Positions 1 to 64,000 of a stretch of DNA of 64,000 bases are shown here, one piece after another; position 1 is the stretch's first letter, and every line of letters starts with the position of its first letter. A program made the position numbers and the translations under genes. Under the pieces are notes generated by a model. It saw nothing but the letters and a program-made list of their open reading frames with translations, had not been told where the DNA came from and did no database searches. Source of the stretch: Kutzneria buriramensis (GTDB lineage Bacteria; Actinomycetota; Actinomycetes; Mycobacteriales; Pseudonocardiaceae); contig NZ_QUNO01000001.1 in assembly GCF_003387475.1 (NCBI RefSeq), positions 248,001-312,000 of the forward strand, read 5' to 3'.

Positions 1-438
1 CGAGCGTCGACGCCGCATCGCCTTCTCCATCGCCCGTATGTTGTCCGCCAAGCGCTCCGCCAGCTCCGCGTCTACCGGAGGAAAACCGTCGGTGTCACAG
101 CACGAGGGTTTGGTGCGCTTGCCGGTCGGCACATCGCACTCCGCGGCTTGGTAGACGAAGCTGTAGATGTTCATCCGCCTGTCGGTCTCATCGTGCGGAC
201 CGAGGGCAATGATCAGCGCTTCCTCGCGGGACAGGAAGGCGACGACCACGCGAAGGTTGTCAGTCAGGTGCCTGACGCACAACCGGTCGAGGTCGACGCC
301 TTCCATGCGATAGCCCATCGCGGCACAGCCACGCCGCTCGAAGTCGGCCTTCCACTGGTCGTACGCCTTGCGTTCCCGCCTGCGCATGGCGTCACGGAAC
401 TCGGCGGCGGGGCGCACCATCTGCACGCGGATCGGCAT
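1..438 (-). CDS. RelE-like toxin candidate, truncated by the window edge
   Basis: The frame stays open from an ATG at 438 to the left edge, giving at least 146 residues, so the C terminus is missing. Residues about 55-90 (HLTDNLRVVVAFLSREEA then LIIALGPHDETDRRMNIYS) have the beta-strand pattern of RelE/HigB-type ribonuclease toxins, followed by a basic tail. The gene lies 42 bp downstream of a helix-turn-helix protein on the same strand, the usual layout of a type II toxin-antitoxin operon. There is no clear ribosome binding site at this ATG, so the start is uncertain. The toxin call is inferred from fold pattern and neighbourhood; I did not recognise a named family. Confidence 0.5.
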   Translation of the reverse strand, partial: MPIRVQMVRPAAEFRDAMRRRERKAYDQWKADFERRGCAAMGYRMEGVDLDRLCVRHLTDNLRVVVAFLSREEALIIALGPHDETDRRMNIYSFVYQAAECDVPTGKRTKPSCCDTDGFPPVDAELAERLADNIRAMEKAMRRRRS

Positions 439-480
439 CCGGGCAGAGTGGCAGACCGTGTCGACCGGCTGCTGGTTAGG

Positions 481-945
481 TCAGGCTTCGACGATGTCGC
501 CCGCACGCCACGCCGCGAGCCCGGCCTGAACGTCGCTGGACTCCAGCTCTGCCTTGTCCTGCAAGCGATGCCAGACCTGTTCGAGCAACGTCTGACGGTT
601 GGCCTTGCCCAGTGCTCGTAGCTCCCTGACGATCGAATACACCGCGCGCACCACGATTGGATCAAGGGTCTGAACCCTGGGATGACACGGATCCACTCGC
701 GACGAGCGGAACACGCCACGGTCGTACCAGTGCGTGACCGTCTTGACATCGACGTCCAGAAGTTCAGCCGCAACCTTGACCCGGACGAACCCGACCTCAT
801 CGATCAACTCGGTCGCGACCTGGTCCAACTGGGCGGCGTCATCGGGCTGGCTGCCACGCAGATGCGCGGCGACACTTTCGAGATGGTCCGCCTGTGCGAA
901 CTTCTTTTCGACGAGCTGCATCTGATCGGCGACTGCGGTACCCAT
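481..945 (-). CDS. MerR-like helix-turn-helix protein, possible antitoxin
   Basis: This 154-residue protein has a helical N-terminal half and a MerR-like helix-turn-helix at about residues 53-80 (motif VAAELLDVDVKTVTHWYDRG). The C-terminal half is rich in charged helices. It is the first gene of a two-gene minus-strand unit whose second gene looks like a RelE-type toxin. The likely role is therefore DNA binding, autoregulation of the pair and neutralisation of the partner. No metal-binding or effector domain of classic MerR proteins is visible. It could also be a stand-alone regulator. Confidence 0.6.
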   Translation of the reverse strand: MGTAVADQMQLVEKKFAQADHLESVAAHLRGSQPDDAAQLDQVATELIDEVGFVRVKVAAELLDVDVKTVTHWYDRGVFRSSRVDPCHPRVQTLDPIVVRAVYSIVRELRALGKANRQTLLEQVWHRLQDKAELESSDVQAGLAAWRAGDIVEA

Positions 946-1479
946 CGTGGTGCACCTCCCCGTTAACTAGCCGCCAACACGCTGGCTCCCAAAAATGTAG
1001 AGACTTTTTGGGAACAGCGCAAGCATCGCCAGTGTGATTCCCGACGTTCCGGAAGCCGTACACCGTCACAGTGCGTGTCAACACCCCTGCTCACCTGCGG
1101 TGTCAACAGCCACGCACCGTGAAAACCGGAACCGGCCACATACGCTCGGCACATCCGTGCGACATCGCCCGCACGCGCGACCGCCACCTCGACGAAAAAC
1201 CAGCAAAAACGCCCTGACCAGCGCAAACGTGCACGCAGGTACGCGGGCGGTCGTACCATGCTGCCCAGACAGCCCCGGTCCCGACACGCGACCAGCGGAG
1301 CGACGATGGAAACGATCGGAAGCCACCGACACGTCACCCTCTACGACGTGCGCGGCTGGCTCAAGGGGCGTCGACGCACCCGCCGAACGCTGCGGAGCGA
1401 CCTGCGAGACCTGCGGCGTATGGCGCGGCCCCTCACAGGACAACCTGCGCACCACGCTGGCGGCCGCGCCCTGCCTGAC
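946..1479. other. No convincing gene
   Basis: Open frames here on both strands are arginine- and proline-rich, overlap each other, and have neither a ribosome binding site nor a recognisable domain. The stretch from about 1300 may contain the decayed 5' part of the pseudogene that follows. I see no strong promoter or terminator. Confidence 0.4.
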
Positions 1480-1845
1480 CCCGGACTTCATCGCCCTCAT
1501 GGCCCCCAGCGCCAGACCCCACCCGACTCCTCCAGCAATTGGCGAGCTGACCATGCCCCTGACCTGCGACCCGAACGCGTGGCCCGAGGCCCAGTGGCTG
1601 CTCGGCTGGCTCCATTCCCTGCGCGAACGCGCAACAACCGGCTCATCCTTGGTCAGAACCTCCCCTCCTGGCACGGCGACTCCGAGGAAGACCACTACCT
1701 CACCCAGCTCACCCGCCGCACCGGCCATACCCCGTCATCGTCGGCACCAGCGTGCACGCCGACTGGACCACCGCCAGCCTTTCGGCGCTGATCAGGCACT
1801 GGCAGCGCGGCGGCCTGGTCACCGTCGACATCCCACCCGCCCGAC
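1480..1845 (+). pseudogene. Frameshifted remnant of an unrecognised gene
   Basis: Three reading frames take over from one another and together read like one protein. About 1487-1635 gives a segment with CDPNAWPEAQWLLGWLHSL. About 1636-1730 gives NRLILGQNLPSWHGDSEED. About 1730-1845 gives VIVGTSVHADWTTASLSAL and a final VTVDIP. The amino acid composition of each piece is protein-like while the alternative frames are not. At least two single-base shifts are needed to join them. I do not recognise the family. Its position between a toxin-antitoxin-like pair and a transposase fragment fits a decaying island. Confidence 0.4.
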
Positions 1846-1869
1846 CCATGGCGGACCGGCGGCGAGGAA

Positions 1870-2097
1870 TCAAGCCTGGATCGACAAGGGCCCCAGCGCC
1901 CGCACCGGTGCGTTGGTCAACGCGGCGCGCAGCCGGTCGATGTCGATCTGGCCTCGGGTCAGGCCCGCGTAGCCACTGCCGTGGCCACCGCGATGCTCGC
2001 CGACCAGGGATAACTCAGCGATCGACCGGACTGGCCCGTCGCCGCACAACACCGCGTCGCACAGCTCGAACAATGCGTCCGCGCGTCGGTCAGGCAG
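1870..2097 (-). pseudogene. IS701-like transposase, N-terminal fragment
   Basis: The minus strand encodes RADALFELCDAVLC, then GPVRSIAELSLVGEHR and RGQIDIDRLRAAL. From memory this is the N-terminal region of the DDE transposases of IS701-like actinobacterial elements, which are about 400 residues long. Only about 75 residues remain before a stop at 1870, and the catalytic core is absent. It is a dead fragment, left by an insertion and later deletion. Confidence 0.6.
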
Positions 2098-2419
2098 GCG
2101 TGGAGGTGTTGGCGGAACGGCCATCCGGGACGTGATGGCCGTGGACGGCATCACCGCCGGCCAGGTCGCCGATGCGACGCCAGTCATGATCAGCACCCCG
2201 GGTCTGCCAGATCCGAGACGGGCATCGGTAGGCGGCATAACGGCGCCACCCGCACACGCCGCCGGCATAGCCGCAACGGCACATTGTGACAACAACACCG
2301 ACAAAGACGCCGTGCGGCAAGCACCCTGGCCGTCGATCACATCTACGCCTGACACTCCCGGGTAACGATGTGGGGATGATGCAGGCCGGCGAGCGCGCTC
2401 AACCCCGCCCTGCCACCCG

Positions 2420-2750
2420 TCATGGCCGCATAGTCGGCAGGATCGACAAGTAGGGCGTGCTGTCGAGTTCGACGCGGTCGGGCGCGGGTTCGTGCGCGGT
2501 GAACTGCAATGCGTGTCCAGGCAGACCGGCGTCCACGCAGCGTCCGCAGTCGACGATCATCACACCGTCGCGCTGGCGCGCCCGCACACCGACCTTGTGC
2601 AGCGGGCCGCCGCAGGCCTTGCAGATCGCGGGAATAATGCCCACGTGGGTGCCGTCGGCCTCACGTCGGTATCGCAGCATGCCGTCGTACTGGAGCTTGG
2701 CGTCGAAGTCGTCCACGGTGGGCCACGCTACCCGGCCTTCGTACACACGT
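2420..2750 (-). pseudogene. 3' part of a zinc-ribbon gene split by an insertion sequence
   Basis: This frame encodes about 109 residues with one zinc-ribbon-like set of cysteines (CKACG near residue 42 and CGRC near residue 68). It ends at 2420. At its 5' side it runs straight into the terminal repeat of the insertion sequence at 2751. If the element and one copy of the 8-bp duplication are removed, this frame joins in phase to the frame at 4095-4419, giving QLERVYEGRVAWP across the junction. The GTG at 2746 could in principle start a truncated product. Function not recognised. Confidence 0.6.
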
Positions 2751-2771
2751 TCGATGTCGCTTAGCGTGGAT
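2751..2771 (+). repeat. Left terminal inverted repeat of the insertion sequence
   Basis: The 21-bp repeat is mirrored at 4074-4094 with one mismatch. The inner 17 bp (TGTCGCTTAGCGTGGAT) match perfectly. Confidence 0.85.
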
Positions 2772-4034
2772 GTGACCTACAGTAGTTTCGTGGAGATTCC
2801 GGCGTGTCCGGATCCGGCTCACGAGGGGTCGGTGCGGGTGCGTGCCGGCTGGTACGGGCGGGCTGGTCAACGACGTCAACGCTGGTGGTGCGCGCCGGCT
2901 GACGGCAGTCCGCGGCACCGCTTCACCGAGGTCTTGCCCAGATTGGCCGGGTGCGGCGAGGCCACCTGCCCGGAATGCGCGACCGCGTTGGAACCCTGGG
3001 AAGGCCAGCCCACGCCCCGGTTGTACGGATTCTCGGTGCGGACCGTGGCCGCCGCGTTGGCCCGGGTCGCCACCGGGGCGTCGTTTCGGTCCACCGCCGC
3101 GCTGGTCCGGGACCAGGCCGGCCGAACCCGCCTGGCCCCGCAGCGGCAACGGGGCCGCAAGTTCACCGATCCCAACCGACACGGCCAACTGATCTCCGAC
3201 TGGGTCGCGGTGTTCGCGCCGGTGATCTGGCAGGCGTATGCGCCCACGGTGTGGCCCCCACGGCTGATCCTGGACGAGTCCGGGTTCCGCGCCTCGGCCG
3301 CCCAGCCCGCCGCGCGCGGGACACCCCTGTTCTCGGTGTTGGGCGCGGTGGGCTACCCGTATCCGGGAGCCCGGCCGGTGGTCTGGCGCCTGGAGGCGGT
3401 GCCGGCCGCGAATACCGCCGCGTGGCAAGGGTTTCTGACCGCGCTGGCGGGCCGCGCGGAGGCCCTGGTCACTGACGGCGGCTCAGCCATCGCCCGCGCG
3501 GTCACCGCGGCGTGGCCCGGCGAACCGGCCCCTCGGCTGCGCCGCTGTGAATGGCATCTGCGGCGCGGTCTGGCCCAGTCCCTGCCCGAGCCGATCCGCG
3601 ACGACGCGACCCATCCGGTGACCAAGGCCATGACCGGCTGCCTGACCAGCACCACGAACTGGGCGCGGTTTGAGAACACGCTGCACCAGTTCACCCAGGA
3701 GGCCAGCCTGCCGGGCACGTGGAGCTGGGTCGAGCGCAACCGGGAGTTGATCCTGACCCAGGCCGTCGATCGTGACGGGTTCGGCCCGCACTCGATCGGG
3801 CCGCTGGAGGAGGTCTTCCGCCACGTGGACAACGTGCTGGACGACCGGGTCTACACGATGACCAACAAGGCCCGCACCGACCGATTACTGATGCTGATCG
3901 CCGCTGACCGCAACGGCTGGGTCGACGAACGCGCCTGGGCCGAGATCATCCGCGATCATCTGCACGGTCGTGATGGTCTGGCCGACCGGCAACGCCAGGT
4001 CAACGACCCCGTCACCACTCCTAGCCTGCGATAA
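2772..4034 (+). CDS. DDE transposase (mutator/ISL3-like)
   Basis: This roughly 420-residue transposase moves the surrounding element. The N terminus has a cysteine-rich zinc-binding region (CPDPAHEG, then WWCAP, then CPECATAL). The core shows LILDESGF, a second acidic motif VTDGGSAI and the C-x-x-H element RRCEWHLRRG, typical of mutator-type DDE enzymes. A later glutamate-rich part (LEEVFRHVDNVL) precedes a helical tail. The start is uncertain: in-frame ATG 2754, GTG 2766, GTG 2772 and GTG 2790 all exist, and the first two lie inside the terminal repeat. No frameshift is seen, so the enzyme is probably functional. Confidence 0.8.
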   Translation: MTYSSFVEIPACPDPAHEGSVRVRAGWYGRAGQRRQRWWCAPADGSPRHRFTEVLPRLAGCGEATCPECATALEPWEGQPTPRLYGFSVRTVAAALARVATGASFRSTAALVRDQAGRTRLAPQRQRGRKFTDPNRHGQLISDWVAVFAPVIWQAYAPTVWPPRLILDESGFRASAAQPAARGTPLFSVLGAVGYPYPGARPVVWRLEAVPAANTAAWQGFLTALAGRAEALVTDGGSAIARAVTAAWPGEPAPRLRRCEWHLRRGLAQSLPEPIRDDATHPVTKAMTGCLTSTTNWARFENTLHQFTQEASLPGTWSWVERNRELILTQAVDRDGFGPHSIGPLEEVFRHVDNVLDDRVYTMTNKARTDRLLMLIAADRNGWVDERAWAEIIRDHLHGRDGLADRQRQVNDPVTTPSLR

Positions 4035-4073
4035 CTGACGGTCACACCACGTCAGATAATCATGAGAGCTCGT

Positions 4074-4094
4074 ATCCACGCTAAGCGACACCGA
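4074..4094 (-). repeat. Right terminal inverted repeat of the insertion sequence
   Basis: Reverse complement of the left end, with one mismatch, followed directly by the second copy of ACACACGT at 4095-4102. Confidence 0.85.
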
Positions 4095-4419
4095 ACACAC
4101 GTTCGAGCTGCCCTGAGGTGGGGATAACCTGTGGATAACCCGCCCTGCGCGCATTGGTCGACGTGTAATCGCCGAGGGCGGGGTCCCGTCCCGGGATCTC
4201 GAAAGCCAAGCCGCGGGGCCGCTGGCGCGCTGCCGCTGTTCGTCGGCCTGACGCCGGTCGGGGTCGGCTGGTCGTGGTCGCTGGACGCCGGCCCGGTGCG
4301 GGTGGTGGCCTGCCTGAAGGCGGCGGGGTCCAGCGCGTCGGGGGGCTGCGCGCTGGACCGGCCTTGGTCAGGTCATCGTGGTCGGGGCGCTGGTTGTTGG
4401 CCGGCGGCAGGGTCCGCAT
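4095..4419 (-). pseudogene. 5' part of the gene interrupted by the insertion sequence
   Basis: The minus strand reads EIPGRDPALGDYTSTNARR and then GYPQVIPTSGQLERV, stopping abruptly at the insertion point. It is in phase with the 2420-2750 fragment once the element is removed. The first 60 residues are proline- and arginine-rich and may not be coding, because a different frame (4368-4573) becomes protein-like upstream. The original gene was therefore probably already frameshifted before or after the insertion. Confidence 0.5.
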
Positions 4420-4946
4420 CTGCGTCCACGGGCACCGGCGTGCCGAAGGGCCCGGGCGGCCACCTCATGCACCGGGGTGTTGACCTGGCTGAACAGCGCC
4501 TCGTGCTGGCCGCTGCCGGATCGGTTCTTGTCGATCTGGTCCAGCACGGCGGCAAGCCGGCGCTGGTTGTCGTGTAGTCCGGGGAGCGGAGGAGGGGATG
4601 ACGACTCTGCCACGCAGCTGCTTCCGGACACCGGGCACACGCAGGTACCGCTGGCCTGTTGCCCAGTGGCGAACGCGGAGTGCGCGGGAAGCGTAACGAC
4701 GCGTACTGACAGTTCCGTTCCCTCGGCGCGTCAGCCCTGGTCACAGCAGATCGGTGCGGCCGAGGTCGCGGGGCGCTGACCAGGAAGACTCGCCGGGTGC
4801 CGGTGCCGAACAGGTAGGCGCGTTGCTCCTCGAACCGGGCCAGAGTGCGGTAGCCGGCGGTCGGACAGGCCGGCGGTTGCCGAACTACGGCCGCGCGGTG
4901 ATCATGGCGGCCTCGGTCCTTTGAGACGGCCTTGCCCCAGGCATCA
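4420..4946 (-). pseudogene. Decayed coding remnants on the minus strand
   Basis: No intact gene is present, but two pieces look like former protein. About 4450-4573 reads LAAVLDQIDKNRSGSGQHEA then LFSQVNTPVHEVAARAL. About 4760-4870 reads GYRTLARFEEQRAYLFGTGT then RRVFLVSAP. They lie in different frames, separated by stops. They may be parts of the same large gene as the fragments at 2420-2750 and 4095-4419. Family not recognised. Confidence 0.35.
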
Positions 4947-7001
4947 TCAACCGGCTTTAGGCATGGGTAGGGAGCCGCGCATAAGTAACTGGTGAAGCTC
5001 AGGACCGGGGACTGGTCTGGAGAACAACCACCCTTGGTAGGCGTCGGCCCCGATGCCGCGCAGCACGTGGAACTGCGTGGCGGTCTCTACCGCCTCGCCG
5101 ACGCAACTCCGACCCATCGCACGGGCCAGCATCATCACTGCCTGGGCCACCGCGAAGTCCGCGGGATCTTCGCCGACCCCGGACACGAATCGGCGGTCCA
5201 CCTTGATGATCTGCGCAGGTAGATCCTTCAACCGGGCCAGCGACGAGTAACCGGTGCCGAAGTCGTCGACGGCGAACCGGACGCCGCGGTCGACGAGATG
5301 GGCCATCTCCGCGATCGTCAGGGGCGACAGACCGGCCAGCAGGGTCTCGACCAGTTCCAGGACAATCCGGTCCCAGCCGATCCCGGACTCGGCAACAGCG
5401 TCGGCCACCGTCGTCGTGAACCCCGGATCGCCAGGTGCCAGCGCGGACAGGTTCACCGCGACCGCAATTCGACGGCCGGCCGGCTCGGGCCAGCCAACCG
5501 CGGCCCGCAATGCTGTGCGGAGAACCCAACTGTCCAGCTCGAGCAGCAGGTTGCTCCTCGCCGCCACGGGTAGGAACACGTCGGGCGTGAGCAGTCCGTA
5601 CTCGGGGTGCTGCCAGCGGACCAGCGCTTCAGCGGTCAGTATCGTGCCGTTCACGTCGACGACCGGCTGGTAATGCAACGTCAACGCATCTGCTGCGATC
5701 GCGTCGTGCAGCTCGCCCTCCAGCTGCACTTGCCGATCCGCAGTGGCGACGAGCCCGGCGCTGGCGACGACCATCCGACCGTAGCCACGCCGCTTCGCCT
5801 CGTACATCGCCGCGTCCGCGAACCGCAACAGATCCTCGCCGGTCACCAAGGTGTCGGTCGGCGTCACGGCGCCGATGGACGCCGACACGCGGACGAGCTG
5901 CCCCTGAAGCGGCACCGCCTGCTGAAACAGGGGCGCCACCAGGGCGGCGAACTGTTCGACGCCATCCAACGGTCTGACATCCGGGCAGACGACCACGTAC
6001 TCATCGGCGGAGACCCTGGCCGCGACGCTGCCCTCGGGCAGCCCCCTCTCGAGGTTGCGAGCTACGGCGACGAGCAGTTCGTCTCCGGCCTCGTGGCCGA
6101 GGGACTCGTTGATGCGTTTGAAGTTGTCGATGTCGCAGAACAAAACGGCGACGTGGCTTGCGGCGGCAGCATCGCCACTGAGCAATGCCCGAAGTAGTTT
6201 CATGGCACCGCGACGATTGAGGAGGCCGGTGAGCTCGTCACGGGTGGTGGGCTGCACCCAGTCCGCCGTGGCTGAGGCAGAACCGGTCGGGGTGGGTGAC
6301 ACGGCGAATGCCTCGGCGATGTGCGACAAGTCCTGATGCTGCTCATCGAGGTACGCGCCAATGCGGTGCACGACCGCGTCCACCCCGGCCAGGTCGACAC
6401 CGACGCCGACATGGGGAAGGCGGGGCACTGAGGGCTGTGCTGGCGACAGGTCCTCGGCGCTGCTGGTGTCAGGGCCGAGCATGCGGAGCTGGCGCTCGAG
6501 AGTGTTGATCTTGCGATGCAGAACGGCGATCAGCTCCACCGCCAACGTCCGCTCGTCCAGGGCCCGATCCAGTTGATGCTGGGTGCGTTCCTTCGACCGG
6601 TGGGCGTCGGTGAGTTCACGTCGGGTTCGCGCCAGCTCGGCCACGCTCCGGTCGGCTTCGTGCTGGTGGTGATCGCGCTGCCAGGTGAGATGCGCGATCA
6701 TGTCCTGCAAGCGCATCAAGGCGAGCTGCAGCGCAAGGACCACCTGCGTGATGTTCCGTTCGGCGGTCACGCTAGCCAGGAGTTGTTGTTGCATCTGCGT
6801 CAATTGCGTCTGGACGTCGTCGAGCCGACGATAGGCCGTAATGACCTGTTCCTGAGCCTGATGAACCGCATCCGGATCATGTCGGCCGGTCTGAGTGATG
6901 TGGACATCGCCGTGGATCGCCGCCGCCTGCACCACATTGTTGGCCATGCCGCTCGTCGTGTTGCTCGAGGTGCCTGCAGCAGGCGGAGGCTCAGTCGTCA
7001 C
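4947..7001 (-). CDS. GGDEF-EAL cyclic-di-GMP protein with N-terminal amyloid-like motif and coiled coil
   Basis: The protein has 684 residues and a GTG start at 7001. Residues about 15-36 (GMANNVVQAAAIHGDVHIT) resemble the RHIM/PP-like bacterial amyloid signalling motifs known from actinobacterial NLR-type proteins. A long coiled coil with no membrane segment follows (about 45-180). The GGDEF domain (about 255-415) has SADEY at the active loop, so cyclase activity is doubtful. The EAL domain (about 430-675) keeps AEALVRW, VAVNLSA, DDFGTGYSS, IKVDRRF, GEAVET and YQGWLFS, so phosphodiesterase activity looks intact. It is probably a soluble c-di-GMP-degrading enzyme controlled by assembly of its N terminus. 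It stands alone between an insertion sequence and decayed DNA. Confidence 0.85.
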   Translation of the reverse strand: MTTEPPPAAGTSSNTTSGMANNVVQAAAIHGDVHITQTGRHDPDAVHQAQEQVITAYRRLDDVQTQLTQMQQQLLASVTAERNITQVVLALQLALMRLQDMIAHLTWQRDHHQHEADRSVAELARTRRELTDAHRSKERTQHQLDRALDERTLAVELIAVLHRKINTLERQLRMLGPDTSSAEDLSPAQPSVPRLPHVGVGVDLAGVDAVVHRIGAYLDEQHQDLSHIAEAFAVSPTPTGSASATADWVQPTTRDELTGLLNRRGAMKLLRALLSGDAAAASHVAVLFCDIDNFKRINESLGHEAGDELLVAVARNLERGLPEGSVAARVSADEYVVVCPDVRPLDGVEQFAALVAPLFQQAVPLQGQLVRVSASIGAVTPTDTLVTGEDLLRFADAAMYEAKRRGYGRMVVASAGLVATADRQVQLEGELHDAIAADALTLHYQPVVDVNGTILTAEALVRWQHPEYGLLTPDVFLPVAARSNLLLELDSWVLRTALRAAVGWPEPAGRRIAVAVNLSALAPGDPGFTTTVADAVAESGIGWDRIVLELVETLLAGLSPLTIAEMAHLVDRGVRFAVDDFGTGYSSLARLKDLPAQIIKVDRRFVSGVGEDPADFAVAQAVMMLARAMGRSCVGEAVETATQFHVLRGIGADAYQGWLFSRPVPGPELHQLLMRGSLPMPKAG

Positions 7002-7112
7002 CGGCTACCGTCCCACCATCGGCTGTGTCGCTCCAACACACCCAGTGAACGCTACTAGCCCGCACAAGGAGCAGGGGTGGCTCATGGACGCCTCGGACTA
7101 ATTACTTCGTCA

Positions 7113-8680
7113 TGAAAAACTGAGGTGGCGGTCAACTGCCCAGCAGTCGCCCGGCCGTGGTTGGGCCGGATTCACTGGTTCACGCCCTGGCGGTTGCCGC
7201 CAGGGCGGTGAGCTTGACCAGGTTGTGGGCCAGGACGCCGTGCCCGGTCCAGATCCGCACCCCGGCGATGCCATCGATACCGGTGCGGTCCCACCCGTAT
7301 CGATGTTTGAGGTGGCTGATGCGCCCTTCGTAGCCGGTGCGCCACTTGACGAGTTTGCGGAACGACGGCCTGCGTTCGTGGTGTTGTCGGGCGAGTCCTG
7401 TCTTGCTTTTCCGTGGGATGGCAACGGTTTTCACGCCGAGGTCGTTCAGTTGCGTCTCGACGGAAGCTTCCCCGTAGCCCCGATCAGCGGTCACCGCGCG
7501 GGGTGTGTTGCCGGTGCGGCGCTGCACGCGCTGCACCGCGGGCACGAGTTGCGGCGCGTCGGCCGGGTTACCCACCTCGACGGTGTGGTCGAGTACGACA
7601 CCGTCGGCGTTGTCCACGACCTGGGCCTTGTAGCCGAACTCCACAGGCTTGCCCAGGCGTCCCTTGGCGATCGGGCGGGCGTCGGGATCGTGCAGGCTGA
7701 CCAGCCGGGTGGCCGAGTCCGGGGTGTCCCCGGCCAGCCGCAGCCGCGTCTGGGCCACGATCCGTCCGGCCCGCTCGAGGGTGGCGGCCAGTTCGTTGAT
7801 CGCCCGGCGGAGCCGTCCTCGGGCGTGGCCGGTTGCCGTGCGCAGCGCCCGGCGGGCATTGCGCAGCATCGCCGCCGCGTCCCGGGTCGCCCGCGCGGCC
7901 AGGCCGGCCAACTCGCCGGTGATCCGCCGGACGGTGGCCTGGGCTTCCTCGCGGGCCTGGGCGCCTCGCAGCCGTAGCTTCGAGGTGATCGTGCGGACCC
8001 GCCGCCCCGCGGTGCGGGATCGGTCCCGAAACGGGGTCCGGACCGCGCCACCAGCAGTCTTTATCCGTCGGACCAGCCCGCTGATCTTGCTCACCGCACG
8101 GGCCAGCAGTCCGGTGTCAGTGGGGTAGTTCACGTTCGCCGACACCACGGTGGTGTCGGCGCGGACTTTTCCCGTCTTCACCAGCTTCGCCGCGGTCGCC
8201 TTGGCCAGCACCGCCTCGTTCAGAGCCGCCACCGCGGTCTCCCCGCAGCGGGTGGTGATCTTCATCAGGGTCGTGGGGTGTGGCAGCGGGTCGTCGATGT
8301 TCAGCCGGCAGAACCGCCGCCAGGAGATCGAGTCGGACACCTCCGCGCACAGCGACTCATACCCCAACCCGTAGCGGTGCTTGAGGAACATCAACCGCAG
8401 GTAGGTCTCCATCGGCACACTCGGTCGACCCGTCCGGGTGCTGAAGTGCGGCACGAACGGAGCGAAGAACCGCTCGTCATCCAGCCATGCGTCCACCCGC
8501 TCCAGCTCTGCCGGCAGCCGCAAACACACCTCCGGCAGGATCGACTCCCACAACGAAGGCTGCTCGTTCCGTGTCCGTAACATCAGCCAGATCCCTTGCG
8601 GCGCAACGATTTACTTGCATTGTCGCGCCGATGCGGCCTGGTCGGCTCCCGACACGCCGACCAGGCCCATCACTTTTTCA
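7113..8680 (-). mobile_element. Insertion sequence, ISNCY/IS1182-like
   Basis: A single transposase gene is flanked by imperfect inverted repeats: TGAAAAACTGAGGTGG at 7113-7128, and TGAAAAAGTGATGGGC read on the minus strand from 8680 to 8665 (12 of 16 match). I found no obvious target duplication, so the exact ends are provisional. Confidence 0.55.
7180..8583 (-). CDS. ISNCY/IS1182-like DDE transposase
   Basis: The transposase has 467 residues. The N-terminal DNA-binding region contains RTGRPSVPMETYLRLMFLKH, a hallmark of this group. The first catalytic Asp is in VRADTTVVSANVNYPTD. A long arginine-rich helical insertion follows (about 180-270). The second Asp is in AVTADRGYGEA and the Glu in GYEGRISHLKHRYG. 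All three DDE residues are present and the frame is intact, so it may still be active. It lies between the GGDEF-EAL gene and the ABC-ATPase operon. Confidence 0.85.
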   Translation of the reverse strand: MLRTRNEQPSLWESILPEVCLRLPAELERVDAWLDDERFFAPFVPHFSTRTGRPSVPMETYLRLMFLKHRYGLGYESLCAEVSDSISWRRFCRLNIDDPLPHPTTLMKITTRCGETAVAALNEAVLAKATAAKLVKTGKVRADTTVVSANVNYPTDTGLLARAVSKISGLVRRIKTAGGAVRTPFRDRSRTAGRRVRTITSKLRLRGAQAREEAQATVRRITGELAGLAARATRDAAAMLRNARRALRTATGHARGRLRRAINELAATLERAGRIVAQTRLRLAGDTPDSATRLVSLHDPDARPIAKGRLGKPVEFGYKAQVVDNADGVVLDHTVEVGNPADAPQLVPAVQRVQRRTGNTPRAVTADRGYGEASVETQLNDLGVKTVAIPRKSKTGLARQHHERRPSFRKLVKWRTGYEGRISHLKHRYGWDRTGIDGIAGVRIWTGHGVLAHNLVKLTALAATARA

Positions 8681-8969
8681 GGGGGAGGTGTTCCCGCCCG
8701 GGCCGGCCGCCGCGTGGTGGGAAACGTGGTGAGCAGCGCACGCCAGGTGACGGGTCACGATCCGGGATCGCGCGAGCTTGAGGGGCACGAAGCTGGCTGA
8801 GCGCGCCGGTTGCTCTATCAGCGTGCGACTTCGACACCGTGGGCGGGCTGCGAGCCGCGGCGCTGGCGCCGTGGCGGAGGCTGAGCCTGAAGCCATGCGG
8901 CTGATGCAACCAATGCCGTAGGCAACGTGGCCGGCCACCACCGGCCCGACGCCTGAGAACGAGCACGAC

Positions 8970-11087
8970 CTACTTCATGTCCGACGGCTTGGTCCGGCTG
9001 CCGGGAACGGCCACGGTGACGATGTGCCTCGGGACTGGGTCGCCGGGCACGTCGAACACGGTGTGGACGATGAGCTTGCTCAGGTGTGGTGGTGGCCCTG
9101 TGGGGTCGAATGCCTTGTGGCGCAGCGCTACCAGGAATCCGATGCGGATGTCGGTGGCCTGATACGTGGCCGCCTGCTTGAGGTACGCCTGCTTGTCAGT
9201 CAAGGGCTTCTTCGTCGAGTCGACCTTCATCTCGATGCAGATGCTGAATCCGCTGAACCTGAGTCTCAGGTCGATCCGCCCGCCGCCAACGTGCTGGACC
9301 TCGTAGTCCGTGATCGCGCCGTGGCTACCGGACTTCAGGAAGTCGTGGAGATCCCTGTGGATATGGCGCTCGACGGCCGTGGGGTCGAACAAGTACGGGT
9401 ACAGGTCTGATTGGCCGTTGATCCGGGAGCTGGCGAATTGGATGATCAGGCGAAGGACGTCGTTCACGGCGTCCTTCGGCTCGCCGACATAGTCAGGGCT
9501 ACTGTCCAAACAGGACTGGATCGCGGAGTGCACCGTCGCCTCGGCCAGGTTGAGGCTGTGCCTGCCGATCGTGGCGTCGTTGACCGCGCTGGCCAGTTCG
9601 GCGAGGGCTTTGGGCGACATCCCGGCGAGCTCGACTGCCGCGAAGGATCCTGCTGGGATGAGCTGGTCGAGTGGACGCGGCAGCGACGTGATCGCCGTGC
9701 CGCTAACGTCTTTTCCCGGGCCTGCGCCGGCCAGTGCCTGTGACTTCGCCGCGCGAAGGACCGTCTGCGCGACGGTGAGCTTCTCGGTCACCTCGTGTTC
9801 GCGGTCGCCCACAGCGGTTGCGGCTTCCTGCTCCAGGGCGCGGGTGTGGTCCTCGAGGTTGCTCAGCAGGCCAGCGGTCCTGGCGAATCCCGATTCTATG
9901 ACCGGCCGCACGAGCCTGAGCAGGCCGTCGATGTCTTCCTCGTGGGAGACCACCGCGGTGGAGCGTGAACCCAGGTAGATCTGGAGCAGGTCGTCGACTA
10001 CGACTTCGGCTTTGTAGAAACTGTCCCGCTTGAACTCCTCCCGGAGCCTGCCCAGGTCGTCGGCGAGTCGATTCCACGCCAGCAGCGCTGCTCGCTTCGG
10101 GTCTCCGTACCAGTGGTTCAAGCCCATCGACGTCACGTTGATCCGGCGAACCCGTTCAGCTAGGTCGGCCAACGCGTGTGGTTCGAGCCGAGAAGTCGAC
10201 AGGGCTTCCACACCCGGCTTCGGCGAGGGCTCGTCCAGAAGCGCACACAGCACTTCGACCACTGTCAGGAGGATGCTGGCGTCCTCGCGTTCGTAGGTGT
10301 CCCAGGCGACCTGCAAGTACCTTGCGGAGGCTTGGAGGTTGCGCAGCATCAGTGGGAGGTCTGCGGCGCGCAGTGCGCTGACCAGTTCGATCCCGGCCAG
10401 CACCCACGCGGCGTCGGAGGCGACGTCGTCGGGATCGGCGCCCGGACGCGGCCGTCCAACCGGGGCGTCGATCCCAGCTACGAGGCGTACGACGCCGGCG
10501 AGGCTCGCGGCGTGCGGCCAGTGGTCGACAGCGACGCCGATGGCGCGCACGACCGCGGTGCCGAGCGGCTTGGGCAGCGGCGCGTCAAAGCGCTCCAGAA
10601 GAGCCAGCAAAGCGAACGGCGATCCGATCCCACACAGGGCAAGCCGGGTGCGGGCCTCCAGCGCGGCTGCCGTCCGCAGCGCGGCGCGGCTGTCCGGGTC
10701 CGCCAAGTCGAGGTATTGCTGGACAGCGTTCTCCAGGGCCTTGGCCAGACCTGCGCCCACCTGGTTCAGCGCGGGTCCGCTGGTGATCAGGGCTTCCAGG
10801 CTGTCGATGAGGATGGCCGGACTCGTGGTGGAGGTGACCGCGGCCGACACGCGGCGCATGGCTTCCGGGTAGCTGTCGGTCCGGCCACCGGCGTTGGCGG
10901 CCTCCTGGGCGACCAAGTGAACCAGCGGGGGAAGCACCGGGCTGTCGGCGAGGCCTGCGGCGTCCTGGGCCAGTCGCTCCCAGCCGCCGAGGGAGACGAA
11001 GGCACCTTCAGCGGGCGGCTGTCCCGCGCCTGCCGAAAGGAGAGCCTCGAGGTCTCCTTCCAGCTCGGCAGTCGCACGGCTGCCCAT
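8970..11087 (-). CDS. Third component of an ABC-3C-like system: helical protein with C-terminal PD-(D/E)XK nuclease-like domain
   Basis: This is the last gene of a three-gene operon, about 705 residues from the ATG at 11087, which has GAGAGGAG just upstream. A GTG at 11126 that overlaps the upstream stop is an alternative start. Most of the protein is helical and unrecognised. Residues about 590-660 contain GGGRIDLRLRFSGFSICIEM then KVDSTKKPLTDKQ. That is the D...E-x-K pattern of a PD-(D/E)XK nuclease, followed by a YLKQAATYQ helix as in restriction endonuclease-like domains. In ABC-three-component systems the third protein often carries the effector, so this is the likely DNA-cutting arm. 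Inference rests on motif and operon context. Confidence 0.65.
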   Translation of the reverse strand: MGSRATAELEGDLEALLSAGAGQPPAEGAFVSLGGWERLAQDAAGLADSPVLPPLVHLVAQEAANAGGRTDSYPEAMRRVSAAVTSTTSPAILIDSLEALITSGPALNQVGAGLAKALENAVQQYLDLADPDSRAALRTAAALEARTRLALCGIGSPFALLALLERFDAPLPKPLGTAVVRAIGVAVDHWPHAASLAGVVRLVAGIDAPVGRPRPGADPDDVASDAAWVLAGIELVSALRAADLPLMLRNLQASARYLQVAWDTYEREDASILLTVVEVLCALLDEPSPKPGVEALSTSRLEPHALADLAERVRRINVTSMGLNHWYGDPKRAALLAWNRLADDLGRLREEFKRDSFYKAEVVVDDLLQIYLGSRSTAVVSHEEDIDGLLRLVRPVIESGFARTAGLLSNLEDHTRALEQEAATAVGDREHEVTEKLTVAQTVLRAAKSQALAGAGPGKDVSGTAITSLPRPLDQLIPAGSFAAVELAGMSPKALAELASAVNDATIGRHSLNLAEATVHSAIQSCLDSSPDYVGEPKDAVNDVLRLIIQFASSRINGQSDLYPYLFDPTAVERHIHRDLHDFLKSGSHGAITDYEVQHVGGGRIDLRLRFSGFSICIEMKVDSTKKPLTDKQAYLKQAATYQATDIRIGFLVALRHKAFDPTGPPPHLSKLIVHTVFDVPGDPVPRHIVTVAVPGSRTKPSDMK

Positions 11088-11122
11088 GGCGCTCCTCTCG
11101 TTGGCACTCACCGTGCAGCTTC

Positions 11123-13303
11123 TCACCAGACGTAGGAGTTGCCCTCCGCGACAACCCGGTTGGCCTTCGGGAGATGCTCGACGAGCGGCGCAGCGTTGCG
11201 GGTGGCGACGAAGATCTGCATCTTGGCCTCCGCTGCGACGTCCTGCAGGGCCTTGACCATGATGTCGAAGTCTTCCAGCGGCATCTCCTCGGCGGACGGC
11301 GAGTCCAGGACGAGGAAACCCGGGTGACGACCGATCCCCTCGACGTAGCCGTGCCGGATGAGGGCGATGGCGGTCGCGATCTTCACCCGCAGCTTCTCAC
11401 CGTCGGTCAGGCCGGAGTAGCTCTGATCAACGCCGTTCTCCAGGAGCGCCATGTTCGCGGCGCCGTTGAGCGTGAAGCCGCTGAGGTTGTCGGCGCCGAA
11501 GCTCCGGGTCAGGCGTTCGATATCGGCGGAGATCTGGACCAGCATCGGGCCCTGGTCTTTCTTCACCCATTTCTTCAGCACCTGTTCGGCCGCGTCCACG
11601 ACGGCGAGCTCCACTGAGTCCACTGGGTCGACTGCCCTCGGGTTACTCGACTGGGTGAGCGCTGCCAGCGCGCCCTCGGCGCGTGCCAGGTCGAGTTCGA
11701 GCGTACGGCGGTCACTGGCGGCGGCGAGCAGCTCGCCCCCAGCTTCGGCGCGCGCAGCGGCTGCGTCCCGCTGCCTGGTCAACTCCGCGATCTCAGTGGT
11801 CAGCCCCGCCACCGCAGTCTCGGCGGCGGTCACCGCAGCCTGGGCCGCTTCGATCTCGTCCCGGGGCTCTTCTCCGGCGCCGTCGTCCTCACTGTCATCC
11901 CTGGACGTCTCGGCGATCAGGCCGGCCGCGATCTCGTGGGGCACGGACGCGGCCACGATGACGTCGGATTGGAGCGCTTCGAGGTTCAGGTCGCTGGCGC
12001 AGACCGAGCACTCGTGCTTGTCCGGTTCCGCCGCCTGTCGCTCCGGCGTGACCTGCGCGGCACAACGCGGGCACACCGACGGGCGCATGTGGTGGAAGAA
12101 CCTGGCCGCGAGCGCGTCCTCGTACCGCGTGTGCGCGCGGGCCTTCACCGCCTTGAGCTGCTGACGCGTCGTCTCGGCCAGGGACTGCTGCGCGATCAGC
12201 CTCCCCTCGAGCCGATGCACCTCGCGCGAGAGGTCGGAAGCGTGGTTCGCGGCCTCCAGCATCACCCGCATGTCCGGCGTCTCGGTGGGCAGATCTGCGA
12301 TCTTCGTCTGGACGTCTTGGACGGCCTTCGCCGCTGCCTTCCTGCTCGCCTCGATCGCCTCACCCGCCGCCTGGGCCTTGTCCTTCGCGGCGGCCCGCGC
12401 CGTCTCCATACCGCGTCGCGCCGTCATCGCGGCAGCCTGCACCGGTGCCCAGTCCGTGCCGATGAACATCTGCATCATCCGAACGCCGATGGTCTGCTCG
12501 TTGCCGACGATCGGATCGAGCTGATTCGCCCGGACGACGAACGAGCTGGAGTACGCAGGCCACGCGTGCACCCGCGCCGCAGTGTCAGCCCACACGGGGA
12601 TGTTCTCCAACCGCAGCCGAGTCATCATCAGCGAGCCCATGACGCCCTCGAAGTCCGCGCCGTCGAACTGCCCGAGAACCGTGGTTCTGGCGACCGAGGC
12701 GACCTCGGTGACGCTGACGACCCGCCCTGTGGCCACCCCGTTCACCGCGTCGAACTCGACCCGCAGTTGCTCGGCGCCCACCTGCCAGCCAACCTCGACA
12801 TGCTCGATCCAGCCGCGGACGTCGTTCTGGAACTGCGGACACCGACCGGTCAGCGACCACATGAGAACGTTCAGGAGGGTCGACTTGCCGCGCAGGTTCC
12901 GTCCCGAACCGATCCCGTTGACACCGGGCTGCGGTGACCACTCGAACTGGAACGGGACGCGCGCCTTCGTTCCTGCCGGCTGATCGGTCTCCGGCGCTGC
13001 ACCAGCGCTCGCCGACCCCATGAGTGGGGTCCTGTTGTCCTCGGCCAACCGAACCCACACGGGGAGGTCGGCTGCATCGACCAGCGGGCACCCTTGAGCT
13101 TCAGCGCGCCTGGGGTCGAGCCATTTGGTTCCCTTGAAGTGGATTCGGGTCGCTCGCAGCGGCACCGGAACCGCCTTGGTACCCAGCAGCGGAACACCGA
13201 GGCCGCGAAGGATCTCGTCGACCTCCTCGACGGAGAGGACGAGTGGACCGCCCTTCCGCCGCTTGGCCAGGATGCCAACAACCTCGTTGCCCAGAACACT
13301 CAC
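11123..13303 (-). CDS. SMC/Rad50-like ABC ATPase with zinc hook (ABC-3C ATPase)
   Basis: This 726-residue ATPase starts at GTG 13303 with GGGAGGGG upstream and overlaps the previous stop by 4 bp. It has a split ABC head. Walker A is GRNLRGKSTLLN near residue 135. Two coiled-coil arms surround a zinc hook with CPRC and CSVC near residues 415-445. The signature LTDGEKLRVKIATA, Walker B FLVLDSPSAEEM and H-loop-like IFVATRNAAP lie in the last 120 residues. The architecture is Rad50/SMC-like. Together with the two flanking genes it matches ABC-three-component conflict systems, in which the ATPase senses or loads on nucleic acid and licenses an effector. Confidence 0.8.
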   Translation of the reverse strand: MSVLGNEVVGILAKRRKGGPLVLSVEEVDEILRGLGVPLLGTKAVPVPLRATRIHFKGTKWLDPRRAEAQGCPLVDAADLPVWVRLAEDNRTPLMGSASAGAAPETDQPAGTKARVPFQFEWSPQPGVNGIGSGRNLRGKSTLLNVLMWSLTGRCPQFQNDVRGWIEHVEVGWQVGAEQLRVEFDAVNGVATGRVVSVTEVASVARTTVLGQFDGADFEGVMGSLMMTRLRLENIPVWADTAARVHAWPAYSSSFVVRANQLDPIVGNEQTIGVRMMQMFIGTDWAPVQAAAMTARRGMETARAAAKDKAQAAGEAIEASRKAAAKAVQDVQTKIADLPTETPDMRVMLEAANHASDLSREVHRLEGRLIAQQSLAETTRQQLKAVKARAHTRYEDALAARFFHHMRPSVCPRCAAQVTPERQAAEPDKHECSVCASDLNLEALQSDVIVAASVPHEIAAGLIAETSRDDSEDDGAGEEPRDEIEAAQAAVTAAETAVAGLTTEIAELTRQRDAAAARAEAGGELLAAASDRRTLELDLARAEGALAALTQSSNPRAVDPVDSVELAVVDAAEQVLKKWVKKDQGPMLVQISADIERLTRSFGADNLSGFTLNGAANMALLENGVDQSYSGLTDGEKLRVKIATAIALIRHGYVEGIGRHPGFLVLDSPSAEEMPLEDFDIMVKALQDVAAEAKMQIFVATRNAAPLVEHLPKANRVVAEGNSYVW

Positions 13304-14019
13304 GGCCGATTCCCCTCCCCGCCGTCTACAGTCGACACCGATATCGCGGCGTTCAGTGCGTCGAGCCGTTCGCGCACCCGTGGCGCGATCGGAGCGATGT
13401 CCACCCCCAGCTCGGTTCCCGCGTACGTGGCCTGCTGGTACTGCCGGTCCTTCAACGCCTGTCCGCCGTCGTCTCCAGCGACCAACGCGACCAGTTTCAC
13501 CTGCTCCGCGTACCACCCCAGCGTTGGATCTTTCGCTAGCTCAGCGACCGCGACGGCACCGGCCTCGGTCAGGAAGAACTGGTTGCGCTGGCTCTTCTTG
13601 CCCGGCTGTCCGGTGCGGCGCAGGGCGGCGAGCCCGTAGGTTTCTAGGAGGGAGAACGCGTCGTCGAGCGGCTCGTACGCGCCGAAGAACCACCGCGGCA
13701 TCGGGTACCAGCGCAGGTCCGGCTCGGGGTCGTCCAAGAGCGACCGTGCCGTGGCCAGATGGCTCGAGTCGGCCGCGCCCGCCTCCACCATCGACACCAG
13801 CTCGTCGGCGAGGTAGTCCGGGTTCCTCAGCCAGAAGTCCATCGCCTGGAGCCGCAGCTCGCTCCGCACGGCCTTGACCGTTCCCGGGGGATCGCCGTCC
13901 ACCGTCTGCACACCGCACCCACCGAGCAGCGCCAACAACCGAATGGCGTGCTGGGTCCGTGTCGCGGCAGGGCGGCCCTCGGTGTCCGTAGACTCCGCAT
14001 TGGTAGCTATCTCGTCCAA
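13300..14019 (-). CDS. ABC-3C middle-component-like protein
   Basis: The first gene of the operon encodes 239 residues from a TTG start at 14019, preceded by a G-rich ribosome binding site. The central region (KAVRSELRLQAMDFWLRNPD then YLADELVSMVEAG) matches my recollection of the small middle components of ABC-three-component systems, which have winged-helix folds and couple the ATPase to the third protein. The stop overlaps the ATPase start (GTGA), so translation is coupled. A later segment (GKKSQRNQFFLTEAGAVAVA) also looks like a winged-helix wing. Confidence in the subfamily is moderate. Confidence 0.6.
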   Translation of the reverse strand: MDEIATNAESTDTEGRPAATRTQHAIRLLALLGGCGVQTVDGDPPGTVKAVRSELRLQAMDFWLRNPDYLADELVSMVEAGAADSSHLATARSLLDDPEPDLRWYPMPRWFFGAYEPLDDAFSLLETYGLAALRRTGQPGKKSQRNQFFLTEAGAVAVAELAKDPTLGWYAEQVKLVALVAGDDGGQALKDRQYQQATYAGTELGVDIAPIAPRVRERLDALNAAISVSTVDGGEGNRP

Positions 14020-14235
14020 CTTCGCACCCCCAAAGCACCGCTATCCGACCGGCTGACCGCGAACCGGGCAGACTGGCCGTCAGCGTGTTCGCCGGCCCGA
14101 CGTTGGTGCCCTCGCGCAGCCCGCGACACGCCGTCAACCACATCGGGCCGGTACAACCACCCGTTACCATCGGTCACCCGACAGGTGCTACGTACGCCGT
14201 GACCGATCGTCCGAGCCCACTGAGGCGGAACAGTT

Positions 14236-14521
14236 TTGGTGGCAGATTCGGCGCGGGAGTTCTGCCAGCTGCTCAAACTTGCTGGTCGATCGGTCCGGGA
14301 TGAGCTGGCGGCAGCTGGCCGCCCGGGCGCCGAGCACGGGCCCGGACAAGCTGAACCTGTCGCAGGTCAGCTCGATCCTGGACCTCGAGCGCAGCGTGTT
14401 GCCGCGCAAGGTCGCGCAGGTGCGGGTGCTCGCGCGGGCGTGCGGGCTGGACGAGGAGCTGACCGCGCGGTTGGTGGCGGTGTGGGCGAGGCTGAATGCC
14501 CGCAGGACCGCGGGAAGATGA
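14236..14521 (+). pseudogene. XRE-type helix-turn-helix regulator with a single-base frameshift
   Basis: Reading from GTG 14236 gives VADSAREFCQLLKL. Reading one frame over from about 14279 gives LVDRSGMSWRQLAARA and continues to RLNARRTAGR. Joined, they form the typical N-terminal region of actinobacterial XRE-like proteins (D-S-x-x-E-F...L...SG-x-S-x-R-x-L). The break lies in CTTGCTGG near 14275, consistent with one extra base. A truncated protein could still start at TTG 14279 or ATG 14300. It overlaps the next gene by 4 bp (ATGA), so the pair was an operon. Divergent from the ABC-3C operon, it may once have regulated it. Confidence 0.55.
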
Positions 14522-15093
14522 CGCCGGCCGTGCCTGGGCAGGCGGCTGCGGCGGACTCGGCGGACCCTGTGGTGTCGTTGCCGATGGCGCGGTGGCTGGA
14601 GCAGTTCACGGCCGCGATCGAGACGGTACCGGCGAGCACGGCGGCCGAGGCGGTGACCGGGGACGGCGACGGTGCCGCGCCCGTAGTGCACACGGTCGGG
14701 CCGGTCGCGGCCGGTTCCGGCGAGCAGTCGCGCACTGGGGCGCTGGCCGCCCGGTACGCGCAGGCCCTCGCGGCGCAGAGTTGCGATCTGGCGCAGGCGG
14801 TCGCGGCACAGGACCGTGATGTGGTGGGCGAGATCGCGGCGGCGGTGGTGGTGAGGCAGACGATGCTGACTGGTCTCAGCGACGTCCCGGAGATGGTGAT
14901 CGCGAGGGCGGTGGTCGCGGCCGCGGCGGTGGTGATCTACGCGGTGCGGGCACTAAGCGCCGCGACGCGGCGTAGATCGCGGGTGACGTCAACGGGGCTG
15001 TCCTCCTCGTCAGGGACGGCCCCGTTGACGTGTTCGGGTGCGCGGTCGTCGCATGCCGGGCGTCGGTGTGCACAGGCACCTTGCGTCAGATAG
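14518..15093 (+). CDS. Hypothetical helical protein downstream of the XRE-like gene
   Basis: ATG 14518 overlaps the stop of the preceding regulator. The first 150 residues are alanine-rich helix with moderate hydrophobicity near VVVRQTMLTGLSDVPEMVIA and AVVAAAAVVIYAV. The last 40 residues (after about 14970) look non-coding and contain a strong hairpin. The natural end of the gene may therefore have been before 14987, with the reading frame now running on. No family recognised. It is possibly the partner of a regulator pair common in actinomycetes. Confidence 0.4.
   Translation: MTPAVPGQAAAADSADPVVSLPMARWLEQFTAAIETVPASTAAEAVTGDGDGAAPVVHTVGPVAAGSGEQSRTGALAARYAQALAAQSCDLAQAVAAQDRDVVGEIAAAVVVRQTMLTGLSDVPEMVIARAVVAAAAVVIYAVRALSAATRRRSRVTSTGLSSSSGTAPLTCSGARSSHAGRRCAQAPCVR
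14987..15030 (+). terminator. Strong hairpin, terminator-like
   Basis: The 12-bp arms CGTCAACGGGGC (14987-14998) and GCCCCGTTGACG (15019-15030) pair perfectly. They lie between convergent genes and inside the 3' end of the preceding open frame. There is no T-tract, as is common in high-GC actinomycetes. Confidence 0.5.
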
Positions 15094-15128
15094 CCGACGG
15101 AACCCTCGGATAAGGCCTCGGTGTGCGA

Positions 15129-16082
15129 TCAGTCAGGCAGCTGATCCAGACGCATGCTCATCGCCTCCTGCTCCGCCTGCTCACGGCTGCGCCGATAGCT
15201 GCACACGAAACAGATTCCCGCGCGGATGCCCATCCCAAAGGAGTCGCTGCCGCCGTCGGGGATCAGCGCGCAGTTGCCGCACAGCGGGCAGTCCTGAAGC
15301 CCGTCGTCCTCGAACGGATCAGGGGCGAGCCAGTCCGCTGCGTCGACCCGGCGCGCGATCTCGTCCTCGGTGAGCAACCGGAGATAGTCGTTCGCGATGT
15401 CCACGCGCAGGTCGTCAGCGTCGATGTCGTCGCGCTCCGTCGCGTCGATCCGCTCGTCATACAGCCCATCGAGACCAGGGTGGGCGTCCAGTGCGAACAG
15501 CGCGTCAAGGTGGCGCTGCTCGAGTTCGTCGGCGGCGTCGTTGCCGTGCCGGATTCCGTTCGCGATGTTGATCCCCTCCGGTAGCGCCGCCACATCGACA
15601 CGCACGATGTCGTGGGATGGCGGGAACGGCCCGAACGCGGAGAGCGGCTCCCCGTCCGAGCGGTGCTTTTGGTGCTGTTCCCTGGGGACGTCCAGGAAGC
15701 GAGTGACCGTGAGGGTCACCGCAGTGGCGTTCGCGCCGGTGGCGTCCCACACAGCGTCGATGTTGTCCACCCGCACCTGCGGCACCGTCAGCTCAGTCTC
15801 GGCCGGCGTCACCGCGTGGGAGCGGGCCTTGCTCGCGAGGGTGTCCAGAAGCTGCCGGCTGAACTTCACCTTCAGCTTGCCGTCCTTGCCGGTCTTCGAC
15901 CCGAACTCCTCGCCGCGCCAGCTCGATCCGACGATGACGGCCAGGCCGTTGCTCAGCGCGGCGTCGAACAACGACTCCGCGCCGGCCATGTCCGGGTCAC
16001 GCTGCAATGCGAACGCGCAGCGGGCGTAGACCTGGGCGCGGTTGCGGAACAGTGCCGCGTCGGGGGACTCGGGAGGCAACAT
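15129..16082 (-). CDS. Hypothetical protein with C-terminal zinc ribbon
   Basis: About 317 residues from ATG 16082; the frame stays open further upstream, so the start is uncertain. The N-terminal half is mixed alpha/beta (FRNRAQVYARCAFALQRDPD then MAGAESLFDAALSNGLAVIVG). An acidic middle follows (YDERIDATERDDIDADDL). The C terminus has CPLCGNC and CFVCSYRRS, a four-cysteine ribbon that could bind zinc. It follows another multi-zinc-ribbon gene on the same strand 97 bp upstream, so the two are probably co-transcribed. Function not recognised. Zinc ribbons suggest nucleic acid binding. Confidence 0.55.
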   Translation of the reverse strand: MLPPESPDAALFRNRAQVYARCAFALQRDPDMAGAESLFDAALSNGLAVIVGSSWRGEEFGSKTGKDGKLKVKFSRQLLDTLASKARSHAVTPAETELTVPQVRVDNIDAVWDATGANATAVTLTVTRFLDVPREQHQKHRSDGEPLSAFGPFPPSHDIVRVDVAALPEGINIANGIRHGNDAADELEQRHLDALFALDAHPGLDGLYDERIDATERDDIDADDLRVDIANDYLRLLTEDEIARRVDAADWLAPDPFEDDGLQDCPLCGNCALIPDGGSDSFGMGIRAGICFVCSYRRSREQAEQEAMSMRLDQLPD

Positions 16083-16179
16083 CCCGCCAGTATCGGCCTC
16101 TGCCGCGGAGGCGTTGACGGCGCCGGTTGGGGGCACGGCGTCTGGGACGGTCGCGACCACACGATGACAGGGGGCCGGG

Positions 16180-17055
16180 TCAGTATCGGCGGCCGTGGCT
16201 GGGAAGCCCGCCCGAGACCGTCCGCACACTCTCCGAGGCCGAGTAGGTCAGGGGCCGCACTCGTAGCGTGGGCTCCTTCACCGGCTTCGACGCCGTCCTG
16301 GCGGATTGTCCCGCTGCGGCGACGCAGGATTGACACGAGCAGGGCGGCAGCGCGGCTTCCGACTCGCTCATCGGTTCGGTGATCTGCTCGTTCGACAGCA
16401 GACACACCTCGACCTTGCCGGGGATCTGGTGTGAGTACAGCGTTCCCCGTACCCGGTGCAGCCGGGTCCGGGCGCCGCACAATGGGCACTCGTAGCGCTG
16501 GACGTAGGGATTCCGGCTGCGCTCGGGATCATGCCGCACGGGACCGTCCTGGCCGTCCGGCGGGGGTGGCGGGGCAGGCGCGAGCTGCAGCCCGGCCAGC
16601 TGCAGGGCCTGCGACCGGCGCTGCTGCCGGACCTCGCGTCCGATGCGCTTCCGACACGACAGGCACTTCTGGTTGCTCAACTTGCTGCGGGGGAACTGAT
16701 TTCCGCAGCTCGAGCAGGCCTGCGACCTGCATCCCTTGTGGATGGTGACGCGCTTGCCGAGGGGCTTGTCGCACACCGTGCACAGCCGCGGCTCGGTCGG
16801 TTCCGACGCCGGCTTCGCCACCGCGTCGCTGTCGTCAGACTGCCCCGGCGCGGTCTGCGGGATGTCGAGCTGCTGGCGAAGCTGTGCGCACGCCTGCTCC
16901 GGATCGGTCTGCCCGGTCGCGGCGCACAGTTGGGCCCGAAGGCGCTGGTGGGTGATCAACTGCTCGACGTTGAGGCCGGAGCTGCGCCGGCGCTGGGCCA
17001 GCGCGGTGAAGGTACGCACGGCGTCGCGAAGCTCCGCGGGGTCGAGGTCGGTCAC
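16180..17055 (-). CDS. Hypothetical multi-zinc-ribbon protein
   Basis: 291 residues from GTG 17055, with AGGGAGG 7 nt upstream. After a helical N terminus there are several cysteine clusters: CTVCDKPLGKR, CRSQACSSCGNQFPRS with QKCLSCRKR, CPLCGARTRLHRVRG and a late CSCQSC. The spacing suggests at least two zinc ribbons. A proline-rich linker (near residue 170) separates them. Such proteins usually bind nucleic acid, but I do not recognise the family. It is the first gene of a probable two-gene unit with 15129-16082. Confidence 0.5.
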   Translation of the reverse strand: MTDLDPAELRDAVRTFTALAQRRRSSGLNVEQLITHQRLRAQLCAATGQTDPEQACAQLRQQLDIPQTAPGQSDDSDAVAKPASEPTEPRLCTVCDKPLGKRVTIHKGCRSQACSSCGNQFPRSKLSNQKCLSCRKRIGREVRQQRRSQALQLAGLQLAPAPPPPPDGQDGPVRHDPERSRNPYVQRYECPLCGARTRLHRVRGTLYSHQIPGKVEVCLLSNEQITEPMSESEAALPPCSCQSCVAAAGQSARTASKPVKEPTLRVRPLTYSASESVRTVSGGLPSHGRRY

Positions 17056-17270
17056 GGACACCTCCCTGGCAGCCAATCCACTGTGCCACGACTACACGCG
17101 ACGCCGGGGCAGGTCGTGGAGACGGCCGGCGCTGCGGGGGCGCGCCGGCCGTATGCGTGACCATCGCACCCGGCACCTCGCGGCGTTACGCCGTCGGCTG
17201 TGGCAGCACGAGACCAGCATGCGGCTGGTGTCGCCGTCCAACGCGGTCAGCGTCGTGTCGTTCGTGGTGA

Positions 17271-17432
17271 TCACTCGTCCATACCGTTTCCGACTACTCC
17301 GGCCTCGCGGTCATCCAGACGCTTGCGACCTGGATGGTCAGTGCGTCGCGGGACGACCGGCAGGAGCGGCTCGATCCGCGCCCACAACTCGTCGGACACG
17401 ATCCACGGAGGCTGCTGCCCTTCCTCACACAC
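17271..17432 (-). pseudogene. IS5-family transposase, N-terminal fragment
   Basis: From GTG 17432 the minus strand reads WIVSDELWARIEPLLPVVPR then RTDHPGRKRLDDRE, the standard opening of IS5-group transposases. Similarity stops near 17304 and an unrelated tail ends at a stop at 17271. Only about 45 of roughly 270 residues remain. The element is dead. Confidence 0.65.
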
Positions 17433-17526
17433 CGATCAACAACCTCCTTGATCAACTTATTCCAATATCCATTCTGTTAGGAGCTCTAACTAAGGCCCCA
17501 CCCTCGGTCCTTGCATATTTCGCCTC

Positions 17527-17881
17527 CTACTCAGGCAGCTCCCCGAGTTTCCAAATCCATTTCAACGGCAGGAGGTTCTGGGCGTGTTGTCGGCCAAGCG
17601 TGATCGCCTCGTCGATGAACTCTGGCTCGAACAGCACGAAACCCATGAGGTCTGGGCGGGTGCGAGGGCTGGAGTCGAGCAGGAAGTAGATTCATGCGGC
17701 GAATGCTGCCGGTCAGCTGGTATTCGCTAGCTCCCGCGCCCTGTTCGAGGGCGTCTTCCTCTTCGACGCCTACGTCGGCCCGCTGCTGGCCGCGCTCAGC
17801 CCAGCGGTCTGGGCGTTCAGCGCTCCACGCGGCACCGGCACCGGCATCTACACCCTGGGCGATCCGCTCCCAGGTACTCAT
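17527..17881 (-). pseudogene. Unrecognised gene with a frameshift
   Basis: From ATG 17881 the frame gives MSTWERIAQGVDAGAG and continues to YQLTGSIRRM near 17695. One base later a second frame continues with IYFLLDSSPRTRPDLMGFVL, FEPEFIDEAITLGRQHAQNL and KWIWKLGELPE, ending at a TAG at 17527. The two halves clearly belong together and differ by one base at the AAT after the ATG codon of RRM. The product would be about 115 residues. Function not recognised. Confidence 0.5.
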
Positions 17882-17886
17882 GGTGA

Positions 17887-18324
17887 CGCCGCCGAACTCC
17901 TCCACATGCTTCCGCAGCGGAGAAGCTTGCACTCCGACCCGGCTCCAAGACCGTCGAACTTCGGCGCACCAGGCTCTCAGCCCCGGACGGCACGCGCCTC
18001 GTCCTTTACGCCAGCTCCCCCGTGATGGCCGTCGTGGGCACTTCGGTCCTCATTGGTCGCGATACCGACACGCCCACCCGCATCTGGCGGCGCTACCGCA
18101 GGAATCTCGGACTTCACCGCCACGAGTTTGACGAGTACCTCACCGGTACCGAACTAGCGACAGCGGTGCGGGTCGGCGCCCCGCACCGGTTGACCGATCC
18201 GTGGCCGCTAGCGGTGTTGCGAGACACCGCGAAGTTTCAGCCGGCGCAAAGCTTCCGGTTCGTATCCGATGACGACCCCGCTCCGCTGCGCGACTTGGCC
18301 GACCTCGGCAGCCCACAGCGCTGA
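17887..18324 (+). pseudogene. ASCH-domain-like protein lacking a start codon
   Basis: The frame reads AEKLALRPGSKTVELRR, then LSAPDGTRLVLYASSPVMAV and IWRRYRRNLGLHRHEF, then FDEYLTGTELATAV and KFQPAQSFRFV. This is the layout of small ASCH-fold RNA-binding-like proteins (SKTVELRR and LYASSP are characteristic). The frame begins after a stop at 17884 and has no usable start codon before the conserved region, so the first residues seem lost. An internal ATG at 18022 would give only the second half. It lies divergently beside another broken gene. Confidence 0.5.
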
Positions 18325-18776
18325 CCTGCCCCCACGCATCATCGCGCTGGCCGGACCGCAGAGGTTTCGGCCAGGGCTTCGCTGCCAACGTACAGGCGCC
18401 GGCACTCCACGCCTGTATCTTCGCACCTGCCATGGCCGACCGCGACCACGGAGTGATCGTCGACCAACCAGGACATCTTGTCCACGATCACCCGCCTTGG
18501 CGTCCGACGTAGAGGTGCTAGCAGATCCGCTAGCTGATCTGCTAGCCGTTCAGCTTGCTAGCTTGCTGCGCGTCCAGATTGCTAGCACACGCCACCACGC
18601 CGGGCCGGTCAGCCCGCCGGGGCGCGTGGCGGGCCATCGGCTACACCTGACGTGGGCCGCGGTCGAGCTGCGCCGGACGGCGGGGCAGCCGTGGGGCGAT
18701 GCCCCGGCGAGCATCGGTGACGTCGAGGGGTACTGACCAGACCGGTCGGCTGAGGCGCGGGCTACTAGTTGCTGCA
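18325..18776. other. Gene-poor stretch containing a GCTAGC repeat array
   Basis: An open plus-strand frame (18269-18736) passes through and ends with LHLTWAAVELRRTAGQPWGD, which might be a real C terminus. Most of it is unconvincing. The notable content is the repeat array at 18517-18586. Confidence 0.35.
18517..18586. repeat. Five GCTAGC palindromes in 70 bp
   Basis: GCTAGC occurs at 18517, 18529, 18541, 18557 and 18581, spaced 12, 12, 16 and 24 bp. The first three lie in a larger palindrome, GCAGATC at 18521-18527 and GATCTGC at 18536-18542. Regular spacing near the helical repeat suggests a multi-site operator or an iteron-like replication or partition site. Confidence 0.6.
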
Positions 18777-19598
18777 CTACCCGAACAATGGCGTGCTGCG
18801 CTGATCGAACAGGGTCCATCCGTCGTGGATCATCAACGCGGCGGCTTGCGTCATTACGAGGACCGCAGAGTCTGGCGCGCTCAGCCGCAGGTTCAGGACG
18901 TTCTCCGCTGTCCTGCTGATCTCTGTGTGGCGCAGCAACCCCAAGGCCGCCCACGTTCGGGCGTGGGTGATCCCGCTGCACAACTTCCACACGAGCAGCG
19001 TTGCGTCGCGCTGGTGGCTGGCAGCTTCAGCGGCAGCCGTGCCGACGATCGTCGTGAAGGCCACCTTGCCAGCGGCTACCTGCGCGACCCGCGCCGGCGT
19101 GAATCCCCGGGCACGAGCGACATCCTCAAGTTGAGTCCGGCGCTCCTGCCGCGTCATGCGCTGCGGCGTGCCTGCCAGCTCGGCGGCGTTCATCCCGTCG
19201 CACACATCCGCCCATTGCAGTCTCAGCCGCCGAAGGATGCGCTCATCACGACTGCTGGGCGCCAGCAACCAGACTGCGATCGACGCGTTCTCCAGCGCGG
19301 CTCGCAGTAGCGTGAACGGGGCGCGTGCGTGCACGACGTTCGCGTCGATGATCAATTTGCGTAGCGCGTGCAGATGGTCGACCGCGCTGTTGAGAACACC
19401 GAGGACGGCGTGGGAGATCTGAAACGGATCGGTGTCTTGATCGTCGCGGGCCAGCGGGCTTCCACGCAGTGGGCGGGTCGGCTCGTCGAGAGTGCGTGTC
19501 ATCCACGTGTCGACCTTGTCGAAGATGCGCGTCAGGTCCTCAAGAACCTGGCCGTCGAAGGCGACCGTGGCACCGAGACGCCCCTCAGCTTCGATCAT
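18777..19598 (-). CDS. Hypothetical protein
   Basis: 273 residues from ATG 19598. Mostly alpha-helical, with a hydrophobic stretch ALENASIAVWLLAPSSRDER that recurs in uncharacterised actinobacterial proteins, and a later RDATLLVWKLCSGITHARTW. No transmembrane segment or signal peptide is obvious and no catalytic motif is visible. It is a single gene within the island, with no close neighbour on the same strand. Codon usage and composition are protein-like throughout, so it is likely real, but the function is unknown. Confidence 0.6.
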   Translation of the reverse strand: MIEAEGRLGATVAFDGQVLEDLTRIFDKVDTWMTRTLDEPTRPLRGSPLARDDQDTDPFQISHAVLGVLNSAVDHLHALRKLIIDANVVHARAPFTLLRAALENASIAVWLLAPSSRDERILRRLRLQWADVCDGMNAAELAGTPQRMTRQERRTQLEDVARARGFTPARVAQVAAGKVAFTTIVGTAAAEAASHQRDATLLVWKLCSGITHARTWAALGLLRHTEISRTAENVLNLRLSAPDSAVLVMTQAAALMIHDGWTLFDQRSTPLFG

Positions 19599-19757
19599 GA
19601 TCTCCCGCCCCCGGCGTGGTGGCGTCCAGATCGACGCCGGTCCGCTGATAAGTCTTCCAGCCGCAGGTTGGTGTTACTCGTCCAGTAGGACGAACCGGCG
19701 GCTGGGCACTCGGCATCGAGGCTTCGCATCCAGTGGCACTCGCTACCGTGCGCACCC

Positions 19758-20399
19758 ATGAACACCTTCCTGGATCTCGTGAAGCTCGTCGTCGGCGCAC
19801 TGCTCGGCTACTGGCTCGGCCAACACGGCGCCGACCGTCAGTTCCGGCGCCAGCAGACCCGCCAACGCATCGAAGATGCCAAGAAGGCGTACGTGGACTG
19901 CCTCAAGGCCGGGCGGCGGTTGGTCAGCGAGTTTTACCTCCCGAGAAACCGGCCGCCGTCGGATCTGCTGGCGGACCTGCAGACGGACGACGTCCGAAAC
20001 AGGGTCACTGGCCTCCAGGAACAACTGGCTGACGCCGAGATCGCGTTGGGTGTCCACGGTGCGACCACAACAATCGGTCAGCTCCAAGAAGTCAGGTTCG
20101 CGGCATCGTCCCTGCTCTCCTTAGCTGGCATCTTTCAGACAGCAGCGCTTGCCCCAGGCAGCCTCGACGAGTCGTACACGGCAGCGTGGTTCGCCATGGC
20201 TGGAACCATGGATCAAGCCGAGCGGGAGTGGGAACAGTGGAAGGCCGACCAAGAAGCGGTCGCAGGCCGTTGGGCCTGGTTGCGGCAGCTCCGAAGTTTG
20301 GACGTGTGGGCTCGGGTTCGGCGGTGGCTGGGGTGGCAGCGGTTCCGTCGCCAACAGCCGAACAACCAGACCCTGCCGCCGGGTACCGACGTCTCGTAA
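19758..20399 (+). CDS. Hypothetical membrane-anchored protein
   Basis: 213 residues from ATG 19758. The N terminus (MNTFLDLVKLVVGALLGYWL) is a single membrane-spanning or amphipathic segment. A charged helical region follows (RRQQTRQRIEDAKKAYVDCL) and then helical bundles. The tail is basic and tryptophan-rich (WARVRRWLGWQRFRRQQ). The topology suggests a membrane tether with a cytoplasmic helical domain. The family is not recognised, and the gene is followed by a second small unknown gene on the same strand. Confidence 0.6.
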   Translation: MNTFLDLVKLVVGALLGYWLGQHGADRQFRRQQTRQRIEDAKKAYVDCLKAGRRLVSEFYLPRNRPPSDLLADLQTDDVRNRVTGLQEQLADAEIALGVHGATTTIGQLQEVRFAASSLLSLAGIFQTAALAPGSLDESYTAAWFAMAGTMDQAEREWEQWKADQEAVAGRWAWLRQLRSLDVWARVRRWLGWQRFRRQQPNNQTLPPGTDVS

Positions 20400-20509
20400 A
20401 CGGCGCCCGAACAACGATCGGCGACACCGCTTCCATCACCTGGATGGCGCTGCGACGCCACCGAGACGGGCGCTGCGTCCGACACGCCACCGCTGCCACG
20501 ATCGCGATC

Positions 20510-20914
20510 ATGGGCGAATGGACGGTGAAGTGGTCGCGATGGGAAGGCTTCTTCCGTGCCAAAAACTACATGTCGGACATACCCGCCGACGTGCCGCTAT
20601 TGTCCGACGGCTTGGCGCAGTTGCTCATCACCTACCACAGCACGAATGCGGGGCTGACAGGCAGCGGTGGCAGGCTCAAGTCCGATAACCCGGCTGAGTT
20701 TAGCTACAAGGAAGTGTCGAAGTTCGCAAATGACCTGTTCGCCGGCATCTTCGACAACGGCCACAAGATCAGCGACATGGTGAAGAAGCTGACCGAGGAT
20801 GATCTCGACAGGTTCCGTCGGTTCGTAGCCTGGGCCGCCCGGACTCACTGGGCGCAGAACAACGTCTACAGGCTCATCCCCATGGACGAGGTGCCGCAGA
20901 ATGCGGACGAGTGA
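20510..20914 (+). CDS. Hypothetical small protein
   Basis: 134 residues from ATG 20510; the frame is open upstream but becomes arginine-rich and unconvincing there. Contains DNPAEFSYKEVSKFANDLFA and ISDMVKKLTEDDLDRFRRFV, so it is an amphipathic helical protein with aromatic residues. The composition is less GC-biased than the neighbours, which fits transferred DNA. No domain recognised. Confidence 0.5.
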   Translation: MGEWTVKWSRWEGFFRAKNYMSDIPADVPLLSDGLAQLLITYHSTNAGLTGSGGRLKSDNPAEFSYKEVSKFANDLFAGIFDNGHKISDMVKKLTEDDLDRFRRFVAWAARTHWAQNNVYRLIPMDEVPQNADE

Positions 20915-20920
20915 CGTAGC

Positions 20921-21097
20921 GTGACCCGGCGAGCTGAGACCGCTCAGGCGTTGCTCGCCACCATCTCGCGGATAGCGATGTTGCGGACCGCCATAGCGGA
21001 CCAGGACGACGCCACGCTGCTGCTCCCGGCCCTGCTCGGCGCGCATCTGGTGCGTCGATGGTGGTCGGTGCCGCTGCGCCGCGCCGGCGCTGGCTAG
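20921..21097 (+). CDS. Possible small open reading frame
   Basis: A GTG at 20921, 4 bp after the previous gene stop, opens 58 codons with a helical composition (RAETAQALLATISRIAML then LLLPALLGAHLVRRWW). The tight spacing suggests coupling to the upstream gene, but there is no family match I recognise. Confidence 0.3.
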   Translation: MTRRAETAQALLATISRIAMLRTAIADQDDATLLLPALLGAHLVRRWWSVPLRRAGAG

Positions 21098-21463
21098 CCC
21101 GGTGCCACCGAGCTGGCCCGCCGTCAACCGCTTTGGGGCTGTTGTTGTCGTGCGCGACTAACCGCATGGGGTGGATATTCCCTGCTCTATGGGCCGTGGT
21201 GTGGGCGCCTCCGCCTCACCACCCGGGTCGACGCGAGCCACAACGCCGACCTGACACAAGCATCGAGCCGATCGCCGGCCGCGGACCGGCGGCACAGCAC
21301 CGCGGTGGCAGCGGCCGGTATCAGCGTCCCGTCGAATGGCGCCCGATGGGCTGCAGGCCCGTCCAGGTGATCTTGCCAACCCGAAAGGGCCCAAGTGGGC
21401 CGCTCGCTCTCGATGTCCACGTCGAGCGGAAGTTGATGTTCTGGCAGGGCGCCCATGGGTGCT
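21098..21463. other. No convincing gene
   Basis: Frames on both strands are short and overlapping. A minus-strand frame near 21187-21456 (ALPEHQLPLDVDIESE) is mildly protein-like but has no support from neighbours. I see no repeats or hairpins that stand out. Confidence 0.35.
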
Positions 21464-23362
21464 TCACGACATCAGAGCGCGAGCGCCAAGCAGGTCGGTC
21501 AGCAGGGTGATCGCTCGTTCCGTGACCAGGTCGACGTGATCGAGGGAGCCGTGCTCAGCTCGCGGTTCGGGCGGCGGGGGACCTGTGGTCATGACCGCCG
21601 CTAGGTAGCTTTCGCGCTCGTCGGGCGACCACGGATCGTTCGGCAAGCGGAGGACTGTGATCGGTTGCGGAACCTGCTCGTCGCCAGCCCAGAGTGCAAG
21701 CAGGGCATGCCATTGCTTCCGCTCGGCCTGATGCCGCGCGATCCTGCGTGCACGCAGGTCGTTGGTGCCATGCTGAGTGGCGACATCGCTGAGGGTGCGG
21801 GAGGAACGCCTGACCCATCCGTGGCCGCGGTCGACCAGATCGTGCTGAGCTAGGTGCGTGATCGCTGCATAGACTTGAGACCTGCTCATCCCAGTGGCGT
21901 CGACCAGGTTTAGCGGCCGAACGCTAGCGTTGGGTCCCATGCGTTCGATGGCCTCGAACACCTGCCGGGCGCTAAGTCCGACCACAGTCCATGCCGGGTG
22001 AACTGGTTCGATCCGCGCCGCAGCCACAGCAGTTGGGGTAACCGATACCTCGTCCTCGCCGATGCGAGGCGTCACCAGTGCGTACCTGTCGGCTCGAGGT
22101 CCCGTCCCACGCTCGACGAGCAGCAGGGGAGAGCCTGGGATTTCCCGCAGGGCGCGCAGCGCGGTGGAAACAGTCTCGTCAGCCAGCAGGCCCGCAGCGA
22201 TCGACAGCCAGCGGCGACCGTGTGCCACCGTCGGCCCGCCGGTGAGTTGGGCCGCGTAGGCGAGGGCTTGAAAGAGCGCCACCGCGGTGCATCGTGTCTG
22301 TCCGTTGAGTTCGCGACACCTCATGGTCCACTCCCGCGCGCAGGCCAGCCACGTGCGCAGGGCCACCTTCCCCCCTGTGTGCACTGCTTCATGGGCGGAG
22401 GCCCGGAATTTCGGCGCTGCGGTGTTTGCCCAGCTCGACGCCTTCCGCCAGTCGGATCGCAGGCTTCGTTCCCACTGTGGGCCGTAGCGGTCGTACGCCG
22501 CGCGCATACCCGCCCATTCGCCACTGACCACTTTGGACAGGACGTCGTCGAAACGCATGCCGCGCACCGCGGCGTGCGCGAGGACGGACTGTCGCGCTTC
22601 GTGGCGGGTCCATTGGGCACCCCGGACGTTCCGGCGCTGGGGCAGGGCACCGTCGATCGCGAACGCGAGCGTGGTCGCAGGTAGGGGCCCCGGAATACCT
22701 GTGGGGCCAGCATATTCCGTCTCGAGGGGCGCGGAGTCAGGGGGCCCGCTGTCGGGGAGCCCGGTCGGGCTGGTGTCTGGATGGGCGGTCAACAGTTGGG
22801 CGAGCTTGCCGAGGGTGCCGGGCCGCGATCGAGCAGTCGCTGCGTCGAGGGCCTGGTCGTGGGGTGTCAGGAGGCGTCGGAAGCCGCCTTCTCGGCAGGG
22901 GGAACCGGGCGCGGTGATGCATCCGGTGTCCGGGTTGGTCATGGGCGTGATGTCGAGCGTCGGCAGCTGGCGGGCAAGCGCGTCTAGCACTGGCCGGATG
23001 TGACGAACCGCTAGGTCGGCGCCGTGCGCGAGTGGAACGAGAACGTGGCGGCCGCCGCGGGTGCTCTCGTCGATGATGACGCGCCCACCAGCCTGCTGGA
23101 TCCAATTGGCTGCTTGATCTGCGTCGTGGCGGACCTGGTCCTGACCGTAGTTCTTCGGATCGAAGTCCAGGGCCAGCAGGCACGTCCTGCCGCGCCTGTC
23201 GAAGATCGGGATCGCGGCGGGCTGTGTCGGCAGGCGACGGCCGAGCACGCGTGCACGGTCGAAGCCACCGTCTGGGTTCCACAGCCGTACGGACTTGCGC
23301 GCGGCCAGCAGCGGCGCGAGTGACCACGCGACCTCGGCGTCGGCAATGTCGGGCGGGGTCAT
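21464..23362 (-). CDS. Archaeo-eukaryotic primase-polymerase-like replication protein
   Basis: 632 residues from GTG or ATG 23362. The N-terminal third has primase-polymerase (AEP) motifs. Motif I is LLALDFDPKNYG near residue 65 (metal-binding D-x-D). Motif II is DESTRGGRHVLVPLAHG near residue 100. A DITPMTNPDTG segment may hold the third motif acidic residue. The middle is helical with an arginine-rich part. The C terminus contains winged-helix-like repeats (LVDATGMSRSQVYAAITHLA). Such proteins replicate or prime plasmids and integrative elements in actinomycetes. It lies 1.4 kb from the truncated tRNA, so it is probably the replication gene of the former element. No helicase motif was found. 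Confidence 0.6.
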   Translation of the reverse strand: MTPPDIADAEVAWSLAPLLAARKSVRLWNPDGGFDRARVLGRRLPTQPAAIPIFDRRGRTCLLALDFDPKNYGQDQVRHDADQAANWIQQAGGRVIIDESTRGGRHVLVPLAHGADLAVRHIRPVLDALARQLPTLDITPMTNPDTGCITAPGSPCREGGFRRLLTPHDQALDAATARSRPGTLGKLAQLLTAHPDTSPTGLPDSGPPDSAPLETEYAGPTGIPGPLPATTLAFAIDGALPQRRNVRGAQWTRHEARQSVLAHAAVRGMRFDDVLSKVVSGEWAGMRAAYDRYGPQWERSLRSDWRKASSWANTAAPKFRASAHEAVHTGGKVALRTWLACAREWTMRCRELNGQTRCTAVALFQALAYAAQLTGGPTVAHGRRWLSIAAGLLADETVSTALRALREIPGSPLLLVERGTGPRADRYALVTPRIGEDEVSVTPTAVAAARIEPVHPAWTVVGLSARQVFEAIERMGPNASVRPLNLVDATGMSRSQVYAAITHLAQHDLVDRGHGWVRRSSRTLSDVATQHGTNDLRARRIARHQAERKQWHALLALWAGDEQVPQPITVLRLPNDPWSPDERESYLAAVMTTGPPPPEPRAEHGSLDHVDLVTERAITLLTDLLGARALMS

Positions 23363-23521
23363 CCGGGCACCCGCCCGCTGGGGATCGCGCCGGTGGGCAG
23401 GCCGAGGACCGGCTCACAGGGTGAGCCGGTGTGACTGTGCCCGTGGTCGCGGCCAGGCGACGTACGCGCGTCGAGCACGACAACGCCGGCACGACCGGCG
23501 GGTACGGGTCTGGAGAGGCCA

Positions 23522-23652
23522 TGAGGGCGTGCGCTACCCTCAGAGCTGCACGGATGGATGTGCGGCTCCCTTCGTGGGAGCACCCGGAACTGCGGATTGT
23601 GGCGATCCGCCCCGGTGGTAGTACGTCACCCGCCCCGGTCCACGGGGCGGGT
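23522..23652 (+). ncRNA. Cluster of stem-loops, candidate structured RNA or origin
   Basis: Consecutive hairpins: TGAGGG/CCCTCA (23522-23542); a 9-bp stem with one G-U pair, GAGCTGCAC/GTGCGGCTC (23543-23568); GCTCCC-TTCGT-GGGAGC (23565-23581), which shares bases with the previous stem; GCGGAT/ATCCGC (23592-23610); and a terminator at 23628-23652. The second and third stems are mutually exclusive, as in attenuators. The cluster lies 160 bp upstream of the primase-polymerase gene. It could be a plus-strand regulatory RNA or a replication origin. Confidence 0.4.
23628..23652 (+). terminator. Rho-independent terminator-like hairpin
   Basis: Arms ACCCGCCCCG and CGGGGCGGGT (10 bp, 5-nt loop) are followed by TTGTCG on the plus strand. 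Confidence 0.55.
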
Positions 23653-23841
23653 TTGTCGTATCACGGGTTTCCCAGGTGCGTATGTAATTGAGGGTCGTCT
23701 ACACCGATCTCAATTGCGTGCTACGTGGATCCTCCGTTCGGTTTGGTCTTGTCGCGGGGGCCTCCCGGGAGCGGGAGGCGTCAGATGGTGGATATATTCA
23801 GGCGGTTCCCGTTCCTGATTGTCGCGGTGTGGTCGACGTCT

Positions 23842-24249
23842 CTACTCCTTTCCTGGGTGGTGAGGCCGGATAGGTGTGACGTCTTGTCCGGCGATTGCGG
23901 TCAATCGTCGTATTGGCAGTGCGATCCAGTGCGCGGTGCCCGCGTCGATATACAGTCCGTTGAAGATTCGCTCGGGAAACATTTCCAGTAGGGTTGGCAT
24001 AACGTGGTTCACGAGATCGGCGCCGCGTGCGGTGTAGAATTTTGTTGGGCCGCATTGCTCCACAAGGTGGTCCAGTGTGGACCACGAGTGAATCCATGAC
24101 CGTCCGCTTTTCGTGAGCTGAGCGGCTATGTGGTCCTCCTGGATCAGCAGGGTTGAGTCGTGGAACAGGTTGACCAACCTGTCGGGGTCGCCGTGTCCCG
24201 CGTGGACCGCCCGGGCTTCCGTTATCAGCGCGAAGGCTGCGTTCACCAT
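23842..24249 (-). CDS. Hypothetical protein, second gene of a pair
   Basis: 135 residues from ATG 24249, overlapping the end of the upstream gene by 7 bp. Sequence features include AAFALITEARAVHAGHGDPD, a tryptophan-rich middle (WIHSWSTLDHLVEQ) and a hydrophobic C-terminal part (NGLYIDAGTAHWIALPI). The overlap shows translational coupling with 24243-24524. I do not recognise the family. Confidence 0.55.
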   Translation of the reverse strand: MVNAAFALITEARAVHAGHGDPDRLVNLFHDSTLLIQEDHIAAQLTKSGRSWIHSWSTLDHLVEQCGPTKFYTARGADLVNHVMPTLLEMFPERIFNGLYIDAGTAHWIALPIRRLTAIAGQDVTPIRPHHPGKE

Positions 24250-24524
24250 GCCGGCTCCCGGTCCTTGGAGAGGTCGGCGGCGGCGTGAATCAGCACTTCC
24301 GAGCGGTGCAAACCCGGTTCTGTCGCCCAGTTGCCCGGGTGAAGCAGCAGTGGGCCGTTGTTGACGCACATAGCGGTTGCGGCAGTTGTCGCAACCACTT
24401 CCGCGATCGTCATCGCCGTCACGGCCTGGTCGCGGTCGAGCAGACGACTGCGGAGCCAACTGACCTTCCAGCTCCCGCGCTGGCCGTCCCAGCGCGCGCC
24501 ATGCTTCGTCACGCTGCTGTCCAT
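24243..24524 (-). CDS. Hypothetical protein, first gene of a pair
   Basis: 93 residues from ATG 24524 (GTG 24551 is an alternative). It opens with DSSVTKHGARWDGQRGSW and continues KVSWLRSRLLDRDQAVTA, a pattern I recall from small uncharacterised actinomycete proteins. The middle is hydrophobic helix (MTIAEVVATTAATAM). The next gene overlaps its end. It lies 270 bp from the tRNA fragment, at the edge of the island. Confidence 0.55.
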   Translation of the reverse strand: MDSSVTKHGARWDGQRGSWKVSWLRSRLLDRDQAVTAMTIAEVVATTAATAMCVNNGPLLLHPGNWATEPGLHRSEVLIHAAADLSKDREPAW

Positions 24525-24660
24525 AGTGGACTCGCCGGTACGAACGCTCACGGCTCGCTCACCGCCATGGACCGACGCGGCAGAACTGTGCGGCGCGCGG
24601 TCGCACGGTCCGTAGGCAGGGGCGTGTCCTGCCGAAAAGGCCAGGTAGGCGGCGCTTTCC

Positions 24661-24682
24661 TTGCTATGGAATTGCTATGGAA
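24661..24682 (+). repeat. Tandem 11-bp repeat
   Basis: TTGCTATGGAA occurs twice head to tail (24661-24671 and 24672-24682), 115 bp from the tRNA break. It is AT-rich compared with its surroundings. It could be a pair of recombinase arm sites or a regulatory site. Confidence 0.5.
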
Positions 24683-24795
24683 CGTCAGAGCGCAGGTGTA
24701 TACGGCAGCATTCGACAGTGCTCGTCGCGGGAACGAAACAGCAGGTCGGAGCACATTTATGTCACGACAGAGCACCGCTGAGACTGAATGGATGA

Positions 24796-24836
24796 GGATT
24801 AAAAGTCCGCAGCTCTACCAATTGAGCTAACGGCCC
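24796..24836 (-). tRNA. Truncated tRNA-Lys(UUU), 5' half only
   Basis: On the minus strand from 24836 the sequence is a canonical tRNA-Lys up to the anticodon arm: acceptor strand GGGCCGT, D-arm GCTC-AATTGGTA-GAGC, anticodon stem GCGGA, loop CTTTTAA with anticodon TTT, then TCC. After 24796 there is no variable loop, T-arm or 3' acceptor strand. It is therefore a broken tRNA. The break within the anticodon arm is where many actinomycete integrative elements recombine. The flanking island lies on the missing side. Confidence 0.85.
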
Positions 24837-25148
24837 GTGGCCACACGATAGCGCCTCCGGACGGGAGCCCGCCGACGTACCGGGTTGTCGCCCCGGACAC
24901 AGTGCGTCCCGGGGCAGGTGAACTGCGGGGATGCCAGGGTGGTCGCTCGTAGTCACGACCGCTGCTGCCGAACAGAGCTGGTCGCCGGCGACCAGCCGGC
25001 AGCTGCTGACCGCGACCCCAGGGCCGGTGGCACTGCGGGTGACACGGCTGCCGGAACCGGTGCCGATGGTTCATGCTGGAGGTATCCAGCCGGCTGCCGT
25101 CGGCTCTTGAACTGGCTGAGAGGACCACCGGCGCGGACGGAGGTTGGC
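24837..25148. other. Intergenic region upstream of the LuxR-type regulator
   Basis: The frame of the regulator is open through here but has no conserved sequence before GTG 25149. I see no clear promoter consensus. Confidence 0.4.
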
Positions 25149-27803
25149 GTGGACCACCTCGAACCCCGGGCTGCGCTGGTCGGCCGCGCGGCGGAGCTGG
25201 CGGCCCTGGACGACGCGGCGGCGAGGGCACGGGCGGCGTTCCGGGTGGTGGAGGTGGTCGGCGAGCCGGGGACGGGCAAGTCGAGGCTGCTGGCGGAGTT
25301 CGCGGCGCGGCAGGCGAAGGTCCCGGTGCTGAGGGGCCGCGCGGCGGAGGCGGAGCGGGAGGTTCCGTTCGCGCCGCTGGTGGACGCGCTGGTGGACCGG
25401 GTCGACGCGGCGGCGGCCATGAGCCTGAGCGAGCCGGAGTCGCAGCTGCTGGCCACGGTTTTCCCGGTGCTGTCGAAGAAACCGGCCACGGACATCGTGA
25501 GGTCCCGCCTGTACCGGGCGATGCGGTCGCTGCTGCGGGCGCTGAGCCCGGCGCCGACGATCATCCTGCTGGACGACGTGCACTGGGCCGACGAGTCGAC
25601 GATCGAACTGGTCGACTACCTGGTCCGCCACCCGCTGCCGGCCCCGGTCCTGCTGGTTCTGGCCTACCGCCCGCACCAGGTGTCCTTCCGACTGTCGAAG
25701 GCCCTGACGGACCACTCCGTACGGGTGAACGTGGGCCCGCTGTCGGCGGCGGACGCGCACCAGCTGCTGGGCACGGCGATGAGCCGCCACACCAGGGAAC
25801 GCCTGTACGAGGCGAGCGGCGGTAACCCGTTCTACCTGGACGCGCTGGCCCGCAGGCTGCCGGAGTCGGTGCGCTCCACGCTGGCGGCGGAGCTCGCCCA
25901 CGAGCAGGAGGTGACCCGCGCGGCGGCGGTGGTCGGCGACACCTTCGGGCCGTCACTGATCGCGCACGTCGCGGAGGTGCCGGAACACGTTGTCCTGCAA
26001 GCCTTCGACGACCTGGTGGCGCGGGACATCCTGCGCGAGGTGGAGGGCTCGGGCCGGTTCCGGTTCCGCCACCCGCTGGTACGCCAGGTGGCCTACGACT
26101 CGGCGGCCGCGGGCTGGCGGCACGGCGCGCACGCCCGGGTGGCGGCGTACCTGAAGCAGGTGGGAGCGCCGGCGGTGCGGAGGGCGGAACACGTGCTCCG
26201 GTCGGCGACGTACGGTGACCGCAGTGCCATCGACACGCTTGTGGAGGCGGCTCGCGCCGTCGCCACGCACCAACCGGAGACGGCGGCCACCTGGTTCCAG
26301 GCGGCATTGCAGCTGGAGGCCGCCGACAACATCCGGGTCCGCACGGAGCTGGCGTACTGCCAGGGCGTCAGCGGCCAGCTCCGGCCGGCGCTGGACACGT
26401 TCCGGTCGGTGATGAAGTCCCTGCCGGCCACGGAAAGGGCCGCGGCGGCGGCGTTCGCGGCGATGATCGCGCACCTGCTCGGCGAGCAGGACTGGGCCAC
26501 GCACCTGCTCACCACCGAGCTGGACCAGCAGAAATCGGCGGCGCCGCTGCGGTTGCAGCTGGTGCTGGACGCGGCCCTGCGCGGCGATCTCCAGCCGATC
26601 CGGCCGGTGCTGGACGCGGCCCCGGACGACGACCGCAACCGCTGGGCGGTCCCGTTCGCGGCGCTGAGGGCGTACGCGAAAACGGTGGCGGGTAGTCGTT
26701 TCGAGGCCGCGCCGGCGGTGCACCGGGCCGCCCGCATGGTCGACGCCAGCGACGACGGCGAGGTGTTGGCCTGGCTGCCGGCGATCCACATGCTGTGCTG
26801 GGCCGAGGTCCTGATCGGCGACCACCGGCTCGCGCTGCGCCACTTCACCAAGGCCGTCCAACTGGCCCGCGACAACGGGCACCGCTACTTCATGCCGCAG
26901 CTCCTGCACGGCCAGGCCTTCGCGTACGCCATCGCGGGCCGCACCGCCGACGGTCTGGCCGCCGCGGAGGAGGCGCTGGAGACGATGCACCCGGAGATCG
27001 GCGGCCGGGGCGCCCTGCTGGGCGTGTGGTGTCAGCTGAGCAGTTGGCGCGGCCAGCACGCGGCGGCGATCCGCGCCGGTCGGCGGGCCGTCGCGGCCAT
27101 CGACCACCCGTGGCTGGGCTCGCTGGCCCGCAACCAGCTGCTGCTGGCCCAGGTGCACGCGGGCGTCCATGCGGCCGCCGTCCAGGAGATCGTCGAGGTG
27201 CTGCCGACGATCGACCCGTACACCCGCCTGATCAGCTTCACCCTGCTGGCCAAGGCCGACCCGCAGCGGGCCGGGAAATGGGCCGACTGCGCCGACCAAC
27301 TCGCCGACGAGCGGCTGGACGTCGACGTCGTCTTCCGTGACCTCGCCGAGGCGTACGCCGAGGGGGACGCCGCAAGGGCGCTGAACGCGGCGGCCGCGGC
27401 GGAACGCATCGGCATGCCGCTGTGGGAGGCGACGGCCCGCCTGCACGCCGGCACCTGCCTGGCCCGCGACGGCCAGCGCGAGCAGGCGCTACGCGAACTT
27501 CAAGTGGCGGCCACGATCTTCCACGTCTGCGAGGCGGTCGACCTGCACGCCACGGCGGTGCGGGAGCAGCGCCGGCTCGGGGTCCGCGTCCCGCACACCG
27601 GCAACCTCGCCGCGACGCTGTCGCCGCGGGAGCTGGACGTCGCCGAACTGGTCTGCGCCGGCAGCACCAACCAGCAGATCGCCGACAAACTGGTGCTCAG
27701 CGTGCGCACGGTGGAGACACATCTGACCCACATCTTCGCCAAGCTCGGCGTGACGAACCGGGCCGGCGTCGCCCGCGTGCTGGCCAGCCACACCGACGAT
27801 TGA
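25149..27803 (+). CDS. LuxR-family ATP-binding transcriptional regulator (LAL type)
   Basis: 884 residues from GTG 25149, with GGAGG about 7 nt upstream. The N-terminal ATPase has Walker A VVGEPGTGKSRLLAEF near residue 40 and Walker B IILLDDVHWADE near residue 138. A long helical, TPR-like sensor region follows. The C terminus is a LuxR/FixJ helix-turn-helix (LSPRELDVAELVCAGSTNQQ then IADKLVLSVRTVETHLTHIF). It is a large STAND-type activator that probably couples ligand sensing to ATP hydrolysis. The next gene, a hydrolase, starts 58 bp downstream and may be its target or partner. Confidence 0.9.
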   Translation: MDHLEPRAALVGRAAELAALDDAAARARAAFRVVEVVGEPGTGKSRLLAEFAARQAKVPVLRGRAAEAEREVPFAPLVDALVDRVDAAAAMSLSEPESQLLATVFPVLSKKPATDIVRSRLYRAMRSLLRALSPAPTIILLDDVHWADESTIELVDYLVRHPLPAPVLLVLAYRPHQVSFRLSKALTDHSVRVNVGPLSAADAHQLLGTAMSRHTRERLYEASGGNPFYLDALARRLPESVRSTLAAELAHEQEVTRAAAVVGDTFGPSLIAHVAEVPEHVVLQAFDDLVARDILREVEGSGRFRFRHPLVRQVAYDSAAAGWRHGAHARVAAYLKQVGAPAVRRAEHVLRSATYGDRSAIDTLVEAARAVATHQPETAATWFQAALQLEAADNIRVRTELAYCQGVSGQLRPALDTFRSVMKSLPATERAAAAAFAAMIAHLLGEQDWATHLLTTELDQQKSAAPLRLQLVLDAALRGDLQPIRPVLDAAPDDDRNRWAVPFAALRAYAKTVAGSRFEAAPAVHRAARMVDASDDGEVLAWLPAIHMLCWAEVLIGDHRLALRHFTKAVQLARDNGHRYFMPQLLHGQAFAYAIAGRTADGLAAAEEALETMHPEIGGRGALLGVWCQLSSWRGQHAAAIRAGRRAVAAIDHPWLGSLARNQLLLAQVHAGVHAAAVQEIVEVLPTIDPYTRLISFTLLAKADPQRAGKWADCADQLADERLDVDVVFRDLAEAYAEGDAARALNAAAAAERIGMPLWEATARLHAGTCLARDGQREQALRELQVAATIFHVCEAVDLHATAVREQRRLGVRVPHTGNLAATLSPRELDVAELVCAGSTNQQIADKLVLSVRTVETHLTHIFAKLGVTNRAGVARVLASHTDD

Positions 27804-27861
27804 ACTGGTATCCCCCGGCGACGGTATCTAACGGTACGACGACGCGAGAAGGAGGTGGACG

Positions 27862-28716
27862 GTGCGCTCCACAGATGCCGATCCCGGCTCGTTGGCCGAC
27901 GACCCGGGCGCCGTGCTCTGGCTGGGCTCACCGGACCAACCCCGGGTGCTGCTGCTGCACGACATCGCGATGACCGGCTCGACCAGCTGGCTGGGCCAGC
28001 TCCAGCTGGCCGACGACCTGTGCCTGGGCATCGCCGACCGCCCCGGCTACGCCATCACCGACCGGGTGTCCGCGGCGGGCTGGACCGCCGACGCCCGGAT
28101 GATGCTGGAGGTGCTGGACCGCAGCGGCCCCGCGCATCTGGTCGCGGCCGGCTGCTCGGCGGCCGGCGCGCTGCTGGCCGCGCAGCTCGCGCCGGGCCTG
28201 GTCTCCTCGCTCGTGCTGGTCGAGCCGCCCTTGTTCCAACTGGTCGAAGGGAGCTCGCTGACCGAGGACCTCGCCGGCAAGCTCGTCGAGCTGCACGAGC
28301 AGAGCGTCCTCATGGACGGCGAGGAGTTCCTGCGGGAGTACCAGCTGGCGCTGGGCTACCTGGAGCCGCCGCGGCTGGACGTGCCGGAGCGCTGCGCGGA
28401 GGCGGCCCGCAAGGAGACGCCGGCCTGCCAGGCGCCGCTCGACCTGGACGCCATCAACGCGCTGCGCATCATGACCACCGTGGTGATCGGCGGCCGCGAG
28501 GGGACTCAGCACGACCCGGGCGAGCGGAACGTGTTCGGCGGCGCGCTCTGGAAGACGGCTGAAGTGCTGGTAGAGGCCGCGGACGGCTGGCTCGTGCCGG
28601 TCGAGCCGGCGGGTCACGCGGTGCAGCGGACCGTCGGCCTGTTCAACGGCGTGCTCAGACGCCACATCGACACGTGGTGGTCCAATCTCGATCACAGCCA
28701 CGCCGCCGCCGGCTGA
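27862..28716 (+). CDS. Alpha/beta-hydrolase fold protein
   Basis: 284 residues from GTG 27862 with an excellent ribosome binding site (AAGGAGGTGG). The fold is alpha/beta hydrolase: oxyanion region VLLLHDIAMTGS, nucleophile elbow AAGCSAAGAL with Ser near residue 98, and catalytic His likely in VEPAGHAVQRT near residue 254. The substrate is unknown. It follows the LuxR-type regulator on the same strand and ends with a strong hairpin overlapping its stop. Confidence 0.75.
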   Translation: MRSTDADPGSLADDPGAVLWLGSPDQPRVLLLHDIAMTGSTSWLGQLQLADDLCLGIADRPGYAITDRVSAAGWTADARMMLEVLDRSGPAHLVAAGCSAAGALLAAQLAPGLVSSLVLVEPPLFQLVEGSSLTEDLAGKLVELHEQSVLMDGEEFLREYQLALGYLEPPRLDVPERCAEAARKETPACQAPLDLDAINALRIMTTVVIGGREGTQHDPGERNVFGGALWKTAEVLVEAADGWLVPVEPAGHAVQRTVGLFNGVLRRHIDTWWSNLDHSHAAAG

Positions 28717-28734
28717 CAGCCGTCAGCCGGCGGC
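28705..28734 (+). terminator. Terminator hairpin after the hydrolase gene
   Basis: Perfect 13-bp arms GCCGCCGGCTGAC and GTCAGCCGGCGGC with loop AGCC; the TGA stop lies inside the stem. Confidence 0.65.
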
Positions 28735-28788
28735 CGGTAGCCGAGGCCAGCTCAATCGATCTTCCCGACTTCGCTAGTCTCCAGGCAC

Positions 28789-28808
28789 CCCGCCCGGCCG
28801 CGGGCGGG
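28789..28808 (+). terminator. Second hairpin upstream of the glycosyltransferase gene
   Basis: CCCGCCCG-GCCG-CGGGCGGG followed by TTCCC, 24 bp before the GTG start at 28832. It could be a second terminator or part of the leader of the next gene. Confidence 0.45.
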
Positions 28809-28831
28809 TTCCCTTGCGAGACTGGAGATCG

Positions 28832-30535
28832 GTGAACCGGGTCGTCATCGTGTCCGCGAGCGTCGGCGCCGGCCATGACGGCGCGGCGCGGGAACTCGCG
28901 CGCCGGTTGGCCGCCGACGGTCACACTGTGGACATCCACGACTACCTGGACATGCTGCCGGGTTCGCTGGGACGCGCGCTGGGCGCCGCGTACCTGCGCC
29001 AGTTGCAGACCGTGCCGGGCAGCTGGGACTTCCTGCTCAAGGCGCTCCAGACGTCCGAGTTGTTCGCCCGCCTGGTGTGCCTGCTGTTCGGCGTCACCGG
29101 CCCGCGACTGCGGCGGGTGATCGAGCCGGCGGATCTGGTGATCTCCACCCATCCGCTGCCCAGCCAGACCCTGAGCCGCCTCAAGGGCAAGGGCCGCGCG
29201 CCGATGCCGGTGGTCACCTACCTCACCGACATGTCCGTGCACCGGCTGTGGGTGGCGCCGAAGGTGGACCTGCACATCGCGCTGCACGAGGTCGCCGCCG
29301 AGCAGGCGCGCCGGCTGGGCGCGCGGCGCATCGCGGTGACCGGTCCCGCGGTCGGCCCGGCGTTCCGGCCGGCCCTGAACGCCGCGGAACGCAGTCAGGC
29401 CAGGGAGAAGTTCGGCCTGCCGGCGCAAGGGCGGCTCGCCCTGGTGGTCGCCGGCTCCTGGGGCGTCGGCGACATCGCCGACACGGCAAGGGATATCGCC
29501 CGCACCGGGGTGGCGACCCCGGTGGTGCTGTGCGGCACGAACGAGGCGCTGCGGCACCGTCTCACCGAGAGTGGCGACGGTATCGCGCTGGGCTGGATCG
29601 ACGACATGCCAACGCTGATGCGCGCCGCCGACGTGGTCGTGCAGAACGCGGGCGGTCTGAGCTCGCTGGAGGCGCTGGCCACCGGGCTGCCGGTGATCAC
29701 CTACCGGTGCCTGGCCGGTCACGGCCGCACCAACGCCGCCGCGCTCGACGAGGCCGGCCTGGTGCCGTGGATCCGTGAACAAGACGACCTGGCCGCCGCG
29801 CTCGTCCGGGAACCCGCCGAGGCGCCGCTGCCGACGACGTGCCCGAGCGTGGTGCTGAAGGCGGAGATGGCGCAACACGAGCCGGTACGGGCCCGCCGCC
29901 CGCGTCGACGGCTCGCGCTCGTCGCCGCGTCCGTCGTGGCCTTCCTGTGGCTGGCGACGGTGGGCATGAGCCTGGCGGTCGCCGGTGGCTTCCAGTCGAT
30001 CGGGCCGGCCAGCCGCCGCGGTGGTCAGGTGTACGTGCTGGTCGCCGTGGACAGCACGAAACCGATGTCCCAGGCCACCATCGACAAGCTCGCCGCCGCG
30101 CACGGCGCCGCCGCCGTCAGCACGAAGGTGCTGCACACGCAGCCGCAAACCGTGCGGGCGCTGGCCAAGGCGGGCGTGACCATCGTCAACGCCGCCGACG
30201 GCGCCCCGTACGAGACCGGCGTCTTCACCGGCCGCGCGTCCATCGGACAGGTCGCGACCGGCATCGCCGCGGTCACCGGAAGGTCGCCGAAGCTGATGGT
30301 CAGCAACGGCGAGTTGGACGCCATCGACGTGGGAATCGTTGCCATGCACCGGGAACGCATCGTCGTCCCGGCCGCGACGGTGCACTGCGGCGCGGCGATG
30401 GAGCGCGGCATGAAGGGCGTCGTCCTGGTCGAGTCGACCGGCGACTGCGACCTGGACGCGACCCTGGACGAGCTGGCGGCCATGGCCCACCGGCATTCGG
30501 TGCGGGAGGCGTCGATCGAGGAGTTGGGGGCATGA
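28832..30535 (+). CDS. GT28/MGDG-synthase-like glycosyltransferase fused to a membrane segment and an extracytoplasmic domain
   Basis: 567 residues from GTG 28832. Residues 1-340 are a two-lobed glycosyltransferase of the MurG/MGDG-synthase type (VVIVSASVGAGHDGAAREL at the N terminus, LVISTHPLPSQTL and VVQNAGGLSSLEALATGLP in the donor lobe). Residues about 360-382 are one transmembrane helix (LALVAASVVAFLWLATVGM). A roughly 185-residue domain on the other side of the membrane has no family I recognise. The stop overlaps the start of a polysaccharide deacetylase (ATGA). It probably makes or modifies a glycolipid or cell-wall glycan at the membrane. Confidence 0.75.
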   Translation: MNRVVIVSASVGAGHDGAARELARRLAADGHTVDIHDYLDMLPGSLGRALGAAYLRQLQTVPGSWDFLLKALQTSELFARLVCLLFGVTGPRLRRVIEPADLVISTHPLPSQTLSRLKGKGRAPMPVVTYLTDMSVHRLWVAPKVDLHIALHEVAAEQARRLGARRIAVTGPAVGPAFRPALNAAERSQAREKFGLPAQGRLALVVAGSWGVGDIADTARDIARTGVATPVVLCGTNEALRHRLTESGDGIALGWIDDMPTLMRAADVVVQNAGGLSSLEALATGLPVITYRCLAGHGRTNAAALDEAGLVPWIREQDDLAAALVREPAEAPLPTTCPSVVLKAEMAQHEPVRARRPRRRLALVAASVVAFLWLATVGMSLAVAGGFQSIGPASRRGGQVYVLVAVDSTKPMSQATIDKLAAAHGAAAVSTKVLHTQPQTVRALAKAGVTIVNAADGAPYETGVFTGRASIGQVATGIAAVTGRSPKLMVSNGELDAIDVGIVAMHRERIVVPAATVHCGAAMERGMKGVVLVESTGDCDLDATLDELAAMAHRHSVREASIEELGA

Positions 30536-31242
30536 TCCGGTCCGTCCTCGCCGGTGCGGCCGCCGCGCTCGCCGTGCACGCGTTGCCGGCGGTGACCGCG
30601 TCATTGCCGGTGCGGCAACGGTTCGCGCCGCGGCTGTCCGGCGTCGGCGACCAGACCCGGGTCGCGCTGACCATCGACGACGGGCCGCATCCCGTTGCCA
30701 CGCCACGATTCCTTGACCTGTTGGATCGTGAGCGGGTGCAGGCCACGTTCTTCCTGCTGGGCCAGGAGCTCGTGCGGAACCCGGGGCTCGGCAAGGAGAT
30801 CGTCGCCGCCGGGCACGAGATCGCCGTGCACGGGTGGGAACATCGGATGCTTGTCCTGCGCGGACCGCGCGCCACCCGGGACGACATCACCCGTGCCCAC
30901 GAGTACATCGCCGAGGTCACGGGCGTGACCCCGCGCTGGTACCGACCCCCGTACGGGGTGCTGAGCACCGCCGCCGCGGTGACCGCCCGGCGGCTCGGCC
31001 TGACGCCCGTGCTGTGGACGTCCTGGGGCCGTGACTGGGAAACCCGCGCCACCCCGGACTTCGTCTACGAGACGGTGGTCCGGGACCTGCACGGCGGCGG
31101 GACCGTCCTGCTGCACGACTCCGACTGCACGTCCGCGCCGGGTTCGTGGGCGGCGACGCTGGGCGCGTTGCCGCGCATCCTCGCCGAGTGCGACCATCGG
31201 GGCCTGAAGGTCGGGCCGCTGCGGTCACACCAGGTGAACTGA
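30532..31242 (+). CDS. NodB-type polysaccharide deacetylase
   Basis: 236 residues, translationally coupled to the upstream glycosyltransferase. The N terminus (LAGAAAALAVHALPAV) is a signal or anchor. NodB motifs are intact: ALTIDDGPHP (metal Asp and catalytic Asp), AVHGWEHR (the two metal His), WYRPPYGVLS and TVLLHDSD. It removes acetyl groups from an N-acetylated glycan outside the membrane, probably the product of its partner or peptidoglycan. An ornithine cyclodeaminase-like gene starts 30 bp later. Confidence 0.88.
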   Translation: MIRSVLAGAAAALAVHALPAVTASLPVRQRFAPRLSGVGDQTRVALTIDDGPHPVATPRFLDLLDRERVQATFFLLGQELVRNPGLGKEIVAAGHEIAVHGWEHRMLVLRGPRATRDDITRAHEYIAEVTGVTPRWYRPPYGVLSTAAAVTARRLGLTPVLWTSWGRDWETRATPDFVYETVVRDLHGGGTVLLHDSDCTSAPGSWAATLGALPRILAECDHRGLKVGPLRSHQVN

Positions 31243-31272
31243 GGGACGCCCGCAACCGGGGGGCATCGAGCG

Positions 31273-32244
31273 GTGCTGACCGTTGACGCGGCAAGGATCG
31301 GCGAGCTGCTGTCGTTCGACGTGCTCGTGCCGACCCTGCGCACCGCGTTCGCCCACGGCGAGCGGGCCACCGTTGCCCCGCAACGGCATCGGCACCGGGT
31401 GGACAACGAACTCGACGCCACGATGCTGATCGGCGCCTCCTGGACCCGCAACTACCTGGGCGTCAAGGTGAGCACGGTCTTTCCTCGCAACGTGCTGGCC
31501 GACCTCGAGTCCTTCACGTCGACGTACCTGTTGTCGCACGGCAGAACCGGCCATCCGCTGGCCGTGTTGGACGGTGGGGAGCTGACCCGGCGATCCATGG
31601 TCGGCGTCTCCGCGCTGGCCGCGAGCTACCTCGCCCGGCCGGAGAGCCGCACGCTGCTGGTGATCGGCGAGGACCGCATCGCCCGCGCCGCCGCCCAGGC
31701 GTACCAGGCGGTGTTCGAACTGGAGCGACTGCTCGTTCTGGCGGAAACCCCTGGCTTCGTCTGCGACGGCGTGATGGTGGCGGGCGTCACAGATCTTGAG
31801 GCGGCGCTGGCCGTCGCGGACGTCGTCGTGTGCGCGACGGTGGCCAGTTCCACGCCGGTTCTGCCCGGGGAGTGGGTCAAACCCGGCACCTTCGTGCATC
31901 TTGCGGGGAGTTTCACGCCGTACACAAGGGAAGGCGACGACGCCTTGGTCACCGCCGCGTCAGTGTTCCTCGACACATCAACGGCGGCAACCGAATCCGG
32001 TGACCTGGCCCAGCCGTCGGCCGCCGGGCTGGTGCCGAAAATCCGCGGCACCCTGTTCGACCTGTGCTCCGGCGTCGTCGGCGGGCGTCAGGAGGAGGGG
32101 GAGATCACCCTGCTCAAGTCCATTGGCACGGCCATCGCCGACCTCGCGACCGCGGCCGTCGTCCACACTTCTGTACCCTCTGGGGTGAGAGTGAGTTCAC
32201 ACCGCCGTCGTCGGCGGGTCGGTGGCGCGCCGACCGCACTGTAG
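31273..32244 (+). CDS. Ornithine cyclodeaminase/mu-crystallin family protein
   Basis: 323 residues from GTG 31273. The fold is the NAD(P)-dependent ornithine cyclodeaminase/delta1-pyrroline-2-carboxylate reductase type: LGVKVSTVFPRN near residue 62, Rossmann strand LLVIGEDRIARAAAQAYQ near residue 132, DVVVCATVASSTPVL and FVHLAGSFTPYTRE. The Gly-x-Gly of the dinucleotide site is replaced by G-E-D, so cofactor binding may be altered. The substrate is not predictable. Last gene of the envelope-linked operon, though its metabolic link to it is unclear. Confidence 0.75.
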   Translation: MLTVDAARIGELLSFDVLVPTLRTAFAHGERATVAPQRHRHRVDNELDATMLIGASWTRNYLGVKVSTVFPRNVLADLESFTSTYLLSHGRTGHPLAVLDGGELTRRSMVGVSALAASYLARPESRTLLVIGEDRIARAAAQAYQAVFELERLLVLAETPGFVCDGVMVAGVTDLEAALAVADVVVCATVASSTPVLPGEWVKPGTFVHLAGSFTPYTREGDDALVTAASVFLDTSTAATESGDLAQPSAAGLVPKIRGTLFDLCSGVVGGRQEEGEITLLKSIGTAIADLATAAVVHTSVPSGVRVSSHRRRRRVGGAPTAL

Positions 32245-32350
32245 CCTGGCCCATTGCAACCAGCCTGGTCCTGACGGCGTCTTAACTGCATTCGGGGACC
32301 GGAAGAGCTCCGGTGGTGCGGGCGTGGGATCGGCAGGAGGTGGTTGGTGC

Positions 32351-33868
32351 ATGGCGGGCACAGGCGTGCGCGTCGCCCTGATCGGCGGCAAGAGCGTGGT
32401 CGCGGCGGTGTCGCTGCTCGTCCTCGGCACCACGTACTACGGCTGGTCGACGATCTCGAACGCGGAAGCGGGCGTGCAGCACGCGAACAACGTGATCGAC
32501 ACGCCGGCCAAGCCGAAGACGCCCGGGCAGGACATGAACATCCTGCTGGTCGGCATGGACAGCCGCACCGACGCGCACGGCAACAAGCTGCCGCAGAACC
32601 TGCTGGACTCGCTGCACGCCGGCCCCGACGACGGTGAGATCCAGACCGACACGCTGATCGTGGTGCACGTGCCGGGCGACGGCACCGCCGCGTCGGCGTT
32701 CTCCATCCCGCGCGACTCCTACGTCGCCGTCGACGGCGAGCAGGGCAAAGACAAGATCAACTCGGCCTTCGGCTACGGCTACCAGGAGGCCGAGGAGAGC
32801 GCCAAGCAGCGCGGCGTCACCGACCAGCAGCAGCTCACGCTGGCCGCGATGGACGGCGGCCGGGCCAAGACGGTGCACACCGTGCAGGAGCTCACCGGCG
32901 TCACCATCGACCACTACGCCGAGGTCAACCTGTTCGGCTTCGCGCAGATCAGCGACGCCATCGGCGGCGTGCCGGTGTGCCTGCTGCACGACACCTCCGA
33001 CGACCTGTCCGGCGCCAACTTCAAGGCCGGCCCGCAGACCGTGCAGGGCCTGACCGCGCTCCAGTTCGTCCGCCAGCGGCACGGCCTGATCAACGAACTG
33101 GACCGCGAGCACCGGCAGCAGGCCTTCCTGGCCTCGCTGGCCCACCAGATGCTGACCACCGGCGTGCTGACCAACCCGGTCAAGCTGGGCAACGTCGTCA
33201 AGGCCGTGCAGGACTCGGTGGTCGTCGACTCGGGCTGGCAGCTGCTGGACTTCGCCGGCGAGATGCAGGGCCTGACCGGCGGCGCCATCACCTTCAACAC
33301 CATGCCCGTGACCGACGTCGACGGCCGGCTCAACAACGGCGACAACGTCGTGTTCGTGTCGCCGACGGCCGTGCAGACGTGGGTGAAGGCGCTGTTCAGC
33401 AAGGTCGGCAAGCCCGCCAACACGGCGGCGGCCGCCACCACGACCTCCGCGGCGCCGAACGCCAACTCGTCGACCACCGTTGACGTGAGCAACGCCAGCT
33501 CCACCAGCGGCGTCGCCGCCCGCGTGATGAGCGTGCTCACCGGCCAGGGCTACACCCAGGGCGACACGCTGACCGCCAACGTCAAGCGGGCCACCTCGCT
33601 GGTCGAGTCCTCGGCGGCGGACAAGGCCGCGGCCGAGAAGGTCGCCGCGGCGCTGGGCGACCTGCCGATCGCCGTCAGCTCCACGATCGACGCCGGGCAC
33701 GTGCTGGTGCTGCTCGGCAACGCCTACCACGGGCCCGGTTCCAGTGCCTCGCAAGGCATCGGCGGCACGCCGGCGCTGAAGCTGGCGCCGTCCAGTGGCG
33801 TCGCCACCACCACGGCGACGCCGGACCGGCCGCAGATCGACGCCAGCGGCGTCACCTGCATCCCTTAA
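32351..33868 (+). CDS. LytR-CpsA-Psr family protein with LytR_C domain
   Basis: 505 residues from ATG 32351, with GGAGGT about 10 nt upstream. One N-terminal transmembrane segment (KSVVAAVSLLVLGTTYYGW). The LCP catalytic domain (about 60-300) shows NILLVGMDSRTD, FSIPRDSYVAV, KINSAFGYGYQEAEE and RQRHGLINELDREHRQQAFL. These supply the Arg and Asp residues that bind polyprenyl pyrophosphate. A threonine-rich linker leads to a LytR_C domain (about 375-460). It attaches glycopolymers to peptidoglycan or arabinogalactan outside the membrane. Confidence 0.92.
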   Translation: MAGTGVRVALIGGKSVVAAVSLLVLGTTYYGWSTISNAEAGVQHANNVIDTPAKPKTPGQDMNILLVGMDSRTDAHGNKLPQNLLDSLHAGPDDGEIQTDTLIVVHVPGDGTAASAFSIPRDSYVAVDGEQGKDKINSAFGYGYQEAEESAKQRGVTDQQQLTLAAMDGGRAKTVHTVQELTGVTIDHYAEVNLFGFAQISDAIGGVPVCLLHDTSDDLSGANFKAGPQTVQGLTALQFVRQRHGLINELDREHRQQAFLASLAHQMLTTGVLTNPVKLGNVVKAVQDSVVVDSGWQLLDFAGEMQGLTGGAITFNTMPVTDVDGRLNNGDNVVFVSPTAVQTWVKALFSKVGKPANTAAAATTTSAAPNANSSTTVDVSNASSTSGVAARVMSVLTGQGYTQGDTLTANVKRATSLVESSAADKAAAEKVAAALGDLPIAVSSTIDAGHVLVLLGNAYHGPGSSASQGIGGTPALKLAPSSGVATTTATPDRPQIDASGVTCIP

Positions 33869-33910
33869 TCGGTGGCGCCGCCGGGCCGGCGGCGTTCACG
33901 ATGGGCTGCT

Positions 33911-35156
33911 GTGAGTGTTCTGGACCTCAGCCCCTGGCGGGCCTCGCGCGACTACCGGCTGTTGTGGTCGTCGGGCGCGGTGTCGCTGATGGGCAGCCTG
34001 ATCACGTACGTGACGGTGCCGTTGCAGATCAAGCAGCTCACCGACTCGTACCTGGCCGTGGGCGCGACGGGCGCGGTCGAGCTGGTGCCGATGGTGGTGT
34101 TCGGCCTGTACGGCGGGGCGCTGGCCGACGCGGTCGACCGCGGCCGGATCGTGCTGCTGGCCGAGGTCGGGCTGGGCGTGCTGTCGTTGCTGCTGCTGGT
34201 CAACTCCCTGCTGCCGCACCCGATGCTGTGGTTGATCTACCTGGTGGTCGCGCTGGCCTCGGCGCTGGACGGGTTGCAGCGCCCGGCGCTCGAGGCGCTG
34301 GTGCCGCGGATCGTGTCCCGCGAGCACATGACCGCCGCGATCGCGCTGAGTTCGCTGCGGTTCAACGTCGGCACGATCGTCGGTCCGGCGATCGGCGGCC
34401 TGATCGCGGCCACCCTCGGCGTCTCGGTGGCCTACTCCTGCGACCTGGTGTCGTTCGTCTTCGCGATTACCCTGCTGTCACGGCTGAAAGCGGCGCCTCC
34501 ACCATCCAATGCGGACAAACCGTCGCTGCGGGGCATCCTCCAGGGCCTGAGCTACGCGGGCAGCCGGCCCGAGCTGCTCGGCACGTACCTGGTGGACATC
34601 GCGGCCATGCTGCTGGCCATGCCCAACGCGGTTTTCCCTTTCCTCGCCGATGAACTCGGCTCGAACTGGGCGCTCGGCATGATGTACGCGGCCACCTCGG
34701 TCGGTGCGCTGGCGGGTGACCCTCACCAGCGGCTGGACGTCGAAGGTGCACCGGCACGGGCTGATGGTCGCGCTGGCGGCGGGCGCCTGGGGACTGGCGA
34801 TGGCCGGCGCCGGTTGGTCCGGAACCATCTGGCTCGTCCTGTTCTTCCTCGCCGTCGCCGGCGCGGCCGACGGCGTGAGCGGGATCTTCCGCTCAACCAT
34901 CTGGAACAACACCATTCCGGACCATTTGCGCGGCCGGCTGGCCGGCATCGAGCTGCTCAGCTACAGCACCGGGCCGCAGCTGTCGCAGATCCGGGCGGGC
35001 GGCGTGGCCACGCTGATCGGCGTGCGCGCGTCGATCTGGACGGGCGGCCTGGCCTGTGTCGCAGCGGTGCTCTGCTCGGTCGGTCTGCGCGGCTTCATCC
35101 GCTACGACGATCGGACCTGGGTCCCGGCGTCGACAAGTCAAGACTCTCGGGGGTAG
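33911..35156 (+). pseudogene. MFS transporter with a single-base frameshift
   Basis: From GTG 33911 the frame encodes about 9 transmembrane segments (starting ASRDYRLLWSSGAVSLMGS) with the MFS loop LADAVDRGRIVLL. At about 34715 the reading shifts by one base in GGCGGGTGACC, and the remaining segments (SGWTSKVHRHGLMVALAAGA to FIRYDDRTWVP) are read in another frame to 35156. Removing one G from the GGG run restores one 415-residue protein. It is either a real recent inactivation or a sequencing error. The family is the MFS group resembling macrolide and enterobactin exporters. Confidence 0.75.
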
Positions 35157-35216
35157 CGGCCGGTTCCGCGGCGACAGAGGATCCCCTGGATTCGTACGCG
35201 GAACTGGGAGGATTTC

Positions 35217-38200
35217 GTGAGAAAGAGCAGAGCCGTGCCGGTCGTGGCGGCGGTGTTCGTAGCCATGATCGCGCCGGTGCAGGCGATCGCGGCCACCGAC
35301 GCCGCCGTCGCCGACGACCAGGCCGCGCCGCAGAACGTCATCGTCGTCATGCGTGACCAGCACCCGGATCTCAAGCCCAAGGTGCAGGCCGATCAGCGAG
35401 CTGCCGCAGTCCACGGCGACCAGACCGCTGTCGTGCAGGACCTCGCCACGCACGGCGCCACCGACGTCAAGCAGTTCGACACGGTCAGCGCCGTGGCGGC
35501 CAAGGTCAAGCCGTCCGAGGCGGATCGCCTGCGGGCCAACGCCGATGTCGCGGCGGTGGTGCCGGACCTGACCGTCTACCAGCAGCAGACCCGCACGGAC
35601 CTCAAGCCCAGCCAGCAGATCTGCCCGTCCGATCCGAGCAAGCCGTTGCTGGAGCCGGAGGCGCTGGACCTCACCAGCACCACGCAGGCCCAGTCGACGG
35701 TCACCGGCAAGGGCGTGAAGATCGCCTTCCTCGCCGACGGCATCGACGTGAACAACCCCGAGTTCATCCGGCCCGACGGCAGCCATGTCATCACCGACTA
35801 CCAGGACTTCTCCGGCGACGGCGTGAACGACTCCAGCGGCGGCGGCGAGGCCTTCGGCGACGCCAGTTCCCTCGCCGCGCAAGGCACCCGCGTCTACGAC
35901 CTGTCCACCGAGCTGCCGTACTCCAGCCTGCCCAAGGGCTGCACCATCAGGATCAAGGGCTTCGCGCCGGGCGCGGAACTGGTCGGCATCAAGGTCTTCG
36001 GTCAGAACGGCACGTCCACCTCGTCCATCCTGCGCGGCATCGACTACGCCGTGAACCACGACAAGGTGGACATCCTCAGCGAGTCCTTCGGCGGCAACCC
36101 GTATCCGGACCCCGACACCGACCCGGTGACCCTGGCCGACAAGGCCGCCGTGGCCGCCGGCGTGACCGTGGTCGCCTCCACCGGCGACTCCGGCATCTCC
36201 GGCACCATCGGCTCGCCGGCCAGCGACCCGCAGATCATCGGCGTCGGCGCGACCACCGCGATGCGGCTCAACGCCCAGGCCTACGGCTACCCGGGCTGGA
36301 CCAGCAACGACATCACCGGACTTTCCTCCGGCGGCCCCACCTTCAACGGCAAGGTGCCCGACCTGGTCGCCCCCGGCTACGGCGGCATGGCCGCGTGCAC
36401 AGTCGATCCCCGCTGGGACGACTGCACCAGCGCCACCCAGCCCTTCGGCGGCACCAGCCAGTCCGCGCCGTTCGTCGCCGGCTCGGCCGCGCTGGTGATC
36501 CAGGCGTACGAGCAGGCCCACCACGGCGCGCGGCCGTCGCCGGACCTGGTCAAGCGCATCCTCACCGGCACCGCCACCGACCTGAACGTGCCGGCCGACC
36601 AGCAGGGCGCCGGGCTGGTGAACAGCGACGCCGCCGTCAAGGCCGCGCTGGGCCAGGGCGGACTCGTGCCGTCGGTGGACCAGATCAGCCTCGCCGGCCA
36701 GGCCGGCACCAGCCAGCACACGTCGATCACACTGACCAACACCAGCGCGAAGGCGCAGGTCGTCACCGACACCTCGCGAACCGTCGGCGCCACCTCGTTC
36801 ACCGACGCCCGCACGGTCGCCATCACCGCACCGTCTACTTCGGACCCGATCCCGGCCGAGGGCGCGCTGGCCGCCGCGCCGATCTCCTTCACCGTGCCGC
36901 CGGGAACTCCGTTGCTGGACACGACGATGGTGTGGCCGGGGACCAAGACCTCCGGGCAGCTCTCGGTGATCCTGGTCGACCCGAGCGGCAAGTTCGTGCA
37001 GCAGTCCTATGACTACGGCTTCGCGGACAACCAGTACATCACCGTGCACAACCCGGTGGCGGGCAAGTGGACGGCGAAGGTGGTGTGGAGCAACGGCCGT
37101 GCCCACCTCCAGGAGCCGCCGCTGACCCCGGGTTCCTTCCGTGGCAACGCCTCCATCGAGTTCGTCGGCAAGAAGTTCGCGTCGGCGGGCATCACCGGCA
37201 CGCCGGTGAAGGTCATTCCCGCCGGGGGCTCGGCGACGTTCGACTTCACGGTTCCGTTGCCGGCCAAGGCCGGCGACATCACGTCGTCGCTCCAGTTCGA
37301 CGCGGTCGGCGGCTCGCACCTGACCGTGCCGGTCAACCGGCGGGCCCTCATCCCCACGGTTCCGGGTCAGGACAACGCCTTCTCGGCCACGGTGATCGGC
37401 GGCGTCGGCCGCGGCTTCGGCGGCGGGCAGGGCTTCTACCTCGACGTGCCGGCCGGGCACCACAGCCTCACCGTCGACCTCGCGCCGCAGGATTCCGGCA
37501 CCCCGCTGGAGTTCTACCTCGTCAGCCCCGACCAGCAGATCCTGTCCGGGGACACGAACGCGGTCGAGGGCTCCTGGCAGACCCCGTCGACCCGGGCCGC
37601 CAACGGCGGCGCCAGCCTCACCGTGGACAACCCGGTCGCCGGTCGCTGGCAGCTGCTGGTGATCCTGACCAACCCCGTGAGCGGCAAGGAGTTCAGCGAG
37701 CAGGTGGGCGGCAAGGTCCGCTTCGACGCCACCTCTGCGCGGGCCAGCGGCCTGCCGGCCGGCACGAAGATCAAGTCCGGCAGCACGGTGACGGCGTCGA
37801 TCGACGTCACCAACGCCGGGCTGAGCGGCCAGTGGTTCTTCCTCGACCCCCGGCTCGCCGGGCAGGCCAACGTGGATCTCACGCCGTCCGCCGGCAGCAC
37901 GTCGCTGACGCTGCCGCTGCACACCAGCGACACGTCCCCGCCGAGTTGGCTCGTTCCGCCGCACACCAGCAAGTTGTCCTCGACGGTCACGGCGTCCATG
38001 CCGGTGGATCTCGACCTGTTCAACAACCTGGGCGCGCCGGAGAAGCTGGCGCCGGCCACGCACCGGCCCGACCACGCCGTCACCGACACCGTGTCGGCGA
38101 GGCAGTTGGCCACCGGCACGTGGAGCTCGGACGTGCAGGCCGTCGGGCCGTTCCCCAACGGCGCGCCCGCCGGCACCGCGAAGATCGGGGCCAGCGCCGT

Positions 38201-38435
38201 CACCGCGCCGTTCGACCCGTGGTTCGCCTCGGACACCGGCGACTTCTGGACGGGTCAGGCCGCCACGCCGGTGTTCGTCGTCGCCGGCGTCACCCGCACG
38301 ATCAAGATCACCCTCAAGCCGACCGCCCCGGCCGGCACCGTCGTGCACGGCACCGTGTACGTCGACACCTTCAACCCGCTCGTGGGGCAGGGATCCGAGC
38401 TGATCGGCATCCCGTACAGCTACACCGTCAGCTGA
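35217..38435 (+). CDS. Large secreted subtilisin-fold protease with an altered catalytic triad
   Basis: 1,072 residues from GTG 35217, with GGGAGG upstream. Signal peptide about 1-26 (VVAAVFVAMIAPVQAIAA), propeptide about 40-125, protease domain about 160-485, then beta-rich domains. The subtilisin Asp is present (FLADGID, Asp174), as is the Ser (GGTSQSAPFVAG, Ser414). The usual HGT motif reads AQGT (Gln222). Just before it is E-A-F-G-D (Glu211, Asp215), and the oxyanion Asn is Asp in STGDSG (Asp324). These three features are as in sedolisins, so a serine-carboxyl mechanism is possible. Expressed alone and followed by a strong terminator. Confidence 0.85.
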   Translation: MRKSRAVPVVAAVFVAMIAPVQAIAATDAAVADDQAAPQNVIVVMRDQHPDLKPKVQADQRAAAVHGDQTAVVQDLATHGATDVKQFDTVSAVAAKVKPSEADRLRANADVAAVVPDLTVYQQQTRTDLKPSQQICPSDPSKPLLEPEALDLTSTTQAQSTVTGKGVKIAFLADGIDVNNPEFIRPDGSHVITDYQDFSGDGVNDSSGGGEAFGDASSLAAQGTRVYDLSTELPYSSLPKGCTIRIKGFAPGAELVGIKVFGQNGTSTSSILRGIDYAVNHDKVDILSESFGGNPYPDPDTDPVTLADKAAVAAGVTVVASTGDSGISGTIGSPASDPQIIGVGATTAMRLNAQAYGYPGWTSNDITGLSSGGPTFNGKVPDLVAPGYGGMAACTVDPRWDDCTSATQPFGGTSQSAPFVAGSAALVIQAYEQAHHGARPSPDLVKRILTGTATDLNVPADQQGAGLVNSDAAVKAALGQGGLVPSVDQISLAGQAGTSQHTSITLTNTSAKAQVVTDTSRTVGATSFTDARTVAITAPSTSDPIPAEGALAAAPISFTVPPGTPLLDTTMVWPGTKTSGQLSVILVDPSGKFVQQSYDYGFADNQYITVHNPVAGKWTAKVVWSNGRAHLQEPPLTPGSFRGNASIEFVGKKFASAGITGTPVKVIPAGGSATFDFTVPLPAKAGDITSSLQFDAVGGSHLTVPVNRRALIPTVPGQDNAFSATVIGGVGRGFGGGQGFYLDVPAGHHSLTVDLAPQDSGTPLEFYLVSPDQQILSGDTNAVEGSWQTPSTRAANGGASLTVDNPVAGRWQLLVILTNPVSGKEFSEQVGGKVRFDATSARASGLPAGTKIKSGSTVTASIDVTNAGLSGQWFFLDPRLAGQANVDLTPSAGSTSLTLPLHTSDTSPPSWLVPPHTSKLSSTVTASMPVDLDLFNNLGAPEKLAPATHRPDHAVTDTVSARQLATGTWSSDVQAVGPFPNGAPAGTAKIGASAVTAPFDPWFASDTGDFWTGQAATPVFVVAGVTRTIKITLKPTAPAGTVVHGTVYVDTFNPLVGQGSELIGIPYSYTVS

Positions 38436-38446
38436 TCGAGTGAGAT

Positions 38447-38480
38447 CGTCGCCGTGCCGGCCCGTGCCGGCACGGCGACG
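38447..38480 (+). terminator. Terminator hairpin after the protease gene
   Basis: Perfect 15-bp arms CGTCGCCGTGCCGGC and GCCGGCACGGCGACG with a CCGT loop, 12 bp after the stop codon. Confidence 0.75.
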
Positions 38481-38496
38481 ACCTTAAGCTCCGCCC

Positions 38497-39468
38497 GTGT
38501 CCAAGGTTGCGGCGCTGCTCGCCGGTGTCCTGTCCGCTGCGACGCTCACGCCCGCCTCGACCCCGCCGCCCACCTGCCGCGATGTCGCCGTCCCGGTGAC
38601 GATGCCGTTGGCGGGCACGCAAACCGTCGCCGGATCCCTGTGCTTCGCCGGCTCCTCGCCGGCGCCCACCGTGCAGATCCTGCTCGCCGGCGCCACGTAC
38701 AACCGCTCGTACTGGGATTTCCCGTACCAGTCGGACACCTACTCCTACGTCCGCCGCGCCACCGCGGCCGGCTACACCACCCTCGCCCTCGACCGGCCCG
38801 GCACCGGCGCGAGCTCCCACCCGCCCGGGCTGCTGCTCACCAACGCGAGCGAGGCCAGCGCCGTGCACCAGGTCGTCAACGCGGCGCGGCTGGGCAAGTT
38901 CGGCGCCGTGTTCACCCGCGTCCTGCTGGCCGGCCACTCGTACGGGTCCGTCGTCGCCTGGTACGAGGCCGCCACCTACGCCGACGTCGACGCCCTCCTC
39001 GTCACCGGCATGGCCCACGAGGTCCAGCCCGCCGCCGCCGTCCCGGTCGCCACCTCGCTCGTCCCCCAGCTGGGCGATCCCACCTACCTCACCACCCGTC
39101 CCGGCACCCGGCAGGTGTTCTGGCACGGCCCCCACGACGACCCGGCCGTCATCGCCGCCGACGAGGCGACCAAGGACACCGTCACCACGTCCGAGCTGGC
39201 CGACACCGTTGTGGCCCAGGCGAATGGCACCACCGACGGCATCACCGTGCCGGTGCTGGCCGCCGTCGGCCAGCAGGATCTGGCCTACGCCAACGCTTTG
39301 GCCCACGAGCCGGCGCACTACCCGCACTCGCCGTGCGTTTCCACGTACCGGCTGCCGGACGCCGGGCACGACCTCAACCTCGCCCCGTACGCCCCCGACT
39401 GGTTCACGGCCGCTGTGACGTGGGCAAACCGCGTCCTGGGCGCGACCGGTGGCCCACCACGCTGCTAG
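38497..39468 (+). CDS. Secreted alpha/beta hydrolase
   Basis: 323 residues from GTG 38497. The N terminus (VAALLAGVLSAATLTPAS) is a short signal peptide. Cysteines at CRDVAV and SLCFAG may form a disulphide. The nucleophile is in LLAGHSYGSVVAWY near residue 152, the acid is probably in VGQQDLAYA, and the His is in LPDAGHDLNLAP near residue 290. Esterase, lipase or peptidase activity is likely; the substrate is unknown. The gene converges with the GGDEF-EAL gene, overlapping it by 4 bp. Confidence 0.8.
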   Translation: MSKVAALLAGVLSAATLTPASTPPPTCRDVAVPVTMPLAGTQTVAGSLCFAGSSPAPTVQILLAGATYNRSYWDFPYQSDTYSYVRRATAAGYTTLALDRPGTGASSHPPGLLLTNASEASAVHQVVNAARLGKFGAVFTRVLLAGHSYGSVVAWYEAATYADVDALLVTGMAHEVQPAAAVPVATSLVPQLGDPTYLTTRPGTRQVFWHGPHDDPAVIAADEATKDTVTTSELADTVVAQANGTTDGITVPVLAAVGQQDLAYANALAHEPAHYPHSPCVSTYRLPDAGHDLNLAPYAPDWFTAAVTWANRVLGATGGPPRC

Positions 39469-41543
39469 TCGGCCACCGCCGCGAGCGGGGTCGTCGGCCC
39501 GAAGTGCGGGCCGGAGGCGATGTCGCAGCCCAGGTCCCGCCACCAGTCGGCCTGCTCGGCGGACACGATCCCGTCCACGGCGACGCTGGCGCCGGACTCG
39601 TGGGCGATGTCCACGAGCTGGGTCACCGACCGCAGCACGGCGGCCCCGGGACCCTTCGGCCGGGCCTGCCGCTCGACGAGCCAGCGGGCCACCCGCACCG
39701 AGCGGAACCCCAGGTCCTGGAGGTGGGCGAGGTCCCGGGCGCCGCCGCCGAAGTCCTCGACGACCACGCCGATGCCGTTCTGCGCCAGGTAGCCGAGGTG
39801 CTCGGCGGCGGCGCCGTCGAGCGAGTCCACCGGCAGCCCGAGGCTGAGCCGCGAGGCGGGCAGCCCGCTGCTGTTGAGCACCCGCAGCACTCGCGCCACG
39901 AGCTCGTCGTCGTTGGCCAGGCACGCCGGCAGGCTGATCTCCACCGGCGGCGCGTCGGCCAGCTCGGCCGCCTGCTCGCACGCGCTGTGCAGCAGCCACA
40001 GCCCCAGCGGCGGCATCAGCCCGGTCTGCTCGGCCAGGTCCACGCACTGCCGGTGTTCGACCACGCCATGCCCCGGCCGATCCCAGCGCAGCAGCGCCTG
40101 CACGGCATGCGTACGTCCGGAGGCCAGCTCCACCTGCCGGTCGAAGACCAGCCGGACCTCGCCGGTCTCCCACGCGCCCGGCAACACGGCGGCCATGGCG
40201 TAGCGCTCACGGTCGGCGTCGTCGCTGCGGGAGTCGTGCAGGCCCCACTGCCGGGTGCCGTTGCGGCGGGCCCGGCGCAACGTGAAGTCGGCGGTCTGGA
40301 GCACGTCCTCCATCGACATCTCGGCCGGCGGCCGGTGCACCACGCCGATGGTCGCGGACGCGGCGACGCCGCTGCCGTCGGCCAGGTAGATCGGCTCGGC
40401 CAGCTCGTCGTTGATCCGCCCGATCATCGTGACCACGTCCGGCGTGGCCGGCGAGTTCTCCACCAGCACCGCGAACTCGTCGTTGCCCAGCCGCGCGACC
40501 ATCGCCCGCTCGCCCAGGAAGGCCGCGTTCAGTCGGTCGGCGACGCTGCGCAGCACCTGGTCCCCGGCCTGCCGGCCGAGACCGTCGGTGATCATCGAGA
40601 AGGCGTCCAGGTCGAGCTGGTACAGCGTGATGCCGCTGTCCCGGTCGACCCGGTGCAGCACGGACTCCAGGCGGGTGCTCAGGTACTGCCGGTTGGGCAG
40701 GCCCGTGAGCACGTCGTGCAGCGACTGGTGCTTGAGCTGGTTGCGCAGCAGCCCCAGCTCGGAGTCGTCGTCGACGACGACGATCAGCTCCCGGCCGCCG
40801 CGCACCGGCGCGATCGACACCAGCGGCTTGCCGTCGGACAGCAGCACGGTGCGGCGGCGCAGGATCCGGTCCAGCCGGCCCTCGGCCATCTCGGCGCAGG
40901 CGGTCCGCAGCCGCATCGCCTCGGCGGGGACCATCAGGTCGAACAGGGTCAGTCCGGCCAGCTCGGTGTCGGCGCGGTCCAGGATCTCCCGCAGCGCCTC
41001 GTTGGTGCGCAGGAAGCGGCCGACGTGATCGGTGATGGCGATGCCGCTGGCCGACGCCAGTGCGACCTCGTCGAACCGGGCCATCGCCGCGGTCAGGCTC
41101 TGCTGCGTCTCGTTGGCCGCGGTGAACAGCGACTTGGTGAGGTTCTGCTGCTGCTCGAAGATCGACTGCTTGGTCGCCTCGGCGTAGCCCGACGCCAGCG
41201 CGCCGAGCACGGTGACCACGCGCTCCGCCACCTGCCGGCGGCCGCGCAGCTCGGGCTGCTCGAGCAGCCCGGCGCCGAGCACGTCGACGGTGTAGGCCAG
41301 GCTGTCGTCGCTGACGCAGTTGAGGGCGACGAGCTGGCGCCCCACGCGGGCGGCCGCCGCGGTGTCCATCGGCTCCGCCTCGGCGGCGCGCACCAGCTGG
41401 TCGACCAGCACGCCGAAGCGTTCCTCGACCTCGCCGTGGGAGAGCGGCAGGTAGTTGGCCTTCGCCACCAGATAGGCCCACTTCTTGGTGAGCCTGATCC
41501 GCTCGCGCGAACTGATCGGTTGACGCGGCTGCGGGACGCTCAT
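39465..41543 (-). CDS. PAS-GGDEF-EAL protein with degenerate catalytic motifs
   Basis: 692 residues from ATG 41543; upstream in-frame sequence is not conserved-looking. A helical N-terminal domain (about 15-170) leads to a PAS-like domain (about 190-310). The GGDEF domain (about 320-470) has ARLGNDEFAVL, so GNDEF instead of GGDEF. The EAL domain (about 480-690) has VQALLRW in place of EAL and VEDFGGGARDL in place of DDFGTGYS, so it is probably inactive as a phosphodiesterase. It may act as a c-di-GMP or GTP sensor, or a weak cyclase. It resembles the multidomain c-di-GMP proteins of streptomycetes. Confidence 0.85.
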   Translation of the reverse strand: MSVPQPRQPISSRERIRLTKKWAYLVAKANYLPLSHGEVEERFGVLVDQLVRAAEAEPMDTAAAARVGRQLVALNCVSDDSLAYTVDVLGAGLLEQPELRGRRQVAERVVTVLGALASGYAEATKQSIFEQQQNLTKSLFTAANETQQSLTAAMARFDEVALASASGIAITDHVGRFLRTNEALREILDRADTELAGLTLFDLMVPAEAMRLRTACAEMAEGRLDRILRRRTVLLSDGKPLVSIAPVRGGRELIVVVDDDSELGLLRNQLKHQSLHDVLTGLPNRQYLSTRLESVLHRVDRDSGITLYQLDLDAFSMITDGLGRQAGDQVLRSVADRLNAAFLGERAMVARLGNDEFAVLVENSPATPDVVTMIGRINDELAEPIYLADGSGVAASATIGVVHRPPAEMSMEDVLQTADFTLRRARRNGTRQWGLHDSRSDDADRERYAMAAVLPGAWETGEVRLVFDRQVELASGRTHAVQALLRWDRPGHGVVEHRQCVDLAEQTGLMPPLGLWLLHSACEQAAELADAPPVEISLPACLANDDELVARVLRVLNSSGLPASRLSLGLPVDSLDGAAAEHLGYLAQNGIGVVVEDFGGGARDLAHLQDLGFRSVRVARWLVERQARPKGPGAAVLRSVTQLVDIAHESGASVAVDGIVSAEQADWWRDLGCDIASGPHFGPTTPLAAVAD

Positions 41544-41668
41544 GCCGATCGGCCTGTGCGTGCGCCGCCCCCGCCACGATGGACTGCCGACAGCACTCGG
41601 GTTCACCTCGCCGTTGCCAAGCTCGCGGTGGCGGAAGCGTACCGGCTGGTCGAGGCCCACCATGATCT

Positions 41669-41706
41669 CTCGCCCTTGTTCACTCGATCGAGCGAACAAG
41701 GGCGAG
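41669..41706 (-). terminator. Terminator hairpin after the SRPBCC gene
   Basis: Perfect 13-bp arms CTCGCCCTTGTTC and GAACAAGGGCGAG, with an inner CTCG/CGAG extension. Located 16 bp after the stop of the minus-strand gene at 41722 and before the GGDEF-EAL gene. Confidence 0.65.
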
Positions 41707-41721
41707 GGGGACCCACGCAGC

Positions 41722-42165
41722 CTAGCTGCGAACGGTTGCAGCCAGCCTGTCCAGCGTCGCCGTATGGATTCGGCGCAGTCCCAGCGGCGCGAAGGTGCCC
41801 TCGAAGAAGCCGGCCACGCCGCCGGCGCCCTGCCACGTCGTCTGCACGTGCACGGAGCTGCTGCCCGCGCCCTGCGGCGTGACGGTCCAGGTCGTCACCA
41901 TGGTCGAGTTCTGGTCGGACTCGACCAGCGTGCCCGGCGCCGGCTCGGTGACCTCCAGCACGCAGTCCCGCACGCGCTTCTTGGTCGCCTGGAGCTTCCA
42001 GTGCACCTTGGTGCCGGCGCCCTTGCCGCCGGCGAGCACCTCGTACTCGCTGTAGTTCTCGGGGAGCATGCCCGCCCGGGTGCCGGCGTAGTCCGCCAGC
42101 GCCGCGTACACGTCGTCCGAGGGCTTGTCGATGACCCGCTCGGCGGTCGCCTTCACCTCTGCCAT
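41722..42165 (-). CDS. SRPBCC (START-like) family protein
   Basis: 147 residues from ATG 42165. The sequence begins AEVKATAERVIDKPSDDVYA, the standard opening of SRPBCC polyketide-cyclase/dehydrase-like proteins. Beta strands follow (GTKVHWKLQATKKRVRDCV, then STMVTTWTVTPQGAGSSSVH). The C-terminal long helix (TLDRLAATVRS) closes a hydrophobic pocket. It binds a small hydrophobic ligand, identity unknown. A divergent promoter is probably shared with the SARP regulator gene at 42401. Confidence 0.8.
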   Translation of the reverse strand: MAEVKATAERVIDKPSDDVYAALADYAGTRAGMLPENYSEYEVLAGGKGAGTKVHWKLQATKKRVRDCVLEVTEPAPGTLVESDQNSTMVTTWTVTPQGAGSSSVHVQTTWQGAGGVAGFFEGTFAPLGLRRIHTATLDRLAATVRS

Positions 42166-42400
42166 GCCGCCGATTCTCGCAGCGTCCCCTGGGCGCGGCG
42201 CGCTCACCCACGCGGGGCAGCGGTGGGACGAGACGCGCGCCACAGGTCACATCGCGTGAGTGAGCCGGGACAATAGACCCGACCGATGGGAACCGTTCGG
42301 GTACAGAGCGTGACTGACAGTTCGTTCGTGCTGGACGCGACCGCGGCAGCGCGATAGGAACTGCGCACCGGAAGACGACCTCTGGCGGGAGGTGTTGGAC

Positions 42401-44248
42401 ATGCAGGTCCGGGTGCTCGGGCAGTTCGAGGTCTCCCTCGGCGACGCCCGCATCACGCCCTCGCAGCCGAAGCTGCGCCAGCTGTTCGCGCTGCTCGCCC
42501 TCAACGCCAACACCGTCGTCCGCGCCGAGCAGCTCATCGAGGAGCTGTGGGGTCCGGAGCCGCCGGGCAAGGCGCTGGGCACCCTCCAGACCTATATGTC
42601 ACACCTGCGCCGGCTGCTCGACGACTCGGCGGTGTCGGTGCTGCACACCCGGCACGTCGGCTACGCGCTGACGCTGCCGGACCAGGACGTCGACGCCGGC
42701 CGGTTCGCCGGCATGGTCTCGCGCGGCCGGTCCGAGCTGGACAGCGGCCACGTCGAGGCGGCGGCGGAGACCTTCCGCGCGGCGCTGGCGGTGTGGCGCG
42801 GGTCGGCGCTGAGCGACGTGGACGTCGGCCCGGTGCTGGAACACCACATCCGCAGCCTGGAGGAGACCAAGGTCGGGGTCATCGACCAGCGCATGGAGGT
42901 CGAGCTGATGCTCGGCCACCACCACCAGGTGATCAACGACCTGAGCACGCTGGTCCGGGACTACCCCTCGCACGAGGGTCTGCACGTCAAGCTGATGATG
43001 GCGCTGCACCTGCTGGGCCGCCGGTCCGAGGCGCTGCACGTGTTCCAGCGCATCCGGTCCACCCTCGTCGACGACCTCGGCCTGGAGCCGGGGCAGCAGC
43101 TGCAACAGGTCCATCGCGGGCTGCTGGTCGGCAATCCGCAGCTCGAGGCGTTGACGCCGACGGGCGCGCTGCGCACCGGAAGCTGGGTCGACCCGCCCGC
43201 GCAGCTGCCGGCCGACCTGCCGGTCTTCGTCGGCCGCGCGGTCGAACTGGCCGCCGCCGAGAGCCAGCTCCAGCAGCCGGCCCGCTCCGCGCCGGCCGTC
43301 GTCTCGGTCGTGGGCCCGCCGGGTTCGGGCAAGACCGCTTTTTCCACACACCTCGCGCATCGCGTCCGGGCCCGGTTCCCGCACGGTCAACTGCACGCCG
43401 ACCTGGCCGAGCAGACGCCGGTCGAGGCGCTCACCGGCTTCCTTCGCGCGATCCGAGGCCCCCGTGCGCAGCTGCCCGACAGTATTGAGGAGCGCAGCCA
43501 CCTGCTCCGGGGCTGGACCGCCGAGCGGCGGGTGTTGGTGCTGGTCGACAACGCCGTGAGCACGGTCGAGCTGGCGCCGCTGATGCCCAGCGGGGGTGGC
43601 TGCGCGGTGATCGTCAGCTGCCGGACCCGGCTGCCGCTGCGCGGCACGAGCCTTGCCGTCGACCTGCTGCCGCTCGCCGAGGACGAGGCCCTCGAACTGC
43701 TCGGCTCCGTGATCGGCTGGCGGCGGCTGCGGGCCGAGCTGCCGCCGGCGCGCCGGCTGATCCGGCTGTTCGACGCCTCGCCGATGGCGCTGGTGGCCGC
43801 GGCCAACCGGCTCGCCATCCGTCCACATTGGACGATCACGGTGCTGCTCGACCGGCTCCGGCACCGCCGGGACTGGCTCGACGAACTGGTCAACGCCCGC
43901 GTCGATCTGATCAACAGCGTCGAGCTGAGCTGCCGCTCGCTCGCGCCGGCCCACCGCAACGCCTTCTTCCAGCTCGCGGCGTCGGTGGACGAGCCGCTGA
44001 CCACGCTGGGTGCGGCCGCGCTGCTCGGCTGCGACCAGCGCACCGCCGAGGCGATCCTCGAGTCGCTGGTCGAGCACCAGCTCGCCACCGTCGACCCGGC
44101 GCAGCCGGAGTCCTTCGCCGGACGGTTCCACTACCGCTTCAGCCCGCTCGTCCGGGTGGCCGCGAGCTCGCTCAGCCAGTTCGCCGCCGCGCCCGCGCCG
44201 CCGGCCGAGGCGAACGACCTCTGGATCCGCCGCGCCCCCTCGGCGTGA
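42401..44248 (+). CDS. SARP/AfsR-family transcriptional regulator with ATPase domain
   Basis: 615 residues from ATG 42401, with GGGAGG 9 nt upstream. The N-terminal winged helix (about 1-90; VRVLGQFEVSLGDARITPS, LNANTVVRAEQLIEELWG) and the bacterial transcriptional activator domain (about 95-245) define a SARP. An NTPase domain follows with Walker A VVGPPGSGKTAFST near residue 310. TPRs are lacking, so it is intermediate in size between small SARPs and AfsR. It lies next to the polyketide operon and is its likely pathway activator. The last 118 bp overlap the 3' end of the convergent glycosyltransferase gene. Confidence 0.88.
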   Translation: MQVRVLGQFEVSLGDARITPSQPKLRQLFALLALNANTVVRAEQLIEELWGPEPPGKALGTLQTYMSHLRRLLDDSAVSVLHTRHVGYALTLPDQDVDAGRFAGMVSRGRSELDSGHVEAAAETFRAALAVWRGSALSDVDVGPVLEHHIRSLEETKVGVIDQRMEVELMLGHHHQVINDLSTLVRDYPSHEGLHVKLMMALHLLGRRSEALHVFQRIRSTLVDDLGLEPGQQLQQVHRGLLVGNPQLEALTPTGALRTGSWVDPPAQLPADLPVFVGRAVELAAAESQLQQPARSAPAVVSVVGPPGSGKTAFSTHLAHRVRARFPHGQLHADLAEQTPVEALTGFLRAIRGPRAQLPDSIEERSHLLRGWTAERRVLVLVDNAVSTVELAPLMPSGGGCAVIVSCRTRLPLRGTSLAVDLLPLAEDEALELLGSVIGWRRLRAELPPARRLIRLFDASPMALVAAANRLAIRPHWTITVLLDRLRHRRDWLDELVNARVDLINSVELSCRSLAPAHRNAFFQLAASVDEPLTTLGAAALLGCDQRTAEAILESLVEHQLATVDPAQPESFAGRFHYRFSPLVRVAASSLSQFAAAPAPPAEANDLWIRRAPSA

Positions 44249-45267
44249 TCCAGCGCCTCGGTGATCGCCGCCCGGAGCTGGTCCGCCGTGACGCGGCCGA
44301 ACCGCACCCGCACGCCCGCGCCGGCGTCGACCACCTGCTGGGCGACGATCGGCTGGTCGTCACGGATCGGCGCGACGACCAGCGGCACCCCGTGGCTCAG
44401 CGTCTCGCACACCGTGTTGTGCCCCGCGTGACAAACCACCACCGCGCACCTGGGCAGCAGCGCCAGCTGGGGAACCCGGCGCACGTCGGTCACCTCGCCC
44501 GTCGGATCGACGACAACGCCTTGGTAGTCGGGCATTTCCGCCAGGGCCTCGATGGCGGTACGGAGGAACTTCTCGCCGGCCTCGGCGTTGGCGGTGCCGA
44601 GCGACACCAGCACCACCGGCCGTCCGTCCAGCTCGGGCAGCGAAGTGCTGTCGGGACGGGCGTTGATCGACGGCCCCACGAAGACGATCTTGCCGTCGAC
44701 CGGCCCGACCAGCTCCTCGGTGCTGAACGCCAGCACGCCGTGCGGGGAGAACCGCAGGTCGTGCGTTGCCGTCGGTGAGCCGTGCCGCTGCCGCAGCCCG
44801 GCGAGCAGGTCGTCCAGCCAGGCCGCGACCTTCGGCATTTCGGCCAGCGGCTGGAGGAGTTCGGCCGAGGTCGTCGCCGAGGTCGCCCACGGGATGTCCC
44901 GGCGTTCTGCCACCAGCGCACCGGCCAGCGCCTGCTGGTCCACCAGCAGCGCATCGGGCCGGAACTCGTCGACGGCAGCGTCCACCAGCGCAACCATGGT
45001 GTCGGCCAGCGGGACGAGGAACTCCTCCCAGAGGAACTTCAGCGACGCGAACCCCCGCAGCTGCGGGGGTCGGCCGGCGACCTGGAACTCCGGCAGGGGC
45101 CGATCCGATGGGAGAAAGGCGGCATTCACATCGAATAACGCAGCGAGTGCGGCCGTAGGCCCGACCCAGCCGACCTCGTGCCCGTCCGCCTTCAGCCGTG
45201 CCGCCACCCCGATCGTCGGGTTGATGTGCCCGACCAGCGGCGGCACGACGAACAGGAACCGGCTCAC
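44131..45267 (-). CDS. MGT-type UDP-glycosyltransferase (GT1)
   Basis: 378 residues from GTG 45267, overlapping the hydrolase stop by 4 bp. The N-terminal lobe is FLFVVPPLVGHINPTIGVAA. The donor-binding motif VVCHAGHNTVCETLSHGVPL is typical of the GT1 enzymes that glycosylate polyketides, macrolides and lipids. It is the last gene of the synthase operon and is expected to transfer a sugar to the operon's lipid product. Its 3' end overlaps the SARP gene in antisense. Confidence 0.85.
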   Translation of the reverse strand: MSRFLFVVPPLVGHINPTIGVAARLKADGHEVGWVGPTAALAALFDVNAAFLPSDRPLPEFQVAGRPPQLRGFASLKFLWEEFLVPLADTMVALVDAAVDEFRPDALLVDQQALAGALVAERRDIPWATSATTSAELLQPLAEMPKVAAWLDDLLAGLRQRHGSPTATHDLRFSPHGVLAFSTEELVGPVDGKIVFVGPSINARPDSTSLPELDGRPVVLVSLGTANAEAGEKFLRTAIEALAEMPDYQGVVVDPTGEVTDVRRVPQLALLPRCAVVVCHAGHNTVCETLSHGVPLVVAPIRDDQPIVAQQVVDAGAGVRVRFGRVTADQLRAAITEALDHAEGARRIQRSFASAGGAGAAANWLSELAATRTSGLKR

Positions 45268-46103
45268 GCGATCAGCGCTCGCGCCTCGGCCACCGCGTCG
45301 ATCCACGGCACGTCGGTGTGGATCCCACGCACCCACGGGATCAGCAGCTCCCGTACCTTGCGATGCGCGTCGACCAGCACCGAATGGTCCTGGCCCGGAA
45401 TCACCACGGTCCGGCAGTGGGACAGAGCGCGCTCGAGGGCGTGCGGATCCCCGCCCTGCAAGCCCTCGCCGCCGAGGATGTGCAGCACAGGCGTCGGCAG
45501 CGAGCGCAGCTCCTCGGCCGACGTCAGCCGGCCGTGCCACACCTCCGAGATCATCGTCGTGGCGAAGAGCTTGGCGGCCGCCTTCCTCGCCAACTTCGCG
45601 TGGTGCGCGCCGTTCTGGGCCTCCAGGTCGAGGAAGGTCTGCTCGCTCGAGAGCTGCTCGGCCATGTAGTCCATGGCCTGCACCATGCGATCCGCCCAGG
45701 GCTGCGTCGGCGGCTCCGACTCGATCGACACGATGCTCGCCACCTGCTCCGGCCGTGCCAGCGCGTGCCCGAACGCGACGGTGCCGCCGAAGCTGTTGCC
45801 CACCAGGTGAACCGGGCCCTCGATCTCCAGGACGTCCAGCAGTGCGCCGAGATCGCCGACGAAGTGCTGGAATGTGTAGCCCGTGTCGGGGCATTCGCTG
45901 CGGCCGTGGCCGCGCAGGTCGTAGGCGAGCACGTTGATCCCGGCCGCGGCTACCGGCGCGGCCAGCGTCAGGTAGAAGCTGGCCAGGCTGTCCGTGCCGA
46001 GGCCGTGGATGAACACCACCGTCGGCGCGGCCGCCGGGTCCACGCCCTTGGCGTCCATCCGCTGGTAGTGCGTGTTGTTGCCGTTGGCCAGGATCTTGCC
46101 CAC
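45264..46103 (-). CDS. Alpha/beta hydrolase, probable product-release or editing enzyme
   Basis: 279 residues from GTG 46103, 1 bp after the ACP stop. Oxyanion region VVFIHGLGTDSLASF, RGHGRSE motif, nucleophile elbow LVGNSFGGTVAFG with Ser near residue 108, catalytic His in PGQDHSVLVDAH near residue 243. The neighbouring synthases have no thioesterase domain, so this protein is a reasonable candidate for chain release or for editing. It could also hydrolyse or esterify the finished product. Confidence 0.8.
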   Translation of the reverse strand: MGKILANGNNTHYQRMDAKGVDPAAAPTVVFIHGLGTDSLASFYLTLAAPVAAAGINVLAYDLRGHGRSECPDTGYTFQHFVGDLGALLDVLEIEGPVHLVGNSFGGTVAFGHALARPEQVASIVSIESEPPTQPWADRMVQAMDYMAEQLSSEQTFLDLEAQNGAHHAKLARKAAAKLFATTMISEVWHGRLTSAEELRSLPTPVLHILGGEGLQGGDPHALERALSHCRTVVIPGQDHSVLVDAHRKVRELLIPWVRGIHTDVPWIDAVAEARALIA

Positions 46104-46104
46104 G

Positions 46105-46407
46105 TCAGCCTCCCGCGCGCGCCAGCGCCGTCACCACGAAGTCGACCAGGTCGCCGACCTTGAGCGCGATCACCTCGTCGAGGTCCTTGTCGGCCAGGAA
46201 CTCGGCCAGGTTCACCGGCTCGCCCCAGCGCTCCGAGATCAACGCGGTCAGCGTGACCAGGTCGATGCTCTCCAGCTCCAGGTCCTCGTTGAACGACGTG
46301 CCCTCGTCGATCTCCACGTCGTCCACGCCCAACTCGGCGAGCACGGTCCGCAGCATGCCGGCGATCTCGGCGAACACGACGTCACGGGACGCCTCGGTGG
46401 TGGTCAT
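46105..46407 (-). CDS. Free-standing acyl carrier protein
   Basis: 100 residues. The phosphopantetheine attachment Ser is in DLELESIDLVTLTALISERW near residue 47. The protein is acidic with four helices as expected. Its start overlaps the stop of the second synthase (ATGA), so expression is coupled. It probably carries the extender, the starter or the released chain between the two synthases and the tailoring enzymes. Confidence 0.88.
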   Translation of the reverse strand: MTTTEASRDVVFAEIAGMLRTVLAELGVDDVEIDEGTSFNEDLELESIDLVTLTALISERWGEPVNLAEFLADKDLDEVIALKVGDLVDFVVTALARAGG

Positions 46408-49400
46408 TCGTCCTCCTGATCGGCGGGACCGGCGGTCCACGCGACGACGTACTGCCGGGCCGGCAGGTCTGCTGGATTGCTGACGACCGCGCGCCGCCGG
46501 CCGTCGGTCGACGGGGCGTCGATCGCGATGCTCACGGGCGCCCGCCCGAACCGCGCGATCGCCACCCCGAGCTCGTCCTTGTGCGCCAGGGACACCGAGA
46601 CCTCCGGCAGCGGGAAGCCGTTGTTGCCGGCGACCGTGACCCGGCCGTCGGCGGTGTCGGAGACCAGGACCTCCGCCGGGAACACCGGCCCGGAACCGTT
46701 GTCCCACAACAGGTTGCGCACGGCGTCCTTGACGGCGATCCGACCGAGCAGCCAGTGCCGGCGGTTGCGGGGCGGCAGCTGGTCGTAGCAGGCCCGCTCG
46801 CGGCCGCTGAGGTACTTGCTCAGGTACAGCTCGCGCGAGGCCAGGTCGGGCCACCGCTCGGCGACCGCCACCCAGCCGCCGGGCTGCCGCTGCGACAACG
46901 CGTTCCGCTCGGGGAACCGCCACGCCTCGTCCAGGTCCATGTGGCTGTCGAACCGCCGGTCGCGCCAGTCGGTGATCTCCGCCCACACCACGCCGTTCAC
47001 CGTCAGCTGGGCGTCGACCTGGTAGAGCCGCTCGCTGACGTCGACGACCTTGATCAGGCAGTCGACCGGCGTGCCGGGGGCCGGGTGCGGGCCGAAGAAC
47101 TCGATGCGGCCCATCTGCACCGGGAAGGCGATCCGCTTCTCGGTCTGCGTCACCCAGATCCAGTAGCCCAGCAGCTGGCCGACGTTGTCGAGCAGGCCGC
47201 CGGGCACGTCCGGGGTGGTGATCACGCCGCTGACGTGGTGCGTCCCGACGCTGGTCAGCGCGGTGATGCCTTGCAGCGCCGGGCCGTGGAACATCACGCG
47301 CCGCTCGTAGAACTCGCGGGCGGTCATGTCCGGCGTGCTGCGCGCGCTCGCCGCCACCGACCAGGCCGATTGCGGCCGGGGGGCCCAGTCCGGCGTCAGC
47401 TCCACGGTGGCCTGCGAGTGATCGCCGACCGCCACCCGCACCCGATCCGGACCGATCGGCTCGGCGGTGATCGTCACGTCCGTCGCCGGCGCGCCGATGA
47501 GCCACCGCAGCAGCTTGACGTCGTGCACCCGCACCGCCTTGAGGCCGGGTGCGGCCTCCTCGGCGGCGTCCATCATGAGCTGGATCAGGGTCGTGCCCGG
47601 CACCACCGGCCGGCGGTCGGCGAGATCGGGCCAGCCTTCCCGCTGCGGGGCAAAGCAGTGGTCGAGCAGGAACGGCATCACGTCGGTCGAGATGGTCATC
47701 CGCTTGGTCAGCGACCGAACCGAGGGCCGTTGCCGTGCGGCCATCACCTGCGCGGCCGACTCGGCGGTCTCGCGGAGCAGCGCCTCAAGCTCCGCGGCAA
47801 TGGGGAAATCGGCGGTCAGGGTGTCCAAACGGGACGGACCGGTGCTGATCGTGGTGTCGACCGAGACCAGCGGCGAGCCGAGTTGCAAGGTGACGGGCTG
47901 TCGCGTCGGCTCCACCACCGAGAAGTCCGGCGACGCGCCTTCCACCCACAGCGCCGCCGCGACCAGGCGCAGTTGTTCGACCCCGCCGCGGTGCGTCGAA
48001 TTCGCCGCGACGGTCAGGTGATCGGCGCCCTTCAGGGTGTCGTCGATCAGCGAGCCGAGCTGGCCGGCGCCGACCTGTACGAACACCCTGATGCCGGACT
48101 CGTGCATCGCGCGCACGGTGGCCCGGAACCGGACCGGCTCGATCAGGTGCCGGATGTAGAGGTCGCGGATGCCGTCCGGGTCGGTCGGGTACGGCGAGGC
48201 CGTGGTGGCCGACCAGATCGGCAGCGCCGGCCGGCCCATGTCCAGCCGGTCGGCGAGCTCCACGAACGGTTCGAGGAACGGCTTGAGCATCGGCGTGTGG
48301 AAGCCGGAGCGGAACGGCAGCACCTGGCTGATCACCGCGCCCTTGCGGAACTCGGCGACCAGCTCGGCGATCTCGTCCGGCGGCCCGCAGACGATGGTCT
48401 GGTTGGGCGAGTTGTCGTGCGACAGCACGATGTCCGGCCGGTCGGCGATCGCCGCCGCGACCCGGTCGACGCCGCAGCCGATGGTGGCGAACTCGACCCC
48501 CGGCACCTCGACCGACGTCGGATCGAACGCGGCGAGCTGGTCCTCCACCGCGCGGTCGGAGAACATGCCGCTGACCGACATCGCGGTCCACTCGCCGATG
48601 CTGTGCCCGGCCAGCGCCGTCGGCACGATGCCCATGCGCCGCAGCGCGCCGTCCAGCAGCCGGCCGACGCCGAGCACGCTCATGCCGTGCCGGCCGAGGT
48701 CGCCGTTGCCGACGGTTCGCCGGATGAGCCCGAAATGGTCGGCGACGTCGTCCACGCGCGGGTCGAAGTCGGCCTCCAGCCCGGGAAAGACGAACGCGAT
48801 GCCGGCATTGCCCCGTAGCAGCGGTTCCGGGCTGAACCAGACGTTGCTGCGGCCGCGCCACGGCACACCCTTGGCGATGACCTTCTCCGCCAGCGCCGTC
48901 TTCTTCGGCGTCGGCTCGACGATGGCCAGACGAAGGCGGCCGACCTCGTGGTTCCGGCCGTCCTTGAGCCGTCGGAGCAGCTCATCGGGCGTGTTCGCGG
49001 CGATCCGCAGCACCTTCGCGGGCTCGGTGACGGTGATCGTCGCCGGCGCGGGCTTCGGCGCCGGCGCCTGCTCCAGCACCACATGCGCGTTGATTCCGCC
49101 GAACCCGAACGCGTTGACGCCGGCACGCCGGACCGTGTCGGTCCACGCCTCCGCCGTGTCGATCGGCCGGAACCGGGTGGCGGCCAGCGCCGGGTTCGGG
49201 TCGTCGCAGTGCAGCGTCGGCAGCAGAACCCCGTGGTGCACGGCCAAAGCCGCTTTCACCAGGCCCGCGATGCCGGCGGCCGGCATGGTGTGGCCGATCA
49301 TCGACTTCACCGAGCCGATCACCGCGTGCCGGCGCTTCGGCCCGCCGAAAACCGTGGCCAGCGTGGAAAGTTCGGCCGCGTCGCCGGCGGGGGTGGCCGT

Positions 49401-50438
49401 GCCGTGCGCTTCGAGCAGACCGACGGAACCGTCCTCCGAGGGATCCAGTCCGGCCGCCGCCCAGGCCTTGCGGACGGCCAGGACCTGCCCGCCGGGATCG
49501 GGGTTGAACAGGCTGGCACTGCGGCCGTCGCTGGCGACGCCGGTGCCCCGCACCACGGCGTAGATCCGGTCGCCGTCGCGCTCCGCGTCCGCCAACCGCT
49601 TGAGCACCACCACGCCGGTGCCCTCGCCGATCAGGATGCCGTCGGCGTCGCGGTGGAACGGGCGGATCCGCTGGCTGGTCGAGAGCGCCCTGAGCTGCGT
49701 GAACACGCTCCAGAACGTGATGTCGTGGCAGTGGTGCACGCCGCCGGCCAGCACCACGTCGCAGCGGCCGCTGGTCAACTCGTGCACCGCATGGTCGACA
49801 GCGATCAGCGACGAGGCGCAGGCGGCGTCGACCGTGTACGCCGGGCCGCGGAGATCGAGCCGGTTCGCCACGCGTGAGGCCGCCAGGTTCGGCACCAGGC
49901 CGATCGCCGATTCCGGTTGCTCCGGGCCGAGCTGCTCGGTGAACGCCGCACGCACGCGTTCCAACTCGGCGTCGCCGATGCCCGGCACCAGCTCGCCGAG
50001 CGTGCGCACCAGTTGCACCGCCGTGCGGACGCGTTGGTCGAGCCGCACGACGCCCGGCGTCAGGTAGCCGCCGCGGCCGAGGATCACGCCGATCCGGTCG
50101 CGCGCCGGCATTCGGTCGTCGCCGCCGGCGTCGGCGATCGCGGACGCCGCCACCCGCATCGCGATCAGCTGGTCCGGCTCCGCGCCGGCCACCGAGTTCG
50201 GCATGATCCCGAACCGGGTCGGGTCCACGTCCGCGTACTCGTCGACGAACCCGCCGCGCCGGCAGTACAGCCGGTCCGCCCGCGCCGAGCCCGCCGGGTC
50301 GTAGTAGGCGGGATCCCAGCGGTGCTCGGGCACGTCGGTGATCGCGTCCACGCCGGTGACCAGATTCCGCCAGTACGTCTGGAGATCCGGCGCGCCCGGC
50401 AGCAGCACCGACATGCCGACGATCGCGACATCGGGCAT
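46404..50438 (-). CDS. PUFA-synthase-like polyketide synthase: KS-AT-DH with C-terminal phosphopantetheinyl transferase-like domain
   Basis: 1,344 residues from ATG 50438, 5 bp after the stop of the first synthase; a GTG at 50447 is an alternative. KS (about 1-455): Cys207 in VDAACASS, His345 in LEAHGTATP, His383 in SMIGHTMPAAG. AT (about 545-835): Ser613 in AGHSIGEW. DH-like double hotdog (about 915-1190): His927 in FLLDHCFAP and a second half with LLDNVGQLLGYW. The last 140 residues (LGRIAVKDAVRNLLWD, VSVSLAHKDELGVAIA) resemble Sfp-type phosphopantetheinyl transferases, which could self-activate the system. The layout recalls PfaB/PfaC plus a PfaE-like part and the S. coelicolor SCO0124-0129 type cluster. 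Confidence 0.85.
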   Translation of the reverse strand: MPDVAIVGMSVLLPGAPDLQTYWRNLVTGVDAITDVPEHRWDPAYYDPAGSARADRLYCRRGGFVDEYADVDPTRFGIMPNSVAGAEPDQLIAMRVAASAIADAGGDDRMPARDRIGVILGRGGYLTPGVVRLDQRVRTAVQLVRTLGELVPGIGDAELERVRAAFTEQLGPEQPESAIGLVPNLAASRVANRLDLRGPAYTVDAACASSLIAVDHAVHELTSGRCDVVLAGGVHHCHDITFWSVFTQLRALSTSQRIRPFHRDADGILIGEGTGVVVLKRLADAERDGDRIYAVVRGTGVASDGRSASLFNPDPGGQVLAVRKAWAAAGLDPSEDGSVGLLEAHGTATPAGDAAELSTLATVFGGPKRRHAVIGSVKSMIGHTMPAAGIAGLVKAALAVHHGVLLPTLHCDDPNPALAATRFRPIDTAEAWTDTVRRAGVNAFGFGGINAHVVLEQAPAPKPAPATITVTEPAKVLRIAANTPDELLRRLKDGRNHEVGRLRLAIVEPTPKKTALAEKVIAKGVPWRGRSNVWFSPEPLLRGNAGIAFVFPGLEADFDPRVDDVADHFGLIRRTVGNGDLGRHGMSVLGVGRLLDGALRRMGIVPTALAGHSIGEWTAMSVSGMFSDRAVEDQLAAFDPTSVEVPGVEFATIGCGVDRVAAAIADRPDIVLSHDNSPNQTIVCGPPDEIAELVAEFRKGAVISQVLPFRSGFHTPMLKPFLEPFVELADRLDMGRPALPIWSATTASPYPTDPDGIRDLYIRHLIEPVRFRATVRAMHESGIRVFVQVGAGQLGSLIDDTLKGADHLTVAANSTHRGGVEQLRLVAAALWVEGASPDFSVVEPTRQPVTLQLGSPLVSVDTTISTGPSRLDTLTADFPIAAELEALLRETAESAAQVMAARQRPSVRSLTKRMTISTDVMPFLLDHCFAPQREGWPDLADRRPVVPGTTLIQLMMDAAEEAAPGLKAVRVHDVKLLRWLIGAPATDVTITAEPIGPDRVRVAVGDHSQATVELTPDWAPRPQSAWSVAASARSTPDMTAREFYERRVMFHGPALQGITALTSVGTHHVSGVITTPDVPGGLLDNVGQLLGYWIWVTQTEKRIAFPVQMGRIEFFGPHPAPGTPVDCLIKVVDVSERLYQVDAQLTVNGVVWAEITDWRDRRFDSHMDLDEAWRFPERNALSQRQPGGWVAVAERWPDLASRELYLSKYLSGRERACYDQLPPRNRRHWLLGRIAVKDAVRNLLWDNGSGPVFPAEVLVSDTADGRVTVAGNNGFPLPEVSVSLAHKDELGVAIARFGRAPVSIAIDAPSTDGRRRAVVSNPADLPARQYVVAWTAGPADQEDE

Positions 50439-50443
50439 CGGCG

Positions 50444-53400
50444 TCACCAACCGGAGGCCGTGTAGACCACGGCGCGCACGTCGTCGCGGCCGAAGGCGAG
50501 CTCCCGCAGCAGGGCCATCACGCCCTCCTCCGGGTCGATCAGCTCGATCCCGCGGCGGCCGTACTCCTGCTGGAGCTCCGGCGTGACCATGCCGCCGTGG
50601 CGAGCGTCCGGCGCCCACGGTCCCCAGTGGACGGTCAGTGCCCGATTGCCTGTACGCGTGGCCCACAACGCGCCCAGCGTCTGCAAAGCGTCGTTCGCCG
50701 CCGAGTAGTCGATCTGCCCGCGATTGCCCAGCGCAGCCGCGATGCTGCCGAACAGCGTCACGAATCGCGGCGGCGTCGGCAGTTCCTCGATGGCCGACAG
50801 CAACGCCCGCGCCCCGTCGACCTTCGTGTCGAACACGCGCCGGAACGAGTCCGCGTCCTTGTCGGCGATCAGCTTGTCCTCGATCACGCCGGCGGCGTAG
50901 CAGACCCCGTCGATGCGGCCCCGATCCGTATAGATCTCCTTGACGATGCGGTGCAAGGCCTCCTGGTCACGGACGTCTGTCGAGTGGTAGCCGACCGTGC
51001 TGCCCAGTGCCCGCAGCTCGTCCAGGGTCGACCGCACCTCCCGCGCCGCGAGGATCTGCGCCGTCCTGGCCTCGATCTCCGCCGGCGAGCGCAGTCCCTG
51101 GGCGATCAGCGCCTGCCGCAATGCCGCCTTGTCCGTCGCGGACGCCGTCGCCGGATCCTCCGGCTCCGCCGGCAACTGCGTGCGGCCGATCAGTTCGATG
51201 TGGCATCCGCTGGTCATGGCCAGCTTTGCCGCGAACTGCGCCGTGATCCCGCGCGCCCCGCCGACCAGCAGCACCACGGAGTCCCGGTTCAGGCCGATCG
51301 CCTGCGCCTCCGCCGTGCCGTCGCCCGCCGGTCCCGCGCCCGTCGTGCCGAGCGATCCCAGATCCACCGCCCGCATGTCGATGGTCATGCGGGCACCGTC
51401 GCCCCGTACCACCACCGGGTGCCGGTCGTCCGCCAGCAACTCCGTGAGCAGGCCCTTCGCCGCGTCCGTCGCCTCCACCTCGATCAACTTCGCGGTCGTC
51501 TCCGGGTACTCGCGGGAGATCGTCCGGAAGAAGCCACGGAGCCCCACCACCCGGTCGTCGGCGCGCTCCGCCACCGGCGACACGGCGACCACCCACCGCG
51601 GATTGCCGGCCAGTGCCGCCTTGAACTCGGTGAACGCCCCCGGCAGGACCGGGTCGTCGCCAGGGGAGAGAGCCCCGAGGTACAGGAGGTTGTCGGCGTT
51701 GCCGGTGACGGACGCGTGGTGCTCGGAGAGGGCGGCCGTCACCTCGGCGACGAGCTCTGGCTGGCCGCCGATGATGCGGAACTCCCGGCCGGCCAGCACG
51801 GTCGGTTCGAGCAGGCGAGCCGCCCCGACGTCCGTCGGCACGAGTTCGAACCGCTGCGGCGCCCGACCCGATGCAGGGAAGGACGCCTTACCCTCGTCCA
51901 ATGCAGGGAAGGCGTCCTTCCCTGCATCAATGGGAGCGGTGAACAGGTCCGCGATCTGCTGGGCGGTGCGGGCCTTGGTGAGCTCCTCCACGTCCGCGCT
52001 GACCGAGCCCAGCCGCCCGACCAGCGTGCCGGCGATCTCGGTGCGCTTGATGGAGTCGATGGACAGGTCGGCCTCGAGATCCAGCGTCGGGTCGATCATG
52101 TCGGTGGGGTAGCCGGTCTGCTGGCTGATGACGTCCAGCACGGTGGTCAGCACGTCGGCGACGACCACGGGTTCGGGCTCGGGGACCGGCACGGCCACCG
52201 GGATCTCGACCACCGGCGGCGGGGCGATGTGCTCGACGATCCGGGCCGGGGCGTTGGCCGCGCCGCCGAAGTAGCTGAGCAGCACGTCCCGCTGCGCGGC
52301 GATCATCTCGCGGCTGGTGCGCAGGTACTCGCTGATCAGCGCGTCCTGACCGGCGCTCGGCTGGCCCATCGACAACTCCACTCGTCGGGCGGGTGTCAGC
52401 CCGCCGGTCAGGTACTGCCCGTCGGCCGTGCGGACCAGCTGGCCGTCGATCGTCCAACCGGGACGCCTCGGCGGGGTGGAAGTGCTGACGTCCACGGCGT
52501 CGCGGCCGTGGAACAGCCAGCTCGTGCGCACCGGCGCGCCGGAGACGGCGAGGTGGGCGGCGGCGGAGAGGAAGCCGCGCACGCCGCCGTCGGTGGTGAC
52601 GCGGACGTGCGGCCGGTCGCCGAGGATGGCGTCGACCAGCCGGGTGAGCACCCTGCCCGGCCCGACCTCGACGAACACCCGCGCGCCGGCCTCGTACATC
52701 GACTCGATCTGGTCGACGAACCGGACGGCGGCGCCGATCTGCGCGGCCAGTTCCGTACGGACATCGCCGGCGTACGGGGCGGCGGTGCGGTTGGACCACA
52801 CCGGCAGCTCGGGTTGACGTACGTCCTGTGTGGACAGGAAGTCGCCGAATGCGTCAGAAGCCCCGGCCACCAGCGGGCTGTGGAAGGCGCACGACACCTG
52901 GATCTGCTTGCCGGAGACGCCGGCGGCGCGCAGGGTCTCCACGGCCCGGCGCACCTGGTCGGTCGGCCCGGAGATCACGGTCTGCCGAGGGGCGTTGTGG
53001 TTGGCCAGCACCAGATCCTCGGTGAGCACGGCGGCCACGTCGTCGGCGGTTCCGCTGATCGCCGCCATGGAACCCGGGTCGGTGCCGGTCGCACCGAGGA
53101 TGCTCTCCGCCCGGGCCCGGCTCAGTGCCAACAGCGTTGCCGGCCCGAAGGAACCGGCGGCGCTCAACGCGACGAGCTCGCCGTAACTGTGACCGGCCAA
53201 CAGATCCGGCGTCACGCCGAGGCGGCCGAGCAGCTGGTTGACGGCGAGGCCGGCGATGCCGAGCGCCGGCTGTGCGGCGCGGGTGTCGGTGATCCGTGCC
53301 TTGCTGGCGGCCGCGGCGTCCGGGGAGAACGCGGCCGGCGGGAAGATCGCATCGGCCCAGTCCCGGCCCAGGTGCAGCAGGTGCTGGATCTCCGGGAACG

Positions 53401-56400
53401 CGACGAACAACTCGGCGAGCATGCCCGGCCGCTGGCTGCCCTGTCCGGGGAACAGGAACGCGACCTTGCCGCCCTCCTGCTGGACGAAGACCCCGCGCTG
53501 CGGATCGTGGCGGCCCGCGGCAGCGTCCCGTAGCAGCTCCGGCAGCTCGTCGAGGCTCGCAGCGACCACGGCGATCTGCGTTGGGAGAGAACGCTGTTCG
53601 GCCCGGCGTGAAGCGGTCAGGGCCAGGTCGCGCAGCCGCCACGGCCGGCCGGCAGCCTCGTTCTTGGCGACGAGGTCGAGCAGCCAGTCCACCGAACGGA
53701 CCGCCGCCGCGTGGTCCTCGCCGCGGAAGGTGAACAGCTCCGCGACCCATTCGTCGCTGCTGTGCCGCGGAACCGGCGCCTTGTCGTACGCCGACAGCAC
53801 GAGGTGGAAGTTGGTGCCGCCGAAGCCGAAAGCGCTGACGGCCGCGATCCGCTCCGCCGCCGGAACCGCCCACGGCACCGGCTCGGCGTGTAGAGCGAAC
53901 GGATTGCCCTCGATCTCCCACGCCGCGTTCGGCTGCGACACGTGCAGCGTCGGCGGCTTGACCCCGTTGTGCAGGGCCAAAGCCGTCTTGATCAGGCCGG
54001 CCAACCCGGCCGCGCACTTGGTGTGCCCGATCTGCGACTTCACCGATCCGATCGCGCAGCTGCCGGCCGCCGCCCCGTGCTCGATGAACACCTTGGCCAG
54101 CGAACCGAGCTCGGTACGGTCGCCGACGACCGTGCCGGTGCCGTGCGCCTCGACCAGCCCGACCTGCGCCGGCGACACCCCGGCGTTGCGGTACGCCCGC
54201 TCCACCGCGCTGCGCTGGCCCTCGGGACGCGGCGCGGTCAGCCCCAGCGACTTGCCGTCGCTGGCGCTGCCGATGCCCTTGATCACGGCATAGACCTTGT
54301 CGCCGTCCCGCTCGGCGTCGGCGAGACGCTTGAGCACCAGGCAGGCCACGCCCTCGCCGAGGGTGGTGCCGTCGGCGGAGCTGTCGAACGTCTTGCAGCG
54401 GCCCGACGGCGACAGCGCGCCGACCGAGCTGAACATGAGGTAGTCGTTGATGCCGTTGTGCAGGTCGGCCGCGCCGCACAGGACCATGTCGCTGGTACCG
54501 GTGACGAGCTCCTTGCACGCCACGTCCACGGCCGCCATCGAAGAGGCGCAGGCGGCGTCGACGGTGAAGTTCGCGCCGCCGAGATCCAGGCGGTTGGCGA
54601 TCCGCCCGGCGATCACGTTGGCCAGCACGCCGGGGAAGGTGTCCTCGGTCAGCCTCGGCAGCTGGCTGTCCAGCTCCTCGGGCAGCGTGCCCAGATACGA
54701 CGGCAGAACCGTGCGGAGCGTGGTGGCGCTGGCCATGTCGCTGCCCGACTCGGCGCCGAAGACGACGCTGGTCTTCGACCGGTCGAAGTCGCGGTCGCCA
54801 TAGCCGGCGTGCGCCAGCGACCGGTACGCGGCTTCCAATGCCAGCAGCTGCACCGGCTCGATGCTCGCCAGCGAGGCCGGCGGAATGCCGTAGCGCAACG
54901 GGTCGAACGGGATCTCCGGCAGGAAACCGCCCCATTTGGACGGGGTCCGGTCCACCGCGCCGGTCTCCGAGTAGTAGACGCCCGCGTCCCAGCGCTCGGC
55001 CGGCACCTCGGTCACGGCGTCGATGCCGGCGAGCACGTTCGCCCAGAACGTCGGCAGATCGGGGGCCTTGGGGAACATGCAGGCCATGCCGATGATCGCC
55101 ACGTCCAGCGGCTCGGGCTCCGGCTCCGATTCGACGGTGCCGACAACGCCCAGAGCCTCGGCGCGGTCGGCGTGGTACCGCAGCGCGCCTTCACGCACGC
55201 TCTCGTGCAGGTCCGCGATCGTGGTCACGGCGTCGCGCAGCACGGCGACCTGCCCGGCCATGAACATGCCCTCGGCCAGCTGACGGTCCTCGGCGACGTC
55301 GAGCAGCTCCGCGCCGGACCGCTCGACGCCCTTGCTCGCGATCCGCAGCCGGCCGATGTTGAGCTGCTCCAGCTCCTCCCAGACCTCGCGATCCGGACGT
55401 CCGCTGCTCCGCAGGTCGTTCCGCAGGGCCAGGAAGTCCTCCGCGAACGGGCTCGTCACGCACCGGGTCGCGTGGCCAGGCGCCGTCTCGAGCAGCGCCG
55501 TCCCCTCGGCCGCGATGACCTGCCGCTGGAAGAGCGGCCGCACCGCGCCGTCGCGAACGCTTTCCTCCGTGAACAGGTACGCGGTCCCCATCAGGACACC
55601 GACATTGCAGGCAGAAGCCCGCAGCGGCGCGGCCATCGCGCTGACCATCGCGGCCGACCGCTCGTCGTGGATGCCGCCGGCGAACAGGATGTCCATCTCG
55701 GCCGAGGGATTCGCGCGCAGGAAGTCCAGCAGCACGCCGATCTGGGCCTCCCACAGGGGGAAACTCGACCGTGGGCCCACGTGGCCGCCGCATTCCGAGC
55801 CCTCGAAGATGAACCGCCGCGCGCCGGCGTCGAGGAACTGCCGCAGCAGGCCCGGCGACGGCACGTGCAGGAACGTCTCGATGCCCAGCTCCTCCAGCGC
55901 CGCCGCCTGCGCGGGCCGTCCACCGGCGATGATCGCGTAGCGCGGCCGCAGTTCCTGGATGACCTCCAGCTGCGCGGTCCGCACGTCCTCGGCGGCGAAG
56001 CCCAGGATGCCCGCGCCCCACGGCCGGTCGCCGAGCAGATCCCTTGTCTCCCGGAGCAAAGCCCGGGTCTGCTCCTTGTTCGCCAGCGCCAGCGCCACGA
56101 ACGGCAGGCCGCCGTGCTCCGCCACCGATGCCGCGAACCGCGCCCGGTCGCTGACCCGGGTCATCGGCCCCTGGGCGATCAGGCTCGGCGCCGCCGGCGG
56201 CTGTTCCAGTGCCGTTACAACACTTTCCTTGACAGCGCGGACGAGCCGCTCCACGCGCCCGTACTCGGTCGCGTACCGCGCGGCGAGAAAACCGTCCTGG
56301 CCGACCGGAATCCGGCCCTGGCCGGCGCCGCGACGCACCAACAGCCGCTGGCCGTCGACGACGGAAGTCTCGGAACCATCCATTGGGCGGATCGCCACCG

Positions 56401-56998
56401 CGATCTCGTTGTCCACATCGGACTCCGAGAGCAGGGCCAGTTGTGTGTCAAGGACAACACCGGCGGCTCCGCCGACCACCGCGGCCGCCGCGGTGTGCAC
56501 GCCGATGCCGCCGCACACCCAGATCGGCACGTCCACGGCGTCGACAAGCTGCTGCAGCAACACGAAGGAGCTCAGCTCGCCGACCGGACCGCCGGCCTCG
56601 TGTCCACGAGCGACGATCCCGTGCGCGCCGCCGTCGACCGCGCGCAGGGCCTCCGCCCGGCTCGAAACCTCCACCAGCACCCGGTGGTGCTCGACGAGGT
56701 CGGCGATGGACCAATCCGCGTCCTGTCCGAGCAGGACGGTGTGCACGTGCGCGTGCGGCAGGTCGCTCGGGCGCAGCGCGCACGCGCCGGTCACGCGCAC
56801 CCCGAACGGGCCGCCGGCCCAGCTCAGCAGCAGGTCCAGTGCCTCCCGGCTGCGCCGGTCGCCGACGCCGAGATCGAGGAATCCGACACCACCCGCGCGA
56901 TCGACCGCGGAAACCAATCGGGCATCGGGAAGGGTGAACGGGCTGACTCCCAGCACAAGATTCCGTGAGAATCCAGAGCCGGAGGTGTGGGCAGCCAT
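50444..56998 (-). CDS. PUFA-synthase-like polyketide synthase: tandem FMN barrels-KS-AT-ACP-KR
   Basis: 2,184 residues from ATG 56998 with GGAGG upstream. Residues about 10-265 and 275-560 are two tandem nitronate-monooxygenase/PfaD-like TIM barrels (GIVARGHEAGGPVGE with VCGGIGVHTA; FIFEGSECGGHVGPRSSF with FAGGIHDER). They probably act as the enoyl reductase. KS about 632-1070 (Cys817, His952, His992). AT about 1175-1480 (Ser1271 in GHSYGE). ACP about 1610-1690 (Ser1649 in ADLSIDSIKRTE). KR at the C terminus (LLVGGARGITAQFA). It acts with the next gene as an iterative synthase of a reduced or unsaturated chain. First gene of the operon. Confidence 0.88.
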   Translation of the reverse strand: MAAHTSGSGFSRNLVLGVSPFTLPDARLVSAVDRAGGVGFLDLGVGDRRSREALDLLLSWAGGPFGVRVTGACALRPSDLPHAHVHTVLLGQDADWSIADLVEHHRVLVEVSSRAEALRAVDGGAHGIVARGHEAGGPVGELSSFVLLQQLVDAVDVPIWVCGGIGVHTAAAAVVGGAAGVVLDTQLALLSESDVDNEIAVAIRPMDGSETSVVDGQRLLVRRGAGQGRIPVGQDGFLAARYATEYGRVERLVRAVKESVVTALEQPPAAPSLIAQGPMTRVSDRARFAASVAEHGGLPFVALALANKEQTRALLRETRDLLGDRPWGAGILGFAAEDVRTAQLEVIQELRPRYAIIAGGRPAQAAALEELGIETFLHVPSPGLLRQFLDAGARRFIFEGSECGGHVGPRSSFPLWEAQIGVLLDFLRANPSAEMDILFAGGIHDERSAAMVSAMAAPLRASACNVGVLMGTAYLFTEESVRDGAVRPLFQRQVIAAEGTALLETAPGHATRCVTSPFAEDFLALRNDLRSSGRPDREVWEELEQLNIGRLRIASKGVERSGAELLDVAEDRQLAEGMFMAGQVAVLRDAVTTIADLHESVREGALRYHADRAEALGVVGTVESEPEPEPLDVAIIGMACMFPKAPDLPTFWANVLAGIDAVTEVPAERWDAGVYYSETGAVDRTPSKWGGFLPEIPFDPLRYGIPPASLASIEPVQLLALEAAYRSLAHAGYGDRDFDRSKTSVVFGAESGSDMASATTLRTVLPSYLGTLPEELDSQLPRLTEDTFPGVLANVIAGRIANRLDLGGANFTVDAACASSMAAVDVACKELVTGTSDMVLCGAADLHNGINDYLMFSSVGALSPSGRCKTFDSSADGTTLGEGVACLVLKRLADAERDGDKVYAVIKGIGSASDGKSLGLTAPRPEGQRSAVERAYRNAGVSPAQVGLVEAHGTGTVVGDRTELGSLAKVFIEHGAAAGSCAIGSVKSQIGHTKCAAGLAGLIKTALALHNGVKPPTLHVSQPNAAWEIEGNPFALHAEPVPWAVPAAERIAAVSAFGFGGTNFHLVLSAYDKAPVPRHSSDEWVAELFTFRGEDHAAAVRSVDWLLDLVAKNEAAGRPWRLRDLALTASRRAEQRSLPTQIAVVAASLDELPELLRDAAAGRHDPQRGVFVQQEGGKVAFLFPGQGSQRPGMLAELFVAFPEIQHLLHLGRDWADAIFPPAAFSPDAAAASKARITDTRAAQPALGIAGLAVNQLLGRLGVTPDLLAGHSYGELVALSAAGSFGPATLLALSRARAESILGATGTDPGSMAAISGTADDVAAVLTEDLVLANHNAPRQTVISGPTDQVRRAVETLRAAGVSGKQIQVSCAFHSPLVAGASDAFGDFLSTQDVRQPELPVWSNRTAAPYAGDVRTELAAQIGAAVRFVDQIESMYEAGARVFVEVGPGRVLTRLVDAILGDRPHVRVTTDGGVRGFLSAAAHLAVSGAPVRTSWLFHGRDAVDVSTSTPPRRPGWTIDGQLVRTADGQYLTGGLTPARRVELSMGQPSAGQDALISEYLRTSREMIAAQRDVLLSYFGGAANAPARIVEHIAPPPVVEIPVAVPVPEPEPVVVADVLTTVLDVISQQTGYPTDMIDPTLDLEADLSIDSIKRTEIAGTLVGRLGSVSADVEELTKARTAQQIADLFTAPIDAGKDAFPALDEGKASFPASGRAPQRFELVPTDVGAARLLEPTVLAGREFRIIGGQPELVAEVTAALSEHHASVTGNADNLLYLGALSPGDDPVLPGAFTEFKAALAGNPRWVVAVSPVAERADDRVVGLRGFFRTISREYPETTAKLIEVEATDAAKGLLTELLADDRHPVVVRGDGARMTIDMRAVDLGSLGTTGAGPAGDGTAEAQAIGLNRDSVVLLVGGARGITAQFAAKLAMTSGCHIELIGRTQLPAEPEDPATASATDKAALRQALIAQGLRSPAEIEARTAQILAAREVRSTLDELRALGSTVGYHSTDVRDQEALHRIVKEIYTDRGRIDGVCYAAGVIEDKLIADKDADSFRRVFDTKVDGARALLSAIEELPTPPRFVTLFGSIAAALGNRGQIDYSAANDALQTLGALWATRTGNRALTVHWGPWAPDARHGGMVTPELQQEYGRRGIELIDPEEGVMALLRELAFGRDDVRAVVYTASGW
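51870..51928. repeat. 20-bp inverted repeat inside the ACP-KR linker
   Basis: The arm at 51870-51889 (GATGCAGGGAAGGACGCCTT) is mirrored perfectly at 51909-51928. The right half (51901-51927) is itself a palindrome with 12-bp arms. The element adds about 20 residues (repeated FPA and FPAS motifs) to the linker in frame. It looks like a dispersed genomic palindrome that landed in a permissive site. Confidence 0.75.
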
Positions 56999-57317
56999 CG
57001 AGCCTCCGCAGGGTATACGGGACCTTGGGGTGCGCACATCGGTGTAGCCACACCCTAATGGGTGGATCCGAGCGGAAAGGCTATGGCTGAACCGGGTATT
57101 CCGTCAATTGAGGAACTAGTGAGTTCAGGAAAGTTTGCGTGGGACTTCAGCCCGGCTCAAGCGTTCGCGTCGCGGTTCCCGCCGGGATGACAACCCCGCT
57201 GACCTGCCCAGCTGGGCCGAACGGGTTGCGGTCGATCGAGGTGGCCGGCGCCAGTCCCGGTGGATGTCGCGACCGTTGCTCGTGCGTATATATCCGATGA
57301 AATGGCTGGTCATGATC
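56999..57317. other. Intergenic region, upstream region of the synthase operon
   Basis: The promoter of the minus-strand synthase operon should lie between 57000 and 57317. I do not see a convincing -35/-10 pair or SARP direct repeats by eye. Local AT content rises at 57287-57330, next to the stop of the pyrophosphohydrolase gene. Confidence 0.4.
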
Positions 57318-57671
57318 TTAAAGACGGTCGTGCTTGGTCGCGTTTCCCCGTGACTTCTCGACCGGGTACCGCAATTCGTTGCGAGCCAACTTGTCCAACG
57401 CCGCCTGGGCCAGATCGATGCCGGTCACATCGGCGAAACGGACCAGATACAGGAACACGTCGGCGACTTCCATGGCCACCCGTGCCCGCAGTTCCGGCTC
57501 GGACAGGCCGGTCCGGATCTCCTCGTCGGACAGCCACTGGAGCTCGGCCAGCAGCTCCCCGGCCTCGCCGGCGAGCGCCATCGCCAGGTTCTTCGGCGTG
57601 TGGAACCGGGCCCAGTCGCGCGCATCGGCGAAGGCGCGAATGCGAGCCGTCAGGTCCTCGATGTCGGTCAC
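57318..57671 (-). CDS. MazG-like nucleotide pyrophosphohydrolase
   Basis: 117 residues from GTG 57671. The all-alpha NTP-PPase motifs are present: AGEAGELLAELQWL and RVAMEVADVFLYLVRFADV, giving the E-x-x-E...E-x-x-D metal site. It is the size of the stand-alone MazG-like/RS21-C6 group, which hydrolyses non-canonical or excess dNTPs. It starts 20 bp after the DUF2786 gene on the same strand. Confidence 0.88.
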   Translation of the reverse strand: MTDIEDLTARIRAFADARDWARFHTPKNLAMALAGEAGELLAELQWLSDEEIRTGLSEPELRARVAMEVADVFLYLVRFADVTGIDLAQAALDKLARNELRYPVEKSRGNATKHDRL

Positions 57672-57691
57672 GGCCCGTACGGTAATCGAAT

Positions 57692-58999
57692 TTATCGAGT
57701 GGGCGTCAGCTTTTGCCGGCTCACACCGATGTCGGCCAGATCTGCGGCCGCGGTTCCGGCCTCCCATCCCGCCGCGCTGCCCACCGTGTACGACTTCTTC
57801 ACCGTGCTCGGATAGAGCTCCTCGAACAGTTGCTCCACCGCGTGTTCCCGATCGGCCAGCACCGGCAGCAGCCGGTCGTCCGACACCAGGTCGTCGCTCT
57901 CCTGCGCCGCCGCCCGCAGCCGCTGGCCGATCCGCGTGGCGTAGGCCAGCAGGAACGACTGCCGGTACGTGCGGCTGCGCGCCTCGATGCCGCTCGCCGT
58001 GGACGTGCCCGCCGCCACCATCGCCCGAGTCGCCTGCAACAGCAGGGAAGTCGACAGCAGTTCGGTGATCTCGAGGTCCAGGTCGGCCCCGATCAGCGCG
58101 ATGAAGCCGATCTTCTCGTACACCACGCCGCGCGACCGGTTCGCCGCCGCGACCGCCGCCACCAGCTGCGCCTTCGCGCCGACGTAAGGCGTGTCCAGCC
58201 ACACCCGCCGCGAACTGGCAGTCTGCGGCACGTGTTCGTCGGCGTCGAGCAGCGCCCGCTCGAAGGCGTGCCGGGTCATCAGCTCCTGTGCCTTGGCGGA
58301 CAACGCTTCCGCCTCCTCCGGGAACTCCGTCGACTCGGCCTTCGCGAGCAGTCCTCGCACCTTGGCCAGCACCTTCTGGTCGACGACGACGGCCGTCGCC
58401 GCGTCGGCGGCCGTGGAGGTGCCCGGCAGCGGCAGGATCAGCGGCAGCTTGGGCAGCGTCATCAACGTCGCCAGCGCGACGATGACGACCTCCAGCCCCT
58501 CCACCTTGGTGAGGATGTGGCGGGTGAGCCACTGCTCGAAGTGCTGCCGGTCGTGCGGCCACCACGGGCGCGCCTCGATCTGACGGAGCTGGTCACGCCA
58601 CCGCTCGTGCAGCGTCGCCTCGGCGTGCTGCGACATGTCCACCGCGATGACATCGGTGACCAGCGCCGTCGCGAAGTCGTCGCACTCCCGCCGGATCACC
58701 TGGACGAGGTCGTACGGCAGCCAGCCGCTCGGCCAGAGGAGGTTCAGCGTGCGGTGGAACACCCCGGCCACGGCCAGTCCGAGCTGGCGGTCGTCGGCGT
58801 CGCCCAGCGCGGTGGCCTCGGCCGCCGCGACCTGACGCTGCCCGTACGAGTAGTCGTTGGCCGCGGCCCACAGCCGCGCCGCGAGGCCGTTCGCGTCGAG
58901 CGAGCGCGCGTCGACGCCGTCGGTCATCCGCTGCGCGTGGCGCGCGCGTGCCCGCTCCTTGGCGGCGCGCCGGCCCCGGTCTGAACTCCCCACGTGCAT
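57692..58999 (-). CDS. DUF2786-domain protein
   Basis: 435 residues from ATG 58999; GTG 59026 is an alternative. The DUF2786 helix pair is at about 213-250 (KVRGLLAKAESTEFPEEAEA then LSAKAQELMTRHAFE). A C-terminal domain follows with WLDTPYVGAKAQLVAAVAAA and RTYRQSFLLAYATRIGQRLR. The family is widespread in actinobacteria and phages with no firmly known function. It is probably co-transcribed with the MazG-like gene downstream. Confidence 0.8.
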   Translation of the reverse strand: MHVGSSDRGRRAAKERARARHAQRMTDGVDARSLDANGLAARLWAAANDYSYGQRQVAAAEATALGDADDRQLGLAVAGVFHRTLNLLWPSGWLPYDLVQVIRRECDDFATALVTDVIAVDMSQHAEATLHERWRDQLRQIEARPWWPHDRQHFEQWLTRHILTKVEGLEVVIVALATLMTLPKLPLILPLPGTSTAADAATAVVVDQKVLAKVRGLLAKAESTEFPEEAEALSAKAQELMTRHAFERALLDADEHVPQTASSRRVWLDTPYVGAKAQLVAAVAAANRSRGVVYEKIGFIALIGADLDLEITELLSTSLLLQATRAMVAAGTSTASGIEARSRTYRQSFLLAYATRIGQRLRAAAQESDDLVSDDRLLPVLADREHAVEQLFEELYPSTVKKSYTVGSAAGWEAGTAAADLADIGVSRQKLTPTR

Positions 59000-59033
59000 G
59001 AGGTTACCGACCGGGCCCGGCGTCACCCTCCGT

Positions 59034-60851
59034 TCACTCCACGGTCACGCTTTTCGCCAGGTTTCGCGGGTGGTCGACGTCGTGCCCGAGCAGCACGGCC
59101 GCGTGGTAGGCGAGCATCTGCAGCGGAATCCCCAGCAGGATCGGGTCCAGCTCCGGCTCGGCCCGCGGCACGACGATCGTGTGATCGGCCAGCGCGGCCG
59201 GCAGCTCGCGGTGCGCCAGCGCGAGAATTCGACCGCCCCGCGCCTTGATCTCGCCGAGCGTGGTCAGGTTCTTGTCGTACAGCTCGTCGTCCGGGACGAT
59301 CGCGACGGTCGGAGTCTCCGGGCTGATCAGCGCCAGCGGCCCGTGCTTGAGCTCCGAGGCCGGGTACGCCTCCGCGTGCACGTACGAGACCTCCTTGAGC
59401 TTCAACGCCCCCTCGCGCGCGACCGGCCAGCCCCGCACCCGGCCGATGAACATCACGTTCGGGCACGTGCCGTACTCCGCCGCCAGCCCGGCGATCTGGT
59501 CCTCCAGCTTGAGGATCTCGCCGATCTGCGCCGGCAGCGCGCGCAGGCCCCGCACGAGCCGCTGACCGTCGGCCGGCGAGAGGTCACGCACCCGTGCGAG
59601 GTGCAACGCCAGCAGGGCGAAGTCCACGGTGGTCACGGTGAACGCCTTCGTCGACGTCACAGAAATCTCGGGACCCGCGTGCAGGTAGATGCCGCCGTCG
59701 CACTGCCGCGCGATGGAGCTGCCGACGGCGTTCACGACGCCGAGCACGCGGCCGCCCTTGCGCTGGATCTCCTGCACGGTGGCGAGGGTGTCGTACGTCT
59801 CGCCGGACTGGCTCACCGCCACGTACAGCGTGTCCGGGTCGATCAACGGATTGCGGTAGCGGAACTCCGACGCCGGTTCGGAGTCCGCCGGCACCCGGGC
59901 CAGCTCCTCGATCAGCTGGGCGCCGATCTGGCCGGCGTAGTGCGCCGAGCCGCAGCCGAGGATCTTGACCCGCTTGAACTCCCGCGACTCGCGCGGGGTG
60001 AGGTTCAGGCCGCCGAGATGGGCGGTGCCGAAGCGCTCGTCGAGCCGGCCGCGCAGGGTCCGCTCGACCGCCGTCGGCTGGTCGTGGATCTCCTTGCGCA
60101 TGAAGTGGCCGTAGCCCTCGGCCTGGTAGTCGTCGTCCTCGACGTCCACCGTCGTCGGCGGCCGGGTGGTGACGGTGGCGTCCAGCGTCCGGGTGCTGAA
60201 GCCGTCGGCGGTGAGCACCGCGACCTCGCCGTCCTCCAGGTGCACCACCTGCGAGGTGTGCCGGACCAGCGCCATCACGTCTGAGGCGACGAAGAGCTCC
60301 TTGTCGCCGACGCCGAGGATCACCGGGCTGCCGTTGCGGGCCGCCACGATCCGGTCGGGCTGGCGGGTGTCGACCACCGCGATGCCGTAGGTGCCGACGA
60401 TGTCCGGCAGCACCCGGCGGACCGCCTCCTCGATGTCATCGACGTCGACGGCGGCGATCAGGTGGGCCAGCACCTCGGTGTCGGTCTCGGAGACCAGGAC
60501 GACCCCGTTGGCGGTCAGCTTGGCCCGCAGTTCCTCGGCGTTCTCGATGACGCCGTTGTGCACGACCGCGACCCGCCCGCTGCCGTCGACGTGCGGGTGG
60601 GCGTTCTCCTCGCTCGGCACGCCGTGCGTCGCCCACCGGGTGTGGCCGATGCCGACCGGCCCGGACAGGCGGGCCGGCACGTCCTGGGCGAGCTGTCCGA
60701 CGCGGCCCTTGACCTTGCGGACCCGCAGCTTGCCGCGGCCGACCACGGCGACCCCGGCCGAGTCGTAGCCGCGGTACTCCAGCCGGGCCAGGCCCTCCAG
60801 CAGGATCGGGACGCAGTCCCGGGGCCCGACGTATCCGACGATTCCACACAT
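59034..60851 (-). CDS. glmS: Glutamine--fructose-6-phosphate aminotransferase (isomerising)
   Basis: 605 residues, the normal length for GlmS. It makes glucosamine-6-phosphate from fructose-6-phosphate and glutamine, the first step of UDP-GlcNAc synthesis. The N-terminal glutaminase begins with the catalytic Cys (CGIVGYVGPRDCVP) and has GHTRWATHGVPSEENAHP. Two SIS domains follow (ILGCGSAHYAGQIGAQL, AVSQSGETYDTLATVQE; EVSYVHAEAYPASELKHGP). The C terminus DHPRNLAKSVTVE is the conserved catalytic tail. I see no glmS ribozyme upstream. A small conserved gene lies directly upstream on the same strand. Confidence 0.96.
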   Translation of the reverse strand: MCGIVGYVGPRDCVPILLEGLARLEYRGYDSAGVAVVGRGKLRVRKVKGRVGQLAQDVPARLSGPVGIGHTRWATHGVPSEENAHPHVDGSGRVAVVHNGVIENAEELRAKLTANGVVLVSETDTEVLAHLIAAVDVDDIEEAVRRVLPDIVGTYGIAVVDTRQPDRIVAARNGSPVILGVGDKELFVASDVMALVRHTSQVVHLEDGEVAVLTADGFSTRTLDATVTTRPPTTVDVEDDDYQAEGYGHFMRKEIHDQPTAVERTLRGRLDERFGTAHLGGLNLTPRESREFKRVKILGCGSAHYAGQIGAQLIEELARVPADSEPASEFRYRNPLIDPDTLYVAVSQSGETYDTLATVQEIQRKGGRVLGVVNAVGSSIARQCDGGIYLHAGPEISVTSTKAFTVTTVDFALLALHLARVRDLSPADGQRLVRGLRALPAQIGEILKLEDQIAGLAAEYGTCPNVMFIGRVRGWPVAREGALKLKEVSYVHAEAYPASELKHGPLALISPETPTVAIVPDDELYDKNLTTLGEIKARGGRILALAHRELPAALADHTIVVPRAEPELDPILLGIPLQMLAYHAAVLLGHDVDHPRNLAKSVTVE

Positions 60852-60861
60852 GGTCGTTCCC

Positions 60862-61137
60862 TCACCCGTAGACGATGCGCCGCAGCTGCCGCACCGACAG
60901 CTCGGGCGCCGCGACGCGGCGCTGCGGCAGCTCGGCGGCGATGCGCTCGAAGATCTGGTCGTTGGTCAGCCCGGCCGACTTCAGCTCGACGTGCCGGCGG
61001 CGGACGACCGCCTCGACCGGCTCGTCGAAGTAGGCGAGCACGTCGGCGACGACCCGCGTCGCCTCGCCCGGACCGAGCGCGGTGGTGCGCATCAGGTGCG
61101 AAACGAGATCCCCGAACGGGTGACTGGCGGCCGACAC
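60862..61137 (-). CDS. Conserved hypothetical protein upstream of glmS
   Basis: 91 residues from GTG 61137, ending 10 bp before the glmS start, so probably co-transcribed. The sequence is helical and well conserved in appearance (ALGPGEATRVVADVLAYFDE then IFERIAAELPQRRVAAPEL). No catalytic motif. The function is unknown. Its position before glmS may point to a link with amino sugar metabolism, but this is only context. Confidence 0.7.
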   Translation of the reverse strand: MSAASHPFGDLVSHLMRTTALGPGEATRVVADVLAYFDEPVEAVVRRRHVELKSAGLTNDQIFERIAAELPQRRVAAPELSVRQLRRIVYG

Positions 61138-61176
61138 GAACGGTGATGCTGCCCGTTATCGCGGCGTGATCGCAAC

Positions 61177-61202
61177 GATCCTGCCCGAAATCGGGCAGGA
61201 TC
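61177..61202. promoter_or_regulatory. 26-bp palindrome upstream of the glmS unit
   Basis: GATCCTGCCCGA-AA-TCGGGCAGGATC is perfectly symmetrical, 40 bp upstream of the 61137 start. It could be an operator or a hairpin. Confidence 0.5.
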
Positions 61203-61225
61203 ACGTGACTTGGTCGCGGACATGC

Positions 61226-61262
61226 CACGGGGGCCGCACCCGAGGTGGGTGCGGCCCCCGTG
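61226..61262 (-). terminator. Terminator hairpin after the L,D-transpeptidase gene
   Basis: Perfect 16-bp arms CACGGGGGCCGCACCC and GGGTGCGGCCCCCGTG with a 5-nt loop, 14 bp after the stop of the minus-strand gene. Confidence 0.8.
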
Positions 61263-61276
61263 GGAACGGCCGTGGA

Positions 61277-62509
61277 TCAGCCCGTGACGGCGCTGCCCTT
61301 CTGCCAGTCGGCCCAGCTGAGCTCCCAGTCGCCGAAGGTGTCCCAGATCGGCAGCGACGGGCCGCCGGAGTTGGTCACCTCGACGACGTCGCCCAGGTTG
61401 AAGTTGTTGAAGAACCACTGGGCGTTCTCCGGGCTGAGGTTCACGCAGCCGTGCGAGACGTTGGAGTTGCCCTGCTGGTTGACGGTGTTCGGGTTCTCGT
61501 GCACGAACTCGCCGTCGTTGGAGATGCGCTCGTCCCAGTACTCGGTCGACTTGTAGTAGCCGGGCTGGCCGGGCATCACGCCGTAGGTCGCCGAGTCCAT
61601 CACGACCTGCTGCTGCTTGTCGGAGATCACGTGCGGCCCGACGTGGGTCGGCGTCGCGTCCTTGCCGAGGCTGATCGGCATGGTGTTGACCACGGCACCG
61701 TTGTGCACGATCTGCATCTGCTTGGTGTTGCCGTCGGCCTTGGCGATCCAGGAGTCGTGGATCTTGTACGTGGTCGAGCGGTCGGTCTTGCCGTACACGC
61801 CGCCGCCCATGTCCACGCCGTACAGGTTGGCGTCGAGCTTGATCGTGGTGCCGGCCTGCCAGTAGTTCGCCGCCCGGTAGTGCGCGGTCTTCGCGTCGAC
61901 CCAGTACCAGGAGCCCTGCTGGGCCGGGGTGGTGGTGACGGTCAGCGCCTTCTCCACGGCCGCCTTGTTCGTCACCGCCGAGTCGAAGGAGACGCCGATG
62001 ATCTGGCCGACGCCGAAGGTCGCGCCGTCGCCGGGCGGGGCCGGGGTGAACGAGGGGTAGGCCTGCGCCTTGGGCGTGAGCGTGGTGAAGGTGCTCTTCT
62101 GCTCGGTCTGCTTGCCGTCGGCGTTGTTCGCGTCCGCGACGATGTTGTACGTGGACCCGTAGCCCAGCGGCTCGCTGGACGTCCAGGTCAGGCCGTCCGC
62201 CGACAGGTCGCCCTTCACCGCGTTGCCCTTGGCCGCGTTGGTGACGGTGACGGTGGTCAGCTTGCCGTTGGTGGCCTTGACCACGATCGGCGTCGTCGGG
62301 CTGACCTGGTCGCCGGGCGAGATGCTCACCTGCGCCGCGGGCGCGGCCGGCTTGGTGCTTGTGGTCGTGGTGCCGCTGGCTGTCCCGTCCGCGCTGGACG
62401 AGCAGGCGCTCAGCGCCAGTGCCGCCACGGCGAGTCCGACGACCCCCGCGGACCCCAGACGCCGCCGGCGCCCAGAGCTTCTCTGGACAGTGCTTCCTCC
62501 GACAAGCAT
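61277..62509 (-). CDS. L,D-transpeptidase lipoprotein (Ldt class with Ig-like domains)
   Basis: 410 residues from ATG 62509; GTG 62527 is an alternative. Lipoprotein signal with lipobox ALALSACSSS. After a threonine-rich linker come two Ig-like domains (about 55-260) and a YkuD catalytic domain with YWDERISNDGEFVH and SNVSHGCVNLSPENAQWF, where the Cys and His are catalytic. The C-terminal extension WDTFGDWELSWADWQKG is typical of actinobacterial enzymes. It makes 3-3 cross-links in peptidoglycan on the outer face of the membrane. Confidence 0.93.
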   Translation of the reverse strand: MLVGGSTVQRSSGRRRRLGSAGVVGLAVAALALSACSSSADGTASGTTTTSTKPAAPAAQVSISPGDQVSPTTPIVVKATNGKLTTVTVTNAAKGNAVKGDLSADGLTWTSSEPLGYGSTYNIVADANNADGKQTEQKSTFTTLTPKAQAYPSFTPAPPGDGATFGVGQIIGVSFDSAVTNKAAVEKALTVTTTPAQQGSWYWVDAKTAHYRAANYWQAGTTIKLDANLYGVDMGGGVYGKTDRSTTYKIHDSWIAKADGNTKQMQIVHNGAVVNTMPISLGKDATPTHVGPHVISDKQQQVVMDSATYGVMPGQPGYYKSTEYWDERISNDGEFVHENPNTVNQQGNSNVSHGCVNLSPENAQWFFNNFNLGDVVEVTNSGGPSLPIWDTFGDWELSWADWQKGSAVTG

Positions 62510-62527
62510 GTAACCCTCTTCACTCAC

Positions 62528-63301
62528 GGCCCGTGTCCCGGATCAGCCCAGACCCATCCGTGGCCGACCTCGCCCCCAGAAGGGTAGGCGGCGGCCTCTC
62601 GATGAATAAGACGTGGTGGGCGGCCCGACGTTGCCTCCCGCCTTGGGGCGACGCGCGATCCGGTGACATTTGGTCCGCGCAGCGCAGTCAGCGACCCCGT
62701 TCCGCCGGGTGCTCTGTCCCCGGAACGGCGTTGATTGGGCCGTTCAGGGGATAACTGCCCGTGCTGATAGCGCATTGCTGACAGTTGGCTCAGAGATCGC
62801 TGCGCCCGGTTGCGCGATCGACCGCGCCGACGGGTCCGGCCTGGTCGACGCGGCCATGTCGATCAGGTGGCGTACGACACTCTCGTGATCGCCAGATGGG
62901 GTGGCCACGGCCGGTGGAGTTGTGGATGAGTCACCGGCCGCCGGTCCGCGCGCTGGATCGGTTCCGTCGGTCGGCCGCTGACCTGCCGCGATAGCGCCCC
63001 CGACCTGGGGGTTGGTGACGTTTGCGCAGCTCAGTGGCCGATCGGCCGTCGTTTGTGGACCGTTCGGGAGGCGTCGGCACCCGGCCGGGTGCCGCGGTCC
63101 GGTAGGCGCCGGTGGTGTGAACTCCGTGTGAGGGCAGGTTCACCTGGATGAACTTATCCCGCTCGACGGGTGTCACTGGAAAGGCTGGCGTAGCGTCACC
63201 CTCGGGGTTGCCGCGACGCGCCAACAAGCGCGAACGCTGACGAAAGTCGTGGTCAGCGTGCATGATGGCGGTCGAGCAACCCCTCGTCGCAAGAAAGGAC
63301 C
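62528..63301. other. Long intergenic region without a supported gene
   Basis: About 770 bp between the transpeptidase and integration host factor genes. Frames on both strands are short and lack ribosome binding sites or family features. Promoters of both divergent genes must lie here. A ribosome binding site (GAAAGGA) precedes the ATG at 63302. I see no strong repeats. Confidence 0.5.
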
Positions 63302-63619
63302 ATGAAGTTGGCTCTGCCCACACTGACCCCTGAGCAGCGTGCGGAAGCGCTGGCGAAGGCTGCGGAGGCCCGCAAGGCCCGCACCGCGCTGCTTGCTTCG
63401 ATCAAGTCCGGTGAGACGACCTTCGGTGAGGTGCTCAAGCGCGCCAAGGACGACAAGACCGTCGGCAAGACGAAGGTCGCCCAGCTGCTGAAGGCCGTGC
63501 CCGGGCTCGGCGCCGTCAAGGTCGCCAAGCTGCTCGAGGAGACCGGCATCGACGCCGACCGCCGCGCCGCCGGCCTCGGCGACCGGCAGCGCCAGGCGCT
63601 GCTCGACGCGATCGGCTGA
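63302..63619 (+). CDS. mihF: Actinobacterial integration host factor
   Basis: 105 residues, the usual length for mIHF/sIHF. The conserved core is VGKTKVAQLLKAVPGLGAVK followed by LGDRQRQALLDAIG, a helix-two-turn-helix plus S13-like DNA-binding part. It is a small basic nucleoid protein that shapes DNA and is essential in mycobacteria. Start at ATG 63302 with AAGAAAGGACC upstream. A terminator hairpin follows at 63674. Confidence 0.93.
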   Translation: MKLALPTLTPEQRAEALAKAAEARKARTALLASIKSGETTFGEVLKRAKDDKTVGKTKVAQLLKAVPGLGAVKVAKLLEETGIDADRRAAGLGDRQRQALLDAIG

Positions 63620-63673
63620 GCACGGCCATGTGCTCGACGACCGATAAAGGTCCGGTCGACCGATATCGAGTCA

Positions 63674-63708
63674 GTCCGACCCGGCGCAGCTGTCGCGCCG
63701 GGTCGGAC
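63674..63708 (+). terminator. Terminator hairpin between convergent genes
   Basis: Perfect 14-bp arms GTCCGACCCGGCGC and GCGCCGGGTCGGAC, between mihF and the convergent ADP-ribosylglycohydrolase gene. It can serve both strands. Confidence 0.75.
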
Positions 63709-63717
63709 CGCAACTAG

Positions 63718-64000
63718 TCACCACCCCGGATAGCGCTGCAACCACGCGTCGTCGCCGGGCGGGTTCGGACCGAACTCGGCCAGCGCGTCCCTGGTCAGCG
63801 ACGTGATCGCGGGCCTGAGCTCCAGCCGCTCCAGCCAGTCGGCCGGGATCGCGGCCACGCCGTAGCGCGCCCCGGCGAGGTTCCCGCAGACCGAGCCGGT
63901 CGAGTCGCTGTCGCCCGAGTGGTTCACCGCCAGCCGCAGCGCGGACGGCAGGTCGTCGGTCGCCAGCATCGCGTAGACGGCGATCGCCAGTGCCTCCTCG
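63718..64000 (-). CDS. ADP-ribosylglycohydrolase family protein, C-terminal part only
   Basis: The reading frame runs off the right edge of the window. The visible 93 residues contain EEALAIAVYAMLATDDLP and AVNHSGDSDSTGSVCGNLAG, the hallmark metal-binding motif of ADP-ribosylglycohydrolases (DraG type), with both metal-binding Asp residues. The family removes ADP-ribose from proteins or nucleic acid. The N-terminal two thirds are outside the window. Confidence 0.9.
   Translation of the reverse strand, partial: EEALAIAVYAMLATDDLPSALRLAVNHSGDSDSTGSVCGNLAGARYGVAAIPADWLERLELRPAITSLTRDALAEFGPNPPGDDAWLQRYPGW

Follow-up and report, generated by a model that had tools for sequence, protein, structure and literature searches.

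A Lamassu (LmuCBA) operon with a predicted C-terminal effector nuclease in Kutzneria buriramensis, and relatives in which LmuB has lost its ATPase heads

Lamassu types I and II, DdmABC and the ABC-three-component (ABC-3C) systems are placed in one superfamily by the review PMC10586767, and protection against phages is widely reported for Lamassu systems (PMC10586767, PMC12409362). Section 9 of the review gives the usual layout of the effector, LmuA, as an N-terminal effector domain followed by a C-terminal docking domain. The same review says that LmuC is absent from some systems and that the Walker B glutamate of LmuB is in general changed to glutamine, with low or no hydrolysis suggested for the Vibrio system. 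In the account given in PMC12409362, LmuA is liberated, forms a homo-tetramer and has its nuclease activated. The Vibrio cholerae DdmABC system (Lamassu type II), as portrayed in that paper, has the same three parts as the locus described here: an SMC-like coiled-coil ATPase, a small middle protein and a nuclease effector.

We analyzed a 64,000-nucleotide window of the Kutzneria buriramensis genome (contig NZ_QUNO01000001.1, positions 248,001 to 312,000), and all coordinates below refer to this window unless another locus is named. A sequence-only reading had proposed that three translationally coupled genes on one strand form an operon resembling an ABC-3C conflict system. All three open reading frames are present and intact on the minus strand, with overlapping ends and outer limits of 8970-14019. 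The first gene, lmuC (13300-14019), encodes a middle component of 239 aa from a TTG start with GGGGGTG ahead of it; lmuB (11123-13303) encodes a Rad50/SMC-like ABC ATPase of 726 aa; and lmuA (8970-11126) encodes the 718-aa effector from a GTG start. The mechanically called lmuB frame begins at 13516, and the 726-aa numbering used throughout counts from the GTG at 13303, which is the likely start. The sequence GTGA occurs at both junctions, with the lmuB GTG overlapping the lmuC stop at 13303-13300 and the lmuB stop overlapping the lmuA start at 11126-11123, so the description as translationally coupled fits.

Each of the three proteins matches a PADLOC Lamassu model. LmuC matches PDLC03872 over nearly its whole length (E 3.5e-76), LmuB matches PDLC03864 over profile positions 6-657 of 657 (E 3.3e-213), and residues 22-718 of LmuA align to positions 4-653 of 655 in PDLC03853 (E 1.2e-167). 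Pfam and NCBIfam give just a weak AAA_23 match (E 7.6e-4, below the AAA_23 cut-off) and a Rad50/SMC-like signal, both in LmuB, and the best PDB sequence matches of the LmuB profile are Rad50 (E 5e-4). No Jet (Wadjet JetABCD) model appeared among the PADLOC matches of the three proteins up to E 1. Given these three matches and the superfamily grouping in PMC10586767, the operon is, as judged from its sequence, an ordinary member of Lamassu whose effector is arranged in a less usual way. It shows no difference in kind from the PADLOC set, and its gene order is that of its relatives. The earlier "resembling" can thus be raised to true membership, ABC-3C lying inside the Lamassu superfamily. The middle component, for which a missing profile match had been named as a warning sign, has one in PDLC03872. 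The N-terminal stretch of about 590 residues in the third protein, said to match nothing, is covered by PDLC03853, and that part of the reading falls.

LmuB has the features of an SMC/Rad50-like ATPase with split heads and a coiled coil, as indicated by its profile match, Walker A and B motifs, signature-like motif and hook; the proposal of a Rad50/SMC-like ATPase with a zinc hook was therefore sound. Conservation was evaluated in alignments of 11 sequences, namely the operon's protein and 10 relatives (LmuC was likewise aligned with 10). Walker A reads GRNLRGKST (residues 134-142; 12878-12904, minus strand), and its N136, G139 and K140 are invariant in 11/11. The zinc hook, CPRC...CSVC (residues 411-435; 11999-12073, minus strand), keeps C411, C414, C432 and C435 in all 11 sequences. 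Sequence and alignment together place an ABC-signature-like LTDGEKLR at residues 632-639 (11387-11410, minus strand), and the alignment of 11 LmuB proteins places Walker B at GFLVLDSPSAEE (11285-11320, minus strand), with FLVLDSPSAEE at residues 663-673. The residue after the Walker B aspartate, at the catalytic-glutamate position, is serine in 10 of the 11 proteins and alanine in the other, and a pair of glutamates 5-6 residues past the aspartate is invariant. The usual, non-defining change from glutamate to glutamine is therefore absent here, with serine or alanine instead and likewise no glutamate. Because of the serine at this position, LmuB may be no fast motor but an ATP-dependent switch that works slowly or only once. 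Rad50/Mre11 shares ABC heads, a coiled coil, a zinc hook and a partner nuclease with the operon, yet the operon is accessory in distribution and has a small middle protein. The nuclease fold of Rad50/Mre11 also differs from PD-(D/E)XK.

The PD-(D/E)XK superfamily is defined by D-(E/D)-x-K in an alpha-beta-beta-beta-alpha-beta core, and the predicted C-terminal domain of LmuA corresponds to that definition. Residues 535-718 (8973-9524, minus strand) are predicted to fold like a restriction endonuclease, and the catalytic residues are correctly positioned in the model (pLDDT 81.5, pTM 0.82, with fold matches), in keeping with the nuclease fold expected by the sequence-only reading. The PD-(D/E)XK-like motif it had noticed at this end of the protein holds across relatives: E586, E609, D619, E632, K634, Q651 and Y655, including the E632-x-K634 and Q651xxxY655 signatures, are invariant in 11/11 LmuA sequences, the 10 aligned relatives being 22-83% identical to the operon's protein. 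A Lamassu LmuA effector carries an enzymatic domain, and the predicted PD-(D/E)XK domain would supply it; we infer that LmuA cuts DNA. Ahead of this domain, residues 13-470 (9717-11090, minus strand) are predicted as an all-helical, HEAT/ARM-like solenoid (AlphaFold2, mean pLDDT 72.9), with a prediction that is confident mainly to about residue 290 and HEAT/ARM matches that are generic.

The nuclease domain, at 535-718 of 718 residues, therefore does not follow the usual, non-defining N-terminal effector layout. The PADLOC LmuA model spans the solenoid-then-nuclease layout end to end, so membership is independent of that trait. Compared with DdmABC, the operon's LmuA carries its predicted nuclease C-terminally, after a long helical solenoid, and its LmuB has serine where a Walker B change from glutamate to glutamine is reported (PMC10586767). 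In the LmuAB-DNA complex of PDB 9ux7, the part matched by the nuclease domain spans residues 12-155 in a chain of 304, as against 535-718 of 718 here.

Matches to the LmuA model are patchy, occurring in 1/7 genomes of the genus, 13/150 of the family and 5/396 of the phylum. The window's own genome is part of all three counts; the family figure also takes in one C-terminal-only and one split match, and the phylum figure one split and one borderline match. Sixteen loci were fetched around LmuA matches, and 10 hold all three genes whole in the order LmuC-LmuB-LmuA; the rest comprise two with a headless LmuB, two with split genes and two weak matches without LmuABC by blastp. Three loci, L033 (8545-10723), L034 (8603-10512) and L045 (1883-3946), have LmuA divided among two or more frames, and in L033 LmuB is divided as well; these are probably broken copies or sequence errors. 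Named relatives come from Micromonospora, Prauserella, Amycolatopsis, Actinacidiphila and Streptomyces. Prauserella falls in the host's own family: two genomes of that family, G504 and G483, have proteins identical to the ones in two Prauserella records. Among 14 control genomes, one, that of Methanosarcina acetivorans, has a match to the LmuA model, so the LmuA family may cross domains.

By tblastn, relatives of LmuA were found on 26 of 72,556 plasmid records (7 at coverage of at least 80%) and relatives of LmuB on 34 (11 at coverage of at least 80%), mostly from Streptomyces, also from Rhodococcus and some proteobacteria. No LmuB relative was found by tblastn in 50,697 phage records. A complete LmuC-LmuB-LmuA set matching the same three PADLOC models lies on an IMG/VR viral contig (L047, 4126-8690). 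An open reading frame on that contig, at 8793-9701, looks transposase-like by eye. Homologs confined to housekeeping contexts had been named as a finding that would count against defence; the operon is instead accessory and in places plasmid-borne, but its headless relatives, described below, lie near a LytR-type gene in a context that looks core.

The closest relative of the operon, L027, from another genus of the same family (genome G498), matches window positions 8969-14173 at 82% DNA identity. No other blastn match (E 1e-5) was found between window positions 1-40000 and this 19.4-kb locus. Since the match is confined to 8969-14173, the conserved unit is the operon plus about 150 bases upstream of lmuC, a possible regulatory region. 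Between the two loci, dN/dS is 0.13 for LmuC, 0.21 for LmuB and 0.17 for LmuA, and the operon is under purifying selection. With profile E-values of 1e-76 to 1e-213 and dN/dS of 0.13-0.21 against an 82%-identical relative, the operon signal is far beyond chance. On the opposite strand beyond lmuA, L027 carries a KAP P-loop NTPase fused to TIR (6756-8456, plus strand; Pfam E 3e-38 and 2e-18), which is a defence-type neighbor and looks like a separate defence gene.

Beyond the 3' end of lmuA lies an ISNCY-type transposase gene (7180-8583; NCBIfam NF033593, E 2.8e-139); the ends of the element were looked for around it and not found. Flanks were searched against six other genomes of the genus over 1-7050 and 15000-24500. 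In the 7 kb of 1-7050, the sole long match was a 1.1-kb part of an EAL/GGDEF gene (73-74%), and in the 9.5 kb of 15000-24500 it was a 2.2-kb piece present in one of the six genomes. That piece, 15118-17300, is 88% identical between the two genomes and holds two unassigned minus-strand genes, at 15129-16229 and 16180-17076. Apart from it, window positions 1-40000 had no match in that genome's 19.5-kb stretch, and the block is perhaps a small mobile element. The idea that the operon sits in a mobile island thus stands in part: a transposase gene adjoins and the flanks mostly lack long matches in the genus, but no island ends were found in the comparison of 1-7050 and 15000-24500. None of the 10 window proteins tested as neighbors was confidently recognized as a defence gene. 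At 34893-57037, the right half of the window is taken up by very long open reading frames, of up to 2197 aa.

We consider it very likely that this is an intact, functional Lamassu (LmuCBA, ABC-3C) immune operon. In a refinement compatible with that reading, the main target is not phages but plasmids or conjugative elements entering the cell. This is possible though unlikely: DdmABC is described as acting on plasmids and phages (PMC12409362), and the occurrence of LmuB relatives on plasmid but not phage records would be expected if plasmids use the system to exclude competitors, while the LmuCBA set on the viral contig and the widely reported phage protection by Lamassu speak for phages. It is very improbable that the operon is a Lamassu remnant whose function has been lost in this strain; the adjoining transposase gene and the split or partial LmuA copies in other genomes would suit a remnant, but the frames are open, every motif is kept and dN/dS is 0.13-0.21 across the three genes. 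Least credible of all is a Rad50/SbcC-type complex for chromosomal DNA repair, with the ATPase tethering DNA ends and the nuclease trimming them as part of normal repair, since beside the Rad50-like LmuB (AAA_23, with Rad50 as the best PDB profile matches) stand the lack of an LmuA match in 6/7 genus and 137/150 family genomes, plasmid-borne relatives, Lamassu models that are the best matches by far, and a predicted nuclease that is PD-(D/E)XK-like rather than a phosphoesterase, as the Mre11 nuclease is.

For a functional Lamassu operon, a mechanism can be proposed by analogy with other Lamassu systems, as set out in PMC10586767, PMC12409362 (with its addendum) and PMC12904381. LmuB would dimerize through its zinc hook and, together with LmuC, sense aberrant phage or plasmid DNA, such as ends, hairpins or stalled replication. 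The resting LmuB-LmuC complex would hold LmuA silent, and on activation LmuA would be released and assemble into oligomers. Its PD-(D/E)XK domain would then cut DNA without discrimination, and the invaded cell would be killed or crippled. In this clade, the LmuA solenoid may take the docking and oligomerization part played elsewhere by a C-terminal domain, and the nuclease would sit at the free C-terminal end of the protein.

A different form of the operon was observed in one genus of the host's family, where 7 of the 22 genomes searched have an LmuA match. In five of these carriers (G489, G462, G546, G548 and G552), LmuC is followed by an LmuB of only 185-189 residues and then by LmuA. The short lmuB genes lie between lmuC and lmuA at L023 10486-11055, L029 10535-11092, L053 6969-7535 and L054 7016-7585, all on the minus strand, and at L055 6961-7527 on the plus strand. 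Each encodes the zinc-hook coil and little else, the ATPase heads being absent; in G489, the one species scanned, the protein falls on positions 311-442 of 657 in the PADLOC LmuB profile, which correspond to the hook coil. The four hook cysteines and nine LmuA nuclease residues are kept in 5/5 headless operons, and GTGA is present at the lmuB-lmuA junction in all five. An alignment of the five short proteins has few gaps around the point of deletion, which makes a single ancestral loss probable. A second LmuB-model match was found in G548 and in none of the other four headless species. Full-text literature searches, with the main structural Lamassu papers outside their scope, returned no title or abstract describing a headless LmuB.

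Selection on these operons was estimated by the pairwise Nei-Gojobori method over 10 non-independent pairs of the five species, using the last 600 codons of LmuA and the last 210 of LmuC. The dN/dS values were 0.25-0.53 for the short LmuB, 0.19-0.49 for LmuA and 0.06-0.24 for LmuC. Bootstrap upper bounds for the true frame of the short LmuB were 0.51-0.79 (5 of 10 pairs), and as a frame control two other plus frames and one minus frame gave 0.84 to 3.0. A pair of intact LmuB genes gave 0.11, or 0.08 in the hook region, and the short form, with its higher values, is therefore under relaxed constraint.

All five headless operons lie near the same LytR-type gene, with about 4.5 kb between lmuC and that gene in G548. 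A sixth species (G425, L075) has the LytR-type gene and its neighbors and lacks LmuCBA, so the site is polymorphic between species. The two remaining LmuA carriers differ from these five. In G560, LmuB is 458 residues long, lacks the C-terminal head and has a damaged Walker A (L056 7103-8479, minus strand). It adjoins LmuC and an LmuA that keeps every nuclease residue, and the 14.9 kb fetched around it contain no LytR match; this is a second case of head loss, apparently at another locus. G549 retains an LmuA fragment only.

We tentatively suggest, at somewhat below even chances, that the ABC ATPase is dispensable in this LmuA clade, one lineage having kept a functional form of Lamassu that consists of LmuC, LmuA and a hook coil. 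An ATPase-free working derivative is the boldest reading of the headless operons; the sober one is relaxed constraint on a slowly decaying system. If the bolder reading is true, the hook coil and LmuC would suffice for holding and triggering the solenoid-nuclease, and the ATPase would be a removable sensor module. The headless form would then sense something else, or be domesticated as a fixed chromosomal module.

The K. buriramensis operon is settled as Lamassu on the evidence of its sequence, and the previously unplaced stretch of its third protein is explained. It belongs to a clade in which the effector is reversed relative to the usual description in the literature, with a long helical solenoid followed by a predicted nuclease. 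This layout allows a direct test of whether the release and oligomerization of LmuA, reported for a Cap4 effector, are general. The headless relatives are a more surprising lead than the operon itself, and they offer a natural experiment on the role of the ATPase.
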